A stretch of 64,000 nucleotides of DNA from Nioella nitratireducens. Its GTDB lineage: Bacteria > Pseudomonadota > Alphaproteobacteria > Rhodobacterales > Rhodobacteraceae. The stretch is from the NCBI RefSeq assembly GCF_001879715.1, contig NZ_MNBW01000005.1, positions 62,001 to 126,000 of the forward strand. Reading direction: 5' to 3'. Positions 1-64,000 of the stretch are shown here, in pieces. The position numbers and the translations under genes are program-made. Positions within the stretch are counted from its first letter, which is position 1, and every line of letters begins with the position of its first letter. The notes below the pieces were generated by a model. It was given only the letters and a program-made list of their open reading frames with translations. It did not search any database and was not told the origin of the DNA.

Positions 1-95
1 GGCAGGTGGTGGAAACCGGCCTGACGGACCAGGTGCTGGACGATCCGCAACACGCCTATACACAGTTGCTGGTCAGCTCGGTCCTGCAGGTATGA
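1..95 (+). CDS. phnK: C-P lyase complex ATPase PhnK, 3' end only
   Basis: Only the last 30 codons are in the window. The reading frame starts at base 3 and ends with TGA at 93-95. The peptide has the VVETG...DDPQHAYTQLL tail typical of the oligopeptide/nickel-type ABC ATPase C-terminus shared by PhnK, where PhnK binds the PhnGHIJ core. The assignment rests mainly on the position directly before a corA gene and phnL, in the order expected for a C-P lyase operon. The upstream phnG-J genes would lie outside the window. A related oligopeptide ATPase is the alternative. Confidence 0.75.
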   Translation, partial: QVVETGLTDQVLDDPQHAYTQLLVSSVLQV

Positions 96-96
96 T

Positions 97-1077
97 ATGC
101 TGACGGCCTACGGACATAGCGGCAAGGGGCTGATCGCGCTGGAGGCGGGGGCGGGGTCTCTCATCGACGATCGCGGCGCGGTGACGATCCCGGACGAGGC
201 GGTGTGGATCGACCTTTTCCGCCCGCTGCCGCGACAGGTCGAGGCGGTGCGCGCCCTTGGCGTTGATGTGCCGACGCTGGAAGAGATGGAGCAGATCGAG
301 ATTTCAAACCGGCTGTTCCGCGAAGAGGGGCTGGAATACCTGACCGTCGTGCTGCCGGGAAAGACCGCGGATGGCGAGCCCTCTGCCGGGCCGGTGACCT
401 TCATCCTGACACCCGACCGGCTGGTGACGGTGCGCCACCATGCGCCGCGCCCGTTCGAGGTTTTCCCGCCGCGCGCGGCGCAATCGGCGGCGGGGTGCGG
501 GTCGCCCGACCGGATTTTCCTTGGGCTTGGGGAAGAGATCGTGGCGCGGCTGGCGGATTTGCTGGAAGCGGCGGGCCGGGTGCTGGACGAGGCCGCGCGC
601 AGCGTCTTTGCCGAGGATGCCACCAGCGATTCCGACGCGTTGCAGGCGACCTTGCGGCGGGTCGGCCAACAGGGGGAACTGATCGGCCGGGTGCGGCTGG
701 CCCTTCTGACCATGGAGCGTGCGGTATCCTATTTCGGCGCGATCGAGCGGGATGACCCGGCGCAAGCGCTGATCAAGGGGCTAATGCGCGATATTCAGGC
801 CCTGTCGGTCCATAGCGATTACCTGTCCGGGCGGATCGGCCTGACAGTCGATGCCACGATGGGCATGATCAATCTCTTGCAGAATGCCACTGTGCGGATC
901 GTGTCCGTGGCGGCGGTTCTGTTCCTGCCGCCGACGCTTGTTGCGTCGATCTACGGGATGAACTTTCACCTGATGCCAGAGCTGGACAGCCCGTGGGGCT
1001 ATCCGGCGGCGCTGGCGTTGATGCTGGCCTCGGCGGTTGGCTGTTACCTGATTTTCAAATGGAAGAAATGGCTATGA
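97..1077 (+). CDS. CorA-family divalent metal ion transporter inside the phn operon
   Basis: A 326-residue inner-membrane channel of the CorA/MIT family, expected to pass Mg2+ or another divalent cation. The signature GMN follows the first of two C-terminal membrane helices (motif near 287-289, helices about 262-284 and 300-318), and a long acidic, helical cytoplasmic part precedes them. The length matches CorA. Its ATG lies one base after the phnK stop, and its TGA overlaps the phnL ATG, so it is translated as an integral operon member. I know of no standard role for CorA in C-P lyase operons; supply of Mg2+ for the nucleotide and phosphoribosyl steps is an inference. Confidence 0.9.
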
Positions 1078-1754
1078 TCACGGTCGAAAACCTCGCCAAG
1101 TCCTTTACGCTGCACAATCAGGGCAGCGCGGTCATCCCGGTGCTGGAAGGGGCCGATTTCACCGTGGCCCCCGGCGAATGCGTGGCGCTGACGGGGGAAA
1201 GTGGCGCGGGCAAATCCACCGTCATGCGCATCCTCTACGGCAATTACCTGGCGCAGGCGGGGCGGGTGATGATCGGCGACGTGGACCTGACCGCCGCCGA
1301 ACCGCGCGAGATCCTTGGCCTGCGGCGCGAGACACTGGGCTATGTCAGCCAGTTCCTGCGTGTGGTGCCCCGCGTGCCGACGCTGGAGGTGGTGGCAGAG
1401 CCGCTTTTGGCGCTTGGGGTCGCGGACGACGCGGCCTTTGCCCGCGCCCGTGACCTGCTGACCCGGCTGCGCATTCCCGAAACGCTGTGGGGCCTGTCAC
1501 CCACCACCTTCTCGGGCGGGGAACAGCAGCGGGTGAACATCGCGCGCGGCTTTGCCCATGGCTATCCGGCGCTGCTGCTGGATGAGCCGACCGCGAGCCT
1601 CGATGCGCTGAACCGCGAAACGGTGTTGCAACTCATTGAAGAGGCCAAGGCGAACGGCGCGGCCATCGTCGGCATTTTCCACGACGTGGAGGCCCGCACC
1701 CGCGTGGCCGACCGCGAGGTCAATGTCAGCGCCTTCACCCCGGTCGCGGCATGA
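1074..1754 (+). CDS. phnL: C-P lyase ATPase-like subunit PhnL
   Basis: A 226-residue ABC-type ATPase of the C-P lyase system. Walker [10 protein letters not shown] is at 41-49, the signature SGGEQQ at 147-152 and Walker B LLLDEP at 167-172; no membrane segments are present. PhnL acts with PhnG, PhnH and PhnI in forming ribose 1-methylphosphonate triphosphate, and binds the PhnK face of the core complex. An in-frame extension to 993 exists but would run inside corA; the ATG at 1074 gives the usual ATGA overlap with the corA stop and the usual family N-terminus. It overlaps phnN by four bases. Confidence 0.93.
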
Positions 1755-2293
1755 GCACCGGACGCTTCATCGCGGTCGTTGGCCCCTCGGGCGTTGGCAA
1801 GGACAGCGTGATGGAGGCGCTGATCGCGGCGCATCCCGATTTCCACCGGGTGCGGCGGGTTATCACCCGCCCCTCGGCGGCGGGGGGCGAGGATTTCGAG
1901 GGCGTCAGCCGGGCCGAGTTCGAAGCCCGCCGCGACGCCGGGGCCTTTGCCCTGTGGTGGCCCGCGCACGGGTTGCTGTACGGGATTCCAGCCTCGGTCC
2001 ACAAAACCCTGTCGCTCGGGATCGACGTTCTGGCAAACCTGTCGCGTGCGCACCTGTTGGCGGCGGCCGAGGTGTTTCCCAGTCTGCACGTCCTGCACGT
2101 CACCGCCGCGCCCGAGGTGCTGGCGCAGCGGCTGGCGGCACGGGGGCGCGAAACGCCCGAGGATATCCGCGCCCGTCTGGCGCGCGAGGTGGCCTTGCCC
2201 GACGGGCTACGGGTGACCGAAGTGGACAATGGCGGGCGGCTGCAAGACAGTGTCGAGACCGCCCTTGCCGCGCTTTACCCCGAAAGGGTGTAG
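1751..2293 (+). CDS. phnN: Ribose 1,5-bisphosphate phosphokinase PhnN
   Basis: A 180-residue P-loop kinase that phosphorylates ribose 1,5-bisphosphate to PRPP, the step that returns C-P lyase products to central metabolism. The P-loop GPSGVGKDS is at residues 11-19 and the guanylate-kinase-like fold has the usual PhnN length. It starts within the phnL stop (ATGA) and is the last forward gene of this phn operon. Its last 19 bases overlap the 3' end of the convergent DUF1045 gene. Confidence 0.92.
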
Positions 2294-2958
2294 CGATGGA
2301 GGGCGTGAAACCTGCCTTGCGCGTCTTCTCCCATCAGGGCGAGGTCTGCGATGCGGTAGGGCTGCGGCAGGACCGGCGTGAACTCTTTGCGCAGGTGTTC
2401 GGCCATGGTCTCGGCGTTGTCGCCAAGACGGCCTGTCAGCGTCAGGTGAAAGCGGAACTCTTCCATCACGTAAGGGTAACCCCATTGGGCGAGGTTGGCC
2501 TCTTGCCGGGCAGAAAGATCCGATGCGCGGCGCCGTTCCAGCTCGGCCTCGGAGGGGGCGGAGCGGAAGGCATCGAGCCCTTTCACGGTTTCCGCCGCCA
2601 GATGCGTCAGCGTGTCGGAGGGGACAACCGGCACCACCGCGACGAAGCCGCCAAGGCGGCGCACGGTCAGGGCCGGAATCTCGACCGGCGCGAGCCGGGA
2701 AAACAGTGCGGTCGCGGCATCGCGCAGCGCTCCCTCGGTCATGCCGTCGGCCAGCCGGAAGGGTGGTTTCACGGTGCCGTGAAAGCCGTATTTGCGGGGC
2801 GTCCCGGTCATCTCGGCCACCGGGCGGGGCAGGCCCTCGACCTCGGGGTGATCCAGCTTGCAGCCCGCCACGCTGTCCCAACCCAGCCACGCGGCCCCCT
2901 TGGCGTAAAACGCCCCGTGGGGCACGGCGTAGATTCCGTAGCGGCGATAGGCGGTCAT
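2275..2958 (-). CDS. DUF1045 phosphonate-operon protein with 2H phosphoesterase motifs
   Basis: A 227-residue protein of the DUF1045 family, known to travel with C-P lyase genes. Two His-x-Thr-x motifs are visible, HGTV at 60-63 and HLTL at 171-174, the hallmark of the 2H (LigT-like) phosphoesterase fold. The C-P lyase route makes a 5-phosphoribosyl 1,2-cyclic phosphate that PhnP hydrolyses elsewhere; a 2H enzyme could do this job here, but that is inference. The ATG at 2958 is preceded by AAGGAAAG; a longer frame to 3027 runs into phnM and is unlikely. It lies antisense to its neighbours and overlaps the phnN end. Confidence 0.85.
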   Translation of the reverse strand: MTAYRRYGIYAVPHGAFYAKGAAWLGWDSVAGCKLDHPEVEGLPRPVAEMTGTPRKYGFHGTVKPPFRLADGMTEGALRDAATALFSRLAPVEIPALTVRRLGGFVAVVPVVPSDTLTHLAAETVKGLDAFRSAPSEAELERRRASDLSARQEANLAQWGYPYVMEEFRFHLTLTGRLGDNAETMAEHLRKEFTPVLPQPYRIADLALMGEDAQGRFHALHRYTLSG

Positions 2959-2996
2959 AATTCTTTCCTTTCCAACCTCGAAGAGGTCACGTTCAG

Positions 2997-4142
2997 ATGA
3001 CAGAAGAGACGATCCTTGCCAATGCACGGCTGGTGCTGCCCGAGGGCGAGATCACCGGCAGCCTGCGGATGGCGGATGGCGAGATCACCGATATTGCAGG
3101 GGGGGCGAGCGTGCCCGCCGGGGCCATCGACTGTGGCGGCGACTACGTTGCGCCGGGGCTGATCGAACTGCACACCGACAACCTCGAACGCCATATCCGC
3201 CCGCGCCCGAGCGCCGACTGGCCCCATGCCGCCGCCATCGTCGCCCATGACGCGGAACTGGCCGCGACGGGGATCACCACGGTCTTTGACGCGATCCGCG
3301 TGGGGTCGATCGAGGGCAAGGGCGGCGTCGGCTGGCGCCGCTATGCCCGCGCGCTGGCCGACGAGGTTCTGGCGATGCGCGCGAGCGGGGCGCTGAAGAT
3401 CAGCCACCATTTGCATCTGCGCGCCGAGATCTGCTCGGACACGTTGATCGAGGAACTGGACGATTTCGGCCCCGAGGACCGCGTCGGCATCCTGAGCCTG
3501 ATGGACCACACGCCGGGGCAGCGCCAATTCGCGGACCTGCGCCAATACGAGATCTACATGCGCGGCAAGCACGGCCTGTCGGAGGACGTCTTCAACGAGC
3601 ATGTGGCGACCCGGGTGGCGCTGGGTGAAAAGGTGCGCGAGCCGCATGAGGCCGCCGCCGTGGCTGCCGCGCAGCGCTTTGGCGCGGTGATGGCGAGCCA
3701 TGACGACACGACCGAAACGCATGTGACGCGGTCTGCCGAGCATGGCATCGCGCTGGCCGAGTTTCCCACGACCGAGGCCGCCGCGCGCGCCTGTCAGGCG
3801 CATGGCATCGCGGTGATGATGGGGGCGCCCAACCTTGTGCGGGGCGGGTCGCATTCGGGCAACGTGGCCGCCGGGGAACTGGCCGAATTGGGGCTGCTGG
3901 ATATCCTGTCGTCCGACTACGTGCCTTCGGCGCTGCTCTATGCTGCGGTGAAGCTGGGCGTGTTGTGGGACTCGATGCCCGACGCCATCGCCACCGTCAC
4001 AAGCGCCCCGGCCAAGGCCTCGGGGCTGGAAGACCGGGGGCAATTGGTGCCGGGGCTGCGGGCCGATGTGCTGCGCTTCGGTCTGTCGGGCGAGGTGCCG
4101 CTGTTGCGCGGAGTCTGGTCGCATGGAGTTCGCGTGGCCTGA
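2997..4142 (+). CDS. phnM: Ribose 1-methylphosphonate 5-triphosphate diphosphatase PhnM (canonical copy)
   Basis: A 381-residue amidohydrolase-fold enzyme that removes pyrophosphate from alpha-D-ribose 1-methylphosphonate 5-triphosphate before C-P cleavage by PhnJ. HTDN at 59-62 supplies the first metal ligands, followed by the family segments PRPSADWPHAAA and AHDAELAATGITTVFDA; a later SHDDTTETH block carries further metal or substrate residues. Length and motifs match the classic PhnM. It is divergent from DUF1045 with only 38 bases between start codons, so its promoter must overlap that gene. A weak AGAGG lies about ten bases before the ATG. Confidence 0.93.
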   Translation: MTEETILANARLVLPEGEITGSLRMADGEITDIAGGASVPAGAIDCGGDYVAPGLIELHTDNLERHIRPRPSADWPHAAAIVAHDAELAATGITTVFDAIRVGSIEGKGGVGWRRYARALADEVLAMRASGALKISHHLHLRAEICSDTLIEELDDFGPEDRVGILSLMDHTPGQRQFADLRQYEIYMRGKHGLSEDVFNEHVATRVALGEKVREPHEAAAVAAAQRFGAVMASHDDTTETHVTRSAEHGIALAEFPTTEAAARACQAHGIAVMMGAPNLVRGGSHSGNVAAGELAELGLLDILSSDYVPSALLYAAVKLGVLWDSMPDAIATVTSAPAKASGLEDRGQLVPGLRADVLRFGLSGEVPLLRGVWSHGVRVA

Positions 4143-4147
4143 GGGCA

Positions 4148-4208
4148 GGGCGCGGCGCGGCGCCCGCCCGTGCGGGGCCGGTGTTCGGGGTTTCAAAATA
4201 CCCGCACG
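4148..4208. terminator. Hairpins between the convergent phnM genes, probable bidirectional terminator
   Basis: Two perfect stems fill the gap between the convergent phnM copies. GGGCGC (4148-4153) pairs with GCGCCC (4160-4165). CGTGCGGG (4169-4176) pairs with CCCGCACG (4201-4208), the right arm lying in the last codons of the reverse gene. No long T tract follows, so factor-independent termination is uncertain. Confidence 0.4.
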
Positions 4209-5347
4209 CCTTCGCGCCAGACGGCGCTGACCTGCGGCTGGCCGTGCACCACGCGCACGGCGGCAAGGTCAGCGCGCAGGCCTTCCTCGATCCGGCCCCG
4301 GTCGCCCAAACCGGTCAATTGTGCCGGGCGGTCGGTGACCAGGGCGACGGCTTCGTGCAGCTTGTGGGGCAGGGCGGGATCGGCGGCGATGGCAAAGGCC
4401 GCATCCAGCGGACTGCGCGGGATGTAGTCGGACGCCAGCACATCCACCAACCGCTGTTCCAGCAGGGTCCGCACCGCGACATTGCCCGATTGCGACCCGC
4501 CGCGCAGGTAGTTGGGGGCGCCCGCCACGATGGCCTGCCCGTAATCGCGTGCCTTGCGGGCGGCATCCAGCGTTGTGGGAAATTCCGAGATCGTGACGCC
4601 CTCGGCCTGTGCCTGATCGACATGGTCGAGCGTGCGGTCATCATGGCTCATCAATGGCAGGGCGTGGGCGTGGGTGGCGGCGACCACATGGGCGCGCACT
4701 TCGGCACCGACGCGGGCCGAGCGGTCCAGCAGTTCCTGCATCCGCAGACGGCCCTCTGCCTCGTCGATCTCCATCTCGTGGATCATGTGGTGGAACCAGC
4801 GCTCCATGTCGGGGCTTTGGCGGTCGCCGGGGGTGTGGTCCATGACCGAAACCAGCCGCGCGAGGCCCTTGCCGATGGTGGCATCGACCAGATCAATCGT
4901 GGCGGGGTCGGAGATTTCGCAGCGCATGTGCAGCAGGTGCTCGGCGCGGAACAGGCCATTGGACACGCCATGCTCGATCGCCTCGACCAGAGGTCCGAGG
5001 ATTTCGCGCCGCTCGGGTCGCTTCATCGAGGCACCGACGGAAAGCGAGTCGAACACCGTCGTGGTGCCGCCCGAGATCACCACCCCGTCATGGGCCATCA
5101 GCGCGGGCAGGAAGGCCCATTGCACCGTGTTGCGGGGGTGCACATGGGCCTCGACATGGTCGGTGTGCAGATCGACGATCCCGGGGATCAGGACGTGCCC
5201 CGACAGGTCCACGCCCTCGCCCCGGTCAGAGGCAAAGCCCGCGATCCGGCCGCTCTCCACGCGCAGGGTGGCCTCGATCAAGCCTTCGGGCGTGACGATG
5301 GTGGCGTTGGACAGGGTCAAGGGGGCGGGGGCGACGGCGTCGAACAT
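4193..5347 (-). CDS. Second PhnM-type amidohydrolase, divergent paralogue
   Basis: A 384-residue relative of PhnM in opposite orientation to the canonical copy, with the two stop codons about 50 bases apart. The first metal motif reads HTDH (61-64) rather than HTDN, and the downstream block is HPRNTVQWAFLPA in place of the usual RPSADWPHAAA. The SHDDRT and GAPNYLRGGSQSGN blocks remain, so it is probably an active metal hydrolase. It may act on another ribose-phosphonate triphosphate or a related pyrophosphate ester; this cannot be decided from sequence. The ATG has GGAGAG upstream and is divergent from the acetyltransferase. Confidence 0.85.
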   Translation of the reverse strand: MFDAVAPAPLTLSNATIVTPEGLIEATLRVESGRIAGFASDRGEGVDLSGHVLIPGIVDLHTDHVEAHVHPRNTVQWAFLPALMAHDGVVISGGTTTVFDSLSVGASMKRPERREILGPLVEAIEHGVSNGLFRAEHLLHMRCEISDPATIDLVDATIGKGLARLVSVMDHTPGDRQSPDMERWFHHMIHEMEIDEAEGRLRMQELLDRSARVGAEVRAHVVAATHAHALPLMSHDDRTLDHVDQAQAEGVTISEFPTTLDAARKARDYGQAIVAGAPNYLRGGSQSGNVAVRTLLEQRLVDVLASDYIPRSPLDAAFAIAADPALPHKLHEAVALVTDRPAQLTGLGDRGRIEEGLRADLAAVRVVHGQPQVSAVWREGVRVF

Positions 5348-5506
5348 GGGTCTCTCCTGAATGCGCGTGTGCGCGTCAGAAGACCCCCGCCGGTAACGGC
5401 TTCATGTCGGGGGGATGAAGTTTCGGTGACGGTGGTGGGCCGGGGCTTCCCTGGGTCGGGCGGTGGCGGTTAGCTGCCGGTGACACACACCCGAAGGACC
5501 AAAGCC

Positions 5507-6118
5507 ATGAAGCGCCTGAGCGAAGCCCCCACCATCCACCCAGAGGCCAGCGTGGCCCCCGACGTTTCCCTTGGCCGCTGGACCGAGGTCGGGCGCGGCA
5601 CGCAGATGAAGGACAGCCAGATGGGCGATTACTCCTACATCTGCGAATGGGGCCACGTCATCTGGACCACGGTCGGCAAGTTTACCAACATCGCCAATGG
5701 CGCGCGGATCAATCCCGGCAACCACCCGACATGGCGGGCCTGCCAGCACCATGCGGTGTATCGCGCGGCGGCCTACGGGTTGGGCGAGGACGAGGACGAC
5801 TTCTTCGGATGGCGCAAGGAGCATTGGGTGACCATCGGCCACGATGTCTGGATCGGCCATGGCGTCACCATCACCGCCGGGGTCAGCATCGGCGACGGGG
5901 CCGTGGTGGGCGCGGGGGCCGTGGTGACCAAGGACGTGGCGCCCTACACCATCGTCGGCGGGGTGCCCGCCAAACCGATCCGCCGCCGCTTTTCGGAAGC
6001 CCAGGCCGAGGCGCTGCAAGAGATCGCGTGGTGGGACTGGAGCCACGAGGCATTCGGGGCGGCATTGCCCGATTTCCGAAAATTGTCGGTGGATGAATTC
6101 ATAGACAAATACCGCTGA
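5507..6118 (+). CDS. Phosphonate-associated hexapeptide-repeat acetyltransferase
   Basis: A 203-residue left-handed beta-helix acyltransferase (LbetaH, xenobiotic/chloramphenicol acetyltransferase branch) of the type repeatedly found in phosphonate operons. Imperfect hexapeptide repeats run from about 15 to 70 and again in the segment [18 protein letters not shown] and its continuation; a histidine in the [12 protein letters not shown] region is a likely catalytic base. It may N-acetylate aminoalkylphosphonates, as PhnO does with an unrelated fold. A frame to 5480 exists, but GAAGGA eight bases before 5507 supports this start. It precedes phnD by 219 bases. Confidence 0.82.
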
Positions 6119-6185
6119 GCGGGAGTTGGGGGGCTGCCAAAGCCCCCTGATTTGACGTGGTTTTCCATGGTTTTCCGCAAATTCA

Positions 6186-6226
6186 GACAAGTTTTCGGCG
6201 TAACATTAACTTCATATATCGTTCGT
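6186..6226 (+). promoter_or_regulatory. Possible Pho-box and promoter region upstream of phnD
   Basis: The 219-base gap before phnD is visibly AT-richer than its surroundings. Two weak 11-base-spaced half-sites, CGTAAC (6199-6204) and CTTCAT (6210-6215), match TGTCAY at four of six positions each, and a poorer third follows at 6221-6226. Phosphate-starvation control by PhoB is expected for phn transport genes, but this match is marginal and no clear -35/-10 pair stands out. Confidence 0.25.
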
Positions 6227-6337
6227 CAAGCTTTCACATCCGCGCCGTAGCCGATGGCTCGTGTTCAGGGGCGGATCGGCTGCATTCGGCAGGTGGCCCC
6301 CCTGAGGCTGAAACGCATTCAGGACGGGACAGAAACG

Positions 6338-7279
6338 ATGTTCAAGAAATCCTTGGTCGCCCTCATCATGGGCGCGACCGCCCTCACCTCGACCGCAGCT
6401 TTTGCCGAAAGCCATGGCGGCTCTGCCGATTGGCGTGACGAAGTTCCGGTGTTCCGCATCGGCATCCTCGGCGGCGAAAACGAAGCCGACCGCCTGCGCG
6501 ACCACGCTTGCCAGCAGGCTTATCTGGAAGAGCGTCTTGGCGTTCCGGTCGAACTCTACCCCGCCTCCGACTATGCTGGCGTTCTTCAGGGCCTGCTGGC
6601 CGGTCAGCTGGAATTCGCTGGTCTGGGCTCTTCGGGCTATGCCGGCATCTACCTGCAAGACCCCGAAGCGGTTGAGCCGCTCTACACCGTCATGCAGGTG
6701 GATGGCTCGCTCGGCTATTACTCGGTCATGTATACCCGCGCCGACAGCGGCATCGAGAGCCTGGCCGACATGGAAGGCCACAGCCTGGCGTTCGCTGACC
6801 CGAACTCCACCTCCGGCTACCTGGTCCCGTCCTACGAATTGGCCAATGAAGAAGGCCTCAACATGGACACCTACTTCTCGCAGACCGGCTTTGGTGGCGG
6901 CCACGAGCAGGCGGTTGTCGCGGTTCTGAACGGTCAGTACGACGCTGGCGTTACCTGGACGTCGGGTGTTGGCAACTACGACGAAGGTTACTCGCGCGGC
7001 AACCTGCGTTCGATGGTGGATCGCGGCATGCTGGACATGAACGAGATCCGCGTTCTGTGGCAGTCGAACCTGATCACCAACGGCCCCCGCGTCATCCGTT
7101 CCGACGTTCCGCAGGAACTGAAAGACCTGGTGATGGGCGCCATGATGCAGCTGCAGGTCCAGGACCGCGAATGCTTCGATGCCATCAACGACGGTGAGTC
7201 GCTCGGCTACTGGCCGATCAACCACGACTTCTACACGCCGATCATCAACATGCGTCGTGAGGCCGCCAGCAACCGCTGA
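6338..7279 (+). CDS. phnD: Phosphonate ABC transporter substrate-binding protein PhnD
   Basis: A 313-residue periplasmic protein that captures phosphonates for PhnCE. A signal peptide of about 24 residues ends at AFA. The mature part has the PhnD/PtxB pattern: [25 protein letters not shown], the [14 protein letters not shown] ligand-pocket segment and GVTWTSG. Codon use is visibly biased toward a narrow set, suggesting high expression. The frame extends back to 6254, but only the ATG at 6338 gives a signal peptide. A hairpin with T5 follows before phnC. Confidence 0.95.
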
Positions 7280-7296
7280 GCCGACCAGACCTAACG

Positions 7297-7333
7297 CCGC
7301 GGAGCTGGCCCTTGCGCCCGCTCCGCGGTTTTT
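7297..7333 (+). terminator. Intrinsic terminator/attenuator between phnD and phnC
   Basis: CCGCGGAGC (7297-7305) and GCTCCGCGG (7320-7328) form a perfect nine-base stem with a 14-base loop, followed at once by five T (7329-7333). Placed 17 bases after the phnD stop and about 50 before phnC, it should end most transcripts and favour binding protein over the membrane components. Confidence 0.8.
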
Positions 7334-7385
7334 CCTTTGCCGGGGGGCCAAGGCCCGGCCCGGCCCAGACTTCGGGACCGCCTCC

Positions 7386-8195
7386 ATGCTCAAGCTCGAC
7401 AAGTTGACCCGCCGCTTCAAGGATACCGTCGCGGTGTCCTCTGCATCGCTCGACATCCCCGACGGCCAGATGGTCGGAATCATCGGTCGTTCCGGCGCGG
7501 GGAAATCCACCCTTCTGCGCCTGCTCAACCGGCTGATCGACCCGAGCGACGGTCAGATCCTGTTCGGCGACAACGACATTGCGCAACTCAGGGGGCGCGA
7601 CCTGCGCGCGTGGCGGTCTGACTGCGCAATGATCTTTCAGCAGTTCAACCTTGTGGGCCGTCTCGACGTGCTGACCAACGTGATGACCGGTCGCCTCTTC
7701 GAAATGCCGGGCTGGCGCGCGATGGCACAGATCTTCACCGCCGAGGAACGCGCGCTGGCGGTGCAGGCGCTGGATCGCCTCGGCATGGCGCACACCGCGC
7801 TGCAACGGGCCGAGACGCTTTCGGGCGGGCAACAGCAACGGGTGGCGATTGCGCGTGCCTTGGCGCAGCAGCCGCGCATCCTGTTGGCAGATGAACCGAT
7901 TGCCTCGCTCGACCCGATGAACGCCAAGATCGTGATGGACAGCCTGCGCTCGATCAACCGCGAGGATGGCATCACCGTGATCTGCAACCTGCACACGTTG
8001 GACACCGCGCGCGACTATTGCGACCGGATTATCGGAATGCAGGACGGCCGCGTGGTGTTCGATGGCACGCCCGAGCAACTGACCCTTGGCATGGCGCGCG
8101 ACATCTACGGCGCCGAAGCGGGCGAGGCCTTCAACGAGGCCGCGACCTCCACCTCGCTCGGGGCGCGTCCCGCGCCCGCGCGCGCAACCGCCTGA
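7386..8195 (+). CDS. phnC: Phosphonate ABC transporter ATPase PhnC
   Basis: A 269-residue ABC ATPase energising phosphonate uptake. It shows Walker [10 protein letters not shown], the Q-loop IFQQFNL, signature [15 protein letters not shown], Walker [14 protein letters not shown] and the H-loop CNLHTLD. The PhnC-specific insertion [13 protein letters not shown] follows the Q-loop. The ATG at 7386 begins at the family N-terminus [11 protein letters not shown]; the longer frame from 7179 overlaps phnD and the terminator. Two permease genes follow closely. Confidence 0.94.
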
Positions 8196-8205
8196 GGTCC
8201 GCGAC

Positions 8206-9108
8206 ATGAGTGACCAAAACGACGCCGTCAGCACCTTCGAGCGCCACCGCGCCGAACTGCTGGCCTCCAAGCGGCTGATGACCATCGTCGCCCTTGCGAT
8301 CTTCCTGATTTGCGTGGCCCTGTCCGTCTGGATCAGCCGCTTTACACCCGAGCGGCTGGCCAATGGCGTGCCGCGCATTTTCGAATATTTCCAGACGATC
8401 GTTCCCCAACTGCAATGGGATGTGCTGTTCGAGGCACGTAACGAGGCGGGCCGCGCGACGCCGGGGTCGCTGACCTACTGGTATGCCGATTTCTGGACCT
8501 ATATCGAGCTGATCGGCGAAACGATCCTGATGGCCATCACCGCCACCATGATCGGCGCCATCGGCGCTTTCGTCCTCAGCTTCCCGGCCGCGCACAACTT
8601 TGCCCCGAACAGCTGGGTGCATTGGCTGTCCCGCCGGTTCCTCGAACTCTGCCGTGGCATCCCCGAGATCCTGCTGGCCCTCGTGCTGGTGTTCATGGTG
8701 GGGATCGGTCCACTGGCGGGCGTGGTCGCCATCGCAATCCACACCACCGGCGCGCTTGGCAAGCTCTTCTCGGAAGTAAACGAAAACGCTTCGTCCCGGC
8801 CTGTCGAGGGCATCGCCGCCGTCGGCGGCACATGGGTGCAGCAGATGCTTTACGGCGTCGTGCCCCAAGTGACGCCCAACTTCACCAGCTATGCCCTGTT
8901 GCGCTTCGAGATCAATGTCCGCGCCTCGTCGATCATCGGCTTTGTCGGCGCCGGCGGCATCGGGCAGGAACTCAACCGGGTGATTTCCTTCTACTCGGAT
9001 GACCGCGTGCTGGCGGTGCTGATCCTCGTGGTGCTGACCGTGACCGTGATCGACCTGATCTCGGAACGCCTGCGCCTTGGCTTCATCGGACGGGAGAATT
9101 TCGCATGA
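8206..9108 (+). CDS. phnE: Phosphonate ABC transporter permease PhnE, first copy
   Basis: A 300-residue inner-membrane permease. A first helix is near residues 25-45, and further helices follow a periplasmic stretch of about 65 residues. The EAA loop, which contacts PhnC, reads VEGIAAVGGTWVQQMLYGVVPQ. It starts ten bases after phnC with ATG at 8206; the frame from 8086 lies inside phnC. It overlaps phnE2 by four bases. Duplicated permeases, presumably forming a heterodimer, are common in alphaproteobacterial phnCDEE operons. Confidence 0.93.
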   Translation: MSDQNDAVSTFERHRAELLASKRLMTIVALAIFLICVALSVWISRFTPERLANGVPRIFEYFQTIVPQLQWDVLFEARNEAGRATPGSLTYWYADFWTYIELIGETILMAITATMIGAIGAFVLSFPAAHNFAPNSWVHWLSRRFLELCRGIPEILLALVLVFMVGIGPLAGVVAIAIHTTGALGKLFSEVNENASSRPVEGIAAVGGTWVQQMLYGVVPQVTPNFTSYALLRFEINVRASSIIGFVGAGGIGQELNRVISFYSDDRVLAVLILVVLTVTVIDLISERLRLGFIGRENFA

Positions 9109-9953
9109 GCACCGCCCTCGTTTCCCCCGCCCTAATGGCCGATGTCCGGGCCACGCATCCCGAGGTCTTCGGCACCGCGTGGAAGACCGTCAAGAAATGG
9201 GCCCCGTGGGTCATCGCGCTGGTCTACCTCGTCTGGTCGTTGTGGTATTTCGATATTGCCCGCCTGCTCAACGCGTCCGAGCGGGTCTGGGACTTGCTGC
9301 GCAACTTCGTTGTGTGGCGCGACATGGAAAGCTGGCAATACGGCAACATCTACACCGGCATCGCGCAGACGCTGGCGATGGCCTTTCTCGGCACGCTTCT
9401 GGGGTCTATCGGGGCGCTTTTCGTCGGCTTCCTTGCCGCGCGCAACGTGATGCCGTTCCTCGTGGTGCGTCAGGTGATCCGCAGGGTGCTGGACGTGCTG
9501 CGCGGTGTCGATCAACTGGTCTGGGGTCTCGTCTTCGTGCGCTCGGTCGGGCTGGGGCCGCTGGCTGGCGTGCTGGCGATTTTCGTCAGCGACCTTGGCA
9601 CGCTGTCCAAGCTCTATTCCGAGGCAATCGAGAACATCGACCGCAAGCAGGTCGAGGGCGTAAGGGCCACCGGGGCCGGTCCGCTGGCGGTGATCCGCTA
9701 TGGCTACATCCCGCAGGTTCTGCCGGTCTTCATCTCGCAATCGCTGTATTTCCTCGAGTCCAACACCCGCTCGGCCACCATCCTCGGGATCGTGGGCGCC
9801 GGCGGTATCGGCATGATCATCATCGAACGCTTCCGCGCGAGCCTGTATGATCAGGTCGCCTTCGTGGTGCTGAACGTGCTGGTGCTGATCTTCCTGATCG
9901 ACTGGCTCAGCAAACGCGTGCGCCTTTGGGCGATCGGCAAGAACACCGATTGA
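9105..9953 (+). CDS. phnE: Phosphonate ABC transporter permease PhnE, second copy
   Basis: A 282-residue partner permease of the PhnE family. The EAA loop is VEGVRATGAGPLAVIRYGYIPQ, followed by the SATILGIVGAGGIG segment common to both copies. Hydrophobic helices lie near 33-50, 85-110, 130-155 and 225-265. The ATG overlaps the phnE1 stop, so translation is coupled. A strong terminator follows 17 bases after its stop, closing the phnDCEE operon. Confidence 0.93.
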   Translation: MSTALVSPALMADVRATHPEVFGTAWKTVKKWAPWVIALVYLVWSLWYFDIARLLNASERVWDLLRNFVVWRDMESWQYGNIYTGIAQTLAMAFLGTLLGSIGALFVGFLAARNVMPFLVVRQVIRRVLDVLRGVDQLVWGLVFVRSVGLGPLAGVLAIFVSDLGTLSKLYSEAIENIDRKQVEGVRATGAGPLAVIRYGYIPQVLPVFISQSLYFLESNTRSATILGIVGAGGIGMIIIERFRASLYDQVAFVVLNVLVLIFLIDWLSKRVRLWAIGKNTD

Positions 9954-9970
9954 TCCGACCACACCGTGAC

Positions 9971-10002
9971 AGGCCCGCGCAACGTCAGGCGCGGGCCTTT
10001 TC
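9971..10002 (+). terminator. Intrinsic terminator of the phnDCEE operon
   Basis: AGGCCCGCGC (9971-9980) and GCGCGGGCCT (9989-9998) make a perfect ten-base stem with an eight-base loop, followed by a short T run. It sits between phnE2 and the convergent SDR gene, whose stop codon is at 10003, and could serve both directions. Confidence 0.8.
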
Positions 10003-10728
10003 CTATGCGCCGAGAAGACGGCGAAAGAGCCGCTTCGGCAGCCGCGCCCCAAGGCGGAAGAAGGTCGCCATCTGCCACGGGTAGGACGTGGCGAAGCGGC
10101 GCGACGTCATCGCCCTGAGCGTCCGTCGGGCGGCGTCTTCGGGGTCGATGATATAGGGCATGTCAAAGGTGTTCTTCGCCGTCAGCCGCGTGCGGATAAA
10201 GCCCGGGTTGATTTGCTGCACGAGGATGTTCTTGCGCGACAGGTCCATGTAGAGGTTCTCGGCCAGGTGCATCAGCGCGGCCTTGCTTGCGCCATAACCG
10301 ATGGCCCCCGGCAGCCCGCTGAACCCGGCAAGCGAACCGATGACCACGATATGCCCTTGCCGCCGCGCGGCCATGTCTGGCACGACGTGGCCCAACACCC
10401 GCATTGCACCGGTGAAGTTGACGTCCGACACCTTCAACGCGGCATCCACGTCCCAGTCTTCTGCGCTCATCGGCTCATAGGCCCCGGCGGCATAGATCAC
10501 GCCGTCTATTTCGCCGACATCGCCCGCCGCTGCCGCGACCGAGCCATCATTGGTGACATCCATCGGCAGGGCGCGCGCGCCCCGGATCTCGCCTGCCAGA
10601 TCGACAAGCCGGTCGGCATTGCGGGCCGACAGGATCAGCCGTGCACCCTCGTCGGCCAAGAGATGCGCCAAGGCCCGCCCCAAGCCTTCCGACGCGCCGA
10701 TCAGCCAATATGTGCGGCCTTCGAACAT
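10003..10728 (-). CDS. Short-chain dehydrogenase/reductase, last gene of the RpoE-type operon
   Basis: A 241-residue classical SDR. The nucleotide-binding motif GASEGLG follows the first strand (about residues 10-16); YAAG takes the NNAG-like position and the catalytic YGASKAALMHLAENL carries Tyr and Lys. The substrate is unknown. It begins three bases after the DUF3833 stop, in the order FAD oxidase - DUF1365 - CFA - DUF3833 - SDR. In Rhodobacter, operons of this make-up belong to the sigma-E singlet-oxygen response, so a membrane-lipid-derived aldehyde or ketone is a plausible substrate. Confidence 0.87.
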   Translation of the reverse strand: MFEGRTYWLIGASEGLGRALAHLLADEGARLILSARNADRLVDLAGEIRGARALPMDVTNDGSVAAAAGDVGEIDGVIYAAGAYEPMSAEDWDVDAALKVSDVNFTGAMRVLGHVVPDMAARRQGHIVVIGSLAGFSGLPGAIGYGASKAALMHLAENLYMDLSRKNILVQQINPGFIRTRLTAKNTFDMPYIIDPEDAARRTLRAMTSRRFATSYPWQMATFFRLGARLPKRLFRRLLGA

Positions 10729-10731
10729 GGC

Positions 10732-11280
10732 TCAGGTCGCCGGGCGCATGGTGGCGATCAACTCGGCCACACGGATACCGAACTTGCGCATTTGCGAGCG
10801 GTTGATGATCACCCCGTTGTCCATGAGATACATCCAGTCTGTCACATCCAGCACATGCCCGCCCGCATCCTCGGGCAGGCGCAGACGGTAGGTCATGCAG
10901 ATCGTCGCGCCCGACACGACGCCGCGCCCCTCGCCGACAATGTCATCGGCGGTGGCGGTGAAGGTGCCGTCATTGCCCATCCGCAGGCGCCATTCCCGGT
11001 CCTGCGTGCCGCCACCAGCATAGGCGAAATGTTCGGCCAGCGTGCCGGTGGCACCGGTCCAGACCCCGTTCATGTTGGCCGTGAAGCGAGAGGTCACGCG
11101 GCCAAGTGGCCCATAGATCACGCCTTCGCACAGGATCGGCCCCGACAGGTGGGTGCGCAGGTCAAAGGCCGGGTGTGTCCCGGCATAGGCGGCCGGGGAT
11201 TGGCTGCGAAAGCCGGTCCGGTGTCGAAACACGATCCAGCCGCCAAGCAGGATAACGACGATGCCAAGCATGAAACTCAT
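10732..11280 (-). CDS. DUF3833-family protein, lipid/stress operon
   Basis: A 182-residue protein. An N-terminal hydrophobic helix (about 2-20) looks like an uncleaved anchor; the rest is beta-rich with alternating charged and aromatic residues, consistent with the lipocalin-like shape suggested for DUF3833. The reaction is unknown. The long frame back to 11697 runs antisense inside the methyltransferase and is rejected; ATG at 11280 overlaps the upstream stop by four bases. Its constant company with CFA-type enzymes suggests handling or sensing of modified fatty acids, which is inference. Confidence 0.8.
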   Translation of the reverse strand: MSFMLGIVVILLGGWIVFRHRTGFRSQSPAAYAGTHPAFDLRTHLSGPILCEGVIYGPLGRVTSRFTANMNGVWTGATGTLAEHFAYAGGGTQDREWRLRMGNDGTFTATADDIVGEGRGVVSGATICMTYRLRLPEDAGGHVLDVTDWMYLMDNGVIINRSQMRKFGIRVAELIATMRPAT

Positions 11281-12449
11281 GAAACAGCCTTCCCGTGATG
11301 CATCAGTGTGACTTGGCTGACGCCGGTCTGTCCGGTCAGGAAGGCCGCCGTGCAACTGCCAAGGTAGAACCGCCAAGCACGCAGGAACTCGGGCGGGTAG
11401 CCGAGCCGGTTGATGCGCCGCTCTTCCTCCTGCATCCGGGTGTGCCACGCCTGGCAGGTCGCGGCGTAGTGGGGGCCGAACTCGAACCGGTCCACTACCT
11501 TCAATCCCGCGCGGCGGGCCTGATCGCGGATCGCCCCGTGCGACAGCAACATGCCGCCGGGAAAGATATGCGAGCGAATGAAGTCCGACCCGCGCCGGTA
11601 GATGTTGAAATAGCTGTCGGGCACGGTGATGACCTGCAACACCGCCTGTCCGTTGTCTGACAGGCGATCCTTCAGCGCCTTGAAATAGGTTGGCCAATAC
11701 CGTTCGCCCACGGCCTCGACCATTTCGATCGAGACGATGTTATCGAACCGTCCTGTCGCGTCGCGATAATCCTGCAACCGGATCTCGGCCCGGCCATCCA
11801 GCCGCGCATCGGCATAGCCCTTTTGGCTCGGCGACAGGGTCAGGCCGGTCACGCGATGGCCCCGATCCGCCGCCGCCTCGGCGAAGCCACCCCAGCCACA
11901 CCCGATTTCCAGCACGCTTTCGCCATGCAACTGGTTCAGGATGCGCGCGTTCTTGCGCTCTTGCGCGCGGGTCAGGTCGCTGTCGCCATCGGCAAACAGG
12001 GCCGAGGAATAGGTCATGCCGGGGTCGAGCCACAACGCATAGAACTCGTTGCCGACGTCATAGTGCTGGCGGATGTTGCGCGATGCCCCCCGGCGCGAAT
12101 TGGCGCGCAGAACGGTGTTGAGCAGGCGATACCCCATCCGCGCCCAGAAGCCGCCATAAACGAAGGTTTCCAGCCGCTCCATGTTCATCAATGCCACTTG
12201 GCACAGGTCCGCGACCGAGGGCGTATCCCACAGCCCCGCCATATAGGTTTCGCCCAAACCGATATCGCCTTTGGCGGCGCAGGCGGTGACGACGGACCAG
12301 TCGTTGATCTGCATTTCGGCATCGGGCAGGCCCTGTCCGAAGGTATACATCTCGCCCTCCGGTGTGCGCAGCCGCAGGGTGCCAGCCTGTATCTGGCCGC
12401 AACTTTCCAGAAATTCGCGTTTCACGCGGGCCGTCAGGAAATTCATCAA
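11277..12449 (-). CDS. Cyclopropane-fatty-acyl-phospholipid synthase family methyltransferase
   Basis: A 390-residue SAM-dependent enzyme of the CFA synthase family, acting on unsaturated acyl chains of membrane lipids. The HYDVGNEFY motif is at 129-137 and the SAM-binding EIGCGWGGF at 181-189; the N-terminal part is the lipid-binding domain. Relatives in the Rhodobacter sigma-E regulon take part in methylated/furan fatty acid formation rather than simple cyclopropanation, so either product is possible. Both ends overlap neighbours by four bases (ATGA), showing tight translational coupling in the five-gene operon. Confidence 0.9.
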   Translation of the reverse strand: MMNFLTARVKREFLESCGQIQAGTLRLRTPEGEMYTFGQGLPDAEMQINDWSVVTACAAKGDIGLGETYMAGLWDTPSVADLCQVALMNMERLETFVYGGFWARMGYRLLNTVLRANSRRGASRNIRQHYDVGNEFYALWLDPGMTYSSALFADGDSDLTRAQERKNARILNQLHGESVLEIGCGWGGFAEAAADRGHRVTGLTLSPSQKGYADARLDGRAEIRLQDYRDATGRFDNIVSIEMVEAVGERYWPTYFKALKDRLSDNGQAVLQVITVPDSYFNIYRRGSDFIRSHIFPGGMLLSHGAIRDQARRAGLKVVDRFEFGPHYAATCQAWHTRMQEEERRINRLGYPPEFLRAWRFYLGSCTAAFLTGQTGVSQVTLMHHGKAVS

Positions 12450-13192
12450 CTCACCTCTTCTGTGGGGGCTTGGGGGCGGCTGCGATAGCGCGCGCCTTTA
12501 AGTTTCAGGCGTAGCGCGTGCCAATGGATCAGCCCCCATGTGCGCAGTGTGCCGAGGGGGCGACGCAAGGTTGCGGCAAGCAGCCCCCACGTTGTCATCG
12601 GCTGGCGATTGCCGGACAGGGTGGCGACCACGCCTTCGGGGCCGTTGTCGTGCAGGATGCGGATCACGATACGTTCCGGCGTCACGCGAAACTGGAAGCG
12701 ATAGCCACCGGCCACCTCTTGGAAGGGCGAGACATGCATGACCTTTTCGGCCTGCAACACGTCGCTCGGGCCGACCGGGGCAAAGCCGGGTTTGTGGCTG
12801 ACATAGCTGTGCCGGTCGCCGAACGTGTTGGTCACTTCCGAGATGACCGCCACGAGTTGATCGCCCCGGAACGCCAGCCAGAAGCTGACCGGGTTGAAGA
12901 CACGGCCCAGAAACGCCGGTTGCGCCAGCAACAGCAGGCGCGCATCGCTCAGGCCCCGCGCGGCCAGAACCTCGCGCGCCCACTCCGCGCCGCGCCCGTG
13001 CTTGGGCGGGCCGCCATGGTGGCGGTCCTGCACGGAAAAGAGCCCGCGCCGGTTACGCGCGAAAAGGGCCGGGCCCGCGTCGCTGTCAGGGTCGATCAGC
13101 ACGAAATCCACCGAATGCGTGAAGGCATGGGCAATGCCGCCCCGCCGCGCATGGGTGGTCTTGCCGCGCAGATGTTCAGGCCACTGGCTCAT
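12446..13192 (-). CDS. DUF1365-family protein
   Basis: A 248-residue cytoplasmic protein of the DUF1365 family, which nearly always lies between an amine-oxidase-like FAD gene and a CFA synthase gene. Conserved blocks include HARRGGIAHAFTHSVDF near the N-terminus, RVFNPVSFWLAF, and VMHVSPFQEVAGGYRFQF. The biochemical function is not established; a role in acyl-chain modification follows from context only. The frame extends far upstream to 13996, but ATG at 13192 gives the family start and an ATGA overlap with the FAD gene. Confidence 0.87.
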   Translation of the reverse strand: MSQWPEHLRGKTTHARRGGIAHAFTHSVDFVLIDPDSDAGPALFARNRRGLFSVQDRHHGGPPKHGRGAEWAREVLAARGLSDARLLLLAQPAFLGRVFNPVSFWLAFRGDQLVAVISEVTNTFGDRHSYVSHKPGFAPVGPSDVLQAEKVMHVSPFQEVAGGYRFQFRVTPERIVIRILHDNGPEGVVATLSGNRQPMTTWGLLAATLRRPLGTLRTWGLIHWHALRLKLKGARYRSRPQAPTEEVS

Positions 13193-14478
13193 GCGGCAGC
13201 AACCCGTTCCACCGGCGTCATCGCGCGGGCGATGCGCGCGGCGCTGGCGAACCCGTCTTCGTGAAAGCCGTGCCGCGTATAGGCCCCGGCGAACCACGTG
13301 TTGTTCTGGCCCTGCATCTCGCGCAGCGCCCTCTGCGCCGTGAGGGCGGCCAGATCGAAGACGGGGTGGCGAAAGCTGGTCTGATCGTAGACCAGATCCT
13401 CGCGGATCGACTGCGCGGGGTTGAGCGTCACGAACATCGGATCGCTCTCGGGGATGTTCTGAAGCCGGTTCATCCAGTAGCTGACTCCGATCGCCGGGAC
13501 GTCGACCCCCGTCTGCGCCTGATAGACCCATGACGACCACACCTTGCGCCGCTTGGGCATCTGGGCGGTGTCGCGGTGCAACCAGATCGCGTTGTCCTGA
13601 AACCGGATCGCGCCGAGGGCGTTCCGCTCGGCCTGCGTGGGGCGGTCCAGCAAGCGCAGCGCCTGGTCGGAATGACAGGCGAAGATGACGTGATCGAAGA
13701 CCTCCGCCGCGCCGTCTGTCTGGATCGTGACGGCGCCGGGCGTGCGGCGGACGGATTTGACCGGCGTGCCAATGCGCAGATCGGTCCCGCGTTGCGTCAG
13801 GGCGCGTTCCAATCGCGTCACATATTCCCGGCTGCCGCCATCGACGGTCCACCACTGGTGTTGACCAGTGGGCGACAGCAGCGCGTGATTGCGAAAGAAT
13901 TGCACCAGTGCGCGGGCGGGGAAGGCCATGATCTGGTCGGGCGGGGTCGACCAGATCGCGCCCGATAGCGGCGCGAGGTAATAGTCGCGGAACCATTGCC
14001 CAAGCCGCAGGTCGCGCATCAGGTCCGCGATGGTGGCACTGTCGTCGCGGGCCAGCTCTTCGGCACGCGCGTTAAAGCGCAGCACGTCGCGCACCATGCG
14101 CAGGAACCCCGGCCGCGCAAGATTGCCGCGCTGTGCCAGCAGGGCGTCAAGGTTCTTGAGGCCATATTCGATCCGACCGCCGTCAATCGAGGCCCCGAAA
14201 CTCATGTCGCTTTTCGCGACCGGCACGTCGAGGTCTTGGAACATCCGTGTCAGGTGCGGATAATTTGCGTAGTTGAAGACGATAAACCCCGTGTCAACCG
14301 GCTGGTCGCCGTTCAGGCCGGCCATCACCGTGCGGGCGTGACCGCCCAGGCGCGGCTCGGCCTCGTAAAGCGTGACCGCGTCATTGCGCGACAGCAGCCA
14401 CGCGGCGGCCAGCCCCGAAATGCCCCCGCCGATGACGGCAATACGGCGCGAGGGTCGGAACGGGGCGTCAAAGGACAT
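13189..14478 (-). CDS. FAD-dependent amine-oxidase-like oxidoreductase, first gene of the RpoE-type operon
   Basis: A 429-residue flavoprotein. The dinucleotide motif VIGGGISGLAAAWLL opens the protein, followed by the YEAEPRLGGHARTV second motif of the amine oxidase/desaturase superfamily. It is the kind found with CFA synthases and may oxidise or desaturate fatty-acyl groups. An ATG at 14505 would add nine residues, but it lies at the -10 element; ATG at 14478 has GGAG at ideal distance and about a 22-base leader from the predicted transcription start. Divergent from rpoE. Confidence 0.87.
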   Translation of the reverse strand: MSFDAPFRPSRRIAVIGGGISGLAAAWLLSRNDAVTLYEAEPRLGGHARTVMAGLNGDQPVDTGFIVFNYANYPHLTRMFQDLDVPVAKSDMSFGASIDGGRIEYGLKNLDALLAQRGNLARPGFLRMVRDVLRFNARAEELARDDSATIADLMRDLRLGQWFRDYYLAPLSGAIWSTPPDQIMAFPARALVQFFRNHALLSPTGQHQWWTVDGGSREYVTRLERALTQRGTDLRIGTPVKSVRRTPGAVTIQTDGAAEVFDHVIFACHSDQALRLLDRPTQAERNALGAIRFQDNAIWLHRDTAQMPKRRKVWSSWVYQAQTGVDVPAIGVSYWMNRLQNIPESDPMFVTLNPAQSIREDLVYDQTSFRHPVFDLAALTAQRALREMQGQNNTWFAGAYTRHGFHEDGFASAARIARAMTPVERVAAA

Positions 14479-14505
14479 CGGGCAGTCTCCAGCTTGTGTA
14501 TGCAA

Positions 14506-14535
14506 CTCATACGAGCGGGAAATTTCTTCGGATCA
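14506..14535 (-). promoter_or_regulatory. RpoE-type promoter of the FAD oxidase operon
   Basis: Read on the reverse strand, the -35 element TGATCC occupies 14535-14530 and the -10 element TATGAG 14511-14506, with 19 bases between TGATC and TATGA. This matches the Rhodobacter RpoE pattern (TGATC, then TAA-like) and has exactly the spacing of the opposed rpoE promoter. Confidence 0.75.
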
Positions 14536-14539
14536 AAAT

Positions 14540-14568
14540 TGATCCGCGATTTGCGCCGACGCGTAAGA
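14540..14568 (+). promoter_or_regulatory. Autoregulatory RpoE-type promoter of rpoE-chrR
   Basis: TGATCC at 14540-14545 and TAAGA at 14564-14568, with 19 bases between TGATC and TAAGA. TGATC with TAAGA is the classic Rhodobacter RpoE promoter pair. It predicts a start near 14575 and a leader of about 85 bases before the GTG at 14661. Confidence 0.8.
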
Positions 14569-14660
14569 GCCGTATGTTGATCGCAACAGATATCTGCAAG
14601 CCCGCGCGCCCGGCCCGCCCGATGGCCCCGCCGCGCCCCTTGCGAAAGGAAAAGGACGCC

Positions 14661-15221
14661 GTGGCGCCCGAACGCGATCTATCAGAGCAAACCCGGCTGA
14701 TGCTGGCGGTGCGGGACTCCTGCGACCGTCAGGCCTTTGCACGGTTGTTCGATTTCTATGCCCCCCGCCTGAAGGGCTTCGTCATGCGGGGTGGGGCAGA
14801 TGCGGCGCAGGCCGAGGAAATCGTGCAGGACGTGATGCTGACGATCTGGCGCAAGGCCGATCAGTTCGATCCCACCCGCGCGCAGGTGTCGGGCTGGATC
14901 TATCAGATCACCCGGAACCGGCAGATCGACATGATCCGCCGTGTCAGCCGCGCCATGCCGGAAGAGCTCAAACACGAGGACGAGCACGACCCTGACCCCG
15001 GTCAGATCCTCGCCCTTGAACAGGAAACAGGGAAGTTGAAACAGGCGTTGGGAAAACTAAAACCGGAACAACGCCAGATGATCGAAAAAGCCTACCTCGG
15101 TGAATTGACGCATCAGGAAATACACGCCGAGACAGGGTTGCCGCTTGGAACCATTAAATCCCGCATCCGATTGGGGCTGGAACGCCTGCGGCACGAGTTG
15201 AAGGGCCTGAGAGAGCCATGA
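14661..15221 (+). CDS. rpoE: ECF sigma factor RpoE (ChrR-controlled, singlet-oxygen type)
   Basis: A 186-residue group 4 sigma factor. Region 2 has FVMRGGADAAQAEEIVQDVMLTIW and the -10 contact part WIYQITRNRQIDMIRR; region 4 has LTHQEIHAETGLPLGTIKSR, very close to Rhodobacter RpoE. It should direct RNA polymerase to its own promoter and to the divergent lipid operon under singlet oxygen. Longer frames start at ATG 14496, 14574 or 14622, but only GTG 14661 follows a strong AAGGAAAAGGA and leaves room for the predicted promoter. It overlaps chrR by four bases. Confidence 0.92.
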   Translation: MAPERDLSEQTRLMLAVRDSCDRQAFARLFDFYAPRLKGFVMRGGADAAQAEEIVQDVMLTIWRKADQFDPTRAQVSGWIYQITRNRQIDMIRRVSRAMPEELKHEDEHDPDPGQILALEQETGKLKQALGKLKPEQRQMIEKAYLGELTHQEIHAETGLPLGTIKSRIRLGLERLRHELKGLREP

Positions 15222-15853
15222 GCAAGATACATCACCATATCCCTGAACCAATGCTTGCCGCCTATGCGGCAGGAACGTTGCCGCACGTGTTCGAGGTGGT
15301 CGTGGCCACCCATATTTCGCTCTGCGCACAGTGTCGGGCAGGGTTGGAGGCACATGAAACCGCAGGCGGTGTCGTGTTGGAAGCGACCAATGCGGCCGCC
15401 CTGTCGGATGACCTGAAAGCAGATGTCCTGGCGCTGCTGGATATCGACATGCCCGAGCCGCCCGCGCCGAAAGGATCTGGTATTTTCCCGGCCCCGGTGA
15501 TGGCGGCGCTGAAAAACAGGCCGCCGCGTTGGAAAAGCCTCGGGTTCGGGGTACGGCAGAGCATTCTGGAACACGGCTCTGAGGGCAGCTTGCGGCTGCT
15601 CCACATCCCGCCCGGTCGCGCTGTGCCCGATCATGGCCATAACGGGATCGAGATGACGTTGGTTCTTCAGGGCAGCTTCGCGGATGAGACCGGCGCCTTT
15701 GGCGTGGGCGATCTTGAAGTCGCTGGCGATGAGTTGGAGCATACCCCCATCGCGGGCGAGGGCGAGCCCTGCATCTGCTTGGCCGCGACCGACGCGCCGC
15801 TGCGCTTCACCACGATGATCCCGCGCTTGTTGCAGCCCTTGTTTCGCATATGA
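15218..15853 (+). CDS. chrR: Zinc anti-sigma factor ChrR
   Basis: A 211-residue cytoplasmic partner that holds RpoE inactive until singlet oxygen or organic peroxide triggers release. The N-terminal zinc anti-sigma domain has His6 and the H32-x3-C36-x2-C39 motif. The C-terminal cupin has His139, His141, Glu145 and His175, matching the metal set of Rhodobacter ChrR, plus the C185-I-C187 pair. All expected ligands are present, so it should be functional. Its start overlaps the rpoE stop, the usual arrangement that keeps a fixed ratio of sigma to anti-sigma. Confidence 0.94.
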   Translation: MSKIHHHIPEPMLAAYAAGTLPHVFEVVVATHISLCAQCRAGLEAHETAGGVVLEATNAAALSDDLKADVLALLDIDMPEPPAPKGSGIFPAPVMAALKNRPPRWKSLGFGVRQSILEHGSEGSLRLLHIPPGRAVPDHGHNGIEMTLVLQGSFADETGAFGVGDLEVAGDELEHTPIAGEGEPCICLAATDAPLRFTTMIPRLLQPLFRI

Positions 15854-15862
15854 GGAACGGGA

Positions 15863-15896
15863 CTGGTCGGCGTTCGACTAACCGCGCGTCGGCCAG
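15863..15896 (+). terminator. Weak hairpin downstream of chrR
   Basis: CTGGTCGGCG (15863-15872) can pair fully, using two G-U pairs, with CGTCGGCCAG (15887-15896) across a 14-base loop. It lies ten bases after the chrR stop in a convergent gap, but has no T tract. Confidence 0.3.
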
Positions 15897-15964
15897 CCCG
15901 CAGAACGGTCTGTCAATCGAGCAGAGGCCTGACGACCTTTGGTCCGCGTGTGGCGCTCTGGTCT

Positions 15965-17233
15965 TTACCCACGCAGCCGCAAATCCGCCGTGCGCGCGTG
16001 GCCTTCCATCCCCTCCAGCCGCGAAATTCTTGCCGCCGCCGCCGCGACTGGCCGCGCGGCCTCTGGCGTGGCGCGTTGCCATGTCACGGTTTTCAGGAAC
16101 TTGTGCACGCTCAGCCCACCGGTATAGCGCGCCGCGCCTGACGTGGGCAGCACATGGTTCGGCCCGGCGCACTTGTCGCCGAAGGCCACCGTGGTTTCTG
16201 CCCCCAGAAACAACGATCCATAGACCCGCAGGCGGTTCAGCCACCATTCCAGCCCCTCGGCCTGCACATGCAGGTGTTCGGGCGCATATTCATCGGCCAC
16301 CCGCGCCATGTCTTCGAAGCTGTCGCACAGGATGATCTCGCCAAAACAGTCCCAGGCGCGGCGGGCGTTTTCGGCATTCGGCTCTGGCAGGGTGTCGATC
16401 AGGCGCGGCACCATCGCCAGCACGCTTTGCGCAAGGCAGGTGTCGTTGGTGACCAGCCAGACCGGCGAGTTGTATCCATGCTCTGCCTGCCCCACCAAAT
16501 CCCATGCCACGGTTTCCGGGTCCGCCCTTCGGTCGGCGAGAATCATGGAATCCGTCGGCCCCGCCACCATGTCGATCCCGACCGGGCCAAAGAGCTGCCG
16601 CTTGGCCTCGGCCACATACTGGTTGCCCGGCCCGACAAGAATATCCGCCCCCGGCAGACCGAAATGCCCGTAGGCCATCGCCGCCACCGCCTGCACCCCG
16701 CCAAGCGACAGGATCGCGTCGGCCCCGGCAAGGTCCATGGTGAAGATCACGGCGGGCGGAATGCCTTGTCCCGGCTTGGGCGGCGACGCCGCCGTGATAT
16801 GTGGCACGCCCGCGACCTTGGCCGTGGTGATCGTCATCAAGGCCGAGGCCACATGCGAATAGCGCCCCCCCGGCACGTAACAGCCCGCCGCCGAAACCGG
16901 GATGAGCTTTTGCCCCGCCACCAGCCCCGGCGCCAGCTCGATTTCGCAATCGGTGACCGAGGCGCGCTGCGCCTGCGCAAAGCGGCGGATGTTGTCATGG
17001 GCATAGCGAATGTCATCCTTGACCGCGTCCGGCACCATGGCGATGGCCCGCGCGCGGTCGGCATCTGACAGCAGAACCGGGCCGTCATGGCGGTCGAACT
17101 GCCGGGCATAGCGCGTCACCGCCGCTTCGCCCTCGGCCTCGATCACGCGCAGCATCAGGCTGACCTGATCGCTCAGGTCCTGGCGGTCCTCGCGGGCCTG
17201 CGGCAGACCCTCTTTCACATAGGTTATGACCAT
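15965..17233 (-). CDS. Histidinol-dehydrogenase-family enzyme, probably sulfopropanediol 3-dehydrogenase (HpsN-like)
   Basis: A 422-residue NAD-dependent, zinc-using dehydrogenase. The HisD zinc and catalytic residues are visible: Q and H in GQAEHG, the PEH pair in YAPEHLHV, the Asp in AFGDKCAG, and a C-terminal His in GMEGHARTAD. The GYNSPVWLV and SVHKFLKTVTWQR segments resemble HpsN, which oxidises 2,3-dihydroxypropane-1-sulfonate to sulfolactate in roseobacters, more than biosynthetic HisD. No his or other hps genes flank it, so the substrate is inferred. It ends in a convergent gap with chrR. Confidence 0.72.
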   Translation of the reverse strand: MVITYVKEGLPQAREDRQDLSDQVSLMLRVIEAEGEAAVTRYARQFDRHDGPVLLSDADRARAIAMVPDAVKDDIRYAHDNIRRFAQAQRASVTDCEIELAPGLVAGQKLIPVSAAGCYVPGGRYSHVASALMTITTAKVAGVPHITAASPPKPGQGIPPAVIFTMDLAGADAILSLGGVQAVAAMAYGHFGLPGADILVGPGNQYVAEAKRQLFGPVGIDMVAGPTDSMILADRRADPETVAWDLVGQAEHGYNSPVWLVTNDTCLAQSVLAMVPRLIDTLPEPNAENARRAWDCFGEIILCDSFEDMARVADEYAPEHLHVQAEGLEWWLNRLRVYGSLFLGAETTVAFGDKCAGPNHVLPTSGAARYTGGLSVHKFLKTVTWQRATPEAARPVAAAAARISRLEGMEGHARTADLRLRG

Positions 17234-17436
17234 CGGTCCGACCTTTCTGTTCGCATAGCGGAAATCTTGCGGGTGGGTCGAAAATTGGTCAATGAAATTC
17301 GTGTGTTATGCCATTCATTTCGGGATTTCGAAATTCCCGTTTTCAAGCCGCGAAAGCTGCCCGGCCCGGAGACGGAACTTTTTTGCTTCCCCGCCAAGGA
17401 TCGCCGCTTAGGCTGCGTCATACCAAGGACATGCGC
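17234..17436. promoter_or_regulatory. Upstream region of the HpsN-like gene with imperfect palindrome
   Basis: The region between the divergent hpsN-like gene and the 49-codon ORF is AT-richer than its flanks. It contains a palindrome at 17321-17339: CGGGA and TCCCG arms surround TTTCGAAAT, whose TTTCGAAA core is itself self-complementary. An operator here is plausible; no regulator gene is adjacent. Confidence 0.35.
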
Positions 17437-17586
17437 ATGAGTGTAAGCGATGAAGATCTGGCCGAGGCCGCCGCGCTCAGCCGCCTGCGAGCGGTCGGCT
17501 TGACCAATGGACCGGCCAATTTGCCGGAAGGTCTATCGCCTCTGGTCCGCCAGCTATGCGCCTACTGCTGGATCGTTTCGATATAG
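17437..17586 (+). CDS. Small hypothetical protein, possibly truncated
   Basis: A 49-residue ORF whose ATG follows AAGGA at an ideal seven-base spacing. The first 35 residues use GC-ending codons like real genes here and form an acidic helix (EDLAEAAALSRLRAVGL) followed by a PEGLSPLVRQL segment. The end overlaps the convergent cytochrome gene by 25 bases and looks less gene-like, so this may be the surviving N-terminus of a larger gene. I do not recognise the family. Confidence 0.4.
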   Translation: MSVSDEDLAEAAALSRLRAVGLTNGPANLPEGLSPLVRQLCAYCWIVSI

Positions 17587-17915
17587 CCCGCCAATTCGCG
17601 GATCAGGTCTTGCGAATACCGATCCCCCCAGACCGGCATCGGCGATCCATGTGCCCGCACGCCCTGGCGCCCGTCGATGATCTCGATCACCCGCTGCATC
17701 GGGAACGTGCCCCCGTTTACCGCAGAAAGCCGCGTGAGGTCGGCCAGCATCCTGCCGTTGTGGGTGCCCCCGTGGCATTGCTGGCAGGTGGTCTGAAAAA
17801 CCTCCACGGCGTCGCTGTCCCGATCCACGGACACGTCACTCGCCGGGGCCTCGCACCCGGCCAGCCCGCAAAGGATCAAAACGACCGAAGTGGCGAAAAA
17901 CATGCGCTGGAACAT
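17562..17915 (-). CDS. Small monohaem c-type cytochrome lipoprotein
   Basis: A 117-residue exported electron carrier. The signal peptide ends in the lipobox LAGC (Cys about residue 21), so it should be anchored to a membrane on the periplasmic side. One CQQCH motif binds haem c, and a Met in the SPMPVWG segment is the likely sixth ligand. ATG at 17915 is chosen because the frame back to 17984 adds a non-signal-like extension. Redox partners are unknown; it lies between the HpsN-like gene and the polyamine operon without clear co-transcription. Confidence 0.82.
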   Translation of the reverse strand: MFQRMFFATSVVLILCGLAGCEAPASDVSVDRDSDAVEVFQTTCQQCHGGTHNGRMLADLTRLSAVNGGTFPMQRVIEIIDGRQGVRAHGSPMPVWGDRYSQDLIRELAGYIETIQQ

Positions 17916-18003
17916 TGGACTGCGCGCTCCCTGTTTTTTGGGCAGTATGTCATGGACGACCCAAAGTGGTTTGATCCGGCGCAAGGACGGCGAAAGGAAT
18001 TTG

Positions 18004-18067
18004 CGTCTTTCACCTTTGTAGGAATACTTCGGCGGCGCCGACGTCAGGCGACGGGGGCGGCGCCCCC
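18004..18067 (-). repeat. Dispersed hairpin-plus-tag repeat, diverged copy
   Basis: On the reverse strand, a GGGGGC/GCCCCC hairpin (18067-18053, three-base loop) is followed by a tag reading CCGAAGTATTCCTACAAAG. It resembles the tag of the copies at 22.4, 34.5 and 50.9 kb with several differences. It lies 57 bases past the stop of the reverse-strand FAD gene and may act as its 3' end. Confidence 0.5.
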
Positions 18068-18123
18068 GCGCGATGGGGAAGGATCGCGCCCGGATCGACG
18101 CGCCAAAGGCGCGGCGACCCTTG

Positions 18124-19425
18124 TCAGAGCTTGTCGCGCAGGGAAAACCAGACCATCGCCAATACCAGAAGCGGCCAACGCATCGCCACGCCGCCGGGAA
18201 AGCGGGGGGTGGGCACGCTGGCCATCAGGTCGAAGCGTTCCGCCTGTCCCGCGATGGTTTCGGCCGCGATTTGCCCGGCCAGCGTCGCCATCGCCACGCC
18301 ATGCCCGGAATAGCCCGACAAGCTCAGCATATTGCCCGCCAGCCGCTCGAAATGCGGCATCCGGTTCATGGTGATCCCCAGCGTGCCGCCCCAGCCATGG
18401 GTCAGCTCCACATCCGCCAGTTGCGGAAAGATTTCGGCCAGCGGTCCACGCACCTTGGCGCGAATGTCCTTCGGGAAGCGGTAGCCATAGCTTTCCGTGC
18501 CGCCGAACAGCAGCCGGTGATCGTCGGAAAAGCGGAAGTAATTCACCACGAACTTGCTGTCGGCCACCGCGTGGTTGCCGCGAATGATCTGCTCCTGCCG
18601 CTCTGGCCCCAAGGGTGCGGTTGCCACGACGTAATTGTTGATCGGCATGACACGGGCCGCAACGCGAGGCTCCAGCCCGCCGAGATAGCCGTTGCAGGCC
18701 AGCACGACGTGGCGCGCGGTGATCTCTGCCGTCTCGGTGGTCAGCTCGGCCGGGTCGCCCTGTGTCAATGCTGCGACCTTGGCATTCTCGAAAATCCGGG
18801 CGCCGGCCGCTTGCGCCAACCGCGCCAGTCCAAGCGCCAGTTCCAGCGGGTCGATATGACCCGCGCCCATGTCAAGCGTGCCGCCGTGATAGGCGGGCGA
18901 GGCGACGAGGCCCTGCATCTCTTCCCGGTCCAGCGCGCGAATCCGGTCATAGCCATATTCGGTCTGCAACTTCTCGGCATAGGCGCGGTATTCGGGCACA
19001 TAGCGCGCCCTGTGGGCCGCATGGATCACGCCGGGATGGAACCGCGCGTGAACCTCGTCGCGCGCCGCGACCTCTCGCACCAGATCGACCGACTGGTTGG
19101 CAATCTCCCACAGCGCGCGGGCCCGATCCCGCCCCACCATCGCTTCCAGCTCATCCTGCTCCAGCCGCTGCCCTTGCCCGACCTGCCCGCCATTGCGCCC
19201 CGAGGCGCCGAAGCCCACCCGCTGCGCCTCCAGAAGCACCACGTCATAGCCGCGCTCGGCCAGGTGCCACGCGGTGGACAGCCCGGTGAACCCGCCCCCC
19301 ACCACGGCCACGTCGCACGTGATCGTGCCCTGCGGGGCCGGAAACCGGGGCAGGGGTGTCGCCGCGTGGGCGTAAAAGGACGGGGGATAGTCCCCCGCCC
19401 GGTCATTGACAGTCAAAAGGTCCAT
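18124..19425 (-). CDS. PuuB-like FAD-dependent amine oxidase (copy 1)
   Basis: A 433-residue DAO-family flavoprotein similar to gamma-glutamylputrescine oxidase. The FAD-binding VAVVGGGFTGLSTAWHLAERG lies near residues 34-54, followed by GFGASGRNGGQVGQGQ, the flavin-near stretch seen in PuuB-type oxidases; the FGGTESYGYRFP and HGWGGTLGITMNRMPH blocks also fit. It likely oxidises a glutamylated or free amine in the periplasm-derived polyamine pool. It starts four bases after the aminotransferase stop; the frame back to 19470 overlaps that gene and is not used. Confidence 0.85.
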   Translation of the reverse strand: MDLLTVNDRAGDYPPSFYAHAATPLPRFPAPQGTITCDVAVVGGGFTGLSTAWHLAERGYDVVLLEAQRVGFGASGRNGGQVGQGQRLEQDELEAMVGRDRARALWEIANQSVDLVREVAARDEVHARFHPGVIHAAHRARYVPEYRAYAEKLQTEYGYDRIRALDREEMQGLVASPAYHGGTLDMGAGHIDPLELALGLARLAQAAGARIFENAKVAALTQGDPAELTTETAEITARHVVLACNGYLGGLEPRVAARVMPINNYVVATAPLGPERQEQIIRGNHAVADSKFVVNYFRFSDDHRLLFGGTESYGYRFPKDIRAKVRGPLAEIFPQLADVELTHGWGGTLGITMNRMPHFERLAGNMLSLSGYSGHGVAMATLAGQIAAETIAGQAERFDLMASVPTPRFPGGVAMRWPLLVLAMVWFSLRDKL

Positions 19426-19429
19426 GGGA

Positions 19430-20824
19430 TCAGGCCGGAACCAGCAGCCCCTGCTCCTTGGCGATGGCATGGGTCTCGTCCAGCGCCTTGGTCGCCCGCG
19501 AAATTAGCGTGTCGATCTGATCCGGCGTCAGGATCAGCGGCGGCGAGATGATCATGCGGTCGCCCACATGCCGCATCACCAGACCGTTGGCAAAGCACCG
19601 ATCCCGCGCGATCAGCCCGACCGTGCCCTTGGGCGCGGCAAAGGTCGCCCGGCTTTCCTGGTGTGGCGTCATGGCGAGCGACCCCATCATGCCGACGATC
19701 TTCGCTTCGCCGATCAGCGGGTGATCCACCATCGCTTCCCATTTCTCCTTCAGGTAAGGCGCGGCCACGTCGCGGACGTGATCGACGATCTTCTCTTCCT
19801 CAAGGATGCGCAGGTTTTCCAGCGCCACGGCGGCAGCCACGGGGTGGCCGGAATAGGTGTAGCCATGGTTGAACTCGGTCGAGGCGATCACCTCGGCCAC
19901 CTCGTCCGACAGGATCGAGCCGCCAATCGGCGCATAGCCCGACGACAAGCCCTTGGCGATGGTCATGATGTCGGGGCGGATGTTCAGAGTCTGCGACCCG
20001 AACCAGTTGCCGGTGCGCCCGAAGCCGCAGATCACCTCGTCCGCGATCAGCAGGATTTCGTACTTGTCGCAGATGCGCTGCACCTCGGGCCAATAGCTGT
20101 CTGGCGCCACGATCACGCCGCCCGCGCCCTGCACCGGTTCCGCGATGAAGGCCGCCACGCGGTCTTCGCCCAGCTCCAGGATCGCCTCTTCCAGTTCCCG
20201 CGCGCGTTGCAGCCCGAACGCCTCGGGGTCCATGTCACCGCCCTCGGCCCACCAGTTGGGCTGGTTGATGTGGTGGATGTTCGGGATCGGAATGCCACCC
20301 TGCGCATGCATGGCCGGCATCCCGCCGAGCGAGGCCGACCCCACGGTCGAGCCGTGATAGGCGTTCTTGCGGCTGATGATGACGTTCTTCTCGGGCTTGC
20401 CCTTGACCTGCCAATAGGTGCGCACCAGCCGGATATTGGTGTCATTGGCCTCGGACCCGCCAGCGGCGTAGAACACATGGTTCAGGTCGCCCGGCGCCAG
20501 CTCCGCGATCTTCCTGGACAGCGCGATCACCGGAACATGGGTCGTCTTGAAGAAGGTGTTGTAATAGGGCAGCTCGCGCATCTGCCGCGCCGCCACGTCG
20601 GCCAGTTCATCGCGGCCATAGCCGACATTCACGCACCACAACCCCGCCATCGCGTCGAGAAACTCGTTGCCGTCGCTGTCGGTCAGGGTCACGCCACGGG
20701 CGCGGGTGATGACGCGGCTGCCTTCCTTGGCAAGGTCGGCATTCGACGAAAACGGGTGCACGTGGTGGGCGGCGTCCAGCGCTTGCAGTTCGGCCGTGGG
20801 CATATGGTTGCTGATCATGTTCAT
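19430..20824 (-). CDS. Class III omega-aminotransferase (putrescine/diamine-pyruvate type)
   Basis: A 464-residue PLP enzyme of the class III aminotransferases. The PLP-contact GGSEANDTNIRLVR, AFIAEPVQGAGG and LLIADEVICGFGRTG are present, with the Schiff-base lysine in TIAKGLSSGYAP. It probably moves an amino group from putrescine, cadaverine or a related omega-amine to pyruvate. GGAG lies before ATG 20824; the frame to 20881 would overlap the upstream gene. It sits between a glutamine-synthetase-like and a PuuB-like gene, 23 and four bases away, giving the cell both transamination and glutamylation routes. Confidence 0.87.
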   Translation of the reverse strand: MNMISNHMPTAELQALDAAHHVHPFSSNADLAKEGSRVITRARGVTLTDSDGNEFLDAMAGLWCVNVGYGRDELADVAARQMRELPYYNTFFKTTHVPVIALSRKIAELAPGDLNHVFYAAGGSEANDTNIRLVRTYWQVKGKPEKNVIISRKNAYHGSTVGSASLGGMPAMHAQGGIPIPNIHHINQPNWWAEGGDMDPEAFGLQRARELEEAILELGEDRVAAFIAEPVQGAGGVIVAPDSYWPEVQRICDKYEILLIADEVICGFGRTGNWFGSQTLNIRPDIMTIAKGLSSGYAPIGGSILSDEVAEVIASTEFNHGYTYSGHPVAAAVALENLRILEEEKIVDHVRDVAAPYLKEKWEAMVDHPLIGEAKIVGMMGSLAMTPHQESRATFAAPKGTVGLIARDRCFANGLVMRHVGDRMIISPPLILTPDQIDTLISRATKALDETHAIAKEQGLLVPA

Positions 20825-20847
20825 GACATCTGTCTCCTGTCTCTCCG

Positions 20848-22236
20848 TTACACGTTCAGCAGCAGGTGCTGACGTTCCCACGGCGAAATTTCCCGTTGGT
20901 ATTCTTCATTCTCGGCGCGCTTTATATCGCCGTAGAGCTGGCAGAACTCTTCCCCCAGCACCTCGCGGATTTCGTCGGCCTCTTCGAAGCGGTTGAGCGC
21001 CGCGAACAGGGAAATCGGCAATTGATCCTCGGTTTCCCAGACCTCCACCTCGACGGCGGGGCGCGGCGCGACCTTGTTGACCATGCCCAGATAGCCCGCC
21101 GCCAGCGAGGCGGCTATGGCCAGATAGGGGTTGCAGTCCATCCCCGTCACCCGGTTCTCGACGCGCCGCGCGTCGGGTTTCCCGGCGGGAATGCGCAGGC
21201 CGGTGGTGCGGTTGTCGCTGGCCCATTCAAGGTTGGACGGTGCGCTTTGCCCCTCGACCGTGATCCGGCGATAGGAATTGACGTAAGGGGCCAGCAGCGG
21301 GATCAACTGCATCAGGTGTTGCTGCGAGCCGCCAATGAAATGATAGAACGCGTCGGTCGGGTTGCCCTTCTTGTCCGAAAAGATGGTCTTTCCGGTCTTG
21401 GCGTCGACAACGCTCTGGTGCAGGTGCATGGCGCTGCCCGGTTCATCCCGGATCGGCTTGGCCATGAAGGTGGCGAAAATGCCGTTCTTGAGCGCCGCTT
21501 CGCGGATCGACCGCTTGAAGTAAAAGACCTGATCGGCCAGCCATAGCGGGTCGCCATGCAGCAGGTTGATCTCGATCTGACCGGCGCCGCCCTCTTGAAT
21601 CACGGTGTCGATGCGAAAGCCCTGATCCTCGGCATAGTCGTAGATCGTGTCGATGACGGGGCCGTATTCATCGACGGCGGCCATGGAATAGACCTGACGG
21701 CTGGCACCCTTGCGGCCCGTGCGGCCAAGCGGCGGCTCGATATCTTCGTTGGGGTCGGTGTTGGGCTTGGTCAGGTAGAACTCGAGCTCGGGCGCGACCA
21801 CCGGCTTCCAACCCTTGGCGGTGTAGAGATCCAGCACCTTGCGCAGCACGTTGCGCGGCGCGATGGCCAGCGGCGTGCCTTCGCGGGTCGAGAGATCGCA
21901 GATGATCTGCAAGGTCGGATCGTCGGCCCACGGAACGGCGGTGGCGGTGGACATGTCGGGCGTCAGCACCACGTCTTTTTCAAGCCACTGGTTCTCGATG
22001 TCCATATCCACGTATTCCCCGGAAATCGTCTGGTAAAACAGCGAGATAGGCAGGGAAAAGGTTTCGTCGGGACGGAATTTGTAGGATGGCATTGCCTTGC
22101 CCCGCGAGGTGCCGGCGAGGTCGGGAATGATGCATTCCACCTCTTCCAGACGGCGTCCGTCGAGATAGTCGGTAAAGGCTTCGGGAAGATTGGAAATCCA
22201 ATCCGCGTCCGACTTGGCCTTGCGAGGCGTTCGCAT
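20848..22236 (-). CDS. Glutamine-synthetase-like gamma-glutamylpolyamine synthetase (copy 1)
   Basis: A 462-residue member of the GS family, PuuA-like, which joins glutamate to putrescine or another amine with ATP. The GS core is visible: EGGAGQIEINLLHGD, the catalytic histidine block AMHLHQSV, and NRTTGLRIPAGKPDARRVENR. An N-terminal extension and IPDLAGTSRGKAMPS replace the classical GlnA start. First gene of a reverse-strand operon with the aminotransferase and PuuB-like genes. CAGGA precedes ATG 22236. A second, more distant GS gene lies in the opposed operon. Confidence 0.87.
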   Translation of the reverse strand: MRTPRKAKSDADWISNLPEAFTDYLDGRRLEEVECIIPDLAGTSRGKAMPSYKFRPDETFSLPISLFYQTISGEYVDMDIENQWLEKDVVLTPDMSTATAVPWADDPTLQIICDLSTREGTPLAIAPRNVLRKVLDLYTAKGWKPVVAPELEFYLTKPNTDPNEDIEPPLGRTGRKGASRQVYSMAAVDEYGPVIDTIYDYAEDQGFRIDTVIQEGGAGQIEINLLHGDPLWLADQVFYFKRSIREAALKNGIFATFMAKPIRDEPGSAMHLHQSVVDAKTGKTIFSDKKGNPTDAFYHFIGGSQQHLMQLIPLLAPYVNSYRRITVEGQSAPSNLEWASDNRTTGLRIPAGKPDARRVENRVTGMDCNPYLAIAASLAAGYLGMVNKVAPRPAVEVEVWETEDQLPISLFAALNRFEEADEIREVLGEEFCQLYGDIKRAENEEYQREISPWERQHLLLNV

Positions 22237-22543
22237 GTCATCCTGCCGTGATCTAGGTCGATTGAAGGCCCGCACGGCCAGCGCCCCACGCATGGCAGGG
22301 GCCCCGTTCAGTCGCCTGTAGGAAGAATATGATCAAAAAAATGAGTCTGTCAATCGGGACGGTATTTGTCGTTTCGCCGCCTGCGGCGGCGACCCGCCGG
22401 GGGGCGCTGCCCCCCGGACCCCCCGGAGTATTTGTGCCAAGAAGAAGGGAAAACGGCGGTTCGTCTGCACGGGGGGTGCACAGGGGGTGTACGGGGGGTG
22501 TACGCAGGGCCCCCCCCTGTTTTCGGGCCGGAAGGGCGCCGGG
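22237..22543. other. Gene-free 307-base region between the GntR and glutamine-synthetase-like genes
   Basis: No coding frame here looks real. It holds a TGATCAAAAAA element at 22330-22340 (possible GntR site and promoter of the downstream GS operon), the hairpin-plus-tag repeat at 22399-22449, and GGGGGTGTACG-type short direct repeats around 22470-22505. Confidence 0.6.
22399..22449 (+). repeat. Dispersed hairpin-plus-tag repeat
   Basis: GGGGGGC (22399-22405) and GCCCCCC (22409-22415) form a seven-base stem with a three-base loop. A few bases on, the tag at 22421-22449 reads CCCCGGAGTATTTGTGCC and then AAGAAGAAGGG. The same layout occurs at 34450-34498 and 50905-50957. Confidence 0.75.
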
Positions 22544-23194
22544 TCAGGCGCCGAGCGCCTGGGTCATCAGGTCGAGCCCCTGCTGAATGTCGCCCTCGAT
22601 CGCGCGGGCGGTGGCGAGGGGATCGCGGCGGCGCAGGGCGTCGAGCGTTTCCGAGTGCATGTCCGGCAGGTTCGATGTGCCGAAACGGCCGCTGACAACC
22701 CGGTGGGAGGGGCCGAATTGCAGCCACAGCGAGGTGGCGATCTTGCGCAGAACGGGGGTGCCGGCGAGGTCGTAGAGGGCGAAGTGAAAGCGGAAGTTGC
22801 TTTCCAGGTAAGCCTCGACATCACCGGAGTCTATTGCAGAATCCACATGTTCATCAAGGGTTTGAAGCATGTCGATCTCGGGGTCGGTGATCTTTTCCGC
22901 GGCCAGTTCCGCCATCTTGGGTTCGATGGCGAAGCGGGCGAAATAGATTTCGTCGATGCGCGGCGCGGTAATCTCGGGCACCACCACGCGGCGGTTGCCA
23001 AGCGCCTCCAGCGCGCCCTCGGCGGTGAGTCGGCGCATGGCCTCGCGCACGGGCGTGACACCTGCGTTGATGCTGTCCTTGAGCCCCAGAATCGTGACGG
23101 CCTGACCGGGCCGAAGCTCTCCGAAAAGGATCATGTTGCGAATCTTTTTGTAGATCGCCTCATGTTCAGGCAACTTGGTGTCGCGTGCGGTCAA
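22544..23194 (-). CDS. GntR/FCD-family transcriptional regulator of the polyamine locus
   Basis: A 216-residue regulator. The N-terminal winged helix has EHEAIYKKIRNMILFGELRPGQ and TPVREAMRRLTAEGALEALGNRRVVV; the C-terminal FCD ligand domain has conserved Glu/His positions such as NFRFHFALYDLAG. The open frame reaches 23311, but that extension is not gene-like and lacks an RBS. A TTG at 23194 preceded by AAGGGGGAAGG at eight bases gives the standard family length. Located between the two opposed polyamine operons, it most likely controls both. Confidence 0.85.
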   Translation of the reverse strand: MTARDTKLPEHEAIYKKIRNMILFGELRPGQAVTILGLKDSINAGVTPVREAMRRLTAEGALEALGNRRVVVPEITAPRIDEIYFARFAIEPKMAELAAEKITDPEIDMLQTLDEHVDSAIDSGDVEAYLESNFRFHFALYDLAGTPVLRKIATSLWLQFGPSHRVVSGRFGTSNLPDMHSETLDALRRRDPLATARAIEGDIQQGLDLMTQALGA

Positions 23195-23276
23195 ATCGCA
23201 GGCCTTCCCCCTTGTGGCCCCCCACGAGGAGGGCCGAATCCAACGCTCTTTCGGAAAAATCTTGCGCCGAATCGAG

Positions 23277-23286
23277 TTTTTGATCA
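23277..23286 (+). promoter_or_regulatory. TTTTTGATCA element before potF, possible GntR site
   Basis: TTTTTGATCA at 23277-23286 lies in an AT-rich stretch between the divergent GntR and potF genes. The identical ten-mer on the other strand is at 22330-22339, upstream of the opposed GS operon. The sharing suggests one regulator for both operons. Confidence 0.35.
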
Positions 23287-23325
23287 AATAAAAAACAAAG
23301 AACCAATCCAACGGGAGTGAAACGA

Positions 23326-24411
23326 ATGATGAAGAAGGTCACATTGCTGGCTGTGGCGGGGTCGATGACCGCGTTGACGGCGGCCGCAGAAGAGGTTCGT
23401 GTCTACAACTGGTCGGACTATATCGACGAAGACCTGCTGGCGCAGTTCGAGGAAGAGACCGGATACGATCTGGTCTATGACGTGTTCGACTCGAACGAGC
23501 TGCTTGAAACCCGGATGCTGGCCGGCGGGTCCGGCTATGACGTGGTGGTGCCGTCGGGCACTTTCCTGCAACGCCAGATTCAGGCCGGGGCGTTCCAGCC
23601 GTTGAACTACGACCTGCTGCCCAATGCCGTCAACCTTTGGGACGTGATCCAGAACCGCACGGCACAATACGACCCCGGAAACCAGTATGCCATCAATTAC
23701 ATGTGGGGCACCACGGGGCTCGGGGTGAACGTGAACCGTGTGCAAGAGGTTCTGGGCGATGATGCGCCGATCGATTCGCTGGCGCTGATCTTCGACCCGG
23801 CCAATATGGAGCGCCTTGCGGAGTGCGGCGTGCATCTGCTGGATGCCCCGACCGAGATGATCCCCGCCGCACTGACCTATCTGGGTGAAGACCCGGACAG
23901 CCATGATCCCGACGTGATTGCCCGTGCCGAAGAGGTGCTGGCACCGATCCGGCCATACGTGCTGAATTTCCATAGCTCGGAATACATCAATGCGCTGGCC
24001 AACGGTGATATCTGCGTCGCCTTCGGCTGGTCGGGCGACATCCTTCAGGCCCGTGACAGGGCGGCCGAAGCCGATAACGGCGTGGAAATCGTCTATCACG
24101 CCCCGACCGAGGGCGCGCTGATGTGGTTCGACATGATGGCAATCCCGGTCGATGCGCCGAACCCGGAGGGCGCGCATGCCTTCCTGAACTTCATCATGGA
24201 TGCCCACAACATGGCGGCGGCGTCGAACTACGTCTACTACGCCAACGGCAACCTCGCGAGCCAGGAGTTCCTGGAAGAGGACGTGATCGGAGATCCGGCG
24301 ATCTACCCGGACGCGGCGACGCTGGAAAACCTCTACACCACCACCCCCTACGAGCCGCGCGTGCAACGCGTGGTGACCCGGCTCTGGACCCGGATCAAGT
24401 CGGGCACCTGA
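23326..24411 (+). CDS. potF: Polyamine ABC transporter substrate-binding protein (PotF-type)
   Basis: A 361-residue periplasmic protein binding putrescine or spermidine. A short signal peptide ends near AAA; the mature start EEVRVYNWSDYIDEDLL is diagnostic of PotD/PotF, and the polyamine pocket segments FDSNELLETRM and the later FGWSGDILQAR are present. A GTG at 23317 is in frame, but ATG 23326 sits eight bases after GGGAG and is preferred. A hairpin without T tract follows, then potG. Confidence 0.92.
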   Translation: MMKKVTLLAVAGSMTALTAAAEEVRVYNWSDYIDEDLLAQFEEETGYDLVYDVFDSNELLETRMLAGGSGYDVVVPSGTFLQRQIQAGAFQPLNYDLLPNAVNLWDVIQNRTAQYDPGNQYAINYMWGTTGLGVNVNRVQEVLGDDAPIDSLALIFDPANMERLAECGVHLLDAPTEMIPAALTYLGEDPDSHDPDVIARAEEVLAPIRPYVLNFHSSEYINALANGDICVAFGWSGDILQARDRAAEADNGVEIVYHAPTEGALMWFDMMAIPVDAPNPEGAHAFLNFIMDAHNMAAASNYVYYANGNLASQEFLEEDVIGDPAIYPDAATLENLYTTTPYEPRVQRVVTRLWTRIKSGT

Positions 24412-24433
24412 GCCTGACCACCACATTGGAAAT

Positions 24434-24463
24434 GGCCGCGTCCGGGACGTTCCCGGGCGGGCC
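24434..24463 (+). terminator. Hairpin between potF and potG
   Basis: CCGGGA (24442-24447) pairs with TCCCGG (24451-24456) around CGT and extends through a G-U pair and flanking GGCC/GGCC arms (24434-24437 and 24460-24463). With no T run, it more likely stabilises or attenuates the potF message than terminates fully. Confidence 0.45.
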
Positions 24464-24487
24464 GCCTGTCCGGGCCAAGGAACCAGC

Positions 24488-25630
24488 ATGAAACCTGCCG
24501 TCAAACCCGCCGCCGTTTTCGCCCCGTGGGAGGATGAAAACGAAACCCCGCTGATCCGCTTCGATGGCGTCACCAAACGCTTTGGCGACTTCACGGCCAT
24601 CGACAATGTCGATCTCTCGATCCACCGCAAGGAATTCTACGCGCTGCTCGGCCCATCAGGCTGCGGCAAGACCACCCTGATGCGGATGCTCGCCGGGTTC
24701 GAAGCCCCGAGCGAGGGCACGATCACTATCGGCGGTCAGGACATGAAGGGCATTCCGCCGAACCGGCGCGAGGTGAACATGATGTTCCAATCCTACGCGC
24801 TGTTTCCGCATCTGAGCGTGTGGGACAACATCGCGTTCGGGTTGCGGCGTTCGGACATGCCGAAGGATCAGATCGGCGAACGGGTGAAGGAAATGCTGCG
24901 CCTGACCCGGCTGGAGCAATTTGCACGGCGCAAGCCGCACCAGATTTCCGGTGGGCAACGGCAGCGCGTGGCGCTGGCGCGGGCACTGGCCAAGGCGCCA
25001 AAGCTGCTGCTGCTGGACGAACCGCTTGGCGCGCTGGACGCGAAACTGCGGCAGGACACGCAGTTCGAGCTGATGGATATCCAGGAAAAGACTGAGACCA
25101 CGTTCGTGATCGTGACCCACGATCAGGAAGAGGCGATGACCGTGGCCAGCCGCGTGGCGGTAATGGACAACGGCAAGGTTATTCAGGTCGATACGCCCCC
25201 GCGCATCTACGAAAACCCGAAGTCAGTCTATGTCGCGGACTTCATCGGCGACGTGAACCTGATCGAGGGCCGCGCTACACTGAAGGACGCGGGGCTGGCC
25301 TCGCTGACCTGGGCCGAGGGCGCGCCCGAGATCATCGCCACGGCCGGAGAAGGATTGGTCAACGGGGCCAAAGCCACCTTTGCCGTGCGCCCCGAGAAAG
25401 TGGCGATCAGTGCCGAGCGCCCTGATGACCGCAACAATGTCGTGCATGGCCGCATCCATGATATCGCCTATCTCGGCAACCTCTCGACCTACCATGTGGA
25501 AATCGCGGGCGGGCAGATCATCAAGGCGCAGACCGCCAACAACCGGCGCCTGTCGCGCCGCAGTTTCACTTGGGAAGACGAAGTCTGGCTGTCCTGGACC
25601 GATACCGCCGGCCTCGTGTTGGCCGGGTAG
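24488..25630 (+). CDS. potG: Polyamine ABC transporter ATPase (PotG-type)
   Basis: A 380-residue ATPase of the polyamine importer. Walker A is GPSGCGKTT, signature ISGGQRQRVALARAL, Walker B LLLLDEPLGALDAK, H-loop VTHDQEEAM. The C-terminal third forms the TOBE regulatory domain with FAVRPEKVAI. Length matches PotG. It lies 76 bases after potF, past the hairpin, and 12 bases before the first permease gene. Confidence 0.93.
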   Translation: MKPAVKPAAVFAPWEDENETPLIRFDGVTKRFGDFTAIDNVDLSIHRKEFYALLGPSGCGKTTLMRMLAGFEAPSEGTITIGGQDMKGIPPNRREVNMMFQSYALFPHLSVWDNIAFGLRRSDMPKDQIGERVKEMLRLTRLEQFARRKPHQISGGQRQRVALARALAKAPKLLLLDEPLGALDAKLRQDTQFELMDIQEKTETTFVIVTHDQEEAMTVASRVAVMDNGKVIQVDTPPRIYENPKSVYVADFIGDVNLIEGRATLKDAGLASLTWAEGAPEIIATAGEGLVNGAKATFAVRPEKVAISAERPDDRNNVVHGRIHDIAYLGNLSTYHVEIAGGQIIKAQTANNRRLSRRSFTWEDEVWLSWTDTAGLVLAG

Positions 25631-25642
25631 GGGGGCAGCGAC

Positions 25643-26539
25643 ATGAACCTCGCCCGCCGCACCCTGATCGGGATACCCTATCTCTGGCTTTTGCTGCTGT
25701 TCCTCGTGCCGTTCGGGATCATCTTAAAGATCTCGCTTTCGGACGTGACGCTGGCCATTCCCCCCTACACACCGACACTGGACCTGACCGAAGGCTGGTC
25801 CGGGATTCGTGCGTTCCTGCGCGGGCTGGATTGGGAGAACTACGTATTCCTGACCGAGGATGACCTCTACTGGAAGGCCTATCTCTCGTCGCTCAAGATC
25901 GCGCTGATTTCCACGTTCTTCACCCTCTGCGTCGGCTACCCCATCGCCTATGGCATGGCCCGCGCCGCGCCGGAATGGCGCCCCACGCTGATGATGCTTG
26001 TGATCCTGCCGTTCTGGACCAGCTTTTTGATCCGGGTCTACGCATGGATCGGCATCCTCAGCTCCGAGGGCTACCTGAACCAGTTCCTGCAATGGATCGG
26101 GCTGATATCGGAGCCTTTGCAGATCATGAATACGCCGACGGCGGTCTATATCGGCATCGTCTACACCTACCTGCCGTTCATGATCCTGCCGATTTATGCC
26201 ACCCTTGACCGGATGGATGAATCGCTGCTGGAAGCGGCGGAAGACTTGGGCTGTTCGCGCCTTTCGGCGTTCTGGATGGTGACCTTCCCGTTGTCGCGTT
26301 CGGGCATCATCGCGGGCTGTTTCCTCGTCTTCATCCCGGCCATCGGGGAATTCGTGATCCCCTCGCTTCTGGGCGGCTCGTCGACGCTGATGATCGGCAA
26401 GGTGTTGTGGGAGGAATTCTTCTCGAACCGTGACTGGCCAGTGGCCTCGGCGGTTGCGATCATCCTGCTTTTGATCCTCGTGATCCCCATCATCCTGTTC
26501 CAGAAGAACCAGGAAAAGGAACAGGAGGCTGACGCATGA
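25643..26539 (+). CDS. potH: Polyamine ABC transporter permease (PotH-type)
   Basis: A 298-residue inner-membrane permease with six predicted helices. The EAA loop that docks on the ATPase reads LLEAAEDLGCSRLSAFWMVTFPLS. A long periplasmic segment follows helix 1 (about residues 35-85), typical of PotH. Its last four bases overlap potI, so the two permeases are translated together and probably form a heterodimer. Confidence 0.92.
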   Translation: MNLARRTLIGIPYLWLLLLFLVPFGIILKISLSDVTLAIPPYTPTLDLTEGWSGIRAFLRGLDWENYVFLTEDDLYWKAYLSSLKIALISTFFTLCVGYPIAYGMARAAPEWRPTLMMLVILPFWTSFLIRVYAWIGILSSEGYLNQFLQWIGLISEPLQIMNTPTAVYIGIVYTYLPFMILPIYATLDRMDESLLEAAEDLGCSRLSAFWMVTFPLSRSGIIAGCFLVFIPAIGEFVIPSLLGGSSTLMIGKVLWEEFFSNRDWPVASAVAIILLLILVIPIILFQKNQEKEQEADA

Positions 26540-27354
26540 GACGGTTTTCGTGGTTCAACGCGACGGCTCTGACGCTTGGCTTTGCCTTTCTCTATGTGCC
26601 GATGCTGATCCTGATCGTCTACAGCTTCAACGAAAGTCGGCTGGTGACGGTCTGGGCCGGGTTCTCGACCCGCTGGTATGGCGAGCTGTTTCAGGATCAG
26701 GCGTTTCTCGACGCGGCATGGGTGACGCTGCGGGTGGCCTTCGTGTCGTCGACGCTGGCCACGGTGCTTGGCACGATGGCGGCCTATGTGCTGGTCAGGG
26801 GAGGGAAATTTCTGGGGCGGACGCTGTTTTCCGGCATGATCTACGCGCCTCTGGTCATGCCCGAGGTGATCACTGGCCTGTCGCTCTTGTTGCTGTTCAT
26901 CTCGATCGGGCTGGATCGTGGCATTTTCACCATCATCCTCGCGCATACGACCTTTTCGATGTGCTATGTCTCGGTGGTGGTGTCGTCCCGTCTTGTGGGG
27001 TTCGACCGGTCGGTGGAAGAGGCGGCGCTCGATCTGGGCTGCACGCCGTTCGACGCCTTTCGCTCGGTCACCCTGCCGCTGATTGCGCCAGCCGTGATCG
27101 CGGGCTGGCTGTTGGCCTTTACCCTGTCGCTCGACGATCTGGTCATCGCATCCTTCACCGCTGGTCCTTCGGCTACCACGCTGCCGATCAAGATCTTCTC
27201 TTCGGTTCGGCTTGGGGTGAGTCCCGAAATCAACGCGCTTTCGACGATCCTGATCCTTCTGGTGACCATCGGGGTGATCTCCGCCTCGCTGGTCAGCAAA
27301 CGGCGTATCGTCCAACAGAAGCGCGATGAGCAAATGGCGGAACAGGCGGCATAA
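26536..27354 (+). CDS. potI: Polyamine ABC transporter permease (PotI-type)
   Basis: A 272-residue permease partner. The first helix is followed by the YSFNESRLVTVWAGFSTRWYGELF stretch typical of PotC/PotI; the EAA loop is VEEAALDLGCTPFDAFRSVTLPLI. GTG-free start at ATG 26536 inside the potH stop. Only two bases separate its stop from the next gene, a glutamine-synthetase-like enzyme, tying transport to glutamylation. Confidence 0.92.
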   Translation: MRRFSWFNATALTLGFAFLYVPMLILIVYSFNESRLVTVWAGFSTRWYGELFQDQAFLDAAWVTLRVAFVSSTLATVLGTMAAYVLVRGGKFLGRTLFSGMIYAPLVMPEVITGLSLLLLFISIGLDRGIFTIILAHTTFSMCYVSVVVSSRLVGFDRSVEEAALDLGCTPFDAFRSVTLPLIAPAVIAGWLLAFTLSLDDLVIASFTAGPSATTLPIKIFSSVRLGVSPEINALSTILILLVTIGVISASLVSKRRIVQQKRDEQMAEQAA

Positions 27355-27356
27355 AA

Positions 27357-28697
27357 ATGAAGAAAGACTATGAAGATTACTGCGCCGCTCACGGGCGGCC
27401 GGATCGGATCGAATTGATGTTATGCGACATCAATGCGGTGCTGCGCGGCAAGTGGCTGCCGGGCGACTCCTTAAGCAAGCTGACCGGTGGATCGGTGCGG
27501 TTGCCCTATTCCACCTACGCGCCGGCGATCATGGGTAACGAGGTCGAGGCGACGGGGCTTGGCATTGTCGTGGGCGACCCCGACGGGGTGCTGGTGCCGG
27601 TCGAGGGCACGCTCAAGCCGGTGCCGTGGATGCCCGGCAATGTCGCCCAGATTCAGGTTGAGATGCTGACGCCCGAGGGCGAGGCAAGCCCCATTTCGCC
27701 GCGTGAGATTCTCAAATCCATGCTGGAACGCTATGCCGAACGCGGCTGGCACCCGGTGGTGGCGACCGAGCTTGAATTCTACATCCTGCGCCCGCGCGAA
27801 CGCGGCGACGACCCACCACAGCCCCCGGCCCGCACACCTGCCGCGCAGAACTACGATCTGGAGGTCGTGGCGCGGCAAGAGGCGATCCTGACCGAAATCC
27901 TCGCGGCCTGCGACGCGCAGGGGCTGGAGACGGATACGCTGATCGCGGAATATGGTCCCGGTCAGTTCGAAGTGAACTTTCATCACACCGACGACGTTCT
28001 TGCCGCCGCCGAGACCGCCGTCTTTTTCCGCCGTCTCGTGCGCGGGATCGTCAATCGGCACGGCATGGAGGCGACCTTCATGGCCAAGCCCTATGCCGAT
28101 GCGCCGGGCAACGGAATGCATGTGCACTGCTCGATCCTTGACGATGCGGGCAACAACATCTTCCGTCCGGACGCCCCCGGCACCGGGCCCTCGCCGCTGT
28201 TGAAACAGGCGGTGGCGGGCGTGCTCGACACGATGGCCGACCTACAGGTGATCTTTGCGCCGCACATGAACTCTTACCGGCGGTTCCAGCCGATGAGTTT
28301 CGCGCCCTCCGGCCCTGACTGGGGCCTCGACAACCGGGCGGCTGGCGTGCGCCTGCCCGAAACCGATGGCAAGGGGGCGCGGCTGGAACATCGGATCAGC
28401 GGCGCGGATGTAAATCCCTACCTTGTGCTGACCGCGATCCTTGGGGGCATCCTGCACGGCGTCGATACCAACCCGGACCTGCCCCTGCCCATTGACGACC
28501 CCGAGGCGGAAATGGCCCCGCGTCTGGGGCATGACTGGTTCGACGCGGTGGAACGCTTCGCCGCCTCGGATCATGCCGCGAAAATCTTTGGCGAAGACTA
28601 TCGCCATGTCTTTGCCGCGGTGAAGAATGACGAGGTGCAGACCCTTACGGGCATGATTACGCCGGTCGAATACCGATACTATCTCAGCCGTCTGTGA
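27357..28697 (+). CDS. Glutamine-synthetase-like gamma-glutamylpolyamine synthetase (copy 2)
   Basis: A 446-residue GS-family enzyme, PuuA-like, in the same transcript as the importer. GS landmarks are AEYGPGQFEVNFHH, the HVHCSILDDAG block and NRAAGVRLPETDGKGARLEHRISGAD. It shares the core with the GS gene at 20848-22236 but differs throughout, so the two likely have different amine preferences rather than being a recent duplication. The stop codon overlaps a GTG that could start the next gene. Confidence 0.86.
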   Translation: MKKDYEDYCAAHGRPDRIELMLCDINAVLRGKWLPGDSLSKLTGGSVRLPYSTYAPAIMGNEVEATGLGIVVGDPDGVLVPVEGTLKPVPWMPGNVAQIQVEMLTPEGEASPISPREILKSMLERYAERGWHPVVATELEFYILRPRERGDDPPQPPARTPAAQNYDLEVVARQEAILTEILAACDAQGLETDTLIAEYGPGQFEVNFHHTDDVLAAAETAVFFRRLVRGIVNRHGMEATFMAKPYADAPGNGMHVHCSILDDAGNNIFRPDAPGTGPSPLLKQAVAGVLDTMADLQVIFAPHMNSYRRFQPMSFAPSGPDWGLDNRAAGVRLPETDGKGARLEHRISGADVNPYLVLTAILGGILHGVDTNPDLPLPIDDPEAEMAPRLGHDWFDAVERFAASDHAAKIFGEDYRHVFAAVKNDEVQTLTGMITPVEYRYYLSRL

Positions 28698-28702
28698 CCT
28701 GC

Positions 28703-30034
28703 ATGAAACGTCTCTACGAACCCATGGCCTATGGGACCGGCCCCATTGCCGAAAGCTTCTGGCCGACCACCGTACCCGACATCCCCGCGCATCCGGCGGT
28801 GTCGGGCGACGTAAGGGCAGAGGTCGCCGTGATCGGTGCGGGTTTTACCGGCCTCAACGCGGCGTTGGCACTGGCCGAGGCGGGGCGTGACGTGGTGGTG
28901 TTGGAGGCCGAGCAACCGGGGTGGGGTGCCTCGGGGCGCAACGGCGGGTTCTGTTGCCTCGGGGGGGCCAAGGCAGGCCCCGACCAGATCCTGCGCCAGT
29001 TCGGTGATGCAGAAACGCGGGCCTATTACCGGGCCGAGCGGGCCGCGGTCGATCATGTCGGTGCGCTGCTGGACCGCCACGGGATCGAGGCCGATCTTCA
29101 CTCGGATGGCGAGACCCTTTTGGCCTTTCGTCCCAAGGATGTGAAGGTGCTGGAAGGGGTCGCCGAAGACATACGCCGCTGGCAACAGGTCGATTGCGAG
29201 GTGCTGCCGCAAGCGGCATTGGCCGAGCGTGGCATGGCCAGCCCCGAGTTTCACGGGGCGGTGACGACCCCGATCGGCTTTGCACTCAACCCGATGAAAT
29301 ACGCGCTCGGGCTGGCCAAGGCGGCGGTCGGGGCCGGGGCGCGGCTCTTCGGGCAATCGCCCGTCATCGCCATGAGCCGCGAGAACGGCGATCATCTGCT
29401 GACCACCGATCAGGGCCGTGTGCGCGCAAGGACTCTGGTGATCGCCACCAATGGCTACGGTTCCGATGACCTGCCGCCCGCCTTGGCGGGGCGGTATTTG
29501 CCGGTGCAGTCGAACGTCTTGGTGACCCGCCCCCTGACCGATGCCGAGATTGCCGCGCAAGGCTGGTCTTCCCGGCAGATGTGTTACGATACCCGCCATT
29601 TGCTGCACTACTTTCGGCTGATGCCGAACAGGCGGATGCTCTTTGGCCTGCGCGGTGCAATGAAGACGACGCCAACGGCCCATGACCAGACCCGCGCCAT
29701 TGCGCGTGCCGATTTCGAGCGGATTTTCCCTGCGTGGCGCCATGTCGAAACCCCGTATTTCTGGTCGGGTCTGCTGTGTCTGTCGCGCGGGCTGATGCCA
29801 TATGCGGGGCCGGTGCCGGGCGTGGACAACGCCTTTACCGCCATGGCCTATCACGGCAATGGCGTGGCCATGGGCAGCTATGCGGGCCACCTCTTGGCGG
29901 CGCAGATCACCGGAGCAGGCCCCGCCACCCCCGCCCCCTTGCGCGCGCCGTTGAAAAGGTTTGAATTGGGACGCTGGCGGCGGGCGCTGCTGCCGCTGGC
30001 CTACGCGTTTTACGGACTTCAGGACCGAGGATAG
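28703..30034 (+). CDS. PuuB-like FAD-dependent amine oxidase (copy 2)
   Basis: A 443-residue DAO-family flavoprotein. The FAD motif VAVIGAGFTGLNAALALAEAG lies near residues 40-60, followed by GWGASGRNGGFCCLGG. It probably oxidises gamma-glutamylated polyamines made by the preceding enzyme, releasing an aldehyde and peroxide. Either GTG 28694 or ATG 28703 could be the start; no strong RBS decides. It is paired with copy 2 of the GS gene just as copy 1 is paired with copy 1. No PuuC-type aldehyde dehydrogenase is in this operon. Confidence 0.85.
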   Translation: MKRLYEPMAYGTGPIAESFWPTTVPDIPAHPAVSGDVRAEVAVIGAGFTGLNAALALAEAGRDVVVLEAEQPGWGASGRNGGFCCLGGAKAGPDQILRQFGDAETRAYYRAERAAVDHVGALLDRHGIEADLHSDGETLLAFRPKDVKVLEGVAEDIRRWQQVDCEVLPQAALAERGMASPEFHGAVTTPIGFALNPMKYALGLAKAAVGAGARLFGQSPVIAMSRENGDHLLTTDQGRVRARTLVIATNGYGSDDLPPALAGRYLPVQSNVLVTRPLTDAEIAAQGWSSRQMCYDTRHLLHYFRLMPNRRMLFGLRGAMKTTPTAHDQTRAIARADFERIFPAWRHVETPYFWSGLLCLSRGLMPYAGPVPGVDNAFTAMAYHGNGVAMGSYAGHLLAAQITGAGPATPAPLRAPLKRFELGRWRRALLPLAYAFYGLQDRG

Positions 30035-30037
30035 CCC

Positions 30038-30766
30038 ATGACCCCCCGCACCGTTCGGATTGGCATACTGGAAACCGGCCGCCCGCCAAAGGAATTGACA
30101 GGCGCCCATGGCGACTACCCGGCGATGGTCCGAAGTTGGTTGCAGGATGTCCCGGCAGCGTTCACCACCTATGCCGTGCTGGACGGGCAGATCCCGGACG
30201 ATCCCAAGGCGGCGGATTTGTGGGTTATCACCGGCTCTCGCTTCGGCGTTTACGAGGATCACCCGTGGATTGCGCCCGCCGAAGCGTTCATCCGCGCGTG
30301 TCGTGACGCGGGCGTGCCGATGGTGGGCATCTGCTTTGGTCACCAGTTGATCGCGCAGGCGCTTGGCGGCGTGGTGCAAAAATCGGGCAAGGGTTGGGGC
30401 CTCGGTGTGCATGACTACACACCGCAGAACTGGCCCGATGCGCTTGGCGATGCGCCCGAGCGGATCTCGATCCAGGCCTACCACCAAGATCAGGTCATGA
30501 CCCCGCCCGAAGGGGCGGAAACCATCGCGCGCTCGCCGTTTTGCGAGTATGCGGCGCTTTGGTATCCGGGGTTCGCGCTGACGGTGCAGGGCCATCCGGA
30601 ATTCGCCAAACCCTATGCCAGTGCCTTGCTGGATGCGCGCCGGGGCACCAGCCTGACGGACGAGCAAGTCGATGTGGCTCAGGACAGCATGGCCAAGCCC
30701 GACACGCGCACCGATCTGGCGCGGATCGTGCGAGACCGCCTGTTGGGCTTGCCCGCCGACGCCTGA
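30038..30766 (+). CDS. Class I glutamine amidotransferase-like hydrolase
   Basis: A 242-residue GATase1-fold protein. The nucleophile elbow is GICFGHQ, and the His and Glu of the triad are in QGHPEF; YHQDQV is typical of the GMP-synthase-like branch. It probably removes glutamyl groups from oxidised glutamyl-polyamine intermediates, a job done by PuuD in E. coli; PuuD belongs to another branch of the fold, so this is inferred from position as last gene of the polyamine operon. Starts three bases after the FAD gene. Confidence 0.82.
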   Translation: MTPRTVRIGILETGRPPKELTGAHGDYPAMVRSWLQDVPAAFTTYAVLDGQIPDDPKAADLWVITGSRFGVYEDHPWIAPAEAFIRACRDAGVPMVGICFGHQLIAQALGGVVQKSGKGWGLGVHDYTPQNWPDALGDAPERISIQAYHQDQVMTPPEGAETIARSPFCEYAALWYPGFALTVQGHPEFAKPYASALLDARRGTSLTDEQVDVAQDSMAKPDTRTDLARIVRDRLLGLPADA

Positions 30767-30783
30767 GCGGGCGAGAGGGCGGT

Positions 30784-31677
30784 TCAGGCCTTGGCGACTT
30801 CCTCTGTCAGCCAGTCCTTTAGGGCGACCAGCGGCGGGTAGTCCGACTGGGCCTCTGGCCAGACAAGGTAGTAGGCCCCGAAGACAGAGCCTGAGCGTTG
30901 CGGCAGGGCGATGAGCGTGCCCGCAGCAAGGTCGCGTTCGATCAGGAAACGGGGCACGAGCGCCGCGCCCAGCCCCTGTTTGGCCGCCTCGACCATGGTT
31001 GCGAACTGGTCGAACTGGACGGCCACGCGTTCGTCTGTTCCATGCCCTTGCGACATGAACCAGCGCCGCCATGCGCCCTTGCGGCTTTCGATTTGCAGGC
31101 GGGGCAGGGCGGCGACATCGTGTGGCGTGGCGATGTCCCGACCGGCCAGAAGGGCGGGGGCGACGACGGCGACGTTTTCCTCGTCCATCAGCTTGAGAAA
31201 GCCCGCGCCGGGCCAGTCTTCTTGTCCGAAATGGATCGCCGCGTGAAAATCTTCGCTGGCGAAATCGAACGGATGCGTCCGGGTGGACAGGTTGACCGTC
31301 ACGCCGGGATGCGCCGCCATGAAGCCGGGCAGGCGCGGGGCCAGCCAATAGGTGCCGAAGGCGGGTAGTATGGCCAGGTTCAAAAGGCCGCCACGCGGGT
31401 TCGACTGCACCGACAACGTGGCATTGGCGATGGTCGAAATCGCACCGCGCAGTTCGCGCGCATAGGCCGCGCCTGCCGGGGTCGGCACAAGGCGCTTGCG
31501 GTCGCGGCGAAAAAGGGCTTGCCCCAGCCGCGCCTCCAGTTTCTGGATCTGACGGCTGACAGCGCCTTGGGTCAGATCCAGTTCCTCGGCCGCGTCGGTC
31601 ACCGACCCAAGCCGCGCCACCGCTTCGAACGCGGTGAGCCAAGGCAGAGGGGGAAGGAAACGGCGACCAAACATCAT
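30784..31677 (-). CDS. LysR-family regulator next to gcdH (GcvA/GcdR-like)
   Basis: A 297-residue LysR protein. The helix-turn-helix [34 protein letters not shown] is near 14-47, and the periplasmic-binding-like effector domain fills the rest, with the GcvA-type LPRLQIESR segment. It is divergent from glutaryl-CoA dehydrogenase, the arrangement of GcdR-type activators that respond to glutarate. The start codon pair ATGATG lies within an inverted repeat (31673-31693), suggesting autoregulation. Confidence 0.88.
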
Positions 31678-31693
31678 TCCATTGTGTAATGAT
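31673..31693. promoter_or_regulatory. Inverted repeat in the lysR-gcdH promoter region
   Basis: ATCATT (31673-31678) and AATGAT (31688-31693) are perfect six-base arms around nine bases, also fitting the LysR pattern T-N11-A. The site covers the LysR start codons and lies about 115 bases before gcdH. Confidence 0.45.
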
Positions 31694-31808
31694 GTCCTGC
31701 GGGAATGTCGATGGAATTGGCGTGCAGTATGCTCTAGCCCTTGGTCAATGCATCCCTGTGCGGCACCGTGATGCCGTGCCCCTGATGATCTGTCCGAGGA
31801 GACCCGAA

Positions 31809-33017
31809 ATGACCCTGAAAGCCAAAGACGCCCCCGACCTGTCCAGCTTTACCTGGGACGATGCCCTGCTGCTGGAAAGCCAGTTGACCGAGGACGAGCG
31901 GATGCTGCGCGATGCGGCCCGCGAATTTGCGCAAAGCGAGCTGCAACCACGCGTGATCAAGGCCTATTCCGAGGAAACCGTCGCGCCGGAACTGTTCCCA
32001 CTGATGGGGCAGGCGGGGCTGTTGGGCGCGACCCTGCCCGAGGAGTATGGCGGGCTTGGCGCGAATTACGTCACCTACGGATTGATCGCGCGGGAAATTG
32101 AGCGGGTGGACAGCGGCTATCGCTCGATGATGTCGGTGCAGTCCAGCCTCGTGATCTATCCGATCTATGCCTATGGGTCCGAGGAGCAGCGGCAGAAATA
32201 CCTGCCCGGACTGTGTTCGGGCGCGTTGATTGGCTGTTTTGGCCTGACCGAACCCGATGCCGGGTCGGACCCTGCGGGTATGAAAACGCGGGCTGAGAAG
32301 ACCGAGACCGGCTATCGCATCAGCGGCTCGAAAATGTGGATTTCCAACGCGCCGGTTGCCGATGTGTTCGTGGTCTGGGCCAAGTCCGAGGCGCATGGCG
32401 GCAAGATCCGCGGCTTCGTTCTGGAAAAGGGCATGGCGGGGCTGTCCGCCCCCAAGATCGCGGGCAAGCAAAGTTTGCGGGCATCGGTGACGGGCGAGAT
32501 CGTGATGGATGGTGTCGAGGTCGGCGAAGACGCACTGCTGCCCAATGTGCAGGGGCTCAAAGGGCCGTTCGGCTGCCTGAACCGGGCGCGCTATGGCATC
32601 GCGTGGGGCGTGATGGGGGCGGCCGAGTTCAGCTGGCACGCAGCGCGGCAATACGGGTTGGATCGCAAGCAATTCAACAAGCCGCTCGCGCAGACGCAGC
32701 TCTTCCAGAAGAAGCTCGCCGACATGCAGACGGAGATCACCCTCGGCCTACAGGCGGCGTTGCGCGTCGGGCGATTGATGGATGAGGCGCAGGCGGCGCC
32801 CGAGATGATCAGCCTGATCAAGCGCAACAACTGCGGAAAGGCGTTGGATATCGCGCGGCAATCGCGGGACATGCATGGGGGCAACGGGATTTCCGAGGAA
32901 TTCCAGGTCATTCGCCACATGATGAACCTTGAGACGGTGAATACCTACGAAGGCACCCATGACGTGCACGCGCTGATCCTTGGCCGCGCGCAAACCGGGT
33001 TGCAGGCGTTTTTCTGA
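31809..33017 (+). CDS. gcdH: Glutaryl-CoA dehydrogenase
   Basis: A 402-residue acyl-CoA dehydrogenase that oxidises and decarboxylates glutaryl-CoA to crotonyl-CoA, late in lysine, cadaverine and tryptophan breakdown. [15 protein letters not shown] and [18 protein letters not shown] are the FAD-contact blocks; the catalytic glutamate is in [15 protein letters not shown] 31809 gives the family start; the frame back to 31689 covers the promoter region. With the upstream polyamine operons, a cadaverine/lysine link through glutarate is plausible. Confidence 0.92.
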
Positions 33018-33123
33018 TCGACATCTCGCGCGCCCCGTTGGTGATGTTCGCGGGGCGCGAAATCCGCTGGACGTCTCGCTGTTGACCCGGCAAGACTGCG
33101 CTGGTCAGCAGGGGAGTCCGGGC

Positions 33124-34371
33124 ATGAGCAGCACAAAACCCGTGGTCGTGATCGGGGCCGGGATCGTTGGGGTCTCGACCGCCCTGTGGTTGCGGCGCGC
33201 CGGCAAGGCGGTGATCCTGTTGGACCGGGACGCACCGGGGCAGGCCACATCCTACGGTAATGCCGGGGTTCTGGCGAGTGCGGCCATCGTGCCGGTCACC
33301 ACGCCGGGCTTGGTCTGGAAGGGACCGGGCTATCTGCTGGACCGCAACTTTCCCCTGTTCCTGCGCTGGTCCTACCTGCCGCGGCTGATGCCGTGGCTGT
33401 TGCGGTTCCTGTCGCACGCTAATGACCGCGACACGCGGCGGATCTCGGCGGCGCTGACGGGGCTGATTGGCGATAGCGTCGAGCAGCATCTGGCACTGGC
33501 CAAGGACACCCGCGCTGCGCCGTGGGTGGTCGAGAGCGATTACAGCTTTGCCTATGCCAGCCGCGCCGAGTTCGAGAAGGACGCCTATGGCTGGGGCCTG
33601 AAGCAAGAGGCAGGGTTCGTTCCGACGCTTTACGAAGGGGCGGCGGTGCAGGCGTACGAGCCGTCGCTCGGCCCGGACGTGGGGCTGGTGGCGGCTCTGC
33701 CGGGGCATGGCTTTGTCACCGACCCGGGCGGCTACGTGACCGCGCTGGCCGAAGAATTCCGCGCCATGGGCGGCGAGATCCGGCAAGCCGAGGTGGTGGA
33801 TGTCACGCTGACCGATGGCATGGTCTCGGCCGTTGTCACGCGGGGCGGAGAGATCGCCTGCGACCAGGCGGTGCTGACCACCGGGGCGTGGTCGAAACCC
33901 TTGATGAAAAAGCTTGGGCTGACGATCCCGCTGGAAACCGAGCGTGGCTATCACATCGTGTTCGAGAATGCCCAAGGCGGCCCGACCCGGCCGATCATGG
34001 TCAGTTCCGGCAAGTTTGTCGCCACCCCTATGAAACAGGGCCTGCGCTGTGCCGGGATCGTGGAACTTGGCGGGCTGGAGGCCGGCCCCTCGCGCGCGCC
34101 GTTCGACTTGCTGCGGCGGCAGGTGGCGAAAAGCTTTCCGGGGCTGAAGGCGACGGGCGAGGTCGAATGGATGGGCCACAGACCCACCGTGCCCGACAGC
34201 TTGCCGCTGATCGGAGAGATCCGGGGGACAGGTGTCTTTGCCGGGTTCGGACACCAGCATATCGGGCTGACGGGCGGGCCCAAGACCGGACGGCTGTTGG
34301 CGCAGTTGATCACCGGGCAACGGCCCAACCAGGACCTTTCCGCCTTCGATCCGGTGCGTTTCAGGGGGTAA
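33124..34371 (+). CDS. D-amino acid dehydrogenase-like FAD oxidoreductase (DadA type)
   Basis: A 415-residue DAO-family flavoprotein. The FAD motif VVVIGAGIVGVSTALWLRRAG opens the protein, then the DadA-type QATSYGNAGVLASAAIVP; the C-terminal GHQHIGLTGGPKTGRLLAQLI binds the flavin ribityl chain. It likely oxidises D-amino acids or hydroxyproline-type imino acids at the inner membrane. ATG 33124 follows GGGGAGT; the frame from 32980 overlaps gcdH. Its link with gcdH may be only proximity. Confidence 0.85.
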   Translation: MSSTKPVVVIGAGIVGVSTALWLRRAGKAVILLDRDAPGQATSYGNAGVLASAAIVPVTTPGLVWKGPGYLLDRNFPLFLRWSYLPRLMPWLLRFLSHANDRDTRRISAALTGLIGDSVEQHLALAKDTRAAPWVVESDYSFAYASRAEFEKDAYGWGLKQEAGFVPTLYEGAAVQAYEPSLGPDVGLVAALPGHGFVTDPGGYVTALAEEFRAMGGEIRQAEVVDVTLTDGMVSAVVTRGGEIACDQAVLTTGAWSKPLMKKLGLTIPLETERGYHIVFENAQGGPTRPIMVSSGKFVATPMKQGLRCAGIVELGGLEAGPSRAPFDLLRRQVAKSFPGLKATGEVEWMGHRPTVPDSLPLIGEIRGTGVFAGFGHQHIGLTGGPKTGRLLAQLITGQRPNQDLSAFDPVRFRG

Positions 34372-34449
34372 CGGGCTTCGCCGCCTTCGGCGCCGACCCG
34401 CGGGCGGCACGCCTCGGCCCCCGCTGAAGCGGGAGCCTCGCCGCGCCGC

Positions 34450-34498
34450 TTGGGGCCAGCCCCAAACCCCGGGAGTATTTTTGCCAAGAAGAAGGGGG
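34450..34498 (+). repeat. Dispersed hairpin-plus-tag repeat, best copy
   Basis: TTGGGGC (34450-34456) and GCCCCAA (34459-34465) pair perfectly, followed by CCCCGGGAGTATTTTTGCC and AAGAAGAAGGGGG (34467-34498). It lies between the convergent DadA-like and GMC genes and could act as a terminator: GC stem followed by TATTTTT. Confidence 0.75.
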
Positions 34499-34504
34499 CG
34501 AGGG

Positions 34505-36106
34505 TCAGCCCCCGGCGCGGATCATGTCGGCGGCCTTTTCGGCGATCATCACCGTGGGCGAATTGGTGTTGCCCGAGGTGATCGTGGGCATGATCGAGGC
34601 GTCGACCACGCGCAGCCCTTCCATGCCGTGAACCCTCAGGCAGGGATCTACAACCGCGCCGGGGTCGGTGCCCATGCGGGCGGTGCCGACGGGGTGGAAA
34701 ATCGTTGTGCCGATCTGGCCCGCCGCGTCGATCAGTTGCTGGTCGGTGGCGTAGTCGGGGCCGGGCCGGATTTCCTGCGGATGGTATTGGGCGAGCGGAG
34801 TCTGGCCAACGATCTTGCGCGTCAGCGTGATCGAGCGGGCGGCGGTGAGGCGGTCGGCCTCGGTCGAGAGGTAGTTGGGCTGGATCGCGGGGGCGTCGCC
34901 GGGATCGGGCGAATTCAGGCGCACATGGCCGCGTGCCTCGGGGCGCAGGTTGCAGACCGAGGCGGTAAAGGCGGGGAACGGGTCGAGGTCTTCGCCGAAC
35001 CTGGGCAGGCTGAGCGGCTGGACGTGGTATTCCAGATCCGGGGTGTCGAGGCTAGGGTCCGACTTCGCGAAGGCGCCAAGCTGTGACGGGGCCATCGACA
35101 TCGGGCCAGACCGGAAGAGCGCGTATTCCAGACCGATTTTTGCCTTTCCAAACAAGGTGGAAGACAGTTGGTTGAGGGTCTTCACCCCCGCGACGCGATA
35201 GGACAGGCGCAGTTGCAGGTGGTCTTGCAAATTGCCGCCGACGCCCGCCAAATCGTGGGTTACGCCGATCCCGTGGTCCTGCAAATGCTGGCCGGGGCCG
35301 ATGCCGGACAGCATCATCAAATGCGGCGAGCCGATTGACCCGGCGCAGAGGATCACTTCGCGGGTGGCGGTGGCCTGTGCGGGTTGGCCGTCTTTCAGGA
35401 ACCGCACGCCGGTGGCCTTGCGACCTTCCAGGATCAGCCCTTGCGCTTGAGCACCGGTCAGCACGGTGAGGGTCTGGCGGTGTTCGGCGGGGCGCAGGAA
35501 GCCCGTGGCGGTAGACCAGCGCCAGCCGCGCCGCTGGTTGACCTGGAAATAGCCGACACCTTCGTTGGTGCCGGTGTTGAAATCGTCCGTGCGGGGGATG
35601 CCCGCGGCCTCGGCGGCATCCGCGAACGCGTCAAGGATTTCCCAGCTAAGTCTTTGTTTTTCAACGCGCCATTCGCCGCCTTCCCCATGGGTTTCGGACA
35701 CGCCCTGGTAGTGATCTTCGGATTTCAGGAAGTAAGGCAACACGTCATCCCAGCCCCAGCCGGGATTGCCCATTTGCCGCCATTGGTCGTAGTCGCGGGC
35801 TTGGCCGCGGAGGTAGAGCATGCCGTTGATGGCCGAGCAGCCGCCCAAGATCCGGCCGCGGGGGTAGAGGATGGCGCGGTTGCCCAAGCCCGGTTCGGCC
35901 TCGGTGGAGAACATCCAGTCGGTGCGGGGGTTGCCGATGCAATAGAGGTAACCAACGGGAATCTTTGTCCAAATATAGTTATCCCGGCCGCCCGCTTCGA
36001 GCAGCAGAACGCGGGTGCGCGGATCTTCGGACAGGCGGTTGGCCAGCACACAGCCAGCCGAGCCTGCGCCCACGATCACATAGTCGAACGGCCCGAAATC
36101 CTTCAT
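34505..36106 (-). CDS. GMC-family FAD alcohol/choline-type dehydrogenase
   Basis: A 533-residue glucose-methanol-choline oxidoreductase. The ADP-binding VIVGAGSAGCVLANRLSEDP is at 10-29, the GMC signature YPRGRILGGCSAINGMLYLRGQ near 80-101, and the active-site His and Asn lie in IFHPVGTARMG and SGNTNSPTVM. It should oxidise a primary alcohol or polyol to the aldehyde. It follows the TRAP genes on the same strand after a 108-base gap holding two palindromic operator-like sites. It is not obviously BetA, since no betaine genes are near. Confidence 0.88.
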   Translation of the reverse strand: MKDFGPFDYVIVGAGSAGCVLANRLSEDPRTRVLLLEAGGRDNYIWTKIPVGYLYCIGNPRTDWMFSTEAEPGLGNRAILYPRGRILGGCSAINGMLYLRGQARDYDQWRQMGNPGWGWDDVLPYFLKSEDHYQGVSETHGEGGEWRVEKQRLSWEILDAFADAAEAAGIPRTDDFNTGTNEGVGYFQVNQRRGWRWSTATGFLRPAEHRQTLTVLTGAQAQGLILEGRKATGVRFLKDGQPAQATATREVILCAGSIGSPHLMMLSGIGPGQHLQDHGIGVTHDLAGVGGNLQDHLQLRLSYRVAGVKTLNQLSSTLFGKAKIGLEYALFRSGPMSMAPSQLGAFAKSDPSLDTPDLEYHVQPLSLPRFGEDLDPFPAFTASVCNLRPEARGHVRLNSPDPGDAPAIQPNYLSTEADRLTAARSITLTRKIVGQTPLAQYHPQEIRPGPDYATDQQLIDAAGQIGTTIFHPVGTARMGTDPGAVVDPCLRVHGMEGLRVVDASIMPTITSGNTNSPTVMIAEKAADMIRAGG

Positions 36107-36121
36107 CGTCCCCTCCCGTTT

Positions 36122-36159
36122 CCGACAGGTATGTCGGTTATTTCTGACAGGTTTGTCGA
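36122..36159. promoter_or_regulatory. Tandem GACA-N4-TGTC palindromes upstream of the GMC gene
   Basis: CCGACAGGTATGTCGG (36122-36137) and CTGACAGGTTTGTCG (36144-36158 region) both contain GACA, four bases, TGTC. The palindromes start exactly 22 bases apart (GACA at 36124 and 36146), two helical turns. They lie 16-50 bases before the GMC start codon, ideal for a dimeric repressor. Confidence 0.6.
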
Positions 36160-36214
36160 TTTTGCCGCCGGGGTAAATGGGGTGCGGCGCGCGATGTGAC
36201 GCGTCGCGCCGGGG

Positions 36215-37567
36215 TCAGAAAACCGAGGGCAGCCAGAGCACCAGTGCCGGGAACATGATCAGGACCACAACGCGCACGATTTCCGCCCCGAAGAAGGGCA
36301 GGACGCCCTTGAAGGTGTCGATCATCGGTGTGTCCTTTGCGAGGGCCGATATCACGAAGACATTCATCCCCACAGGGGGCGTGATCAGCCCCAACTCGAC
36401 CACGATGAGCGCGAGGATGCCAAACCAGACCTTGAGGTCTTCGGTGCTCATGCCATAGCCGGTGTCGGGGCCGAAGGCGTAGAGGCCACCGTTCAGTTCG
36501 ACCAGCACCGGCCAGAAGAACGGGATCACCAGCAAGATCATCGACAGCGAGTCCATCAGGCAGCCCAGAAGGATCAGCGCGACAAGCAGGATGACCAACA
36601 CCGTCATCGGTTCCAGCCCCGAGCCCGAGATCCATTCGGCGGTGGCCTGCGGCATCCGGATGCGGGACATGAAGATCTTCATCAGTTCCGCGCCCAGGAG
36701 GATCAGGTAGATCATGCCGGTGGTCTGCGCGGTTTCCTTGAGGCTGTCGACCATGTCGCGCCAGCCGAGGCTGCCGCGGAACAGGCCATAGACCGCCACG
36801 AGGAAGACGCCCACGGCCGCGCCGGGGGTGGGGTTGTAAAAGCCGCCGTAGATGCCGCCCAGAACGATGGCGAAGATCAGCACCACGGGCAGCACGCCAA
36901 GGGTGGCCGCGATGAATTCGGCACGGTCGGCGGCGCCGCCCTTGGGGCCGGCCTCGGGGCGCAGGGTGACGTAGACCAGGATGGTGACGAGGAAGAACAG
37001 CACGGCGAGGATACCGGGGATCATCGCGGCCATGAACATGGTCACGATATTGGCCTCGACGATGATCGAATAGATGATCAGCACGACCGAGGGCGGGATC
37101 AGGATGCCCAGCACCCCGCCCGCCGCGAGCGACCCGGTCGCCAGCGCGCCGGAATAGTTGTAGCGCTTGAGTTCCGGCAGGGCGATCCGGCCCATGGTCG
37201 AAGCGGTAGCCAGTGACGAGCCGGAGACCGCGCCAAAGCCCGCGCAGCCCGCGATGGCGGCCATGGCGGTGCCGCCGGGGGCCCATCCAAGCCACGCGTT
37301 CGCGCCGCGAAACAGCGCCTTGGACAGCCCCACGCGCGATGCGATGGCCCCCATCAGCACAAACATCGGCACGACCGAGAGGCCGTAGTTGGAGAACTGC
37401 CCATAGGCCAGCGTCTTGAGCTGGTTCATCACGGTGAAGGGGCCGTTCATGATGAGGGTGCCGACGCCGCCGATCAGGATCATGGAATAGGCGATCGGCA
37501 TCCGCAGCGCGATCAGGATGACCAGCAGGACGAGGCTGATCAGCCCAAGGGTGATGGGATCAAGCAT
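36215..37567 (-). CDS. dctM: TRAP transporter large membrane subunit (DctM type)
   Basis: A 450-residue, very hydrophobic protein with about 12-13 membrane helices, the sodium-coupled elevator subunit of a TRAP importer. Family segments include MPIAYSMILIGGVGTLI, AAIAGCAGFGAVSGSSLATASTMG, and GGVLGILIPPSVVLIIYSIIVEANI. It follows the small subunit by four bases. The substrate is set by the binding protein two genes upstream. Confidence 0.92.
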   Translation of the reverse strand: MLDPITLGLISLVLLVILIALRMPIAYSMILIGGVGTLIMNGPFTVMNQLKTLAYGQFSNYGLSVVPMFVLMGAIASRVGLSKALFRGANAWLGWAPGGTAMAAIAGCAGFGAVSGSSLATASTMGRIALPELKRYNYSGALATGSLAAGGVLGILIPPSVVLIIYSIIVEANIVTMFMAAMIPGILAVLFFLVTILVYVTLRPEAGPKGGAADRAEFIAATLGVLPVVLIFAIVLGGIYGGFYNPTPGAAVGVFLVAVYGLFRGSLGWRDMVDSLKETAQTTGMIYLILLGAELMKIFMSRIRMPQATAEWISGSGLEPMTVLVILLVALILLGCLMDSLSMILLVIPFFWPVLVELNGGLYAFGPDTGYGMSTEDLKVWFGILALIVVELGLITPPVGMNVFVISALAKDTPMIDTFKGVLPFFGAEIVRVVVLIMFPALVLWLPSVF

Positions 37568-37571
37568 GAGG

Positions 37572-38093
37572 TCAGTTCCCGCCCCGAGCCACTTTGCCGA
37601 GGTTTTCCAGAAGTGTGATGAGGGCCGCCACGGCCAGAAGGAGCAGCGAAATCAGGCAGGGCACATAGGCCCACCAGATCGGAATTTGCAAAATGGCCGT
37701 CGCATAGTGGTATTCGCGCTGGCTGAGCAGTCCGCCATACATGCTGTAGATCATCAGGAGGCCGAAAAATAGCGCCACCATCGAGGCCACGAGGGCGAAG
37801 ATCGAGATCCACAGCGCCGAGGCGCGGGCGGTGAAGATATCGGCGGTCACATTGGCGCCGGTCAGTTGGCAATACGGCAGGAAGGCAAAGGCGGCGATGG
37901 CGATACCCATCTCGGTCAGTTCGAAATCGCCCGAGAAGGGCAGGCCGACCACCGCGCCGACCACGCTCCAGACATTCATCAGGACCACGGCCAGCACCAT
38001 GACCCCGCCGAGGATGCCCCAGGTGGCAATCACCGACTCCGCCGCACCGGTCAAGCCGGCGCGACGGGTCATATCTGCGACGGGCGCGTCCAT
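37572..38093 (-). CDS. dctQ: TRAP transporter small membrane subunit (DctQ type)
   Basis: A 173-residue protein with four predicted helices, the accessory TRAP subunit that pairs with DctM. Helices lie near 22-44, 60-78, 98-118 and 143-163; the FELTEMGIAIAAFAFLPYCQ segment is typical. It overlaps the binding-protein stop by one base and is followed by dctM. Confidence 0.88.
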   Translation of the reverse strand: MDAPVADMTRRAGLTGAAESVIATWGILGGVMVLAVVLMNVWSVVGAVVGLPFSGDFELTEMGIAIAAFAFLPYCQLTGANVTADIFTARASALWISIFALVASMVALFFGLLMIYSMYGGLLSQREYHYATAILQIPIWWAYVPCLISLLLLAVAALITLLENLGKVARGGN

Positions 38094-39127
38094 TACATGT
38101 CGGACGCGTTTTCGGCGATCAGGTCGCGCGCCGTCTGCACGAGGCCCGCGCCGTCGATACCGATAGAGGACACTTCCTCGATCCAGCGGTCAACCACCGG
38201 TTCCAGCACCTCTTGGAAGGCTGCGGTTTCGTCTTCCGTCAGGGTGACGTGGGTGTTGCCCGCTTCCACGGCCATGTTGATGCCGAAATTGTCGGATGCG
38301 CGCCAGATCTCGCCGACATGGCCCCACCATTCCCGGTTCGAGGCCTCGCGGAATGCGGCCTGAATATCCTCGGGCAGGCCGTTCCAGCGATCTGCGTTCA
38401 TCGACACCTGGAAGGTGGTGGTGCCGAAGCGGGCCATGTCATAGCCCTCGATCTGGTATTCGGTCTGTTCCTGAATGCGCAGCGGCGGGATAATTTCCCA
38501 CGGGATCAGCGCGCCATCGACGACACCGGTTTGCAGCGCCTGCGGCAGTTCGGGCACGGGCATGGCGACCGGGGTCGCGCCGAGCGCCTCGATGATCCAT
38601 GCGCCGGTGCGCGTCGGGATGCGCAGGCGCATGCCGTCGAGGTCTTCGGGGCGGTGCACCTCGGTATCGACCATGTGCAGGCCCTGACCGGCGTGGACAT
38701 GCAGGAACATGACCTCGAGCCCGGTGTATTCTTCGCGCAGGTAGTCGTCGAACATGTCGTAGAGCGCGAGGTTGGCGGCCACCGGATCGTTCACATAGAC
38801 GAAGGGAAGCTCCATCACTTCGGTGCGCGGGAAGAGACCGGGGGTGTAGCCGTTTACCGTCCAGATCAGGTCGACCACGCCATCGCGGGCCTGGCTGACC
38901 AGTTCGGGCGGGCGACCGCCGAGGGTCATGGCCGGGAAGATTTCAATATCGACGCGGCCGCCGGATAGTTCTTCGACCCGTTGGACCCATGGTTCCAGCA
39001 TCTGGGTTTGGGCCGGGGCCTGCGCGCCGAGAAGGTGGTGCAGGCGGAACGTGTATTCCTGGGCGCTGGCGCCGGTGGCCAGCGTCAAGACGGCAGCGAG
39101 TGCGCCTATGGCAGTTGTGGTCTTCAT
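38093..39127 (-). CDS. dctP: TRAP transporter substrate-binding protein (DctP type)
   Basis: A 344-residue periplasmic protein with a signal peptide ending near ASA (residue 22). The mature domain has QEYTFRLHHLLGAQAP, LSGGRVDIEIFPAMTLGG and the LDGMRLRIPTRTGAWI segment, where an Arg normally holds the carboxylate of the substrate. The ligand is therefore probably a carboxylic acid; an exact identity cannot be read. GGGAGGAG precedes the ATG. Neighbouring P450, ferredoxin and GMC genes suggest an aromatic, terpenoid or ether-bearing acid. Confidence 0.9.
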   Translation of the reverse strand: MKTTTAIGALAAVLTLATGASAQEYTFRLHHLLGAQAPAQTQMLEPWVQRVEELSGGRVDIEIFPAMTLGGRPPELVSQARDGVVDLIWTVNGYTPGLFPRTEVMELPFVYVNDPVAANLALYDMFDDYLREEYTGLEVMFLHVHAGQGLHMVDTEVHRPEDLDGMRLRIPTRTGAWIIEALGATPVAMPVPELPQALQTGVVDGALIPWEIIPPLRIQEQTEYQIEGYDMARFGTTTFQVSMNADRWNGLPEDIQAAFREASNREWWGHVGEIWRASDNFGINMAVEAGNTHVTLTEDETAAFQEVLEPVVDRWIEEVSSIGIDGAGLVQTARDLIAENASDM

Positions 39128-39219
39128 GTGGTCTCCTCCCTTGGGTGTGCTGGTCTTGTCCGGCGAACCGGCCAGCTCGATGCGGTATCAAATCCGCAAA
39201 TTCTGTTTTTCCGACGCTA

Positions 39220-39543
39220 TCATACTTGATGCTCGGGCAGGTATACGATGAGTCCGTCAAGGTTCTCGGCCACGACGATCTGGCAGGACAGGCGGCTGGT
39301 GGGCTTCACCTCGCAGGCGGCGAAGTCGAGCATGTCGGCCTCGGTCTCGCCGGCGGGGCCGACCTTGTCGGCCCAGTCATCGGCCACGTAGGCATGGCAG
39401 GTGGCGCAGGCCATGGCACCGCCGCATTCGGCGGTGATACCGTCGATGCCATGGGCCATGGCGGTCTGCATGACGCTGTCCCCGATCTTTGCAGCGACCG
39501 TGGTTTCAGTTCCGTCGGCGTCGATAAAGGTGACCTTGGGCAT
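39220..39543 (-). CDS. [2Fe-2S] adrenodoxin-type ferredoxin, partner of the P450
   Basis: A 107-residue ferredoxin with ligand cysteines 40, 46, 49 and 87 in the pattern C-x5-C-x2-C-x37-C of the adrenodoxin/putidaredoxin group. It passes electrons from a ferredoxin reductase, not present here, to a class I bacterial P450. ATG 39543 gives the family start PKVTFID; the frame to 39645 adds a non-conserved extension. It lies 115 bases after the P450 stop on the same strand. Confidence 0.92.
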   Translation of the reverse strand: MPKVTFIDADGTETTVAAKIGDSVMQTAMAHGIDGITAECGGAMACATCHAYVADDWADKVGPAGETEADMLDFAACEVKPTSRLSCQIVVAENLDGLIVYLPEHQV

Positions 39544-39658
39544 GCCGGGGCCTGTCCTTTCTTGTTGGATGTTCTTAGGGCGCGGTCGCGGCACGGGGCC
39601 AATCCATTTGCGCGGGCACTGCATAAGTTCTGGGTATAGGGGCACGGCCCCGGTCGGT

Positions 39659-40834
39659 TCAGTTGAGACGGACGGGCAGGTTCAGCGGGCCGCGGAAGCC
39701 AAAGCCGCGCCAGACCACCGAGGACGGATCGACCAGTTCCATGTTGGGGAACCGGTCGAAGATCATCGGCAGCATGATCTTGCCCAGCATCATCCGCGCC
39801 AGGTGGGCGCCCATGCAGTGATGCGGCCCCGAGCCGAAGCTTTGATGCGGGTTCTTGGCGCGGAGGGCGTTGAACAGGTGGCCGTCTTCGAACAGGTCTT
39901 CGTCGTGGTTGGCCGAGGCCTGAATGGTCATCACCACCGTGTCCTTGGGCAGGTCGATGCCGCGAATTTCGGTGTCGCGGGTGGCGCGCCGGGCGCTGAC
40001 CTGAATCGGGGCGACCCAGCGGACCGCCTCTTCGAAGGCCGCGCCCCAGTTGCCGCTGCGCTTCACCTCGTCCAATTGGTCGGGGTTGGTCAGCAGCCCG
40101 TAGAGCACCGTGAGCAGCGCGTCGCGGGGTTCGTTGATGCCGCCGCCGATCGCGATCTTGATATTGGCGACGATCTGGCTCCAGGCGATTGGATCGTCGG
40201 CATTGATCATGACCGACAGCGCGGTCTGATCGGGCTCGGCGCGGTATCGGTCGACGTTTTTCTCAAGCAGGGCATTCATCGCCATATGGGCACGGTCAAC
40301 CCGCTCGAACGGTTCGTCCTGCCAGCCGAAATTGCCCGCGCCGTCGATCAGGGCCTGCGACCAGAATTGCATGTCGTCATCGCTGGCCTCGGGCAAGCCG
40401 AGGATTTCCGCGAGGATGCGGGCGGCGAGGGGGCCGGCGAGGGTCGGGAAAAGATCGACCACTTCGTCGCGCGGCAGCCGGTCAAGGTATCGCCCGGCGA
40501 ATGTCTCATAGGCCGGGCCCCAGAGCGTCTTGAGGTTCCTGGGCGAGAAGGTGGGCATCATCGCGCCGCGTTCGGCCTTGTGCTCCTCGCCGTCCTTGCG
40601 CATCAGCGTATGCGCCTGAAAGGCCCGTTTCATCGGGGTGTTGGGATCGTCCGAGGACCAAGTGTCGGGGTCGTCCTTGACCGCGCGGGTATCAGATGCC
40701 TTGGTCAGCATGACACGGCCAACGGCCTTGACCGCGCAGACCGGGGCTTCGGAGCGAAGGCGGCGATAGAGTGGGTAGGGGTTCTCGACCAACTCGGTGA
40801 TCGTGACCTTGTCTTCGACAGGGGCCAGCGGCAT
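39659..40834 (-). CDS. Cytochrome P450 monooxygenase with atypical I helix
   Basis: A 391-residue soluble bacterial P450. The haem-cysteine motif FGSGPHHCMGAH places Cys340, ExxR is E269-R272, and RRATRDTEIRG is the K'-region. The I-helix segment IGGGINEPRDAL (229-240) lacks the usual acid-threonine pair, with Asn-Glu-Pro in its place, which is unusual for an ordinary hydroxylase. Likely fed by the adjacent ferredoxin and by the TRAP importer. It is divergent from a LysR gene about 100 bases away. Confidence 0.9.
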   Translation of the reverse strand: MPLAPVEDKVTITELVENPYPLYRRLRSEAPVCAVKAVGRVMLTKASDTRAVKDDPDTWSSDDPNTPMKRAFQAHTLMRKDGEEHKAERGAMMPTFSPRNLKTLWGPAYETFAGRYLDRLPRDEVVDLFPTLAGPLAARILAEILGLPEASDDDMQFWSQALIDGAGNFGWQDEPFERVDRAHMAMNALLEKNVDRYRAEPDQTALSVMINADDPIAWSQIVANIKIAIGGGINEPRDALLTVLYGLLTNPDQLDEVKRSGNWGAAFEEAVRWVAPIQVSARRATRDTEIRGIDLPKDTVVMTIQASANHDEDLFEDGHLFNALRAKNPHQSFGSGPHHCMGAHLARMMLGKIMLPMIFDRFPNMELVDPSSVVWRGFGFRGPLNLPVRLN

Positions 40835-40881
40835 GACGTCATCCTCCCTTACGCGTCTCCTCGGCCCTCGGGATAGCTTGT

Positions 40882-40904
40882 GATACTTAATCTAACAACT
40901 TAAT
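40882..40904. promoter_or_regulatory. Direct repeat ACTTAAT between P450 and LysR genes
   Basis: ACTTAAT occurs at 40885-40891 and 40898-40904, 13 bases apart, in the AT-rich gap between the divergent P450 and LysR genes. It is a possible LysR recognition area; spacing is not a classical operator. Confidence 0.3.
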
Positions 40905-40938
40905 GGAATTGATTGGCCGGATCAGGTATTTTGATTTC

Positions 40939-41841
40939 ATGGAGTCCAAAGCCCTCAACATTGATTTTGCGGACCTGCGCACTTTGCGGCTGGTGCATGA
41001 GCACCTGTCTTTTTCCGAGGTGGCGCAGATCCTTGGCGTGAACCAGTCGGCGGTCAGCTACACGATTGAAAAGCTGCGCCGCGCCTTTGACGACCAACTG
41101 TTCTTCCGGCAGGGCGGCGGGGTCGTGGCGACCGAGCGGTGCGCGGTCATTGCCACGGCAGCGGCGGGGATGCTGGCGGATCTGGAACAGTTGGCGATGC
41201 CCGAAGCCTTCGATCCGGCCGAGGCCGAGCACCGCTTTACCATCGCCTGCAATTTCTATGAACGGCAATTGATCTTGCCCCTGATCATGCGAAAGCTGCG
41301 CGAGACGGCACCGAACATGCGGGTGGATACGATCAACTCGATCTCGTTGGGGCACCTACAACTGAAACGCGGCGAGGCCGAGCTGCTGATCGGGCCGCTG
41401 AAACCTGAGGAGGCGGGATTCTATTGCCGCAATCTGGCGACGGAGCGCTATGTTTGCGTGATGGACCCGGACAACCCGCTGGCGCGAAAGCCGCTGACGT
41501 TGGAGGATTACCTGACGGCCAAGCACGCGGTGGTGCTGTATGGCGGGGGGTGGAGGTCGGGCTATCTGCGTGCCCTTGACCGGATGGGCCGCAGCCTCGA
41601 CCAGGTCTTGTCGGTTCCCAGCCCGGCCGGGCTGAACCGGGTGCTGGCCGGGACAGACCTGCTGTCTACCGTGCCCAACCGCATTGCCGACACCTTTGGC
41701 GACGGCCTGCACATCACCGATTGCCCATGCCCGGCGCCCTTCGACATTGATCTTGTCTGGACCGAGCGCACCCATCGGTCACCCATCCATATCTGGCTGC
41801 GCGAATTGATCTCGCGCGAGGTCAAGGCGGCGCTTGGCTGA
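40939..41841 (+). CDS. LysR-family regulator divergent from the P450 cluster
   Basis: A 300-residue LysR protein. The DNA-binding helices are in LRTLRLVHEHLSFSEVAQILGVNQSAVSYTIEKLRRAF (about 12-49); the remaining part is the ligand domain with EHRFTIACNFYERQLILP. It likely activates the P450-ferredoxin-TRAP genes. The frame begins at 40903; ATG 40939 is chosen because the family N-terminus starts there, but the RBS does not decide. Its stop is three bases from the convergent panE-like gene. Confidence 0.85.
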   Translation: MESKALNIDFADLRTLRLVHEHLSFSEVAQILGVNQSAVSYTIEKLRRAFDDQLFFRQGGGVVATERCAVIATAAAGMLADLEQLAMPEAFDPAEAEHRFTIACNFYERQLILPLIMRKLRETAPNMRVDTINSISLGHLQLKRGEAELLIGPLKPEEAGFYCRNLATERYVCVMDPDNPLARKPLTLEDYLTAKHAVVLYGGGWRSGYLRALDRMGRSLDQVLSVPSPAGLNRVLAGTDLLSTVPNRIADTFGDGLHITDCPCPAPFDIDLVWTERTHRSPIHIWLRELISREVKAALG

Positions 41842-41844
41842 GCC

Positions 41845-42753
41845 TTACGCGGTCGGCGCGGCCTCTTTGGTCAGCATCAGGATGGCCAAAAGGGTATTGA
41901 GCGGGGCAGGCAGGCCAAGGTCGGACGACCGCCGGGCGACGTAGCCATTGAGCGCCCCGATCTCGGTGGCGCGCCCGTGTTGCAGATCCTGAAGCATCGA
42001 GGCCTTGTGCCTGCCGTGATTGGCAAAAGCGTAGGCGATCTGGCCCTCGACCGCCGATAACGTGGCGTCGATCCCTTCGGCTTGCGCAAGCGCGATCACC
42101 TCGGCGGCGATGGCAGAGGTGATCGCCGTGGCACCGGGCGCGGCGGCCAGCCCGCCCACGGGCACCCCGGCCAGTGCGGTGGTGGCGTTCATGGCGCAGT
42201 TGAAGGCCGCCTTTTGCCAGACCTGCGCCGGGGCCGTGGCGGTGAAGTGGAACCCGGCGGCGGCCAGCGGCGCGGCCAGGGCCTCGGCCTCGGGTGAGGC
42301 TTGCCATGCGGTGAAGGGGGTGTGCGCCTTGCCGTGGCTGGCGACATGGCCGGGGCCGCGAAAATCGCCTGGCGTCATGGTGCAGCCATAAAGGACGCGA
42401 TTGTCCGGAACATGGCGCAACAGCGTTTCCACGTTGCCCAGACCGTTTTGCAGTGTCATCACGAAGGCCCCGCCCGCGATCACGCTGGCGACCGAAGTCA
42501 GTGCCGCATCGCTGTGATAGGTCTTGGTGAGCAGCAGGATCAGGTCGGTATCCTTTGGGCAGGCTTCGGGGCGGGCGGCAGCGATTGGCAGGATGTCGGT
42601 CCCGTCCTCCCAGTCCACCCGCAGCCCATCACGGGTGACGGCGTCGATATGGGCCTGGTTCAGGTCGAGCAGGGTCACCGACAGCCCGGCCTTGGCCAGA
42701 TGCGCCCCGATAACCGAGCCGAGCGCCCCGGCGCCCAGAATGGCAATGTTCAT
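41845..42753 (-). CDS. 2-dehydropantoate 2-reductase family oxidoreductase (PanE/ApbA)
   Basis: A 302-residue NADPH-dependent ketoacid reductase. The N-terminal dinucleotide motif is ILGAGALGSVIGAHLAKAG, LQNGLGNVE contacts the substrate, and the catalytic Lys is in VWQKAAFNCAMNATTAL. True PanE reduces ketopantoate; catabolic clusters often hold paralogues acting on other 2-oxo acids, and this one lies between two LysR genes. No pan genes accompany it. Confidence 0.85.
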   Translation of the reverse strand: MNIAILGAGALGSVIGAHLAKAGLSVTLLDLNQAHIDAVTRDGLRVDWEDGTDILPIAAARPEACPKDTDLILLLTKTYHSDAALTSVASVIAGGAFVMTLQNGLGNVETLLRHVPDNRVLYGCTMTPGDFRGPGHVASHGKAHTPFTAWQASPEAEALAAPLAAAGFHFTATAPAQVWQKAAFNCAMNATTALAGVPVGGLAAAPGATAITSAIAAEVIALAQAEGIDATLSAVEGQIAYAFANHGRHKASMLQDLQHGRATEIGALNGYVARRSSDLGLPAPLNTLLAILMLTKEAAPTA

Positions 42754-42819
42754 GGCTGGTCCTCCCTCGCGTGGGTCGTGCCGATCCTAGGCACCGGGCG
42801 CGGGCGGGGCAAGCAATTG

Positions 42820-42849
42820 ATTGCCGTGTGAAGTATTGCCGTGTGAGGT
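42820..42849. repeat. Short tandem duplication
   Basis: ATTGCCGTGTGAAGT (42820-42834) is followed directly by ATTGCCGTGTGAGGT (42835-42849), 14 of 15 identical. It lies in the gap between panE-like and LysR genes; no function is suggested by the surroundings. Confidence 0.6.
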
Positions 42850-42875
42850 ATTGGTGGGAGATGTCGCGGCGGGCG

Positions 42876-43766
42876 TCAGCGTTTGGCGTGCAGGTCTGCG
42901 CAGGCGAAGTCGATCAGGGCACGGACCTTGCGGGGCAGGGTGCGGCCTTCGAGATAGATGGCGCTGAGGGGGGCATGGCCGGTTTCATACTCGGGCAGCA
43001 GGTGCACCAGTCGTCCCGTCTGAAGGTCGTCGCCAAGGATGAAATCGGGGACCAGCGCGATGCCATGCCCGGCGCGGGCCAGATCGCGCACGGCGCGGGC
43101 GCTGTTGACCATGAAGCGGCTGGACAGGAGGACGTCCTGCGCGTGGCCCTGTTTCGAAAACCGCCAGAGCGCGGGCGTGCGGCGGTTGGTGTCGGCGATG
43201 CAGACATGGGTCTTGAGGTCTTGCGGGCCGCGCGGGGTGCCGTGGCGGGACAGGTAGGCGGGAGCCGCGACCAGATGCGTCTCGATCTGGCCTAAGCGCT
43301 GCACCTTGAGCGAAGAGACCACCGGCGTGCCGATGCGAAAAGCGAGGTCGATGCCTTCGCTGGCCAGATCGACATGGGCGTCGTCGAGGCGCAGGTCTAT
43401 GGTCAGGTCGGGATGCGGGGCGGCGAACCGGCGGAGCATCTCCGTCAGGGTGGTTTCGCCGAAGGTGACGGGGGCCGAGATGCGCAGCACACCCGAGAGG
43501 CCGCGGGTGCCCTCGGTCATGTCGGACAGCATCAGGTCGAGATCGTCGAGCAGCGCCGGGGCGCGGGCGAGCAGGTCTTCGCCCGCCGGGGTCAGGCCCA
43601 CGCGGCGGGTGGTGCGCTGAAGCAGGCGGGTGCCAAGGCGGGCTTCCAGCTCGGCCACGTATTTCGAGGTCAGGCGGTTCGACAGGCCAAGGCGGTCGGC
43701 GGCCTTGGTGAAGGAACCGCTTTCTGCGGTGGCGACAAAGGCGCGGAGGCCGTCGAGAAGGTCCAT
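42876..43766 (-). CDS. LysR-family regulator divergent from doxX-DODA genes
   Basis: A 296-residue LysR protein of the DsdC/AaeR-like branch. The DNA-binding region is LLDGLRAFVATAESGSFTKAADRLGLSNRLTSKYVAELEARLG (about 3-45), followed by RTTRRVGLTPAGEDLLARA. ATG 43766 starts the family domain; the frame continues to 44573 through the doxX gene and is rejected there. It most likely controls the divergent doxX-DODA pair, a common arrangement in proteobacteria. Confidence 0.88.
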   Translation of the reverse strand: MDLLDGLRAFVATAESGSFTKAADRLGLSNRLTSKYVAELEARLGTRLLQRTTRRVGLTPAGEDLLARAPALLDDLDLMLSDMTEGTRGLSGVLRISAPVTFGETTLTEMLRRFAAPHPDLTIDLRLDDAHVDLASEGIDLAFRIGTPVVSSLKVQRLGQIETHLVAAPAYLSRHGTPRGPQDLKTHVCIADTNRRTPALWRFSKQGHAQDVLLSSRFMVNSARAVRDLARAGHGIALVPDFILGDDLQTGRLVHLLPEYETGHAPLSAIYLEGRTLPRKVRALIDFACADLHAKR

Positions 43767-43773
43767 GGCTATA

Positions 43774-43783
43774 TTGTGAACAA
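43774..43783. promoter_or_regulatory. Small palindrome before the LysR gene
   Basis: TTGTGAACAA (43774-43783) has TTGT/ACAA arms and lies eight bases before the LysR start codon in the divergent promoter region with doxX. It is a candidate LysR half-site only. Confidence 0.3.
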
Positions 43784-43898
43784 ATTGGAGAAAGTCATAG
43801 CCTAAAATCGCCATTTCATTGGTAAAGCGCAAGGCCCATCTTGCCCGGCATGGAAACGCACCGGGGGGTGGCCCCCGGACCAGACAGGAGATTGACCG

Positions 43899-44315
43899 AT
43901 GATCGACCAGAAAACCGCCCCCTATGCCGCACTTGTTTTGCGGCTGACAACCGGGGCCTTGTTCCTTGTGCACGGGCTGACCAAGCTCTTCGTCTTCACG
44001 CCTGCGGGCACCGCCGGGTTCTTCGGCTCTTTGGGTTTGCCCGAATGGCTGGGGCCGCTGACCATGGTGGTGGAAATTCTCGGGGGTATCGCGCTGATAC
44101 TTGGCGTGGGCACCCGCGTCGTGTCGGCGGTTCTCGTGCCGGTGCTGCTTGGCGCAGCTTTTACGGCCCATTGGGCCAACGGCTTCGGCTTTTCCAACGC
44201 CGGTGGCGGCTGGGAATACCCGATGATGTGGGCCGCCGTGCAGGCGTCGCTGGTGTTGCTGGGGGACGGGGCCTATGCCTTGAAACCGGTGTTGCTGCGG
44301 CCCGCGCAGGCCTGA
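43899..44315 (+). CDS. DoxX-family membrane protein
   Basis: A 138-residue inner-membrane protein with four predicted helices (about 10-30, 45-67, 70-92 and 106-128). The LVHGLTKLFVF segment and GLPEWLGPLTMVVEILGGIALILG match the DoxX family, linked to thiosulfate/quinone redox or oxidative stress defence. AGGAG lies before the ATG. It is followed after 22 bases by a DODA-type gene under the same LysR regulator, so a role in handling quinones or catechols is plausible. Confidence 0.87.
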   Translation: MIDQKTAPYAALVLRLTTGALFLVHGLTKLFVFTPAGTAGFFGSLGLPEWLGPLTMVVEILGGIALILGVGTRVVSAVLVPVLLGAAFTAHWANGFGFSNAGGGWEYPMMWAAVQASLVLLGDGAYALKPVLLRPAQA

Positions 44316-44337
44316 ACGCGCAGGAAAGGACAAGATC

Positions 44338-45162
44338 ATGGGTATCCAGACGGCGCTTGACGCGCTGAAAGACCGGCTGCGGGCATCTGACCGGATGCCC
44401 GTGGTCTTCCTTGGGCACGGCAGCCCGATGAACGCCTTGGAAGAGACCGGCCATGCCCGCACCTGGGCGGCGCTTGGCCAGTCGTTGCAGCGCCCGCAGG
44501 CGATCCTAGTGGTCTCGGCCCACTGGATGACGCGGGGCACGACGCTGGTCGATGTGTCGGCGTATCCGCGCACGATCCATGATTTTCACGGGTTTCCGCA
44601 GCCGCTGTATGACATGCAGTATCCTGCGCCGGGGCACCCGGACCTTGCCCGAGAGGTGGCGTCGCTTCTGGCCAGTCACCATGTGGAGGGGGATGAAAGC
44701 TGGGGCCTCGACCACGGGTCATGGTCCGTGCTGACATGGCTCTACCCCGAGTCCGATGTGCCGGTGTTCCAGCTCTCTATCGACATGAGCAAGGACCTGG
44801 ACTGGCACCTTGAGATCGGCAAGCACCTGTCGGCGCTGCGTGACCGGGGGGTGCTGATCCTTGGGTCGGGCAACGTGGTGCACAACCTGCGCGCCATGCG
44901 GCCCGGCGGCGTGGCGCTGGATTGGGCAGAGGAGTTCGACAGGCTGGTCGCGGACCGGCTGGAAGAGCGGGATATCGCGGCCCTTGCGGACCGTGCCGGG
45001 CTGGGGGCGCTGTTGACGATGGCGCACCCAACGCTGGACCATTACCTGCCCGCGTTGACCGTGGCAGGGGCAGCGGAGGCGGGGGATGCGTTAACCTTTA
45101 TGAATGACAGCATCGACTTCGGCTCGGTCTCGATGCGCAGTTTCGTGTTTCACGATCAGTGA
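44338..45162 (+). CDS. Class III extradiol ring-cleavage dioxygenase (DODA/YgiD type)
   Basis: A 274-residue LigB-superfamily enzyme like YgiD, which opens the ring of L-DOPA and related catechols. Metal-binding histidines are in FLGHGSPMNAL and the VVSAHW segment, and the catalytic His in SWGLDHGSWSVL; the GSGNVVHNLRAM block is typical. AGGAAAGGA precedes the ATG. It is paired with doxX and a divergent LysR gene. A strong terminator follows immediately. Confidence 0.88.
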   Translation: MGIQTALDALKDRLRASDRMPVVFLGHGSPMNALEETGHARTWAALGQSLQRPQAILVVSAHWMTRGTTLVDVSAYPRTIHDFHGFPQPLYDMQYPAPGHPDLAREVASLLASHHVEGDESWGLDHGSWSVLTWLYPESDVPVFQLSIDMSKDLDWHLEIGKHLSALRDRGVLILGSGNVVHNLRAMRPGGVALDWAEEFDRLVADRLEERDIAALADRAGLGALLTMAHPTLDHYLPALTVAGAAEAGDALTFMNDSIDFGSVSMRSFVFHDQ

Positions 45163-45164
45163 AA

Positions 45165-45202
45165 GCCGCGCGGCCCCGTGGGACGGAACGGGGCCGCGCG
45201 GC
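45165..45202. terminator. Strong bidirectional hairpin terminator
   Basis: A perfect 15-base stem, GCCGCGCGGCCCCGT (45165-45179) with its complement at 45188-45202, and an eight-base loop. It sits three bases after the DODA stop and four before the convergent E2 stop. T tracts are short, but stem strength favours termination in both directions. Confidence 0.8.
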
Positions 45203-45205
45203 CTG

Positions 45206-46105
45206 TCAGACCGGCAAAACCATGCGGCGCGGATCGGACAGAAGACGGGCGTAGTGGGTCAGGAACCGCGCGGCGTCGGCCCCGTTGATCACCCGGTGAT
45301 CGTAGGAGAGGTCCATCGGCACCATCGGCACCGGTTGCCACTCTCCATCCGCCCAGACCGGCACGGTTTCGGTGCGGGTGAGGCCGAGGATCGCCACCTC
45401 GGGCGGGTTCACGATCGGGGTGAAGGCGCTGCCGCCGATGCCGCCGAGGTTCGAGATCGACATCGACGCGCCACCCATCTCGTCGCCCGAGAGCTTGCGC
45501 GTTTGCGCGCGTCCCGCCAGATCGGTGATATCCGCCGCGATCTGCCAAAGCCCCTTTTTGTCGGCGTCCCGGATGACCGGCACCATAAGGCCGTGCGGCG
45601 TGTCGACGGCGATGCCGATATGGACGTAGTCCTTGAGCACCAGCGTTTCGCCATCCGACGTGAGCGAGGCGTTGAAGCGTGGAAAGGCGCGCAGTGTCTT
45701 GGCGAGCGCCATGACGTGAAAGGCGAGCGCGGTGATCTTGGTTCCGCGCGCCGCGCCTTCGTCTTTCAGCGACTTTCTGAACGCCTCGACCGCGCGCATG
45801 TCGGCGCGGTCGTGATGAGTGACCTGCGGGATCATCGCATTGGCCGCCGACAGGTTGGCCGAGGCGATCTGCGCAATGCGCGACATCGGTTCCTCGGTCA
45901 CCGGGCCATAGGCCGCATGGTCCACGTCCCAGTAGCGGCTGGCGTCGGGGGCGGCTGCGGCGGGCGCGCTGCCGCCCCCGCCCAGATGCGCGTCCACGTC
46001 CTCGCGGCCCAATGTCGTGCGACCGGCGGCCTTGGCCACCGTTTCCAGATCGACGCCCTTGTTGGCGGCGTAGTGCTTGGTGCTGGGGCTTGCCTGGATG
46101 TCCAT
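45206..46105 (-). CDS. Stand-alone E2 acyltransferase catalytic subunit lacking a lipoyl domain
   Basis: A 299-residue 2-oxo-acid/acetoin dehydrogenase E2. The N-terminus holds only a peripheral subunit-binding domain (ASPSTKHYAANKGVDLETV, about 5-40), then the acyltransferase domain with SNLGGIGGSAFTPIVNPPEVAIL and the catalytic His in SYDHRVINGADAARF (Asn where many have Asp). No lipoyl domain is present; that part is encoded separately at 47562-48866. ATG 46105 gives the domain start; the frame to 46186 overlaps the ALDH gene. Last gene of a five-gene operon. Confidence 0.87.
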   Translation of the reverse strand: MDIQASPSTKHYAANKGVDLETVAKAAGRTTLGREDVDAHLGGGGSAPAAAAPDASRYWDVDHAAYGPVTEEPMSRIAQIASANLSAANAMIPQVTHHDRADMRAVEAFRKSLKDEGAARGTKITALAFHVMALAKTLRAFPRFNASLTSDGETLVLKDYVHIGIAVDTPHGLMVPVIRDADKKGLWQIAADITDLAGRAQTRKLSGDEMGGASMSISNLGGIGGSAFTPIVNPPEVAILGLTRTETVPVWADGEWQPVPMVPMDLSYDHRVINGADAARFLTHYARLLSDPRRMVLPV

Positions 46106-46115
46106 GACAGCCCCC

Positions 46116-47546
46116 TTACCAACTGGCCGAGATATACTGGGTTTCCATGAACTCCAGCATACCTTCGTGCCCGCCTTCGCGGCCAAGGCCAGATTGTTTC
46201 ACACCGCCGAACGGCGCGGCAGGGTCTGACACGAGGCCACGGTTGAGGCCGACCATGCCGTATTCCAGCCGCTCACAAACCTGCATGGCGCGCTTGAAAT
46301 CCTCGGAGAAGACATAGGCGACAAGGCCGTATTCGGTGTCGTTGGCGCGCCGGATCACGTCTTCCTGATCGGTGAAGGTCTGGATCGCGGCGACGGGGCC
46401 GAAGATCTCGTCCTTCACGCATTCAGCGGTTTCCGGCACGTTCGTCAGCACCGTGGGCGGGTAGAAGAAGCCCTTGCCGTTTGGCATCGTGCCGCCGCAG
46501 GTGATCTTGGCCCCCTTGGCCACGGCATCGGACACGAAGTCGGCCACCTTGTCGCGGGTATCGGCATTGACCAGCGGGCCAACATCGACCGACGGATCGG
46601 TGCCGTCGCCCACCTTGAGGGCCTGCATGCGCTCGGTCAGGCGGCGGGTAAATTCCTCTGCCACGGCCTCGTGCACATAGATGCGGTTGGCGGCGGTGCA
46701 GGCCTCGCCCAGATTGCGCATCTTGGCCAGCATGGTGCCCTCGATGGCGGTGTCCATGTCGGCGTCGTCGAACACGATGCAGGGCGCGTTGCCACCCAGT
46801 TCCATTGCCGGTTTCAGCACCTGGTCAGCCGCGGATTTCAGCAGCTTGCGGCCAACGCCAGTGGAGCCGGTGAAGCTGACCACGCGCACACGCGGATCGT
46901 GCAGCATATGGTCAACCAGCGCGCCGGTGCGGCGCGAGGGCAGCACGTTGACAAGGCCCTTGGGCACGCCCGCCTCTTCCAGAAGCGGCATAAGCGCCAG
47001 CATGGTCAGTGGGGTTTCCGAGGCGGGCTTGATGATGACACCGCAGCCGGCGGCCAGTGCAGGCGCAATCTTGCGGGTGCCCATGGCAGCGGGGTAGTTC
47101 CACGGCGTGACCAGCACGGCGAGGCCCGCAGGCTTGTGCTGCACGATGATCCGCGCGCCGGACGCGGGGGCGTGGGTGATCAGGCCATCGGCGCGCACGG
47201 CCTCTTCCGCGAACCAGCGGAAGAATTCTGCGGCATAGGTCGCCTCCCCCTTGGCGTCGACGCCCGCCTTGCCGTTTTCCAGCGTGATATAGGTGGCGAA
47301 TTCGTCCAGCCGCGCGGTCATCAGTTCCCACGCCTTGCGCAGCACTTCGGACCGTTCGCGCGGGGTGCGGGCGGCCCAGTCCTTCATCGCGGCTTCAGCA
47401 GCATCGAGCGCTGCGTCGGCGTCTGCGATTTCGGCAGACGCGACAGAGGCCAGGACTTCCTCGGTCGCGGGGTTTAGGACGTCGAAACGGACCTTGTCGG
47501 CGCCTTCGCGCCAGTGGCCGTTGATGTAGAGATCGGTAAATTCCAT
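46116..47546 (-). CDS. NAD(P)-dependent aldehyde dehydrogenase (succinate-semialdehyde DH-like)
   Basis: A 476-residue ALDH of the GabD-like group. The cofactor site VLVTPWNYPAAM and FTGSTGVGRKLL, catalytic Glu in LELGGNAPC (ELGGNA) and catalytic Cys in GEACTAANR are all in place. Its position between the two E2-type genes, 10-15 bases from each, suggests it oxidises the aldehyde that an acyloin dehydrogenase complex releases together with acyl-CoA. The exact aldehyde is not known. Confidence 0.9.
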   Translation of the reverse strand: MEFTDLYINGHWREGADKVRFDVLNPATEEVLASVASAEIADADAALDAAEAAMKDWAARTPRERSEVLRKAWELMTARLDEFATYITLENGKAGVDAKGEATYAAEFFRWFAEEAVRADGLITHAPASGARIIVQHKPAGLAVLVTPWNYPAAMGTRKIAPALAAGCGVIIKPASETPLTMLALMPLLEEAGVPKGLVNVLPSRRTGALVDHMLHDPRVRVVSFTGSTGVGRKLLKSAADQVLKPAMELGGNAPCIVFDDADMDTAIEGTMLAKMRNLGEACTAANRIYVHEAVAEEFTRRLTERMQALKVGDGTDPSVDVGPLVNADTRDKVADFVSDAVAKGAKITCGGTMPNGKGFFYPPTVLTNVPETAECVKDEIFGPVAAIQTFTDQEDVIRRANDTEYGLVAYVFSEDFKRAMQVCERLEYGMVGLNRGLVSDPAAPFGGVKQSGLGREGGHEGMLEFMETQYISASW

Positions 47547-47561
47547 GTCGGTCCTCGCGGG

Positions 47562-48866
47562 TCAGAGCAGATGGCGGAGCGGCTCGGCCAGCCGTCCGGC
47601 AAATCCGCTGATAAGATCGAGCGCCTCGGCGGCAGAAAGCTGTTCGGGCGCGCATTCGAGTGTGAGGGTCAGACTGTCGCCCGCCCCTGTCAGCGTCAAC
47701 ACCGGGGTGTCTTCCGCCCCGAGGCTGATCGAGGTGAGCGGCGATCCGGCAAGGTCGCGGATGGTCAGGGCTGGTTGCCCATCCTCGGGGATCACGCGGG
47801 TCTGGCCATATGCTTCAATCGCCACGGCGGTGCCGGGCTGGCCAAGGGCCGCTGCGGCGAAGCTGGCCAGCAGGGCAGGGCGGTTCGCCGGGGCGCCGGT
47901 GTCCTTGGCGACCCATGCGCAGAAGGCGGCAAACGCCTGGGACGGGATTTCGGCGGTCAGGCGGCGGGTGGCTTGGGCCACAGCCCCGGTCGGACTGGTC
48001 ATCGTCGGCAGGCTGCGCAGCACGTCCAGATCGGCGGTGTGATAGGGCTGCGGATGGCCCGCCTCGACCAGGCGGCCAAGGTCCAGCCCCTCTTGCAGGG
48101 CAATGCGACGCGCCTTGGGCGAGGCAAGGATGCGCCCGCCAGGGGCGACCGGGGCCGCGGCCTTGGCAGCCGGTTTCGTCGGGGCCTTGGCCGGGGCCGG
48201 TTTGTCTTCGGCTTTGGCGGGGGCCGGGGCGGGGGCCGGTTTGGCCTTGCCCGCCCAGCTTCGCTGCATCGGGTTGTCCGGCTTGTCGCCCGAAATGATG
48301 GCGATCACCTCGCCCACGGGCGCGGCCTCGCCAGCCTCGGCCAGCAGCGCCGCGACAAAGCCGTCATGACCTGCTTCGACCTCCATCGTGGCCTTGTCGG
48401 TTTCCACTTCGAACAGGATATCGCCCGAAGTAACGGCGTCGCCCGGGGCCTTGTGCCACGCGACGATCACGCCTTCGTCCTGTGCCATACCGAGCGCGGG
48501 CATGATGATGCCGGTTCCGTCGGGCAGGTCATCCTGCGCGCCCGCGTCATCCTGGCCCACGTCCTCCTGCGCCGGGGCAGCTGCGGCGGTGCCGCTGCCC
48601 TCTGCCGTGTCCGAGATCATGGCGATCACATTGCCCACGGGCACATCCTCGCCATCGCCAGCGGTCACATCGGTCAGGAAGCCGTCGGCGGGCGCCTCGA
48701 CTTCCATCGTCGCCTTGTCGGTTTCCACCTCGAACAGCGCATCGCCCGTCTTGACCGCATCGCCGGCCTGTTTCAACCAGCTCACGATCTTGCCGGTGTC
48801 CTGCGCCATCCCGAGGGCGGGCATGATCACCTCATGCGGCGTGAAGCCAGCAGTTTCACGCGGCAT
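47562..48866 (-). CDS. Di-lipoyl carrier protein with E1/E3-binding domain and degenerate acyltransferase domain
   Basis: A 434-residue E2-like protein. Two lipoyl domains each have the VETDKATMEVEA motif (lipoylated Lys51 and Lys158), joined by Ala/Pro-rich linkers (about 86-115 and 205-240) to a peripheral subunit-binding domain (245-282). The C-terminal 130 residues have the size and strand pattern of an acyltransferase domain, but the HxxxDG active site is missing. It should carry acyl groups for the separate E2 at 45206-46105. Its start overlaps the E1-beta stop by 11 bases. Confidence 0.85.
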   Translation of the reverse strand: MPRETAGFTPHEVIMPALGMAQDTGKIVSWLKQAGDAVKTGDALFEVETDKATMEVEAPADGFLTDVTAGDGEDVPVGNVIAMISDTAEGSGTAAAAPAQEDVGQDDAGAQDDLPDGTGIIMPALGMAQDEGVIVAWHKAPGDAVTSGDILFEVETDKATMEVEAGHDGFVAALLAEAGEAAPVGEVIAIISGDKPDNPMQRSWAGKAKPAPAPAPAKAEDKPAPAKAPTKPAAKAAAPVAPGGRILASPKARRIALQEGLDLGRLVEAGHPQPYHTADLDVLRSLPTMTSPTGAVAQATRRLTAEIPSQAFAAFCAWVAKDTGAPANRPALLASFAAAALGQPGTAVAIEAYGQTRVIPEDGQPALTIRDLAGSPLTSISLGAEDTPVLTLTGAGDSLTLTLECAPEQLSAAEALDLISGFAGRLAEPLRHLL

Positions 48867-49851
48867 GGATCATCTCCCCTGACATGAGCTTGCGGGCGTT
48901 CTGGACCACGCCTTCCGGCGTCGGCACGGTGATATCCTCCAGCGCCGGGCTGAAAGGCACCGGCACGTCCATCGCCCCCATGCGCAACACCGGCGCGTCG
49001 AGATGGTAAAACGCTTTTTCGTTGATCCGGCCCGCGATTTCGCCGGTGATACCAAAGCTTTGGTGGCCTTCGTCCACCACGATCACGCGGCTGGTCTTCT
49101 TGGCGGATTCGATCAGCGTCTGTTCATCCAGCGGCACGATGGTGCGCGGGTCGATCACTTCGGCGCTGATGCCCTCGGCTTCCAGCATCTCGGCGGCCTT
49201 CTCGCAGACCTGCACCATGGAGGATGTGCCAATCAGGGTGATGTCCGTGCCCGCGCGCTTGATGTTCGCCTCGCCGAAGGGGATCAGAAATTCCTCCTTC
49301 GGGACCGGGGCCTTGTCGTTATACATCAGCTTGTCTTCGAAGATCACGACCGGATTGTTGTCGCGGATCGCGGTCTTCATCAGGCCCTTGGCCTCGTAGG
49401 CCGACGAGGGCAGCGCCACTTTCAGGCCCGGAATATGGGCCACCAGCGCGTGCAACGACTGGCTGTGTTGCGCCGCAGACCGGCGGGTTGCGCCAAGATT
49501 GGTGCGCAGAACCAGCGGCACGTTCAGCTTTCCACCCGACATGTAATAGGCCTTGGCCGCCTGATTGCAGAGCTGGTCCATGATCAGGAAGATGAAATCG
49601 CCGAACATCAGGTCGACGATCGGGCGCGAACCAGTCAGCGCCGCGCCCACGGCAAGGCCCATGAAGCCGGGTTCGGCGATCGGCGTGTCGATCACGCGTT
49701 CGGTGCCGAATTCTTCGACCAAACCGGACAGCACCTTGAAGGGCGTTCCGGCCTCGGCCACGTCTTCGCCGATGATGAAGGTGGTGGGGTCGCGGCGCAT
49801 TTCCTCGGCCAGCGCCTCGTTCACCGCTTGGGACAGGGTGATATTTCGCAT
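48856..49851 (-). CDS. TPP-dependent dehydrogenase E1 beta subunit (acetoin/pyruvate type)
   Basis: A 331-residue transketolase-like subunit, PdhB/AcoB type. Landmarks are LSQAVNEALAEEMRRDPTTFIIGEDVAEAGTPF, the IVDLMFGDFIFLIMDQ interface and EGHQSFGITGEIAGRI in the C-terminal domain. It joins E1 alpha to decarboxylate or cleave a 2-oxo acid or acyloin and reductively acylate lipoyl groups. Eleven bases after the alpha stop; overlaps the lipoyl carrier start. Confidence 0.92.
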   Translation of the reverse strand: MRNITLSQAVNEALAEEMRRDPTTFIIGEDVAEAGTPFKVLSGLVEEFGTERVIDTPIAEPGFMGLAVGAALTGSRPIVDLMFGDFIFLIMDQLCNQAAKAYYMSGGKLNVPLVLRTNLGATRRSAAQHSQSLHALVAHIPGLKVALPSSAYEAKGLMKTAIRDNNPVVIFEDKLMYNDKAPVPKEEFLIPFGEANIKRAGTDITLIGTSSMVQVCEKAAEMLEAEGISAEVIDPRTIVPLDEQTLIESAKKTSRVIVVDEGHQSFGITGEIAGRINEKAFYHLDAPVLRMGAMDVPVPFSPALEDITVPTPEGVVQNARKLMSGEMIHAA

Positions 49852-49862
49852 TTCAGGTCTCC

Positions 49863-50870
49863 TCAGGCACCGGGCCGCAGGGTGGCGGGGTCGGTCGGGG
49901 CAAAGACGTGCATGTCCACCTCGCTCTCATCGGGGTATTTGGCGGACAGCGCGTAATCGACGGCGGCCTTGGCGTCGGCGCGAATCTCGTCCTCCATCGC
50001 CTGCAAGTCCTCTGCGTTGGCGATGCCCTCTTCCGCCAGCCACTTGCCGAAATTGACGATCGGGTCGCGGCTTTCCTTCCAGATCGTCTCTTCTTCCTTG
50101 GCGCGGTAATAGTCGCGGTTGATGTCGCCCACGTGGTGGCCGTGATAGCGATAGGTCATCAATTCCACGAAGAACGGGCCTTCGCCCTTGCGCGCACGGG
50201 CAACCAGCCTCTCGGTCAGCTCGTTCACCGCCAGCACATCCTGCCCGTCAACGGTAAAGCTCTCGATCCCGAACGCCTCGGCCCGCGCGGGGATGGACCC
50301 CGCGGCGATTTCCTCGGTCTTTGTGTATTCGGAGTAGCCGTTGTTTTCGCAGGCATAAATGACAGGCAGCTTCCATAGGCTTGCCATGTTCATGACCTCG
50401 TAGAGCAGCCCTTGCGCGGTGGCGCCGTCGCCGAAGAAGCACACGCTTACATCGTCGGAGCCTTGCAACTTGGCGCGCAGCGCCGAGCCGGTGGCGATGC
50501 CCATGGACCCGCCCACGATGGCGTTGGCCCCAAGGTTTCCGTGGCTTTGGTCGGCGATGTGCATCGAGCCGCCCTTGCCGCGACAATAGCCCTCTTCCTT
50601 GCCCAGAAGCTCGCAGAACATCTGCTTGAAGTCGGCCCCCTTGGCCACGCAATGGCCATGGCCCCGGTGGGTCGAGGTGATGCGGTCGCTGTCGGTCAGC
50701 GCCTCGCAAATTCCCACGGCAACGGCTTCTTCGCCGGAATACATATGGGTCAGCCCCGGCATCTTGGCCGAGAGGTAAAGCTGGTTGGCATTGTCTTCGA
50801 AGACGCGGATGCGCACCATCTGGCGATACATCCGCAGGTAGTCTTCGGTGTTGGTCTTGGCTTTGGCCAT
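49863..50870 (-). CDS. TPP-dependent dehydrogenase E1 alpha subunit (acetoin/pyruvate type)
   Basis: A 335-residue TPP enzyme subunit, AcoA/PdhA type. The TPP motif GDGATAQGLLYEVMNMASLWKLP and its NNGYSEYT end are clear; YRYHGHHVGD follows. The SMHIADQSHGNLGANAIVGG stretch is the acetoin/pyruvate family block. First of five tightly spaced genes. A true pyruvate dehydrogenase is less likely because an ALDH lies in the operon and the E2 is split; acetoin-like acyloin cleavage is favoured. Confidence 0.9.
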   Translation of the reverse strand: MAKAKTNTEDYLRMYRQMVRIRVFEDNANQLYLSAKMPGLTHMYSGEEAVAVGICEALTDSDRITSTHRGHGHCVAKGADFKQMFCELLGKEEGYCRGKGGSMHIADQSHGNLGANAIVGGSMGIATGSALRAKLQGSDDVSVCFFGDGATAQGLLYEVMNMASLWKLPVIYACENNGYSEYTKTEEIAAGSIPARAEAFGIESFTVDGQDVLAVNELTERLVARARKGEGPFFVELMTYRYHGHHVGDINRDYYRAKEEETIWKESRDPIVNFGKWLAEEGIANAEDLQAMEDEIRADAKAAVDYALSAKYPDESEVDMHVFAPTDPATLRPGA

Positions 50871-50904
50871 CTGACTGGTCCTTCTCGGGTGCGAATCCCT
50901 GTCG

Positions 50905-50957
50905 TCTTCTTCTTGGCGAAAATACTCTCGGGGGGTGCGGGGGGCAGACAGCCCCCC
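50905..50957 (-). repeat. Dispersed hairpin-plus-tag repeat
   Basis: On the reverse strand, GGGGGGC/GCCCCCC arms (50957-50951 and 50945-50939, five-base loop) precede a tag at about 50935-50905 that reads CCCCCCGAGAGTATTTTCGCC and then AAGAAGAAGAC. It begins 18 bases past the M24 stop, between that gene and E1 alpha, and may separate them transcriptionally. Confidence 0.72.
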
Positions 50958-50974
50958 GCGGATCCCGTCAGGGA

Positions 50975-52273
50975 TCAGTAGCGGTTCGCGATCGGCAGTT
51001 CCTGCGCCGGGAACAGCGAGATCACTTCGCAGCCGGTGTCGGTCACGACCACCTCTTCTTCGATCCGGGCGGCAGAATAGCCGTCGGAGGCCGGGCAGTA
51101 GGTTTCGAGGGCGAAGACCATGCCGGTCTGGATTTCCATCGGGTTGTCCAACGACACCGCGCGGCTGATGATCGGGCGTTCGTGCAGCGCCAGGCCCAGA
51201 CCGTGGCCGAATTGCAAGCCGAAGGCGCTCAGCTCGTCGGGGAAGCCGAATTCCTCGGCCTTGGGCCAGAGCTTGGCGACCTGGTCAGTGGTGACGCCGG
51301 GGCGGATCGCCTGGATCGACGCGTCGATCCATTCGCGGGCCCGGATATAGGCGTCGCGCTGCGAGGGCGTGGACATGCCGATGTTGAACGTCCGGTAATA
51401 GCAGGTCCGGTAGCCCTGGTAACTTTGCAGGATGTCGAAGAACGCCTGATCGCCGGGGCGGAACTGGCGGTCGGTGAAGTTGTGGGGGTGCGGGTTGCAG
51501 CGTTCGCCCGAGATGGCGTTGATCGCCTCGACATCGTCCGAGCCCCATTCGTAGAGCAGCTTGTTCGACATGGCGACGATCTCGTTCTCGCGTACGCCGG
51601 GTTTCAGCTCTTCGTAGATCATGTGGTAGACGCCATCGACCATGCTGGCCGCTTGCGTCAGCAACTGGATTTCGTCCCAGTTCTTGATCTCGCGCGCGCT
51701 CAGCATGATCTGCTGGCCATCGACCACGTTCAGCCCGGCCTCTTTCAGGGCGTGGAACATGGCGGTTTCGGCGTAGTCCACGCCCACGGGCATGTCCTTC
51801 ATCCCGGCGTCTTCGATCAGGCCGGCGATTTCTTCGGCGTATTTCTTCATCAAGCCAAAAGAGGGCGGGATCGTGCCCCGCATGCCGACGACACCGGCGC
51901 GGCAATGGTCGGGGACCAGCCAGTCGGAGTATTTCTTGTGGTGTACGGCTGCAGAGCCGAAATCCCACACGTAAGGCGCGTCGTCGCCGGTCAGCAGGCA
52001 GAAACGGCACATCTTGTCGCGTTCCCATTCACCGATCTTGGTGGCCGAGACGTAGCGGATGTTGTTCACGTCGAACAGCAGCAGGGTGCCGCAATCGCTG
52101 GCCTTCAGCGCTTCGCGGGTGCGCGACAGGCGATACCGGCGCAGGCGGTCATGATCGACGCGGCGTTCGAAATCAACCGAGGTGTGCCCCCAGGCGGGCA
52201 GGCGGCCTTCCCACTTCCAGTTCGGGTCGAGATCCTGCGGGGTGAGGACATTCGGGGTGAGTGCGCGGTTCAT
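50975..52273 (-). CDS. M24-fold (creatinase/aminopeptidase P) hydrolase with altered metal site
   Basis: A 432-residue pita-bread-fold protein with the two-domain layout of creatinase, ectoine hydrolase and the DMSP lyase DddP. Expected M24 metal ligands Asp280, His357, Glu390 and a Glu at 405-407 are visible, but the second aspartate position (11 residues after Asp280) is Cys291 in the segment RTCYYRTF. The enzyme may therefore be mono-metal or metal-independent, as creatinase is. Substrate unknown; neighbours suggest a carbohydrate- or polyol-linked C-N or C-S bond. Same strand as the SDR and regulator. Confidence 0.8.
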   Translation of the reverse strand: MNRALTPNVLTPQDLDPNWKWEGRLPAWGHTSVDFERRVDHDRLRRYRLSRTREALKASDCGTLLLFDVNNIRYVSATKIGEWERDKMCRFCLLTGDDAPYVWDFGSAAVHHKKYSDWLVPDHCRAGVVGMRGTIPPSFGLMKKYAEEIAGLIEDAGMKDMPVGVDYAETAMFHALKEAGLNVVDGQQIMLSAREIKNWDEIQLLTQAASMVDGVYHMIYEELKPGVRENEIVAMSNKLLYEWGSDDVEAINAISGERCNPHPHNFTDRQFRPGDQAFFDILQSYQGYRTCYYRTFNIGMSTPSQRDAYIRAREWIDASIQAIRPGVTTDQVAKLWPKAEEFGFPDELSAFGLQFGHGLGLALHERPIISRAVSLDNPMEIQTGMVFALETYCPASDGYSAARIEEEVVVTDTGCEVISLFPAQELPIANRY

Positions 52274-52344
52274 GGGTCTAAATCTCCTGCGGGTGCGCCA
52301 TTGCGCACCCGGTTTGTTGGTGAATTGTCAAAGGGCCGGGGGGG

Positions 52345-53154
52345 CTACTGGATGCACCAGCCGCCGTCGATGTGGATCATCTGGCCGGTCATGTAGTCGC
52401 TGTCGTCGCTGGCGAGGAACGATGCGGTTCCGACGATATCCTTGGGATAGGAGACCCGCTTGATCACCAGTTCGTTCTCGACGATGTCGTCATAGGCCTG
52501 ACCGGCGCGTTCCTTGAACCCGATCTCGACCAGATCCTTGTCGAGCTGTTCCCAGAGCGGTGTGACCACGACGCCGGGCGCGTAGCCGTTGACAGTGATG
52601 TTGTGTTCGGCCAGCCCGAGTGCGCCGCAATGGGTCAGCGCGAGGCAGCCGTATTTCGAGGTGCAATAGACGGTCACGTCGATCAGTGGCTTGCGCGAGG
52701 CGATCGAGCCCACGTTGATGATCTTGTAGGGGTGATCCTCCATCGGACCCTGCGCGATCATCTGGCGGGCGGCTTCCTGCATGCCCAGCCACATCGCCTT
52801 GGTGTTGACGTTCATGATCATGTCCCAGTTGTCTTCGTCGATATCCATGAAGAACCGGGGCTTGTTGAGGCCTGCGTTGAACAGGGCCACGTTGATATTG
52901 CCGAAGGCCTCGACCGTGGTGGCGACGGCGGCGGCGTTGTCCTCGCGCTTGGTTACGTCCATCCGGACGGCAATCGCCTTGCCGTTGCCGGCGGAATTGA
53001 TGCGCTCGGCAACTTCCTGCGCCTCGTCGAGGTCGAGGTCACCGATACACACATTCGCGCCTTGCGCGGCGAAGGCCTCGGCATTGCCAGCACCCATGCC
53101 GCGCGCGGCCCCGGTGATGAGAATATTTTTCCCTTTCAGGCGATTGGGGTCCAT
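52345..53154 (-). CDS. Short-chain dehydrogenase (polyol/sugar type), paralogue of the gene at 56.3 kb
   Basis: A 269-residue SDR. The cofactor motif is GAARGMGAGNAEAF (14-27), NAGLNKP takes the NNAG position, and Ser/Tyr/Lys are in VGSIASRKPLIDVTVYCTSK. The C-terminus SDYMTGQMIHIDGGW is classical. It is clearly related to the SDR of the divergent ABC operon, including NKP and EAARQMIAQG segments, so both may oxidise hydroxyls of the same polyol family. ATG 53154 follows the regulator stop by 11 bases; the longer frame is rejected. Confidence 0.88.
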   Translation of the reverse strand: MDPNRLKGKNILITGAARGMGAGNAEAFAAQGANVCIGDLDLDEAQEVAERINSAGNGKAIAVRMDVTKREDNAAAVATTVEAFGNINVALFNAGLNKPRFFMDIDEDNWDMIMNVNTKAMWLGMQEAARQMIAQGPMEDHPYKIINVGSIASRKPLIDVTVYCTSKYGCLALTHCGALGLAEHNITVNGYAPGVVVTPLWEQLDKDLVEIGFKERAGQAYDDIVENELVIKRVSYPKDIVGTASFLASDDSDYMTGQMIHIDGGWCIQ

Positions 53155-53165
53155 GGGGTCCTCCT

Positions 53166-55001
53166 CTAGTCCCTTGTCGATTGCATCACCGCCTCGGCGC
53201 GGGACTGGGCCCGGGACAAGGCGTCGCGCGGGGTCGTGATGCCCCGCAACATGTCGTGGATTTCCTGACCGCAGATGGCGATCATCTCGGAAATCTGGGG
53301 CGCCGGCGGGCGCGGCCAGAATTGCAGCTCGTCGCGCCAGGACATGGCGTCGACGGCCTCGAAAATCGGTGAGAGCTGGCGCACCTCGGGGTCGGCCCCG
53401 ACCGAGTAGCGGGGCGCCGTGCGGCTGCCGTTCATGACGTAGAGCTTCTGCGCCTCGGGCGAGGTGAAGGCGACCAGCGCCTCTGCCGCCTGCTGCTTGC
53501 GCTCGGCTGGCAGGTTCGACGGCAGGCACAGCACATAGCCGCCCACCGGCGCGATCGGCTGGCCATGCGGACCGGCGGGATGCGGCAGGTAGCCGGTGGC
53601 GCCGTGGGCGGGCGAGGACTCGTCCAGCTCGAAATAGGGCGCCAGCAGAGTGTAGCCGTAGGCCATGGCAATCTTGCCGGCGGCGTAGGGGCGCACGCGC
53701 TCGTACCACGACATCGACAGGATGTCGGTCGGCGAAAATTCCAGCAGCGCCATCAGGTATTCCGCCGCTTCCAGCGCGCGGGGGGTGTTCAATGTCGGCA
53801 CCAGATCGCGACGGTCGAGATGATCGGCATCATAGCCGCCCGCGATGGCGTCGAGGTTGAAGACCGGCTGGCCGAAATCTGCGCAGGTCATCATGAAGGT
53901 GTGGCCAAGCGCAGTGCCGCGGGCCGCGTTCCACGCGATGCCATAGCGGCCACGGGCGGGATCGTGCAGGGCTTTCGCGGCGCGCAGCAGGTCGTCGGTG
54001 GTGGCGGGCGGTTCCAGCCCCGCCTCGGCGAACCAGTCCTTGCGGTAAAACAGCAGTTCCGGGGTGGTCTGGCTGGGCACACCGTAGGGACGCCCGCCCC
54101 AATGCGCCGCCCGCCAGCCCGCCGTGTGAAAATCGCTGGGGTCAAGCCGGTCGATGTCGAGCACATCGTCAAGCGGTGTCAACAGTCCGCGGGCAACGAA
54201 CTCTCCCAGCCATGGCAGATCGACGGCGATGATGTCGTAGCGGCTGGCGCTGTGCTCGGCGTTGCGGATCGCCTCTTCGTGCAAGCGGTCAATGGAAAAG
54301 GCGCGCTGGCTGATCTTGGTGCCGATCACCTGCTCGAACTGGCGCTTGAGGTTTTCCATGACCATGAAGGTGGGGTCGCCGTGAACGAGGATGCGCAGGC
54401 CGCCCGGCAGCTTGAGCGGCTCTGGCAAAACCTTCGGCGGCTGGATCGACCGTGCCGATTTGTAGGAGCCGCCGAAGTAGTAATCGGCGCCCTCGCGGCT
54501 GTCCGGCGAGGGCGCGATCTGGTTGAGCCGGGTTTTCGCCAGCCGCAGGATGCGGTCCGACAATTGCGCCCAGTTTTGCAGCATGGCGGCACTTGGGTGC
54601 AGCGAAAAGCTCTTGCCTGACCGCGTGCGGGGGCGCTGTTCGATCAGGCCGGCGTCTTGCAACTCGGTCAGTTTTCGCCGCGCGGTGGCGTAGGGCACGC
54701 CCGAGGCCGCGATCACCGAGGACGCGGTGCAGATGCGGCCTTCGAGGTGGTTGCGGACAAGGTGAATGGCCATGTTGAGATAGGGGTTTGGCGCCGCGAT
54801 ATCGAGGGCCGTCTCGACCTCTGCTGAGAAATCTTCAATAAGATCAATGGCCTGATGGATTTCGGATGGACCAAACGGGGGCATTCCAGCAGTCACTGGC
54901 TTGCCTCCGAGTAAATATTCGTTTTGAACATTTTTCATGGCCCGCTCTTCTTCGGATGGGGGGCGAAAGCCTTGGCCTGGGCCCCGATTCACGTCGGTCA
55001 T
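53166..55001 (-). CDS. Winged-helix regulator fused to a sugar-binding-protein (SBP_1) domain
   Basis: A 611-residue protein without signal peptide. Residues about 72-140 form a winged helix (RICTASSVIAASGVPYATARRKLTEL, then a basic wing with RPRTRSGK). Residues about 200-605 match an extracellular solute-binding protein of the MalE/UgpB kind: GGLRILVHGDPTF, FSIDRLHEEAIRNAE, YGVPSQTTPELLFYRKDWFAEAGLEPP, and YAAGKIAMAYGY. A sugar-binding fold used as an intracellular sensor on a DNA-binding domain is unusual. GAGGGAG lies before ATG 55001; ATG 54938 is an alternative. Divergent from a Rbs-type ABC operon, with an inverted repeat between them. Confidence 0.85.
   Translation of the reverse strand: MTDVNRGPGQGFRPPSEEERAMKNVQNEYLLGGKPVTAGMPPFGPSEIHQAIDLIEDFSAEVETALDIAAPNPYLNMAIHLVRNHLEGRICTASSVIAASGVPYATARRKLTELQDAGLIEQRPRTRSGKSFSLHPSAAMLQNWAQLSDRILRLAKTRLNQIAPSPDSREGADYYFGGSYKSARSIQPPKVLPEPLKLPGGLRILVHGDPTFMVMENLKRQFEQVIGTKISQRAFSIDRLHEEAIRNAEHSASRYDIIAVDLPWLGEFVARGLLTPLDDVLDIDRLDPSDFHTAGWRAAHWGGRPYGVPSQTTPELLFYRKDWFAEAGLEPPATTDDLLRAAKALHDPARGRYGIAWNAARGTALGHTFMMTCADFGQPVFNLDAIAGGYDADHLDRRDLVPTLNTPRALEAAEYLMALLEFSPTDILSMSWYERVRPYAAGKIAMAYGYTLLAPYFELDESSPAHGATGYLPHPAGPHGQPIAPVGGYVLCLPSNLPAERKQQAAEALVAFTSPEAQKLYVMNGSRTAPRYSVGADPEVRQLSPIFEAVDAMSWRDELQFWPRPPAPQISEMIAICGQEIHDMLRGITTPRDALSRAQSRAEAVMQSTRD
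54913..54930 (+). promoter_or_regulatory. Second operator-like half-site inside the regulator's 5' coding end
   Basis: AAATATTCGTTTTGAACA (54913-54930) matches 16 of 18 bases of AAATATCCGTTTTGAACT at 55052-55069. The copies are 139 bases apart in the same orientation, one in the gap and one in the regulator gene. A looped repression complex is possible. Confidence 0.5.
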
Positions 55002-55060
55002 TGATCGACTCCCTCTGTTGTGTCGGAGTGGGTGTTCCGAGAGAACATCACAAATATCCG

Positions 55061-55084
55061 TTTTGAACTATCAGATGTTCAAAA
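55061..55084. promoter_or_regulatory. Inverted-repeat operator between regulator and ABC operon
   Basis: TTTTGAAC (55061-55068) and GTTCAAAA (55077-55084) are perfect eight-base arms with an eight-base spacer, in an AT-rich patch of the 210-base divergent gap. It is the obvious candidate binding site for the winged-helix/SBP protein and lies about 130 bases before the SBP gene and 60 before the regulator. Confidence 0.65.
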
Positions 55085-55211
55085 TGAACAAATCCAATAC
55101 GGATCGAAAACCGTAAACAAGGGATCAATGCGGCGTCCGGTTGCCGGGCAGGGGTGATTCCCGCTTGGAGGTTGGCAACTGCGATCTATGAAAATCCAAG
55201 GGAGAGAGAGA

Positions 55212-56180
55212 ATGACGAAACTGAACACTGCGATGCTGGCCGCCACCACCGCCCTCGCGGGCATGGCCTTTGCCGGTGCCGCGACCGCGCAGGACACCTG
55301 GCGCATCGGGATTACCCAGAACAACGTGGGCGTGGACAGCTACCAGACGACGTATGAAAGCGCCTTCATCGCCGCCGCAGAAGCCAACCCGAATGTCGAG
55401 GTGGTCGTCCTTGATGCCGGTGGCGACGTGGCCCGCCAGATCGCGCAAGTGCAGGATCTCATCCAGCAGGAAGTCGACGCGATCATTATCTGGCCGACCA
55501 ACGGTCAGGCCGTGATCCCCGCTGTGCGTGAAGCCTTCCAGTCCGATATCCCGGTGATCGTGACCAACTCGAACATCGCGGAAGACGGCTTCCCGTTCGT
55601 GGCGTCCTTCTCGGGGCCCGACAACATTACCCAAGGCCGTCGCGCGGCGGAAATCATGTGCACCCGCTTTGAAGACCTGGGTATTCAGGACGAAGCGCAG
55701 ATCGTGCAGATCACCGGTCAGCCGGGCTACACCACTGCCATCGAGCGCGCGCAGGGCTTTGAAGAACGCCTGCCCGAGGTCTGCCCGAACGTGACGCTGG
55801 TGGAAAGCCAGCCGGGCAATTGGAACCGCGAAGACGCGCAGCGCGTGATGGAAGCGTTCCTTGTCCAGTATGACAATATCGACGGTGTCTATTCCGGCGA
55901 TGACAACATGGGCGTTGGCGCACTGAACGCTGCCCTTGCAGCCGGTCGCGCAGAGGGCATCACCTTCGTGGGGGCCACCAACTTCGCCGTGGGCTACGAC
56001 GCCATGGGTCGTGGTGAATACTGGGGGTCCATCTACCAGTCGCCGGTGGATGACGCCGAGGCCGCGCTGCAAACCGCGCTCGACGTGCTGAACGGCGAGG
56101 ACGTGCCGTTCCTCAACTACTTCGACACGCCGAAGATTACGCAAGAGAACATGGACCAGTACGACCGTCCGGTGTTCTGA
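55212..56180 (+). CDS. Sugar/polyol ABC transporter substrate-binding protein (RbsB type)
   Basis: A 322-residue periplasmic protein of the PBP type 1 sugar-binding family. A signal peptide ends near ATA (about residue 27). The mature start DTWRIGITQNNVGVDSYQTTYE, the QVQDLIQQEVDAIIIWPTN block and DGVYSGDDNMGVGALNA are family features. GGGAGAGAGAGA precedes ATG 55212; an upstream ATG at 55188 is weaker. First gene of the import operon, followed by a hairpin likely to raise its relative level. Confidence 0.93.
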   Translation: MTKLNTAMLAATTALAGMAFAGAATAQDTWRIGITQNNVGVDSYQTTYESAFIAAAEANPNVEVVVLDAGGDVARQIAQVQDLIQQEVDAIIIWPTNGQAVIPAVREAFQSDIPVIVTNSNIAEDGFPFVASFSGPDNITQGRRAAEIMCTRFEDLGIQDEAQIVQITGQPGYTTAIERAQGFEERLPEVCPNVTLVESQPGNWNREDAQRVMEAFLVQYDNIDGVYSGDDNMGVGALNAALAAGRAEGITFVGATNFAVGYDAMGRGEYWGSIYQSPVDDAEAALQTALDVLNGEDVPFLNYFDTPKITQENMDQYDRPVF

Positions 56181-56194
56181 TTTTCCTCCCGCAG

Positions 56195-56224
56195 GGGGCC
56201 GGCCGGATCTTCCGCGTCGGCCCC
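56195..56224 (+). terminator. Hairpin after the sugar-binding-protein gene
   Basis: GGGGCCG (56195-56201) and CGGCCCC (56218-56224) pair perfectly with a 16-base loop, 14 bases after the SBP stop. Without a T run it probably attenuates or stabilises, as commonly seen after binding-protein genes. Confidence 0.5.
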
Positions 56225-56274
56225 TCGCACTGGAACGTCTCACAAGCCAGAATACAAAACCAAGGGAGGGCGTC

Positions 56275-57072
56275 ATGGGACGTGTCTCGGGACGTGCCTG
56301 TATCGTGACGGGTGCCGCACAGGGGATCGGGCGCGCCATCGGGGAAGCGCTGCTCGACGAAGGGGCGGATGTGTGTTTCGCCGATATCAACGCCGACAAG
56401 GTGGCCGCCGTTGCCGATGCCAACCGCGAGCGGGCCGCGGAAAACGGCGGCAAGGTGATCTGGGCCGCCGTCGATGTGACCAAGCGCGAGCAGGTTCGCG
56501 CGATGATCGACAAGGCCGTCGCGGCCTTTGGTCGGCTCGATGTGAAATTCAACAATGCCGGGGTGAACAAGCCGATGAACTTCCTCGACGTGACCGAGGA
56601 TAACTGGCGGTTCATCATGGATATCAACGGGCTTGGCTGCATGATCGGAATGCAGGAAGCCGCGCGCCAGATGATTGCGCAGGGCACGGGCGGCAAGATC
56701 GTGAACACCGCTTCGATCGCCAGCCGGCAAGGGTTCGATAACGTCGCGCCCTATTGCGCGTCGAAATTCGCCGTGGTCTCGTTGACGCAATCGGGTGCGC
56801 GCGATCTTGCCAAGCATGACATCACGGTGACCGGCTTTGCGCCGGGCGTGGTGGCCACGGAAATGTGGGAAGAGGTGGACCGCGACCTGATGGCCATCGG
56901 CGCAGCCGAGCGTCCGGGGCAGGCGATGGAGGAGTTTTCGGCCGATATCCTGAAAGGGCGGGTTGCCCGTCCTGACGATATCACCGGAACCACCACGTTC
57001 CTTGCGTCGCGCGACAGCGATTACATGACCGGTCAGATCGTGATGATCGACGGCGGCATGACACTGGTCTGA
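56275..57072 (+). CDS. Short-chain dehydrogenase (polyol type) in the ABC operon
   Basis: A 265-residue SDR with GAAQGIGRAIGEAL as cofactor motif, NNAGVNKP, and Ser/Tyr/Lys in TASIASRQGFDNVAPYCASK; C-terminus SDYMTGQIVMIDGGMTLV. It likely oxidises a secondary hydroxyl of the imported sugar alcohol. A related SDR is on the other side of the regulator. GGGAGG lies before the ATG. Located between the binding protein and permease genes, an intrusion that ties catabolism to uptake. Confidence 0.9.
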   Translation: MGRVSGRACIVTGAAQGIGRAIGEALLDEGADVCFADINADKVAAVADANRERAAENGGKVIWAAVDVTKREQVRAMIDKAVAAFGRLDVKFNNAGVNKPMNFLDVTEDNWRFIMDINGLGCMIGMQEAARQMIAQGTGGKIVNTASIASRQGFDNVAPYCASKFAVVSLTQSGARDLAKHDITVTGFAPGVVATEMWEEVDRDLMAIGAAERPGQAMEEFSADILKGRVARPDDITGTTTFLASRDSDYMTGQIVMIDGGMTLV

Positions 57073-57132
57073 GGATCGGACGTTTCCGGCACCTCCCGAA
57101 TGGCGGGGCTGGAGACTACTGGGAGGAAAGAG

Positions 57133-58113
57133 ATGACGGACAGCAGAGCGAAGGCCCTTGGCGGCCTTCTGGCACGGCAGGGCATCCTGGTGGCCTTCGT
57201 GCTATTCATGGTCGGGTTTGCCCTGTGGAACCCGAGGTTCATCGGCATCGACAACGTGTTCGGGGTAATCCGGTCCTCGGCCATTCTGGGGGTCATGGCG
57301 CTTGGCGTGACCTTCGTGGTGATCGGCGGCAACCTTGACCTGTCGGTCGGGTCGATGATGTCGTTCTCGGCTATCGTGGTTCTGGACCTGCACGAAAATC
57401 CGGCTTTCGGGCCGGCGCTGGCGATTCCGGCGATGTTTGCCATGACCATGGCGCTCGGGGCGCTGATCGGCTTCCTTGTCGGCTATCTCAAGCTTAATTC
57501 GCTGATTGTCACGTTGGGAATGCTCTCGGCCATTCATGGGCTGACGCTGGCCTATAGTGGCGGGCAGAACATGGACATCGCCAACCAGCAGGCGACATGG
57601 TTCGGTGTCTTCGGACGCGGCACCGTGGCGGGCGTGCCGATCCCGGTGCTGATGTTCGGTGGGCTGGCGTTGATTCTGGCGGTCATATTGGCGAAGACGC
57701 CCTTTGGCCGAAAGGTCTACGCGGTCGGCGGCAACGGCACGGCGGCGACCTTTTCCGGTATCCCGCGCGCGCGGGTCGTTTTCATGACCTACCTGATCTC
57801 GTCTTTCTGCGTCGCCACGGCCGGCCTGATTCAGGCCAGCCGAACCATGGGCGCGCAGAACACCGTGGGCCAAGGGATGGAGCTTGAGGTTCTGGCCGCG
57901 GTTATCCTTGGCGGGGCCTCGCTGCTCGGCGGGTCCGGCACCGTGTTCAAGACCGTGATCGGCGTGCTGATCCTTGGCTTCATTCAGAACGGCCTGCTGT
58001 TGGCCGGACTGCAATTCTACGCTCAGTTCGTCGTGACCTGGGTCATCATCATCCTTGCGGTCTGGCTGGATATCGCGGCCAAGCGTGGCCGTCTCTGGTC
58101 ACCGATCGCGTGA
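57133..58113 (+). CDS. Sugar ABC transporter permease (RbsC type), first
   Basis: A 326-residue inner-membrane permease with eight to ten helices. IGGNLDLSVGSMMSFSAIVV and NSLIVTLGMLSAIHGLTLAYSGGQ are RbsC-family blocks, as is LEVLAAVILGGASLLGGSGTVFKT. GGGAGGAAAGAG precedes ATG 57133; the frame from 57100 is not used. A second permease follows 11 bases later, so the channel is probably a heterodimer. Confidence 0.92.
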   Translation: MTDSRAKALGGLLARQGILVAFVLFMVGFALWNPRFIGIDNVFGVIRSSAILGVMALGVTFVVIGGNLDLSVGSMMSFSAIVVLDLHENPAFGPALAIPAMFAMTMALGALIGFLVGYLKLNSLIVTLGMLSAIHGLTLAYSGGQNMDIANQQATWFGVFGRGTVAGVPIPVLMFGGLALILAVILAKTPFGRKVYAVGGNGTAATFSGIPRARVVFMTYLISSFCVATAGLIQASRTMGAQNTVGQGMELEVLAAVILGGASLLGGSGTVFKTVIGVLILGFIQNGLLLAGLQFYAQFVVTWVIIILAVWLDIAAKRGRLWSPIA

Positions 58114-58124
58114 GGGAGGGGACA

Positions 58125-59126
58125 ATGACAAAACCGACCCTATCCGGCCTGATCAAGAACGGCGCGATCTGGGGCTTCATCGTGTTGGAGCTGATCTTCT
58201 TCTCGGTCGCGGGCCATTTCTGGTCGATGTCCGAGAGCGCCTTCATGGATTTCGGCAACATGCTGCTGTTGCTCAAGCAATCGGCCCCCATCGGCATCAT
58301 CGCCGTGGGCATGACCGTCATCATGATCAACGGCAATATCGACCTGAGCGTCGGGGCTACCTATGCCCTGTCCGCCGTGGTCATGCTCGACTCGATGAGT
58401 TGGCCGATCTTCGCCGGGCTTGGCGATTGGGTGATCCCGGTGGCATGGCTCTTGGCCCTGTTGACCGGTGTGACCCTTGGCCTGATCAACGGGTTGATCG
58501 TTTGGAAAACCGGCGTCGATGCCTTCATCGTGACCCTTGGCGCGATGCTGGGCTATCGCGGTCTGGTCTTCATGTATAACGGCGAGCAGCCGACCTATCA
58601 CCTGAACTGGACCATGGTCGACATTGCCGAGGCCAACGTGCTGGGGCTGGAGACGCCCTCGCTCGTCCTGATCGCGGTGGTTGTGATCGTCTGGCTTTTG
58701 ATGACGCGCACGGTGCATGGCCGCAACGCCTATGCCATCGGCGACAACCGCGAAGCGGCGGTGAATGCCGGTATCCGGGTCGGGCCACACATGCTGCTGA
58801 ACTTTGCGTTGATCGGGTTCCTGTCTGCGCTGTCGGCGGTGGCCTTCTATTCCGCCAGCGGCTCGGTGAACCCCAATGACGGCACATTGTTCGAGTTGTG
58901 GGCCATCACGGCAGTGGTGCTTGGCGGCACCAAGCTGACCGGCGGCAGCGGCTCGATCATCGGCACCTTCGGCGGTGTCATTGCCATCCAGCTATTGCGC
59001 AAGGGGCTTGGCTATATCGGGGCTGACACCGAGACTGTGAACCTCGTGATCGGAACGATCCTGATCGCTGTCCTGTTCCTCGACAAGCAACTCAACCGCA
59101 AAGGACAAGAGGAGCTGAAGGTATGA
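58125..59126 (+). CDS. Sugar ABC transporter permease (RbsC type), second
   Basis: A 333-residue permease related to the preceding one. INGNIDLSVGATYALSAVVMLD and DAFIVTLGAMLGYRGLVFMYNGEQ are the family motifs, and LWAITAVVLGGTKLTGGSGSIIGT the last block. A GTG at 58110 overlaps the previous stop, but ATG 58125 follows GGGAGGGGAC and is preferred. Four-base overlap with the ATPase gene. Confidence 0.92.
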   Translation: MTKPTLSGLIKNGAIWGFIVLELIFFSVAGHFWSMSESAFMDFGNMLLLLKQSAPIGIIAVGMTVIMINGNIDLSVGATYALSAVVMLDSMSWPIFAGLGDWVIPVAWLLALLTGVTLGLINGLIVWKTGVDAFIVTLGAMLGYRGLVFMYNGEQPTYHLNWTMVDIAEANVLGLETPSLVLIAVVVIVWLLMTRTVHGRNAYAIGDNREAAVNAGIRVGPHMLLNFALIGFLSALSAVAFYSASGSVNPNDGTLFELWAITAVVLGGTKLTGGSGSIIGTFGGVIAIQLLRKGLGYIGADTETVNLVIGTILIAVLFLDKQLNRKGQEELKV

Positions 59127-60637
59127 CCGATCAAACACCGGCCCTGCGGCTTGAAAACATCGTCAAGACCTTCCCCGGCGTGCGTGCGCTCGGCGGGGTG
59201 AGCTTCGAAGTCTTCCCCGGCGAAGTCCATGCCCTGATGGGCGAAAACGGGGCGGGGAAATCGACGCTTATGAAGGTGCTTGGCGGCATCTACCAGCCCG
59301 AGGAAGGCCGCATCTTCGTGGAAGAGGTCCAGACCGTGATGACATCGCCGCTTCAGGCCAAGGCCAAGGGCGTGATGTTCATCCACCAGGAACTGAGCCT
59401 TGCGGAAGAGTTGAGCGTGGCGGAAAACGTCTATCTGGGCGAGTTGCCGCGCAAGAGCTTTGGCCGCGTGGACTGGGCACGACTGTATGCCCAGACCGAT
59501 GAAATCCTCGACCGGCTAAAGGTCAGCTTCAATGCCCGCACGCGGGTTGGGGATTTGTCGATCGCCAACCAGCAGATGGTGGAAATCGCCCGCGCCCTGA
59601 CCGTGGAGGCCAAGGCGGTGATTTTTGATGAACCGACCGCCTCGCTGACCGATGCCGAGAAAGTCGTGCTGTTCGACGTGATCAGCGACCTGCGGGCCGA
59701 TGGGGTGGGGATTGTCTACATTTCGCACCGGATGGAAGAAATCTTCAAGATCACCGACCGGATCTCGGTTCTGCGCGATGGCGAATACCGGGGCACCTTG
59801 GTCACCGCCGAGACCGACGAGGATGAAATCACCCAAATGATGATCGGGCGCAGCCTGGACCTGAGCCGGAACGCGGCCCCGGTCGAGGTCGGCGAGGTCG
59901 CCTTGCGGGTCGAAGGGCTGTCCTGTGGAGACCTGTTCCAGGATGTGAGTTTCGAGTTGCGGCAGGGCGAGGTCGTCGGCTTCTACGGTTTGGTGGGTGC
60001 AGGGCGCACCGAGATTGCCGAGACCCTCTTTGGACTGCGCACACCGTCGAGCGGCCGCATCTTCCTGAAAGACGAGGAGCTGAAAATCTCGTCGCCCATC
60101 GAGGCCATCGGGCACGGCATTTCGCTGGTGCCGGAAAGCCGCAAGGAACAGGGCCTGATCCTTGGCATGAATTGCCGGGACAACATCACCTTGCCACAGG
60201 TCGATGACATGACGGCGGGGCCCTTCGTGGCCGACGGGGCCGAGGTAGCGATCTTTGACCAGTACCGCGACCGGCTGCAAATCAAGACGCCGAGCTGGCG
60301 CACCTCTGTGGGCAGCCTGTCGGGCGGCAACCAGCAAAAGATCGTCATCGGCAAATGGCTGGCGATGCGGCCCGATGTGCTGATCGTCGACGAACCGACG
60401 CGCGGGATCGACGTGGGCTCCAAGTCGGAAATTCACAACCTGCTGCGCGATCTGGCCGCGCAGGGCTATGCCGTCATGGTGATCTCGTCGGAAATGCCCG
60501 AGGTGCTGCATGTGTCTGACCGGATCATCGCCATGTATCACGGGCGCATCATGCGCAAGTTCGGCGTCGGCGAGGTGACCGAGGACAGTCTGGTGCAGGC
60601 GATCTCGGGCATCGGCGGAGACGGGCAGGCCGCGTAA
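59123..60637 (+). CDS. Sugar ABC transporter ATPase with two nucleotide-binding domains (RbsA type)
   Basis: A 504-residue double ATPase. The first domain has Walker A GENGAGKST, a RbsA-type signature LSIANQQMVEIARAL and Walker B VIFDEPTASLTD. The second has a degenerate Walker A GLVGAGRTE, signature LSGGNQQKIVIGKWL and VLIVDEPTRGIDVG. One degenerate site is normal in this family. ATG overlaps the permease stop, and its TAA shares one base with the next ATG. Confidence 0.93.
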   Translation: MTDQTPALRLENIVKTFPGVRALGGVSFEVFPGEVHALMGENGAGKSTLMKVLGGIYQPEEGRIFVEEVQTVMTSPLQAKAKGVMFIHQELSLAEELSVAENVYLGELPRKSFGRVDWARLYAQTDEILDRLKVSFNARTRVGDLSIANQQMVEIARALTVEAKAVIFDEPTASLTDAEKVVLFDVISDLRADGVGIVYISHRMEEIFKITDRISVLRDGEYRGTLVTAETDEDEITQMMIGRSLDLSRNAAPVEVGEVALRVEGLSCGDLFQDVSFELRQGEVVGFYGLVGAGRTEIAETLFGLRTPSSGRIFLKDEELKISSPIEAIGHGISLVPESRKEQGLILGMNCRDNITLPQVDDMTAGPFVADGAEVAIFDQYRDRLQIKTPSWRTSVGSLSGGNQQKIVIGKWLAMRPDVLIVDEPTRGIDVGSKSEIHNLLRDLAAQGYAVMVISSEMPEVLHVSDRIIAMYHGRIMRKFGVGEVTEDSLVQAISGIGGDGQAA

Positions 60638-61506
60638 TGCGTGTTGGATTTGCGGGGCTTGGCCGTATGGGCCAGCGCATGGCTGCGAACCTGATCGGGG
60701 CGGGGTATGACCTGACGGTCTGGACGCGGAACAGCGACAAGGCACAGGCGTTCGCGGTGGCGCAGGGATGCGCAGTCGCCGACAGCCCGCGCGCCCTGTC
60801 CGATGCGGTGGACGTGTTGGTCACGATGTTGGCCGACGATCCCGCTTCGCAAGACGTGCATCTGGGCGCGGACGGGCTGTTCAGGGGCACTCGCGCGCGC
60901 ACCTTCGTGGAGATGGGCACGATGAGCCCCGCGCATATCGCCGCGCTGGCCGCCGCCGCGCCAGAAGGAGCCACCGTGATCGACGCGCCGGTGTCCGGTG
61001 CCACGCAGGCCGCCGCCGATGCGCAGCTGCTGATCATGGCAGGGGCAAAGGCCGACACGGTGGCAGAGGTCCAGCCGCTCTTTGACGCCATGGGCAAGGA
61101 GACCATCTGCCTTGGCCGCACTGGTGCGGGCGCGGTGATGAAACTGGCGGTCAACATGCTGATCCACGGCATCAACCAGACCTTCGCCGAGGCGATGACG
61201 CTGGCCGAGGCCTCCGGCATCCCCACCGGTGCAGCGTTCGAGGCGATCGAAGCGAGTGCCGCCTGCGCACCGATGCTGACGTATCGCAAGCCGCTCTACC
61301 TCGACGAGGCGGCCCATGACGTGACTTTCACCGTGGCACTCGCCCAGAAAGACATGCGGGTGACGGCGGCGCTGGCCGATTCCTACAACGTCGCGCTACC
61401 GCAATCGCGGGCCACGCTCGATATCCTCAACAAGGCGGTCGCCGCCGGGTATGACGCCCGCGACATGGCCGCCATCCTTGATTTCATGCGGGAGAGCAAA
61501 CCATGA
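60637..61506 (+). CDS. 3-hydroxyisobutyrate dehydrogenase-family oxidoreductase
   Basis: A 289-residue beta-hydroxyacid dehydrogenase. The N-terminal VGFAGLGRMGQRMAANL binds NAD(P), DAPVSGATQAAADAQLLIMAG is the substrate block, and the catalytic Lys is in GAVMKLAVNMLI. Likely oxidises a hydroxy acid such as tartronate, glycerate or an aldonate derived from the imported compound. Coupled to the ATPase by a one-base stop/start overlap and to thuA-like by four bases. Confidence 0.9.
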   Translation: MRVGFAGLGRMGQRMAANLIGAGYDLTVWTRNSDKAQAFAVAQGCAVADSPRALSDAVDVLVTMLADDPASQDVHLGADGLFRGTRARTFVEMGTMSPAHIAALAAAAPEGATVIDAPVSGATQAAADAQLLIMAGAKADTVAEVQPLFDAMGKETICLGRTGAGAVMKLAVNMLIHGINQTFAEAMTLAEASGIPTGAAFEAIEASAACAPMLTYRKPLYLDEAAHDVTFTVALAQKDMRVTAALADSYNVALPQSRATLDILNKAVAAGYDARDMAAILDFMRESKP

Positions 61507-62207
61507 AAGCTGCGCTTTTTGTCGGGGGTTGGGAAGGCCACGCCCCCACCGATTTCAGTGATTGGTGCGAGGCCCTGCTGACCGACAACGGCTTTGAGGT
61601 CGATGTCTACAACACGCTGGAACCGCTGGAGCACCCCGAGACCCTGTCCGATGTCGACCTGATCGTGCCAATCTGGTCCTCGGCCCGGTCGGGCCACAAG
61701 GAAGAGTTCGGCAACATGACCAAGCCGCAGGAAGACGGGCTGTTGCAGCTTGTCTCGGAAGGGCGGGGCATCGCGGGCTGGCATGGCCATATGGGCGACG
61801 CGTTCCGCGACCGGCCAACCTATCATTTCTTGATCGGCGGGCAGTTCGTGGCGCATCCGCCGGGCTGGCCGGACAACCTGCAACCGCGCGAGGACTACAT
61901 CGACTACGATGTGACCATCTGCAAACCCGCCGACCCGCTGGTCGAAGGCATCAAGAGCTTTCGCCTGCGGTCCGAGCAATATTACATGCTGGTGGACCCT
62001 TCGAACGAGGTTCTGGCCACGACGACCTTTTCCGGCGATCACCTGTGGTGGATCGAAGGCACGGTCATTCCCGTCGTCTGGAAGCGTCGGTGGGACAAGG
62101 GCCGCGTCTTCTATTGCTCGATCGGGCACGAGCTGGACGACCTGAAGGTGCCGCAGGTCACGGAAATCCTGCGCCGGGGCATGATCTGGGCGGCAACGCG
62201 GGGGTAA
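61503..62207 (+). CDS. ThuA-domain protein
   Basis: A 234-residue GATase1-like fold protein of the ThuA family, found with sugar uptake and keto-sugar metabolism genes. KAALFVGGWEGHAPTDF opens the fold, GRGIAGWHGHMGDAFRD holds the conserved His pair, and GRVFYCSIGHELDDLKVP is the C-terminal block. Enzymatic role is not established; isomerisation or hydrolysis of a keto-glycoside is proposed for relatives. Last gene of the import operon. Confidence 0.88.
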   Translation: MKAALFVGGWEGHAPTDFSDWCEALLTDNGFEVDVYNTLEPLEHPETLSDVDLIVPIWSSARSGHKEEFGNMTKPQEDGLLQLVSEGRGIAGWHGHMGDAFRDRPTYHFLIGGQFVAHPPGWPDNLQPREDYIDYDVTICKPADPLVEGIKSFRLRSEQYYMLVDPSNEVLATTTFSGDHLWWIEGTVIPVVWKRRWDKGRVFYCSIGHELDDLKVPQVTEILRRGMIWAATRG

Positions 62208-62228
62208 AACCCTGACTGGAAAGGGAAA

Positions 62229-62313
62229 TGGTGCGGGCGGTGGGACTCGAACCCACACGGCACAAGGCCTTCGGATTTTAAGTCCGATATGTCTACCATT
62301 CCATCACGCCCGC
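62229..62313 (-). tRNA. tRNA-Leu (anticodon TAA)
   Basis: An 85-base tRNA on the reverse strand with encoded CCA. The acceptor arm pairs GCGGGCG with CGCCCGC, discriminator A; the anticodon loop CTTAAAA is in the stem GGA/TCC; the T arm has GGTTCGAGTCC and a long leucine-type variable arm is present. It lies 13 bases after the metG stop and may be processed from that transcript. Confidence 0.95.
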
Positions 62314-62326
62314 ATCTGGCCACCCG

Positions 62327-64000
62327 TCAATCGCGGGTGCCTGCAAACCGTTCCTGCCATGCCTCGCGGTCTTCGTCACTGATCTTGGCAAAAAGAACCT
62401 CTGGCACGGTAAAGCCGTGGCCCGGCTCCAGCACCGCCAATGCGTCACCGACCGAGCCCGGCCAGTCCGCGCCCTCTGTGCCCATGGCCGCCAGCATCTT
62501 GGCCGAGGCGTCGGGGATAAAGGGTGCCGACAACACCGCGTAGAACCGGATCAGGTTCAGCGATAGCCGCACGATGGCGGCGGCGCGCTCGGGGTCTTGT
62601 TTGAAGGCGGCCCAAGGCGCGGCGGCTTGCAGGTATTCGTTCCCGGCCACCCAGATCGCGCGCAGTTCGGCGGCGGATTTGCGGATTTCCATCGCCTCCA
62701 TATGCGCTTCAAAGGCGTCGAGCTTTTCCTGAAGCTCGGCCACCAGCGCGAATTCCTGTTCGCCGTAGTCGCCGCCCTCTGGCACGACCTCGCCGAATTT
62801 CGACCGGCAGAACTTGGTGACGCGGCTGACGAAATTGCCGAGGACGTCGGCAAGGTCCTTGTTCACGGATTGCTGGAAATTTTCCCAGGTGAATTCGCTG
62901 TCCGAGCTTTCGGGCGCATGGGACAGCAGCCACCAACGCCAGTAGTCGGCGGGCAGGATGTCCAATGCCTGATCCATGAACACGCCGCGCCCGCGCGAGG
63001 TGCTGAACTGGCCACCGTCATAATTGAGGTAGTTGAACGACTTGATGTAATCGACCAGCTTCCACGGCTCGCCGGAACCGATGATCGTGGCCGGGAAGCT
63101 GAGGGTGTGGAAGGGCACGTTATCCTTGCCCATGAACTGGACATAGCGCACATCGCCCGCACCCTTGTCGGTGCGCCACCAGCGTTCCCAGTCGGCGTCG
63201 GTCTTGCCATTCGCCTCGGCCCATTCGGCACCGCAGGCGATGTATTCGATGGGGGCGTCGAACCAGACGTAGAAAACCTTGCCTTCCATGCCCGGCCAGT
63301 CCTCGTCCCCGCGCTTGACCGGGATGCCCCAGTCGAGATCGCGGGTGATGCCCCGGTCTTGCAGGCCGTCACCGTCGTTCAGCCATTTCTTGGCGATCGA
63401 GGTGGTCAGGACGGGCCAGTCGGACTTGGAGTCGATCCACGCCTCCAACTGGTCCTTCATCTGGCTTTGGCACAGGAACAGGTGCTTGGTTTCGCGCATT
63501 TCCAGATCGGTGGAGCCGGAAATCGTGGAATGCGGGTCGATCAGGTCGACCGGGTCAAGCTGCTTGGTGCAGTTGTCACACTGGTCGCCGCGCGCGCTGT
63601 CGAACCCGCAATTGGGGCAGGTGCCCTCGATGTAGCGGTCGGGCAGGAAGCGGCCATCGGCCTTGGAATACATCTGGTTTTCAGTGACTTCACGGATCAG
63701 CCCGGCCTCGGCCAGCGTGCCCGCGAAATGCTGGGTCAGGCGATGGTTCTGCGGGCTGGACGAGCGACCGAAATAGTCGAAGCTCAGGCGGAAGCCCTCG
63801 GCGATCTTGGCTTGGACCTCATGCATTTCGGCGCAATACGCGGCCACCGGCTTGCCGGCCTTGGCCGCGGCCAGTTCGGCAGGTGTGCCGTGCTCGTCCG
63901 TGGCGCACAGGAACATGACCTCGTTGCCGCGTCCACGTTGATAACGGGCATAAAGATCGGCGGGCAACTGAGAGCCCACGAGATTGCCCAGATGCTTGAT
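62327..64000 (-). CDS. metG: Methionyl-tRNA synthetase, 5' end outside the window
   Basis: 557 codons of the enzyme that charges tRNA-Met; the start lies beyond base 64000. At the window edge the HIGH-like motif HLGN is seen in [18 protein letters not shown] zinc knuckle follows with CPNC and CDNC pairs, and the KMSKS equivalent is FSTSRGRG, as in the MetG1 group. The catalytic domain is followed by the anticodon-binding helical domain; no C-terminal EMAP/tRNA-binding domain is present after it, since the stop comes at 62327. Confidence 0.95.

Follow-up and report, generated by a model that had tools for sequence, protein, structure and literature searches.

The LacI and LysR families comprise intracellular regulators whose sensors have a periplasmic-binding-protein fold (type 1 in LacI, a small type 2 of about 200 aa in LysR), and Btr from Bacillus joins an AraC HTH to a siderophore-binding-protein domain. 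The closest precedents in overall design are SgrR from E. coli and DsvR (Vca0578) from V. cholerae, both one-component regulators in which the HTH is N-terminal and a solute-binding domain follows at the C-terminus (PMC13060122). In a 64,000-nucleotide stretch of DNA from Nioella nitratireducens (hereafter the window), the gene at 53166..55001 on the minus strand encodes a 611-aa protein that resembles SgrR and DsvR in carrying an HTH and a full solute-binding-protein (SBP) domain without an export signal. The sensor of SgrR and DsvR belongs to SBP_bac_5, whereas that of the window protein belongs to SBP_bac_1; Pfam searches gave no match to SBP_bac_5 or SgrR_N, and SBP_bac_1/SBP_bac_8 and MarR_2/IclR/TrmB-type matches were found instead. 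Furthermore, the SgrR and DsvR regulons consist of sRNA, stress or division genes, in contrast to the divergent transporter and catabolic operon found here. Judged by its domain content, the regulator is best regarded as working like SgrR but standing outside the SgrR family, the defining features of which are absent. Btr represents another captured ABC-importer SBP, but one that differs in both HTH and SBP class. A search of open-licence papers identified no description of an SBP_bac_1 regulator family or of this architecture. An earlier sequence-only reading of this DNA had called the sensor likely undescribed; the SBP_bac_1 version does appear new and is well supported as a family, whereas the principle of an HTH on an SBP was already known from SgrR and DsvR.

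The regulator gene is a single uninterrupted open frame of 611 codons, contiguous in about 80 genomes. The sequence GGGAG lies 7 nt ahead of the start codon (M1), and an M1-like start with a Shine-Dalgarno-like sequence was the best start in most orthologues. Codon 36, a GTG with a Shine-Dalgarno sequence as good as that of M1, was considered as an alternative start and would place the third operator site (see below) in the leader; most orthologues favor the M1 equivalent. A scan using one genome per species revealed 80 related loci with 62-80% identity to the regulator, in carriers that include Stappia, Roseivivax, Loktanella, Phaeobacter plasmids, Roseibium, Martelella and Mesorhizobium. Both halves of the protein were in one frame, between the same two divergent operons, at all 80 loci, and a frameshift or mis-assembly fusing two genes was ruled out by this identical contiguous fusion. 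Hydropathy analysis identified no signal peptide, membrane helix or hydrophobic N-terminus in the 611-aa protein. The single 611-residue frame without signal peptide claimed by the sequence-only reading was thus borne out, and neither the frameshift nor the separately encoded halves that it had raised against its own proposal were seen.

The regulator is the first gene of a catabolic operon on the minus strand. It is followed after 11 bp by an SDR dehydrogenase gene (SDR1, 52345..53154), and then by genes for an M24-family (creatinase/Xaa-Pro-like) protein (50975..52273), the E1 alpha (49863..50870) and E1 beta (48856..49851) subunits of a 2-oxoacid/acetoin-dehydrogenase-type enzyme, a biotin/lipoyl-domain protein (47562..48866), an aldehyde dehydrogenase (ALDH, 46116..47546) and a 2-oxoacid dehydrogenase E2 catalytic domain (45206..46186, although translation probably begins nearer 46105). 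Convergent with the end of the operon is a gene for a LigB-type ring-opening dioxygenase, beside a LysR-family gene (44338-45162, 42876-44573). The divergent ABC operon on the plus strand begins with a CUT2-type periplasmic binding protein (Peripla_BP_4, 55212..56180, start inferred from the ribosome-binding site), followed by a second SDR dehydrogenase (SDR2, 56275..57072), two CUT2 permeases and an ATPase (57100..60637), and a 3-hydroxyisobutyrate-dehydrogenase-like reductase with a ThuA-family protein (60637..62207). Gene order was strikingly stable across the related loci. The regulator gene shared its strand with SDR, M24, E1 alpha, E1 beta, lipoyl protein and ALDH genes, in that order; the opposite strand held the genes for the CUT2 binding protein, an SDR, two permeases and the ATPase, and in many cases the reductase and ThuA genes came next. 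The binding protein was kept at 76 of 81 loci, M24 at 75/81, the ATPase at 73/81 and E1 alpha plus beta at 61/81, counting loci that reach a contig end. A Phaeobacter plasmid copy of the locus contained E2 and lpdA in addition. A plasmid search using the intergenic DNA gave no match.

The DNA-binding half was established by three lines of evidence, namely AlphaFold modelling, fold matches in the PDB and HMM matches in relatives. Pfam analysis of the N-terminus of the window protein gave sub-threshold matches only (IclR, 0.013; TrmB, 0.014; MarR_2, 0.044; also HTH_20). Among 47 orthologues, however, MarR_2 matched 17 at a threshold of 0.01 (best E 3e-5), and HTH_IclR exceeded its gathering score in a Paraburkholderia member (31 vs 22 bits). 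The sequence-only reading had named as its decisive check a protein that matches winged-helix and SBP_1 HMMs independently and is conserved next to ABC operons across many species; such matches were found at the level of the family, with the winged-helix match of the window protein itself remaining below threshold. The AlphaFold model, built from an alignment of the 47 orthologues, displayed helices at residues 73-87, 93-99 and 104-116 and a two-strand wing at 120-124/132-136, in the order helix, helix, recognition helix, wing, flanked by long helices at 45-65 and 138-162. Foldseek analysis of the whole model returned a list filled by SBPs and uninformative on the N-terminal half, and for this reason the winged-helix domain was also modelled alone (pLDDT 86). 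The top solved matches to this separate model were MarR proteins (MepR, Z 11.3; MexR and others). These analyses define a MarR-topology DNA-binding and dimerisation domain at residues 45-162 (54516..54869, minus strand), with the winged helix at 73-136. The winged helix placed near residues 72-140 by the sequence-only reading is present, as part of a wider dimer unit that spans about residues 45-162.

The window protein shares with the MarR family a winged helix that has a dimerisation helix on either side, and a dyad operator; however, classic MarR proteins are about 140 aa long and bind ligand at the dimer interface, whereas this 611-aa protein has a 400-residue SBP domain appended. The IclR family may also show a resemblance, with HTH_IclR the top N-terminal HMM in some members, scoring above gathering in L108 and below it in the window protein, and with predicted control of catabolic operons, but its ligand-binding domain gave no Pfam match here and an SBP stands in its place. 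NCBI automatic annotation labels members of the family extracellular solute-binding proteins, and NCBIfam has no fitting model (the best, MalE, scored 26 bits against a cut-off of 291). This annotation, together with the normal export of SBP_bac_1 proteins, would point to a substrate-binding protein that is exported to the periplasm or beyond and carries an unusual extension at its N-terminus. We consider such a protein very improbable, given the lack of signal peptide and membrane helix, the winged helix with its conserved operator, and the complete adjacent transporter that has another binding protein.

The C-terminal half (residues 197-608; 53178..54413, minus strand) is an SBP_bac_1 domain of the MalE/UgpB type, in agreement with the earlier assignment to residues from about 200 to 605. 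Pfam SBP_bac_1 matched residues 251-519 with an E value of 4e-28 (99.6 bits vs a gathering score of 26), and the fold aligned with 5IAI, an Agrobacterium solute-binding protein, with Z 45 over 392 residues (rmsd 2.1, 24% identity). The sensor is thus a full-length SBP_bac_1 domain, in contrast to the PBP type 1 domain of LacI and the small type 2 domain of LysR. Fold and conservation are consistent with a working binding cleft in this domain. Between the two halves lies the motif DYYFGGSY (residues 173-180; 54462..54485, minus strand), which is invariant or near-invariant in the 47 orthologues and present in most paralogues; this linker region had low pLDDT in the AlphaFold model.

The C-terminal 412 residues resemble CUT1 binding proteins such as 5IAI (Arad_9887) and MalE. 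Unlike these proteins, the regulator has no signal peptide, is fused to a DNA-binding domain and adjoins a transporter of another class. The transporter-component fold, and the ABC genes that adjoin the regulator at nearly all loci, would also fit an SBP domain that has no free ligand and serves for protein-protein interaction, perhaps by contacting the membrane-bound ABC permease and so sensing transport flux. This is improbable in our view: the domain belongs to the CUT1 (SBP_bac_1) class and is therefore mismatched to the adjacent permease, which is part of a CUT2 transporter with Peripla_BP_4, and SBPs dock on the permease at its periplasmic face. A ligand-binding sensor on a MarR-like head remains the preferred reading.

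To define the DNA target, an operator matrix was refined on 81 divergent regions. This analysis revealed a predicted operator common to these intergenic regions, a 15-bp dyad of the form TRTYCA-N3-TGRAYA. Sites of at least 9 bits occurred 3.6 times per locus compared with 0.025 in shuffles, an optimistic ratio given that the 81 regions are the training set. Two sites were exactly 21 bp (two helical turns) apart in 79 of the 81 loci, and more sites were found about 34 bp and 137-160 bp further on, the last often within the 5' coding end of the regulator gene. An initial, stricter motif pattern had identified sites in 52/81 loci. When the matrix was applied unchanged to 14 loci outside training, 25 sites of at least 15 bits were detected compared with 1.75 in dinucleotide shuffles, and 8 sites of at least 19 bits compared with 0.05 expected. 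Thirteen of these loci had paralogues only; the remaining one, L127, is from another class, encodes a member with 55% identity over the SBP half and carries two sites 21 bp apart at the regulator start. No strong site was present directly upstream of the regulator itself in L105, L106, L107, L111, L114 and L129, some of which have one at a neighboring promoter. Covariation between the arms was weak, with Fisher p values of 0.03 and 0.004 at position 4 (uncorrected for phylogeny) and no covariation at position 2, and was dropped as proof of dyad recognition.

In the window, site 1 (TGTTCAAAATGAACA, 19.7 bits) is at 55076..55090, and site 2 (TATCCGTTTTGAACT, 15.4 bits) at 55055..55069, 21 bp from site 1. 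The sequence-only reading had placed a single operator at 55061-55084; a palindrome does exist at 55061..55084, formed by one arm of each site (the right one for site 2, the left one for site 1), and the 24-bp operator was replaced by the tandem 15-bp dyads. Site 3 (TATTCGTTTTGAACA, 17.9 bits) lies at 54916..54930, within codons 24-29 of the regulator, and many orthologues have a site in a comparable place. The conserved N-terminal peptide NVQNEY/NIQNEY coincides with this third site, and its conservation may reflect selection at the DNA rather than the protein level. No sigma-70-like promoter was recognised in 54880-55260. A scan of the window genome with one strict IUPAC pattern identified 16 places, compared with 3 for the reversed control. 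One strong outside site, an operator-like match of 20 bits, falls in an intergenic region of the window genome (L141:1501-1515; contig C5:90946), upstream of a LysR-type regulator gene that is a possible extra member of the regulon.

Locus L128, whose regulator shows about 35% identity over the SBP half, has 20-bit sites both in front of the regulator/CUT2 divergent region and in front of a separate SDR-M24-E1 operon. L128 provides the best evidence that the catabolic genes would belong to the regulon. The common operator array and the operator at each of the L128 operons support the earlier proposal that the regulator controls the divergent ABC operon and its own catabolic operon. L128 and L132 come from small alphaproteobacterial genomes of about 1.4 Mb that retain a divergent regulator member; L128 also retains ABC, SDR, M24 and E1 genes and two operators. 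The pathway may therefore be important in streamlined bacteria.

The position of the sites bears on the direction of control. In the window, the transporter SBP starts about 120-155 bp downstream of the sites, which is far for simple repression, and SgrR and DsvR both activate their targets, with SgrR also repressing itself. The protein might therefore activate these operons in response to ligand, or regulate them in both directions, with far-upstream tandem dyads recruiting polymerase when the SBP is loaded; in our judgement this arrangement is rather unlikely. Against it, the L128 and L132 sites are about 50-77 bp upstream of start codons, the usual place for a repressor, and MarR and IclR-type catabolic regulators are frequently repressors. 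We consider it likely that the protein is a cytoplasmic one-component regulator with a MarR-like head on tandem dyads and an SBP sensor, most likely releasing repression of both operons. According to this model of derepression, a dimeric MarR-like winged helix would bind the 15-bp dyads, in tandem 21 bp apart, between the two divergent operons. The CUT2 transporter would bring in substrate via its own, unrelated binding protein (Peripla_BP_4), and the substrate or an intermediate would build up in the cell and close the two-lobed, cytoplasmic SBP_bac_1 domain of the regulator. Closure would be transmitted by the YYFGGSY linker and the dimer helix, altering the geometry and DNA binding of the MarR-like head and leading to derepression of the catabolic operon (SDR, M24, E1/E2, ALDH) and the divergent CUT2 ABC operon.

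The ligand is probably a polyol- or sugar-like substrate or intermediate. The 5IAI crystal contains ribitol (PMC8468352). A polyol or deoxy-polyol is suggested because this relative holds ribitol and the operons are rich in dehydrogenases. The acetoin-dehydrogenase-like E1/E2 and the SDRs hint faintly at a route in which a deoxyketose is cleaved to acetyl-CoA and an aldehyde, the latter passing to ALDH.

Paralogues with 25-50% identity, mostly from alphaproteobacteria plus Paraburkholderia, had both halves in register and were located beside other sugar operons. A Skermanella paralogue neighbors CUT2, intradiol dioxygenase and maleylacetate reductase genes; an Agrobacterium paralogue neighbors CUT2, CUT1 and Gfo/Idh/MocA genes; Sinorhizobium has another paralogue beside a different operon, Aminobacter one beside CUT1 and Paraburkholderia one beside an iolG-like gene. 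In a genome of the same genus (L109:7663-17132), a second ABC operon, of the CUT2 type, has a different paralogue on each side (46% and 37% identity to the window protein), which suggests two sensors serving one transporter. Paralogues at L104:1-11000, L106:1-9000 and L107:8900-14100 adjoin intradiol dioxygenase and maleylacetate reductase genes, with genes for sugar ABC transport or dehydrogenases nearby, a setting that hints at a route of the cyclitol or hydroxyquinol kind. Profile searches of sampled genomes identified a match in 9 of 289 from the class and 9 of 397 from the phylum; these counts are rough, with 3-4 candidates scored per genome, and a few matches covered the SBP half only. 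On balance, we favor the view that these proteins constitute an undescribed one-component family, found in many alphaproteobacteria and in certain other proteobacteria, and that it arose when a complete CUT1-type SBP was captured from an ABC importer, apparently once, as an intracellular sugar/polyol sensor, with a single operator code (TRTYCA-N3-TGRAYA) kept across many different catabolic operons. With members annotated as extracellular binding proteins, a group of transcription factors, together with the regulons they control, has probably been overlooked. The operator code could be used to predict regulons of uncharacterised sugar/polyol pathways, and the modular design, in which a large SBP that switches conformation is joined to a MarR-like head, would be of interest for biosensor work.

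The nearest SBP-only relative (L113:3683-9092) shares 42% identity with the SBP half; it bears a signal peptide and adjoins two BPD_transp_1 permeases and a TOBE-containing ATPase, which together represent a CUT1 importer. In a maximum-likelihood tree of SBP domains, a single branch set off all 20 regulators; L113 was basal in their clade, and the remaining secreted SBPs fell outside it. Support for the branch uniting the regulators was moderate (72/61; 70% of bootstrap trees). A single origin is the most parsimonious reading of this tree: the capture of a transporter binding protein, with loss of its signal peptide, probably happened only once. The alternative is that the head was lost in L113. 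With a signal-peptide-bearing relative at its base, the family would show directly how the binding protein of an importer can become a sensor that binds DNA. The ligand of L113 would be informative on the ancestral sensor.
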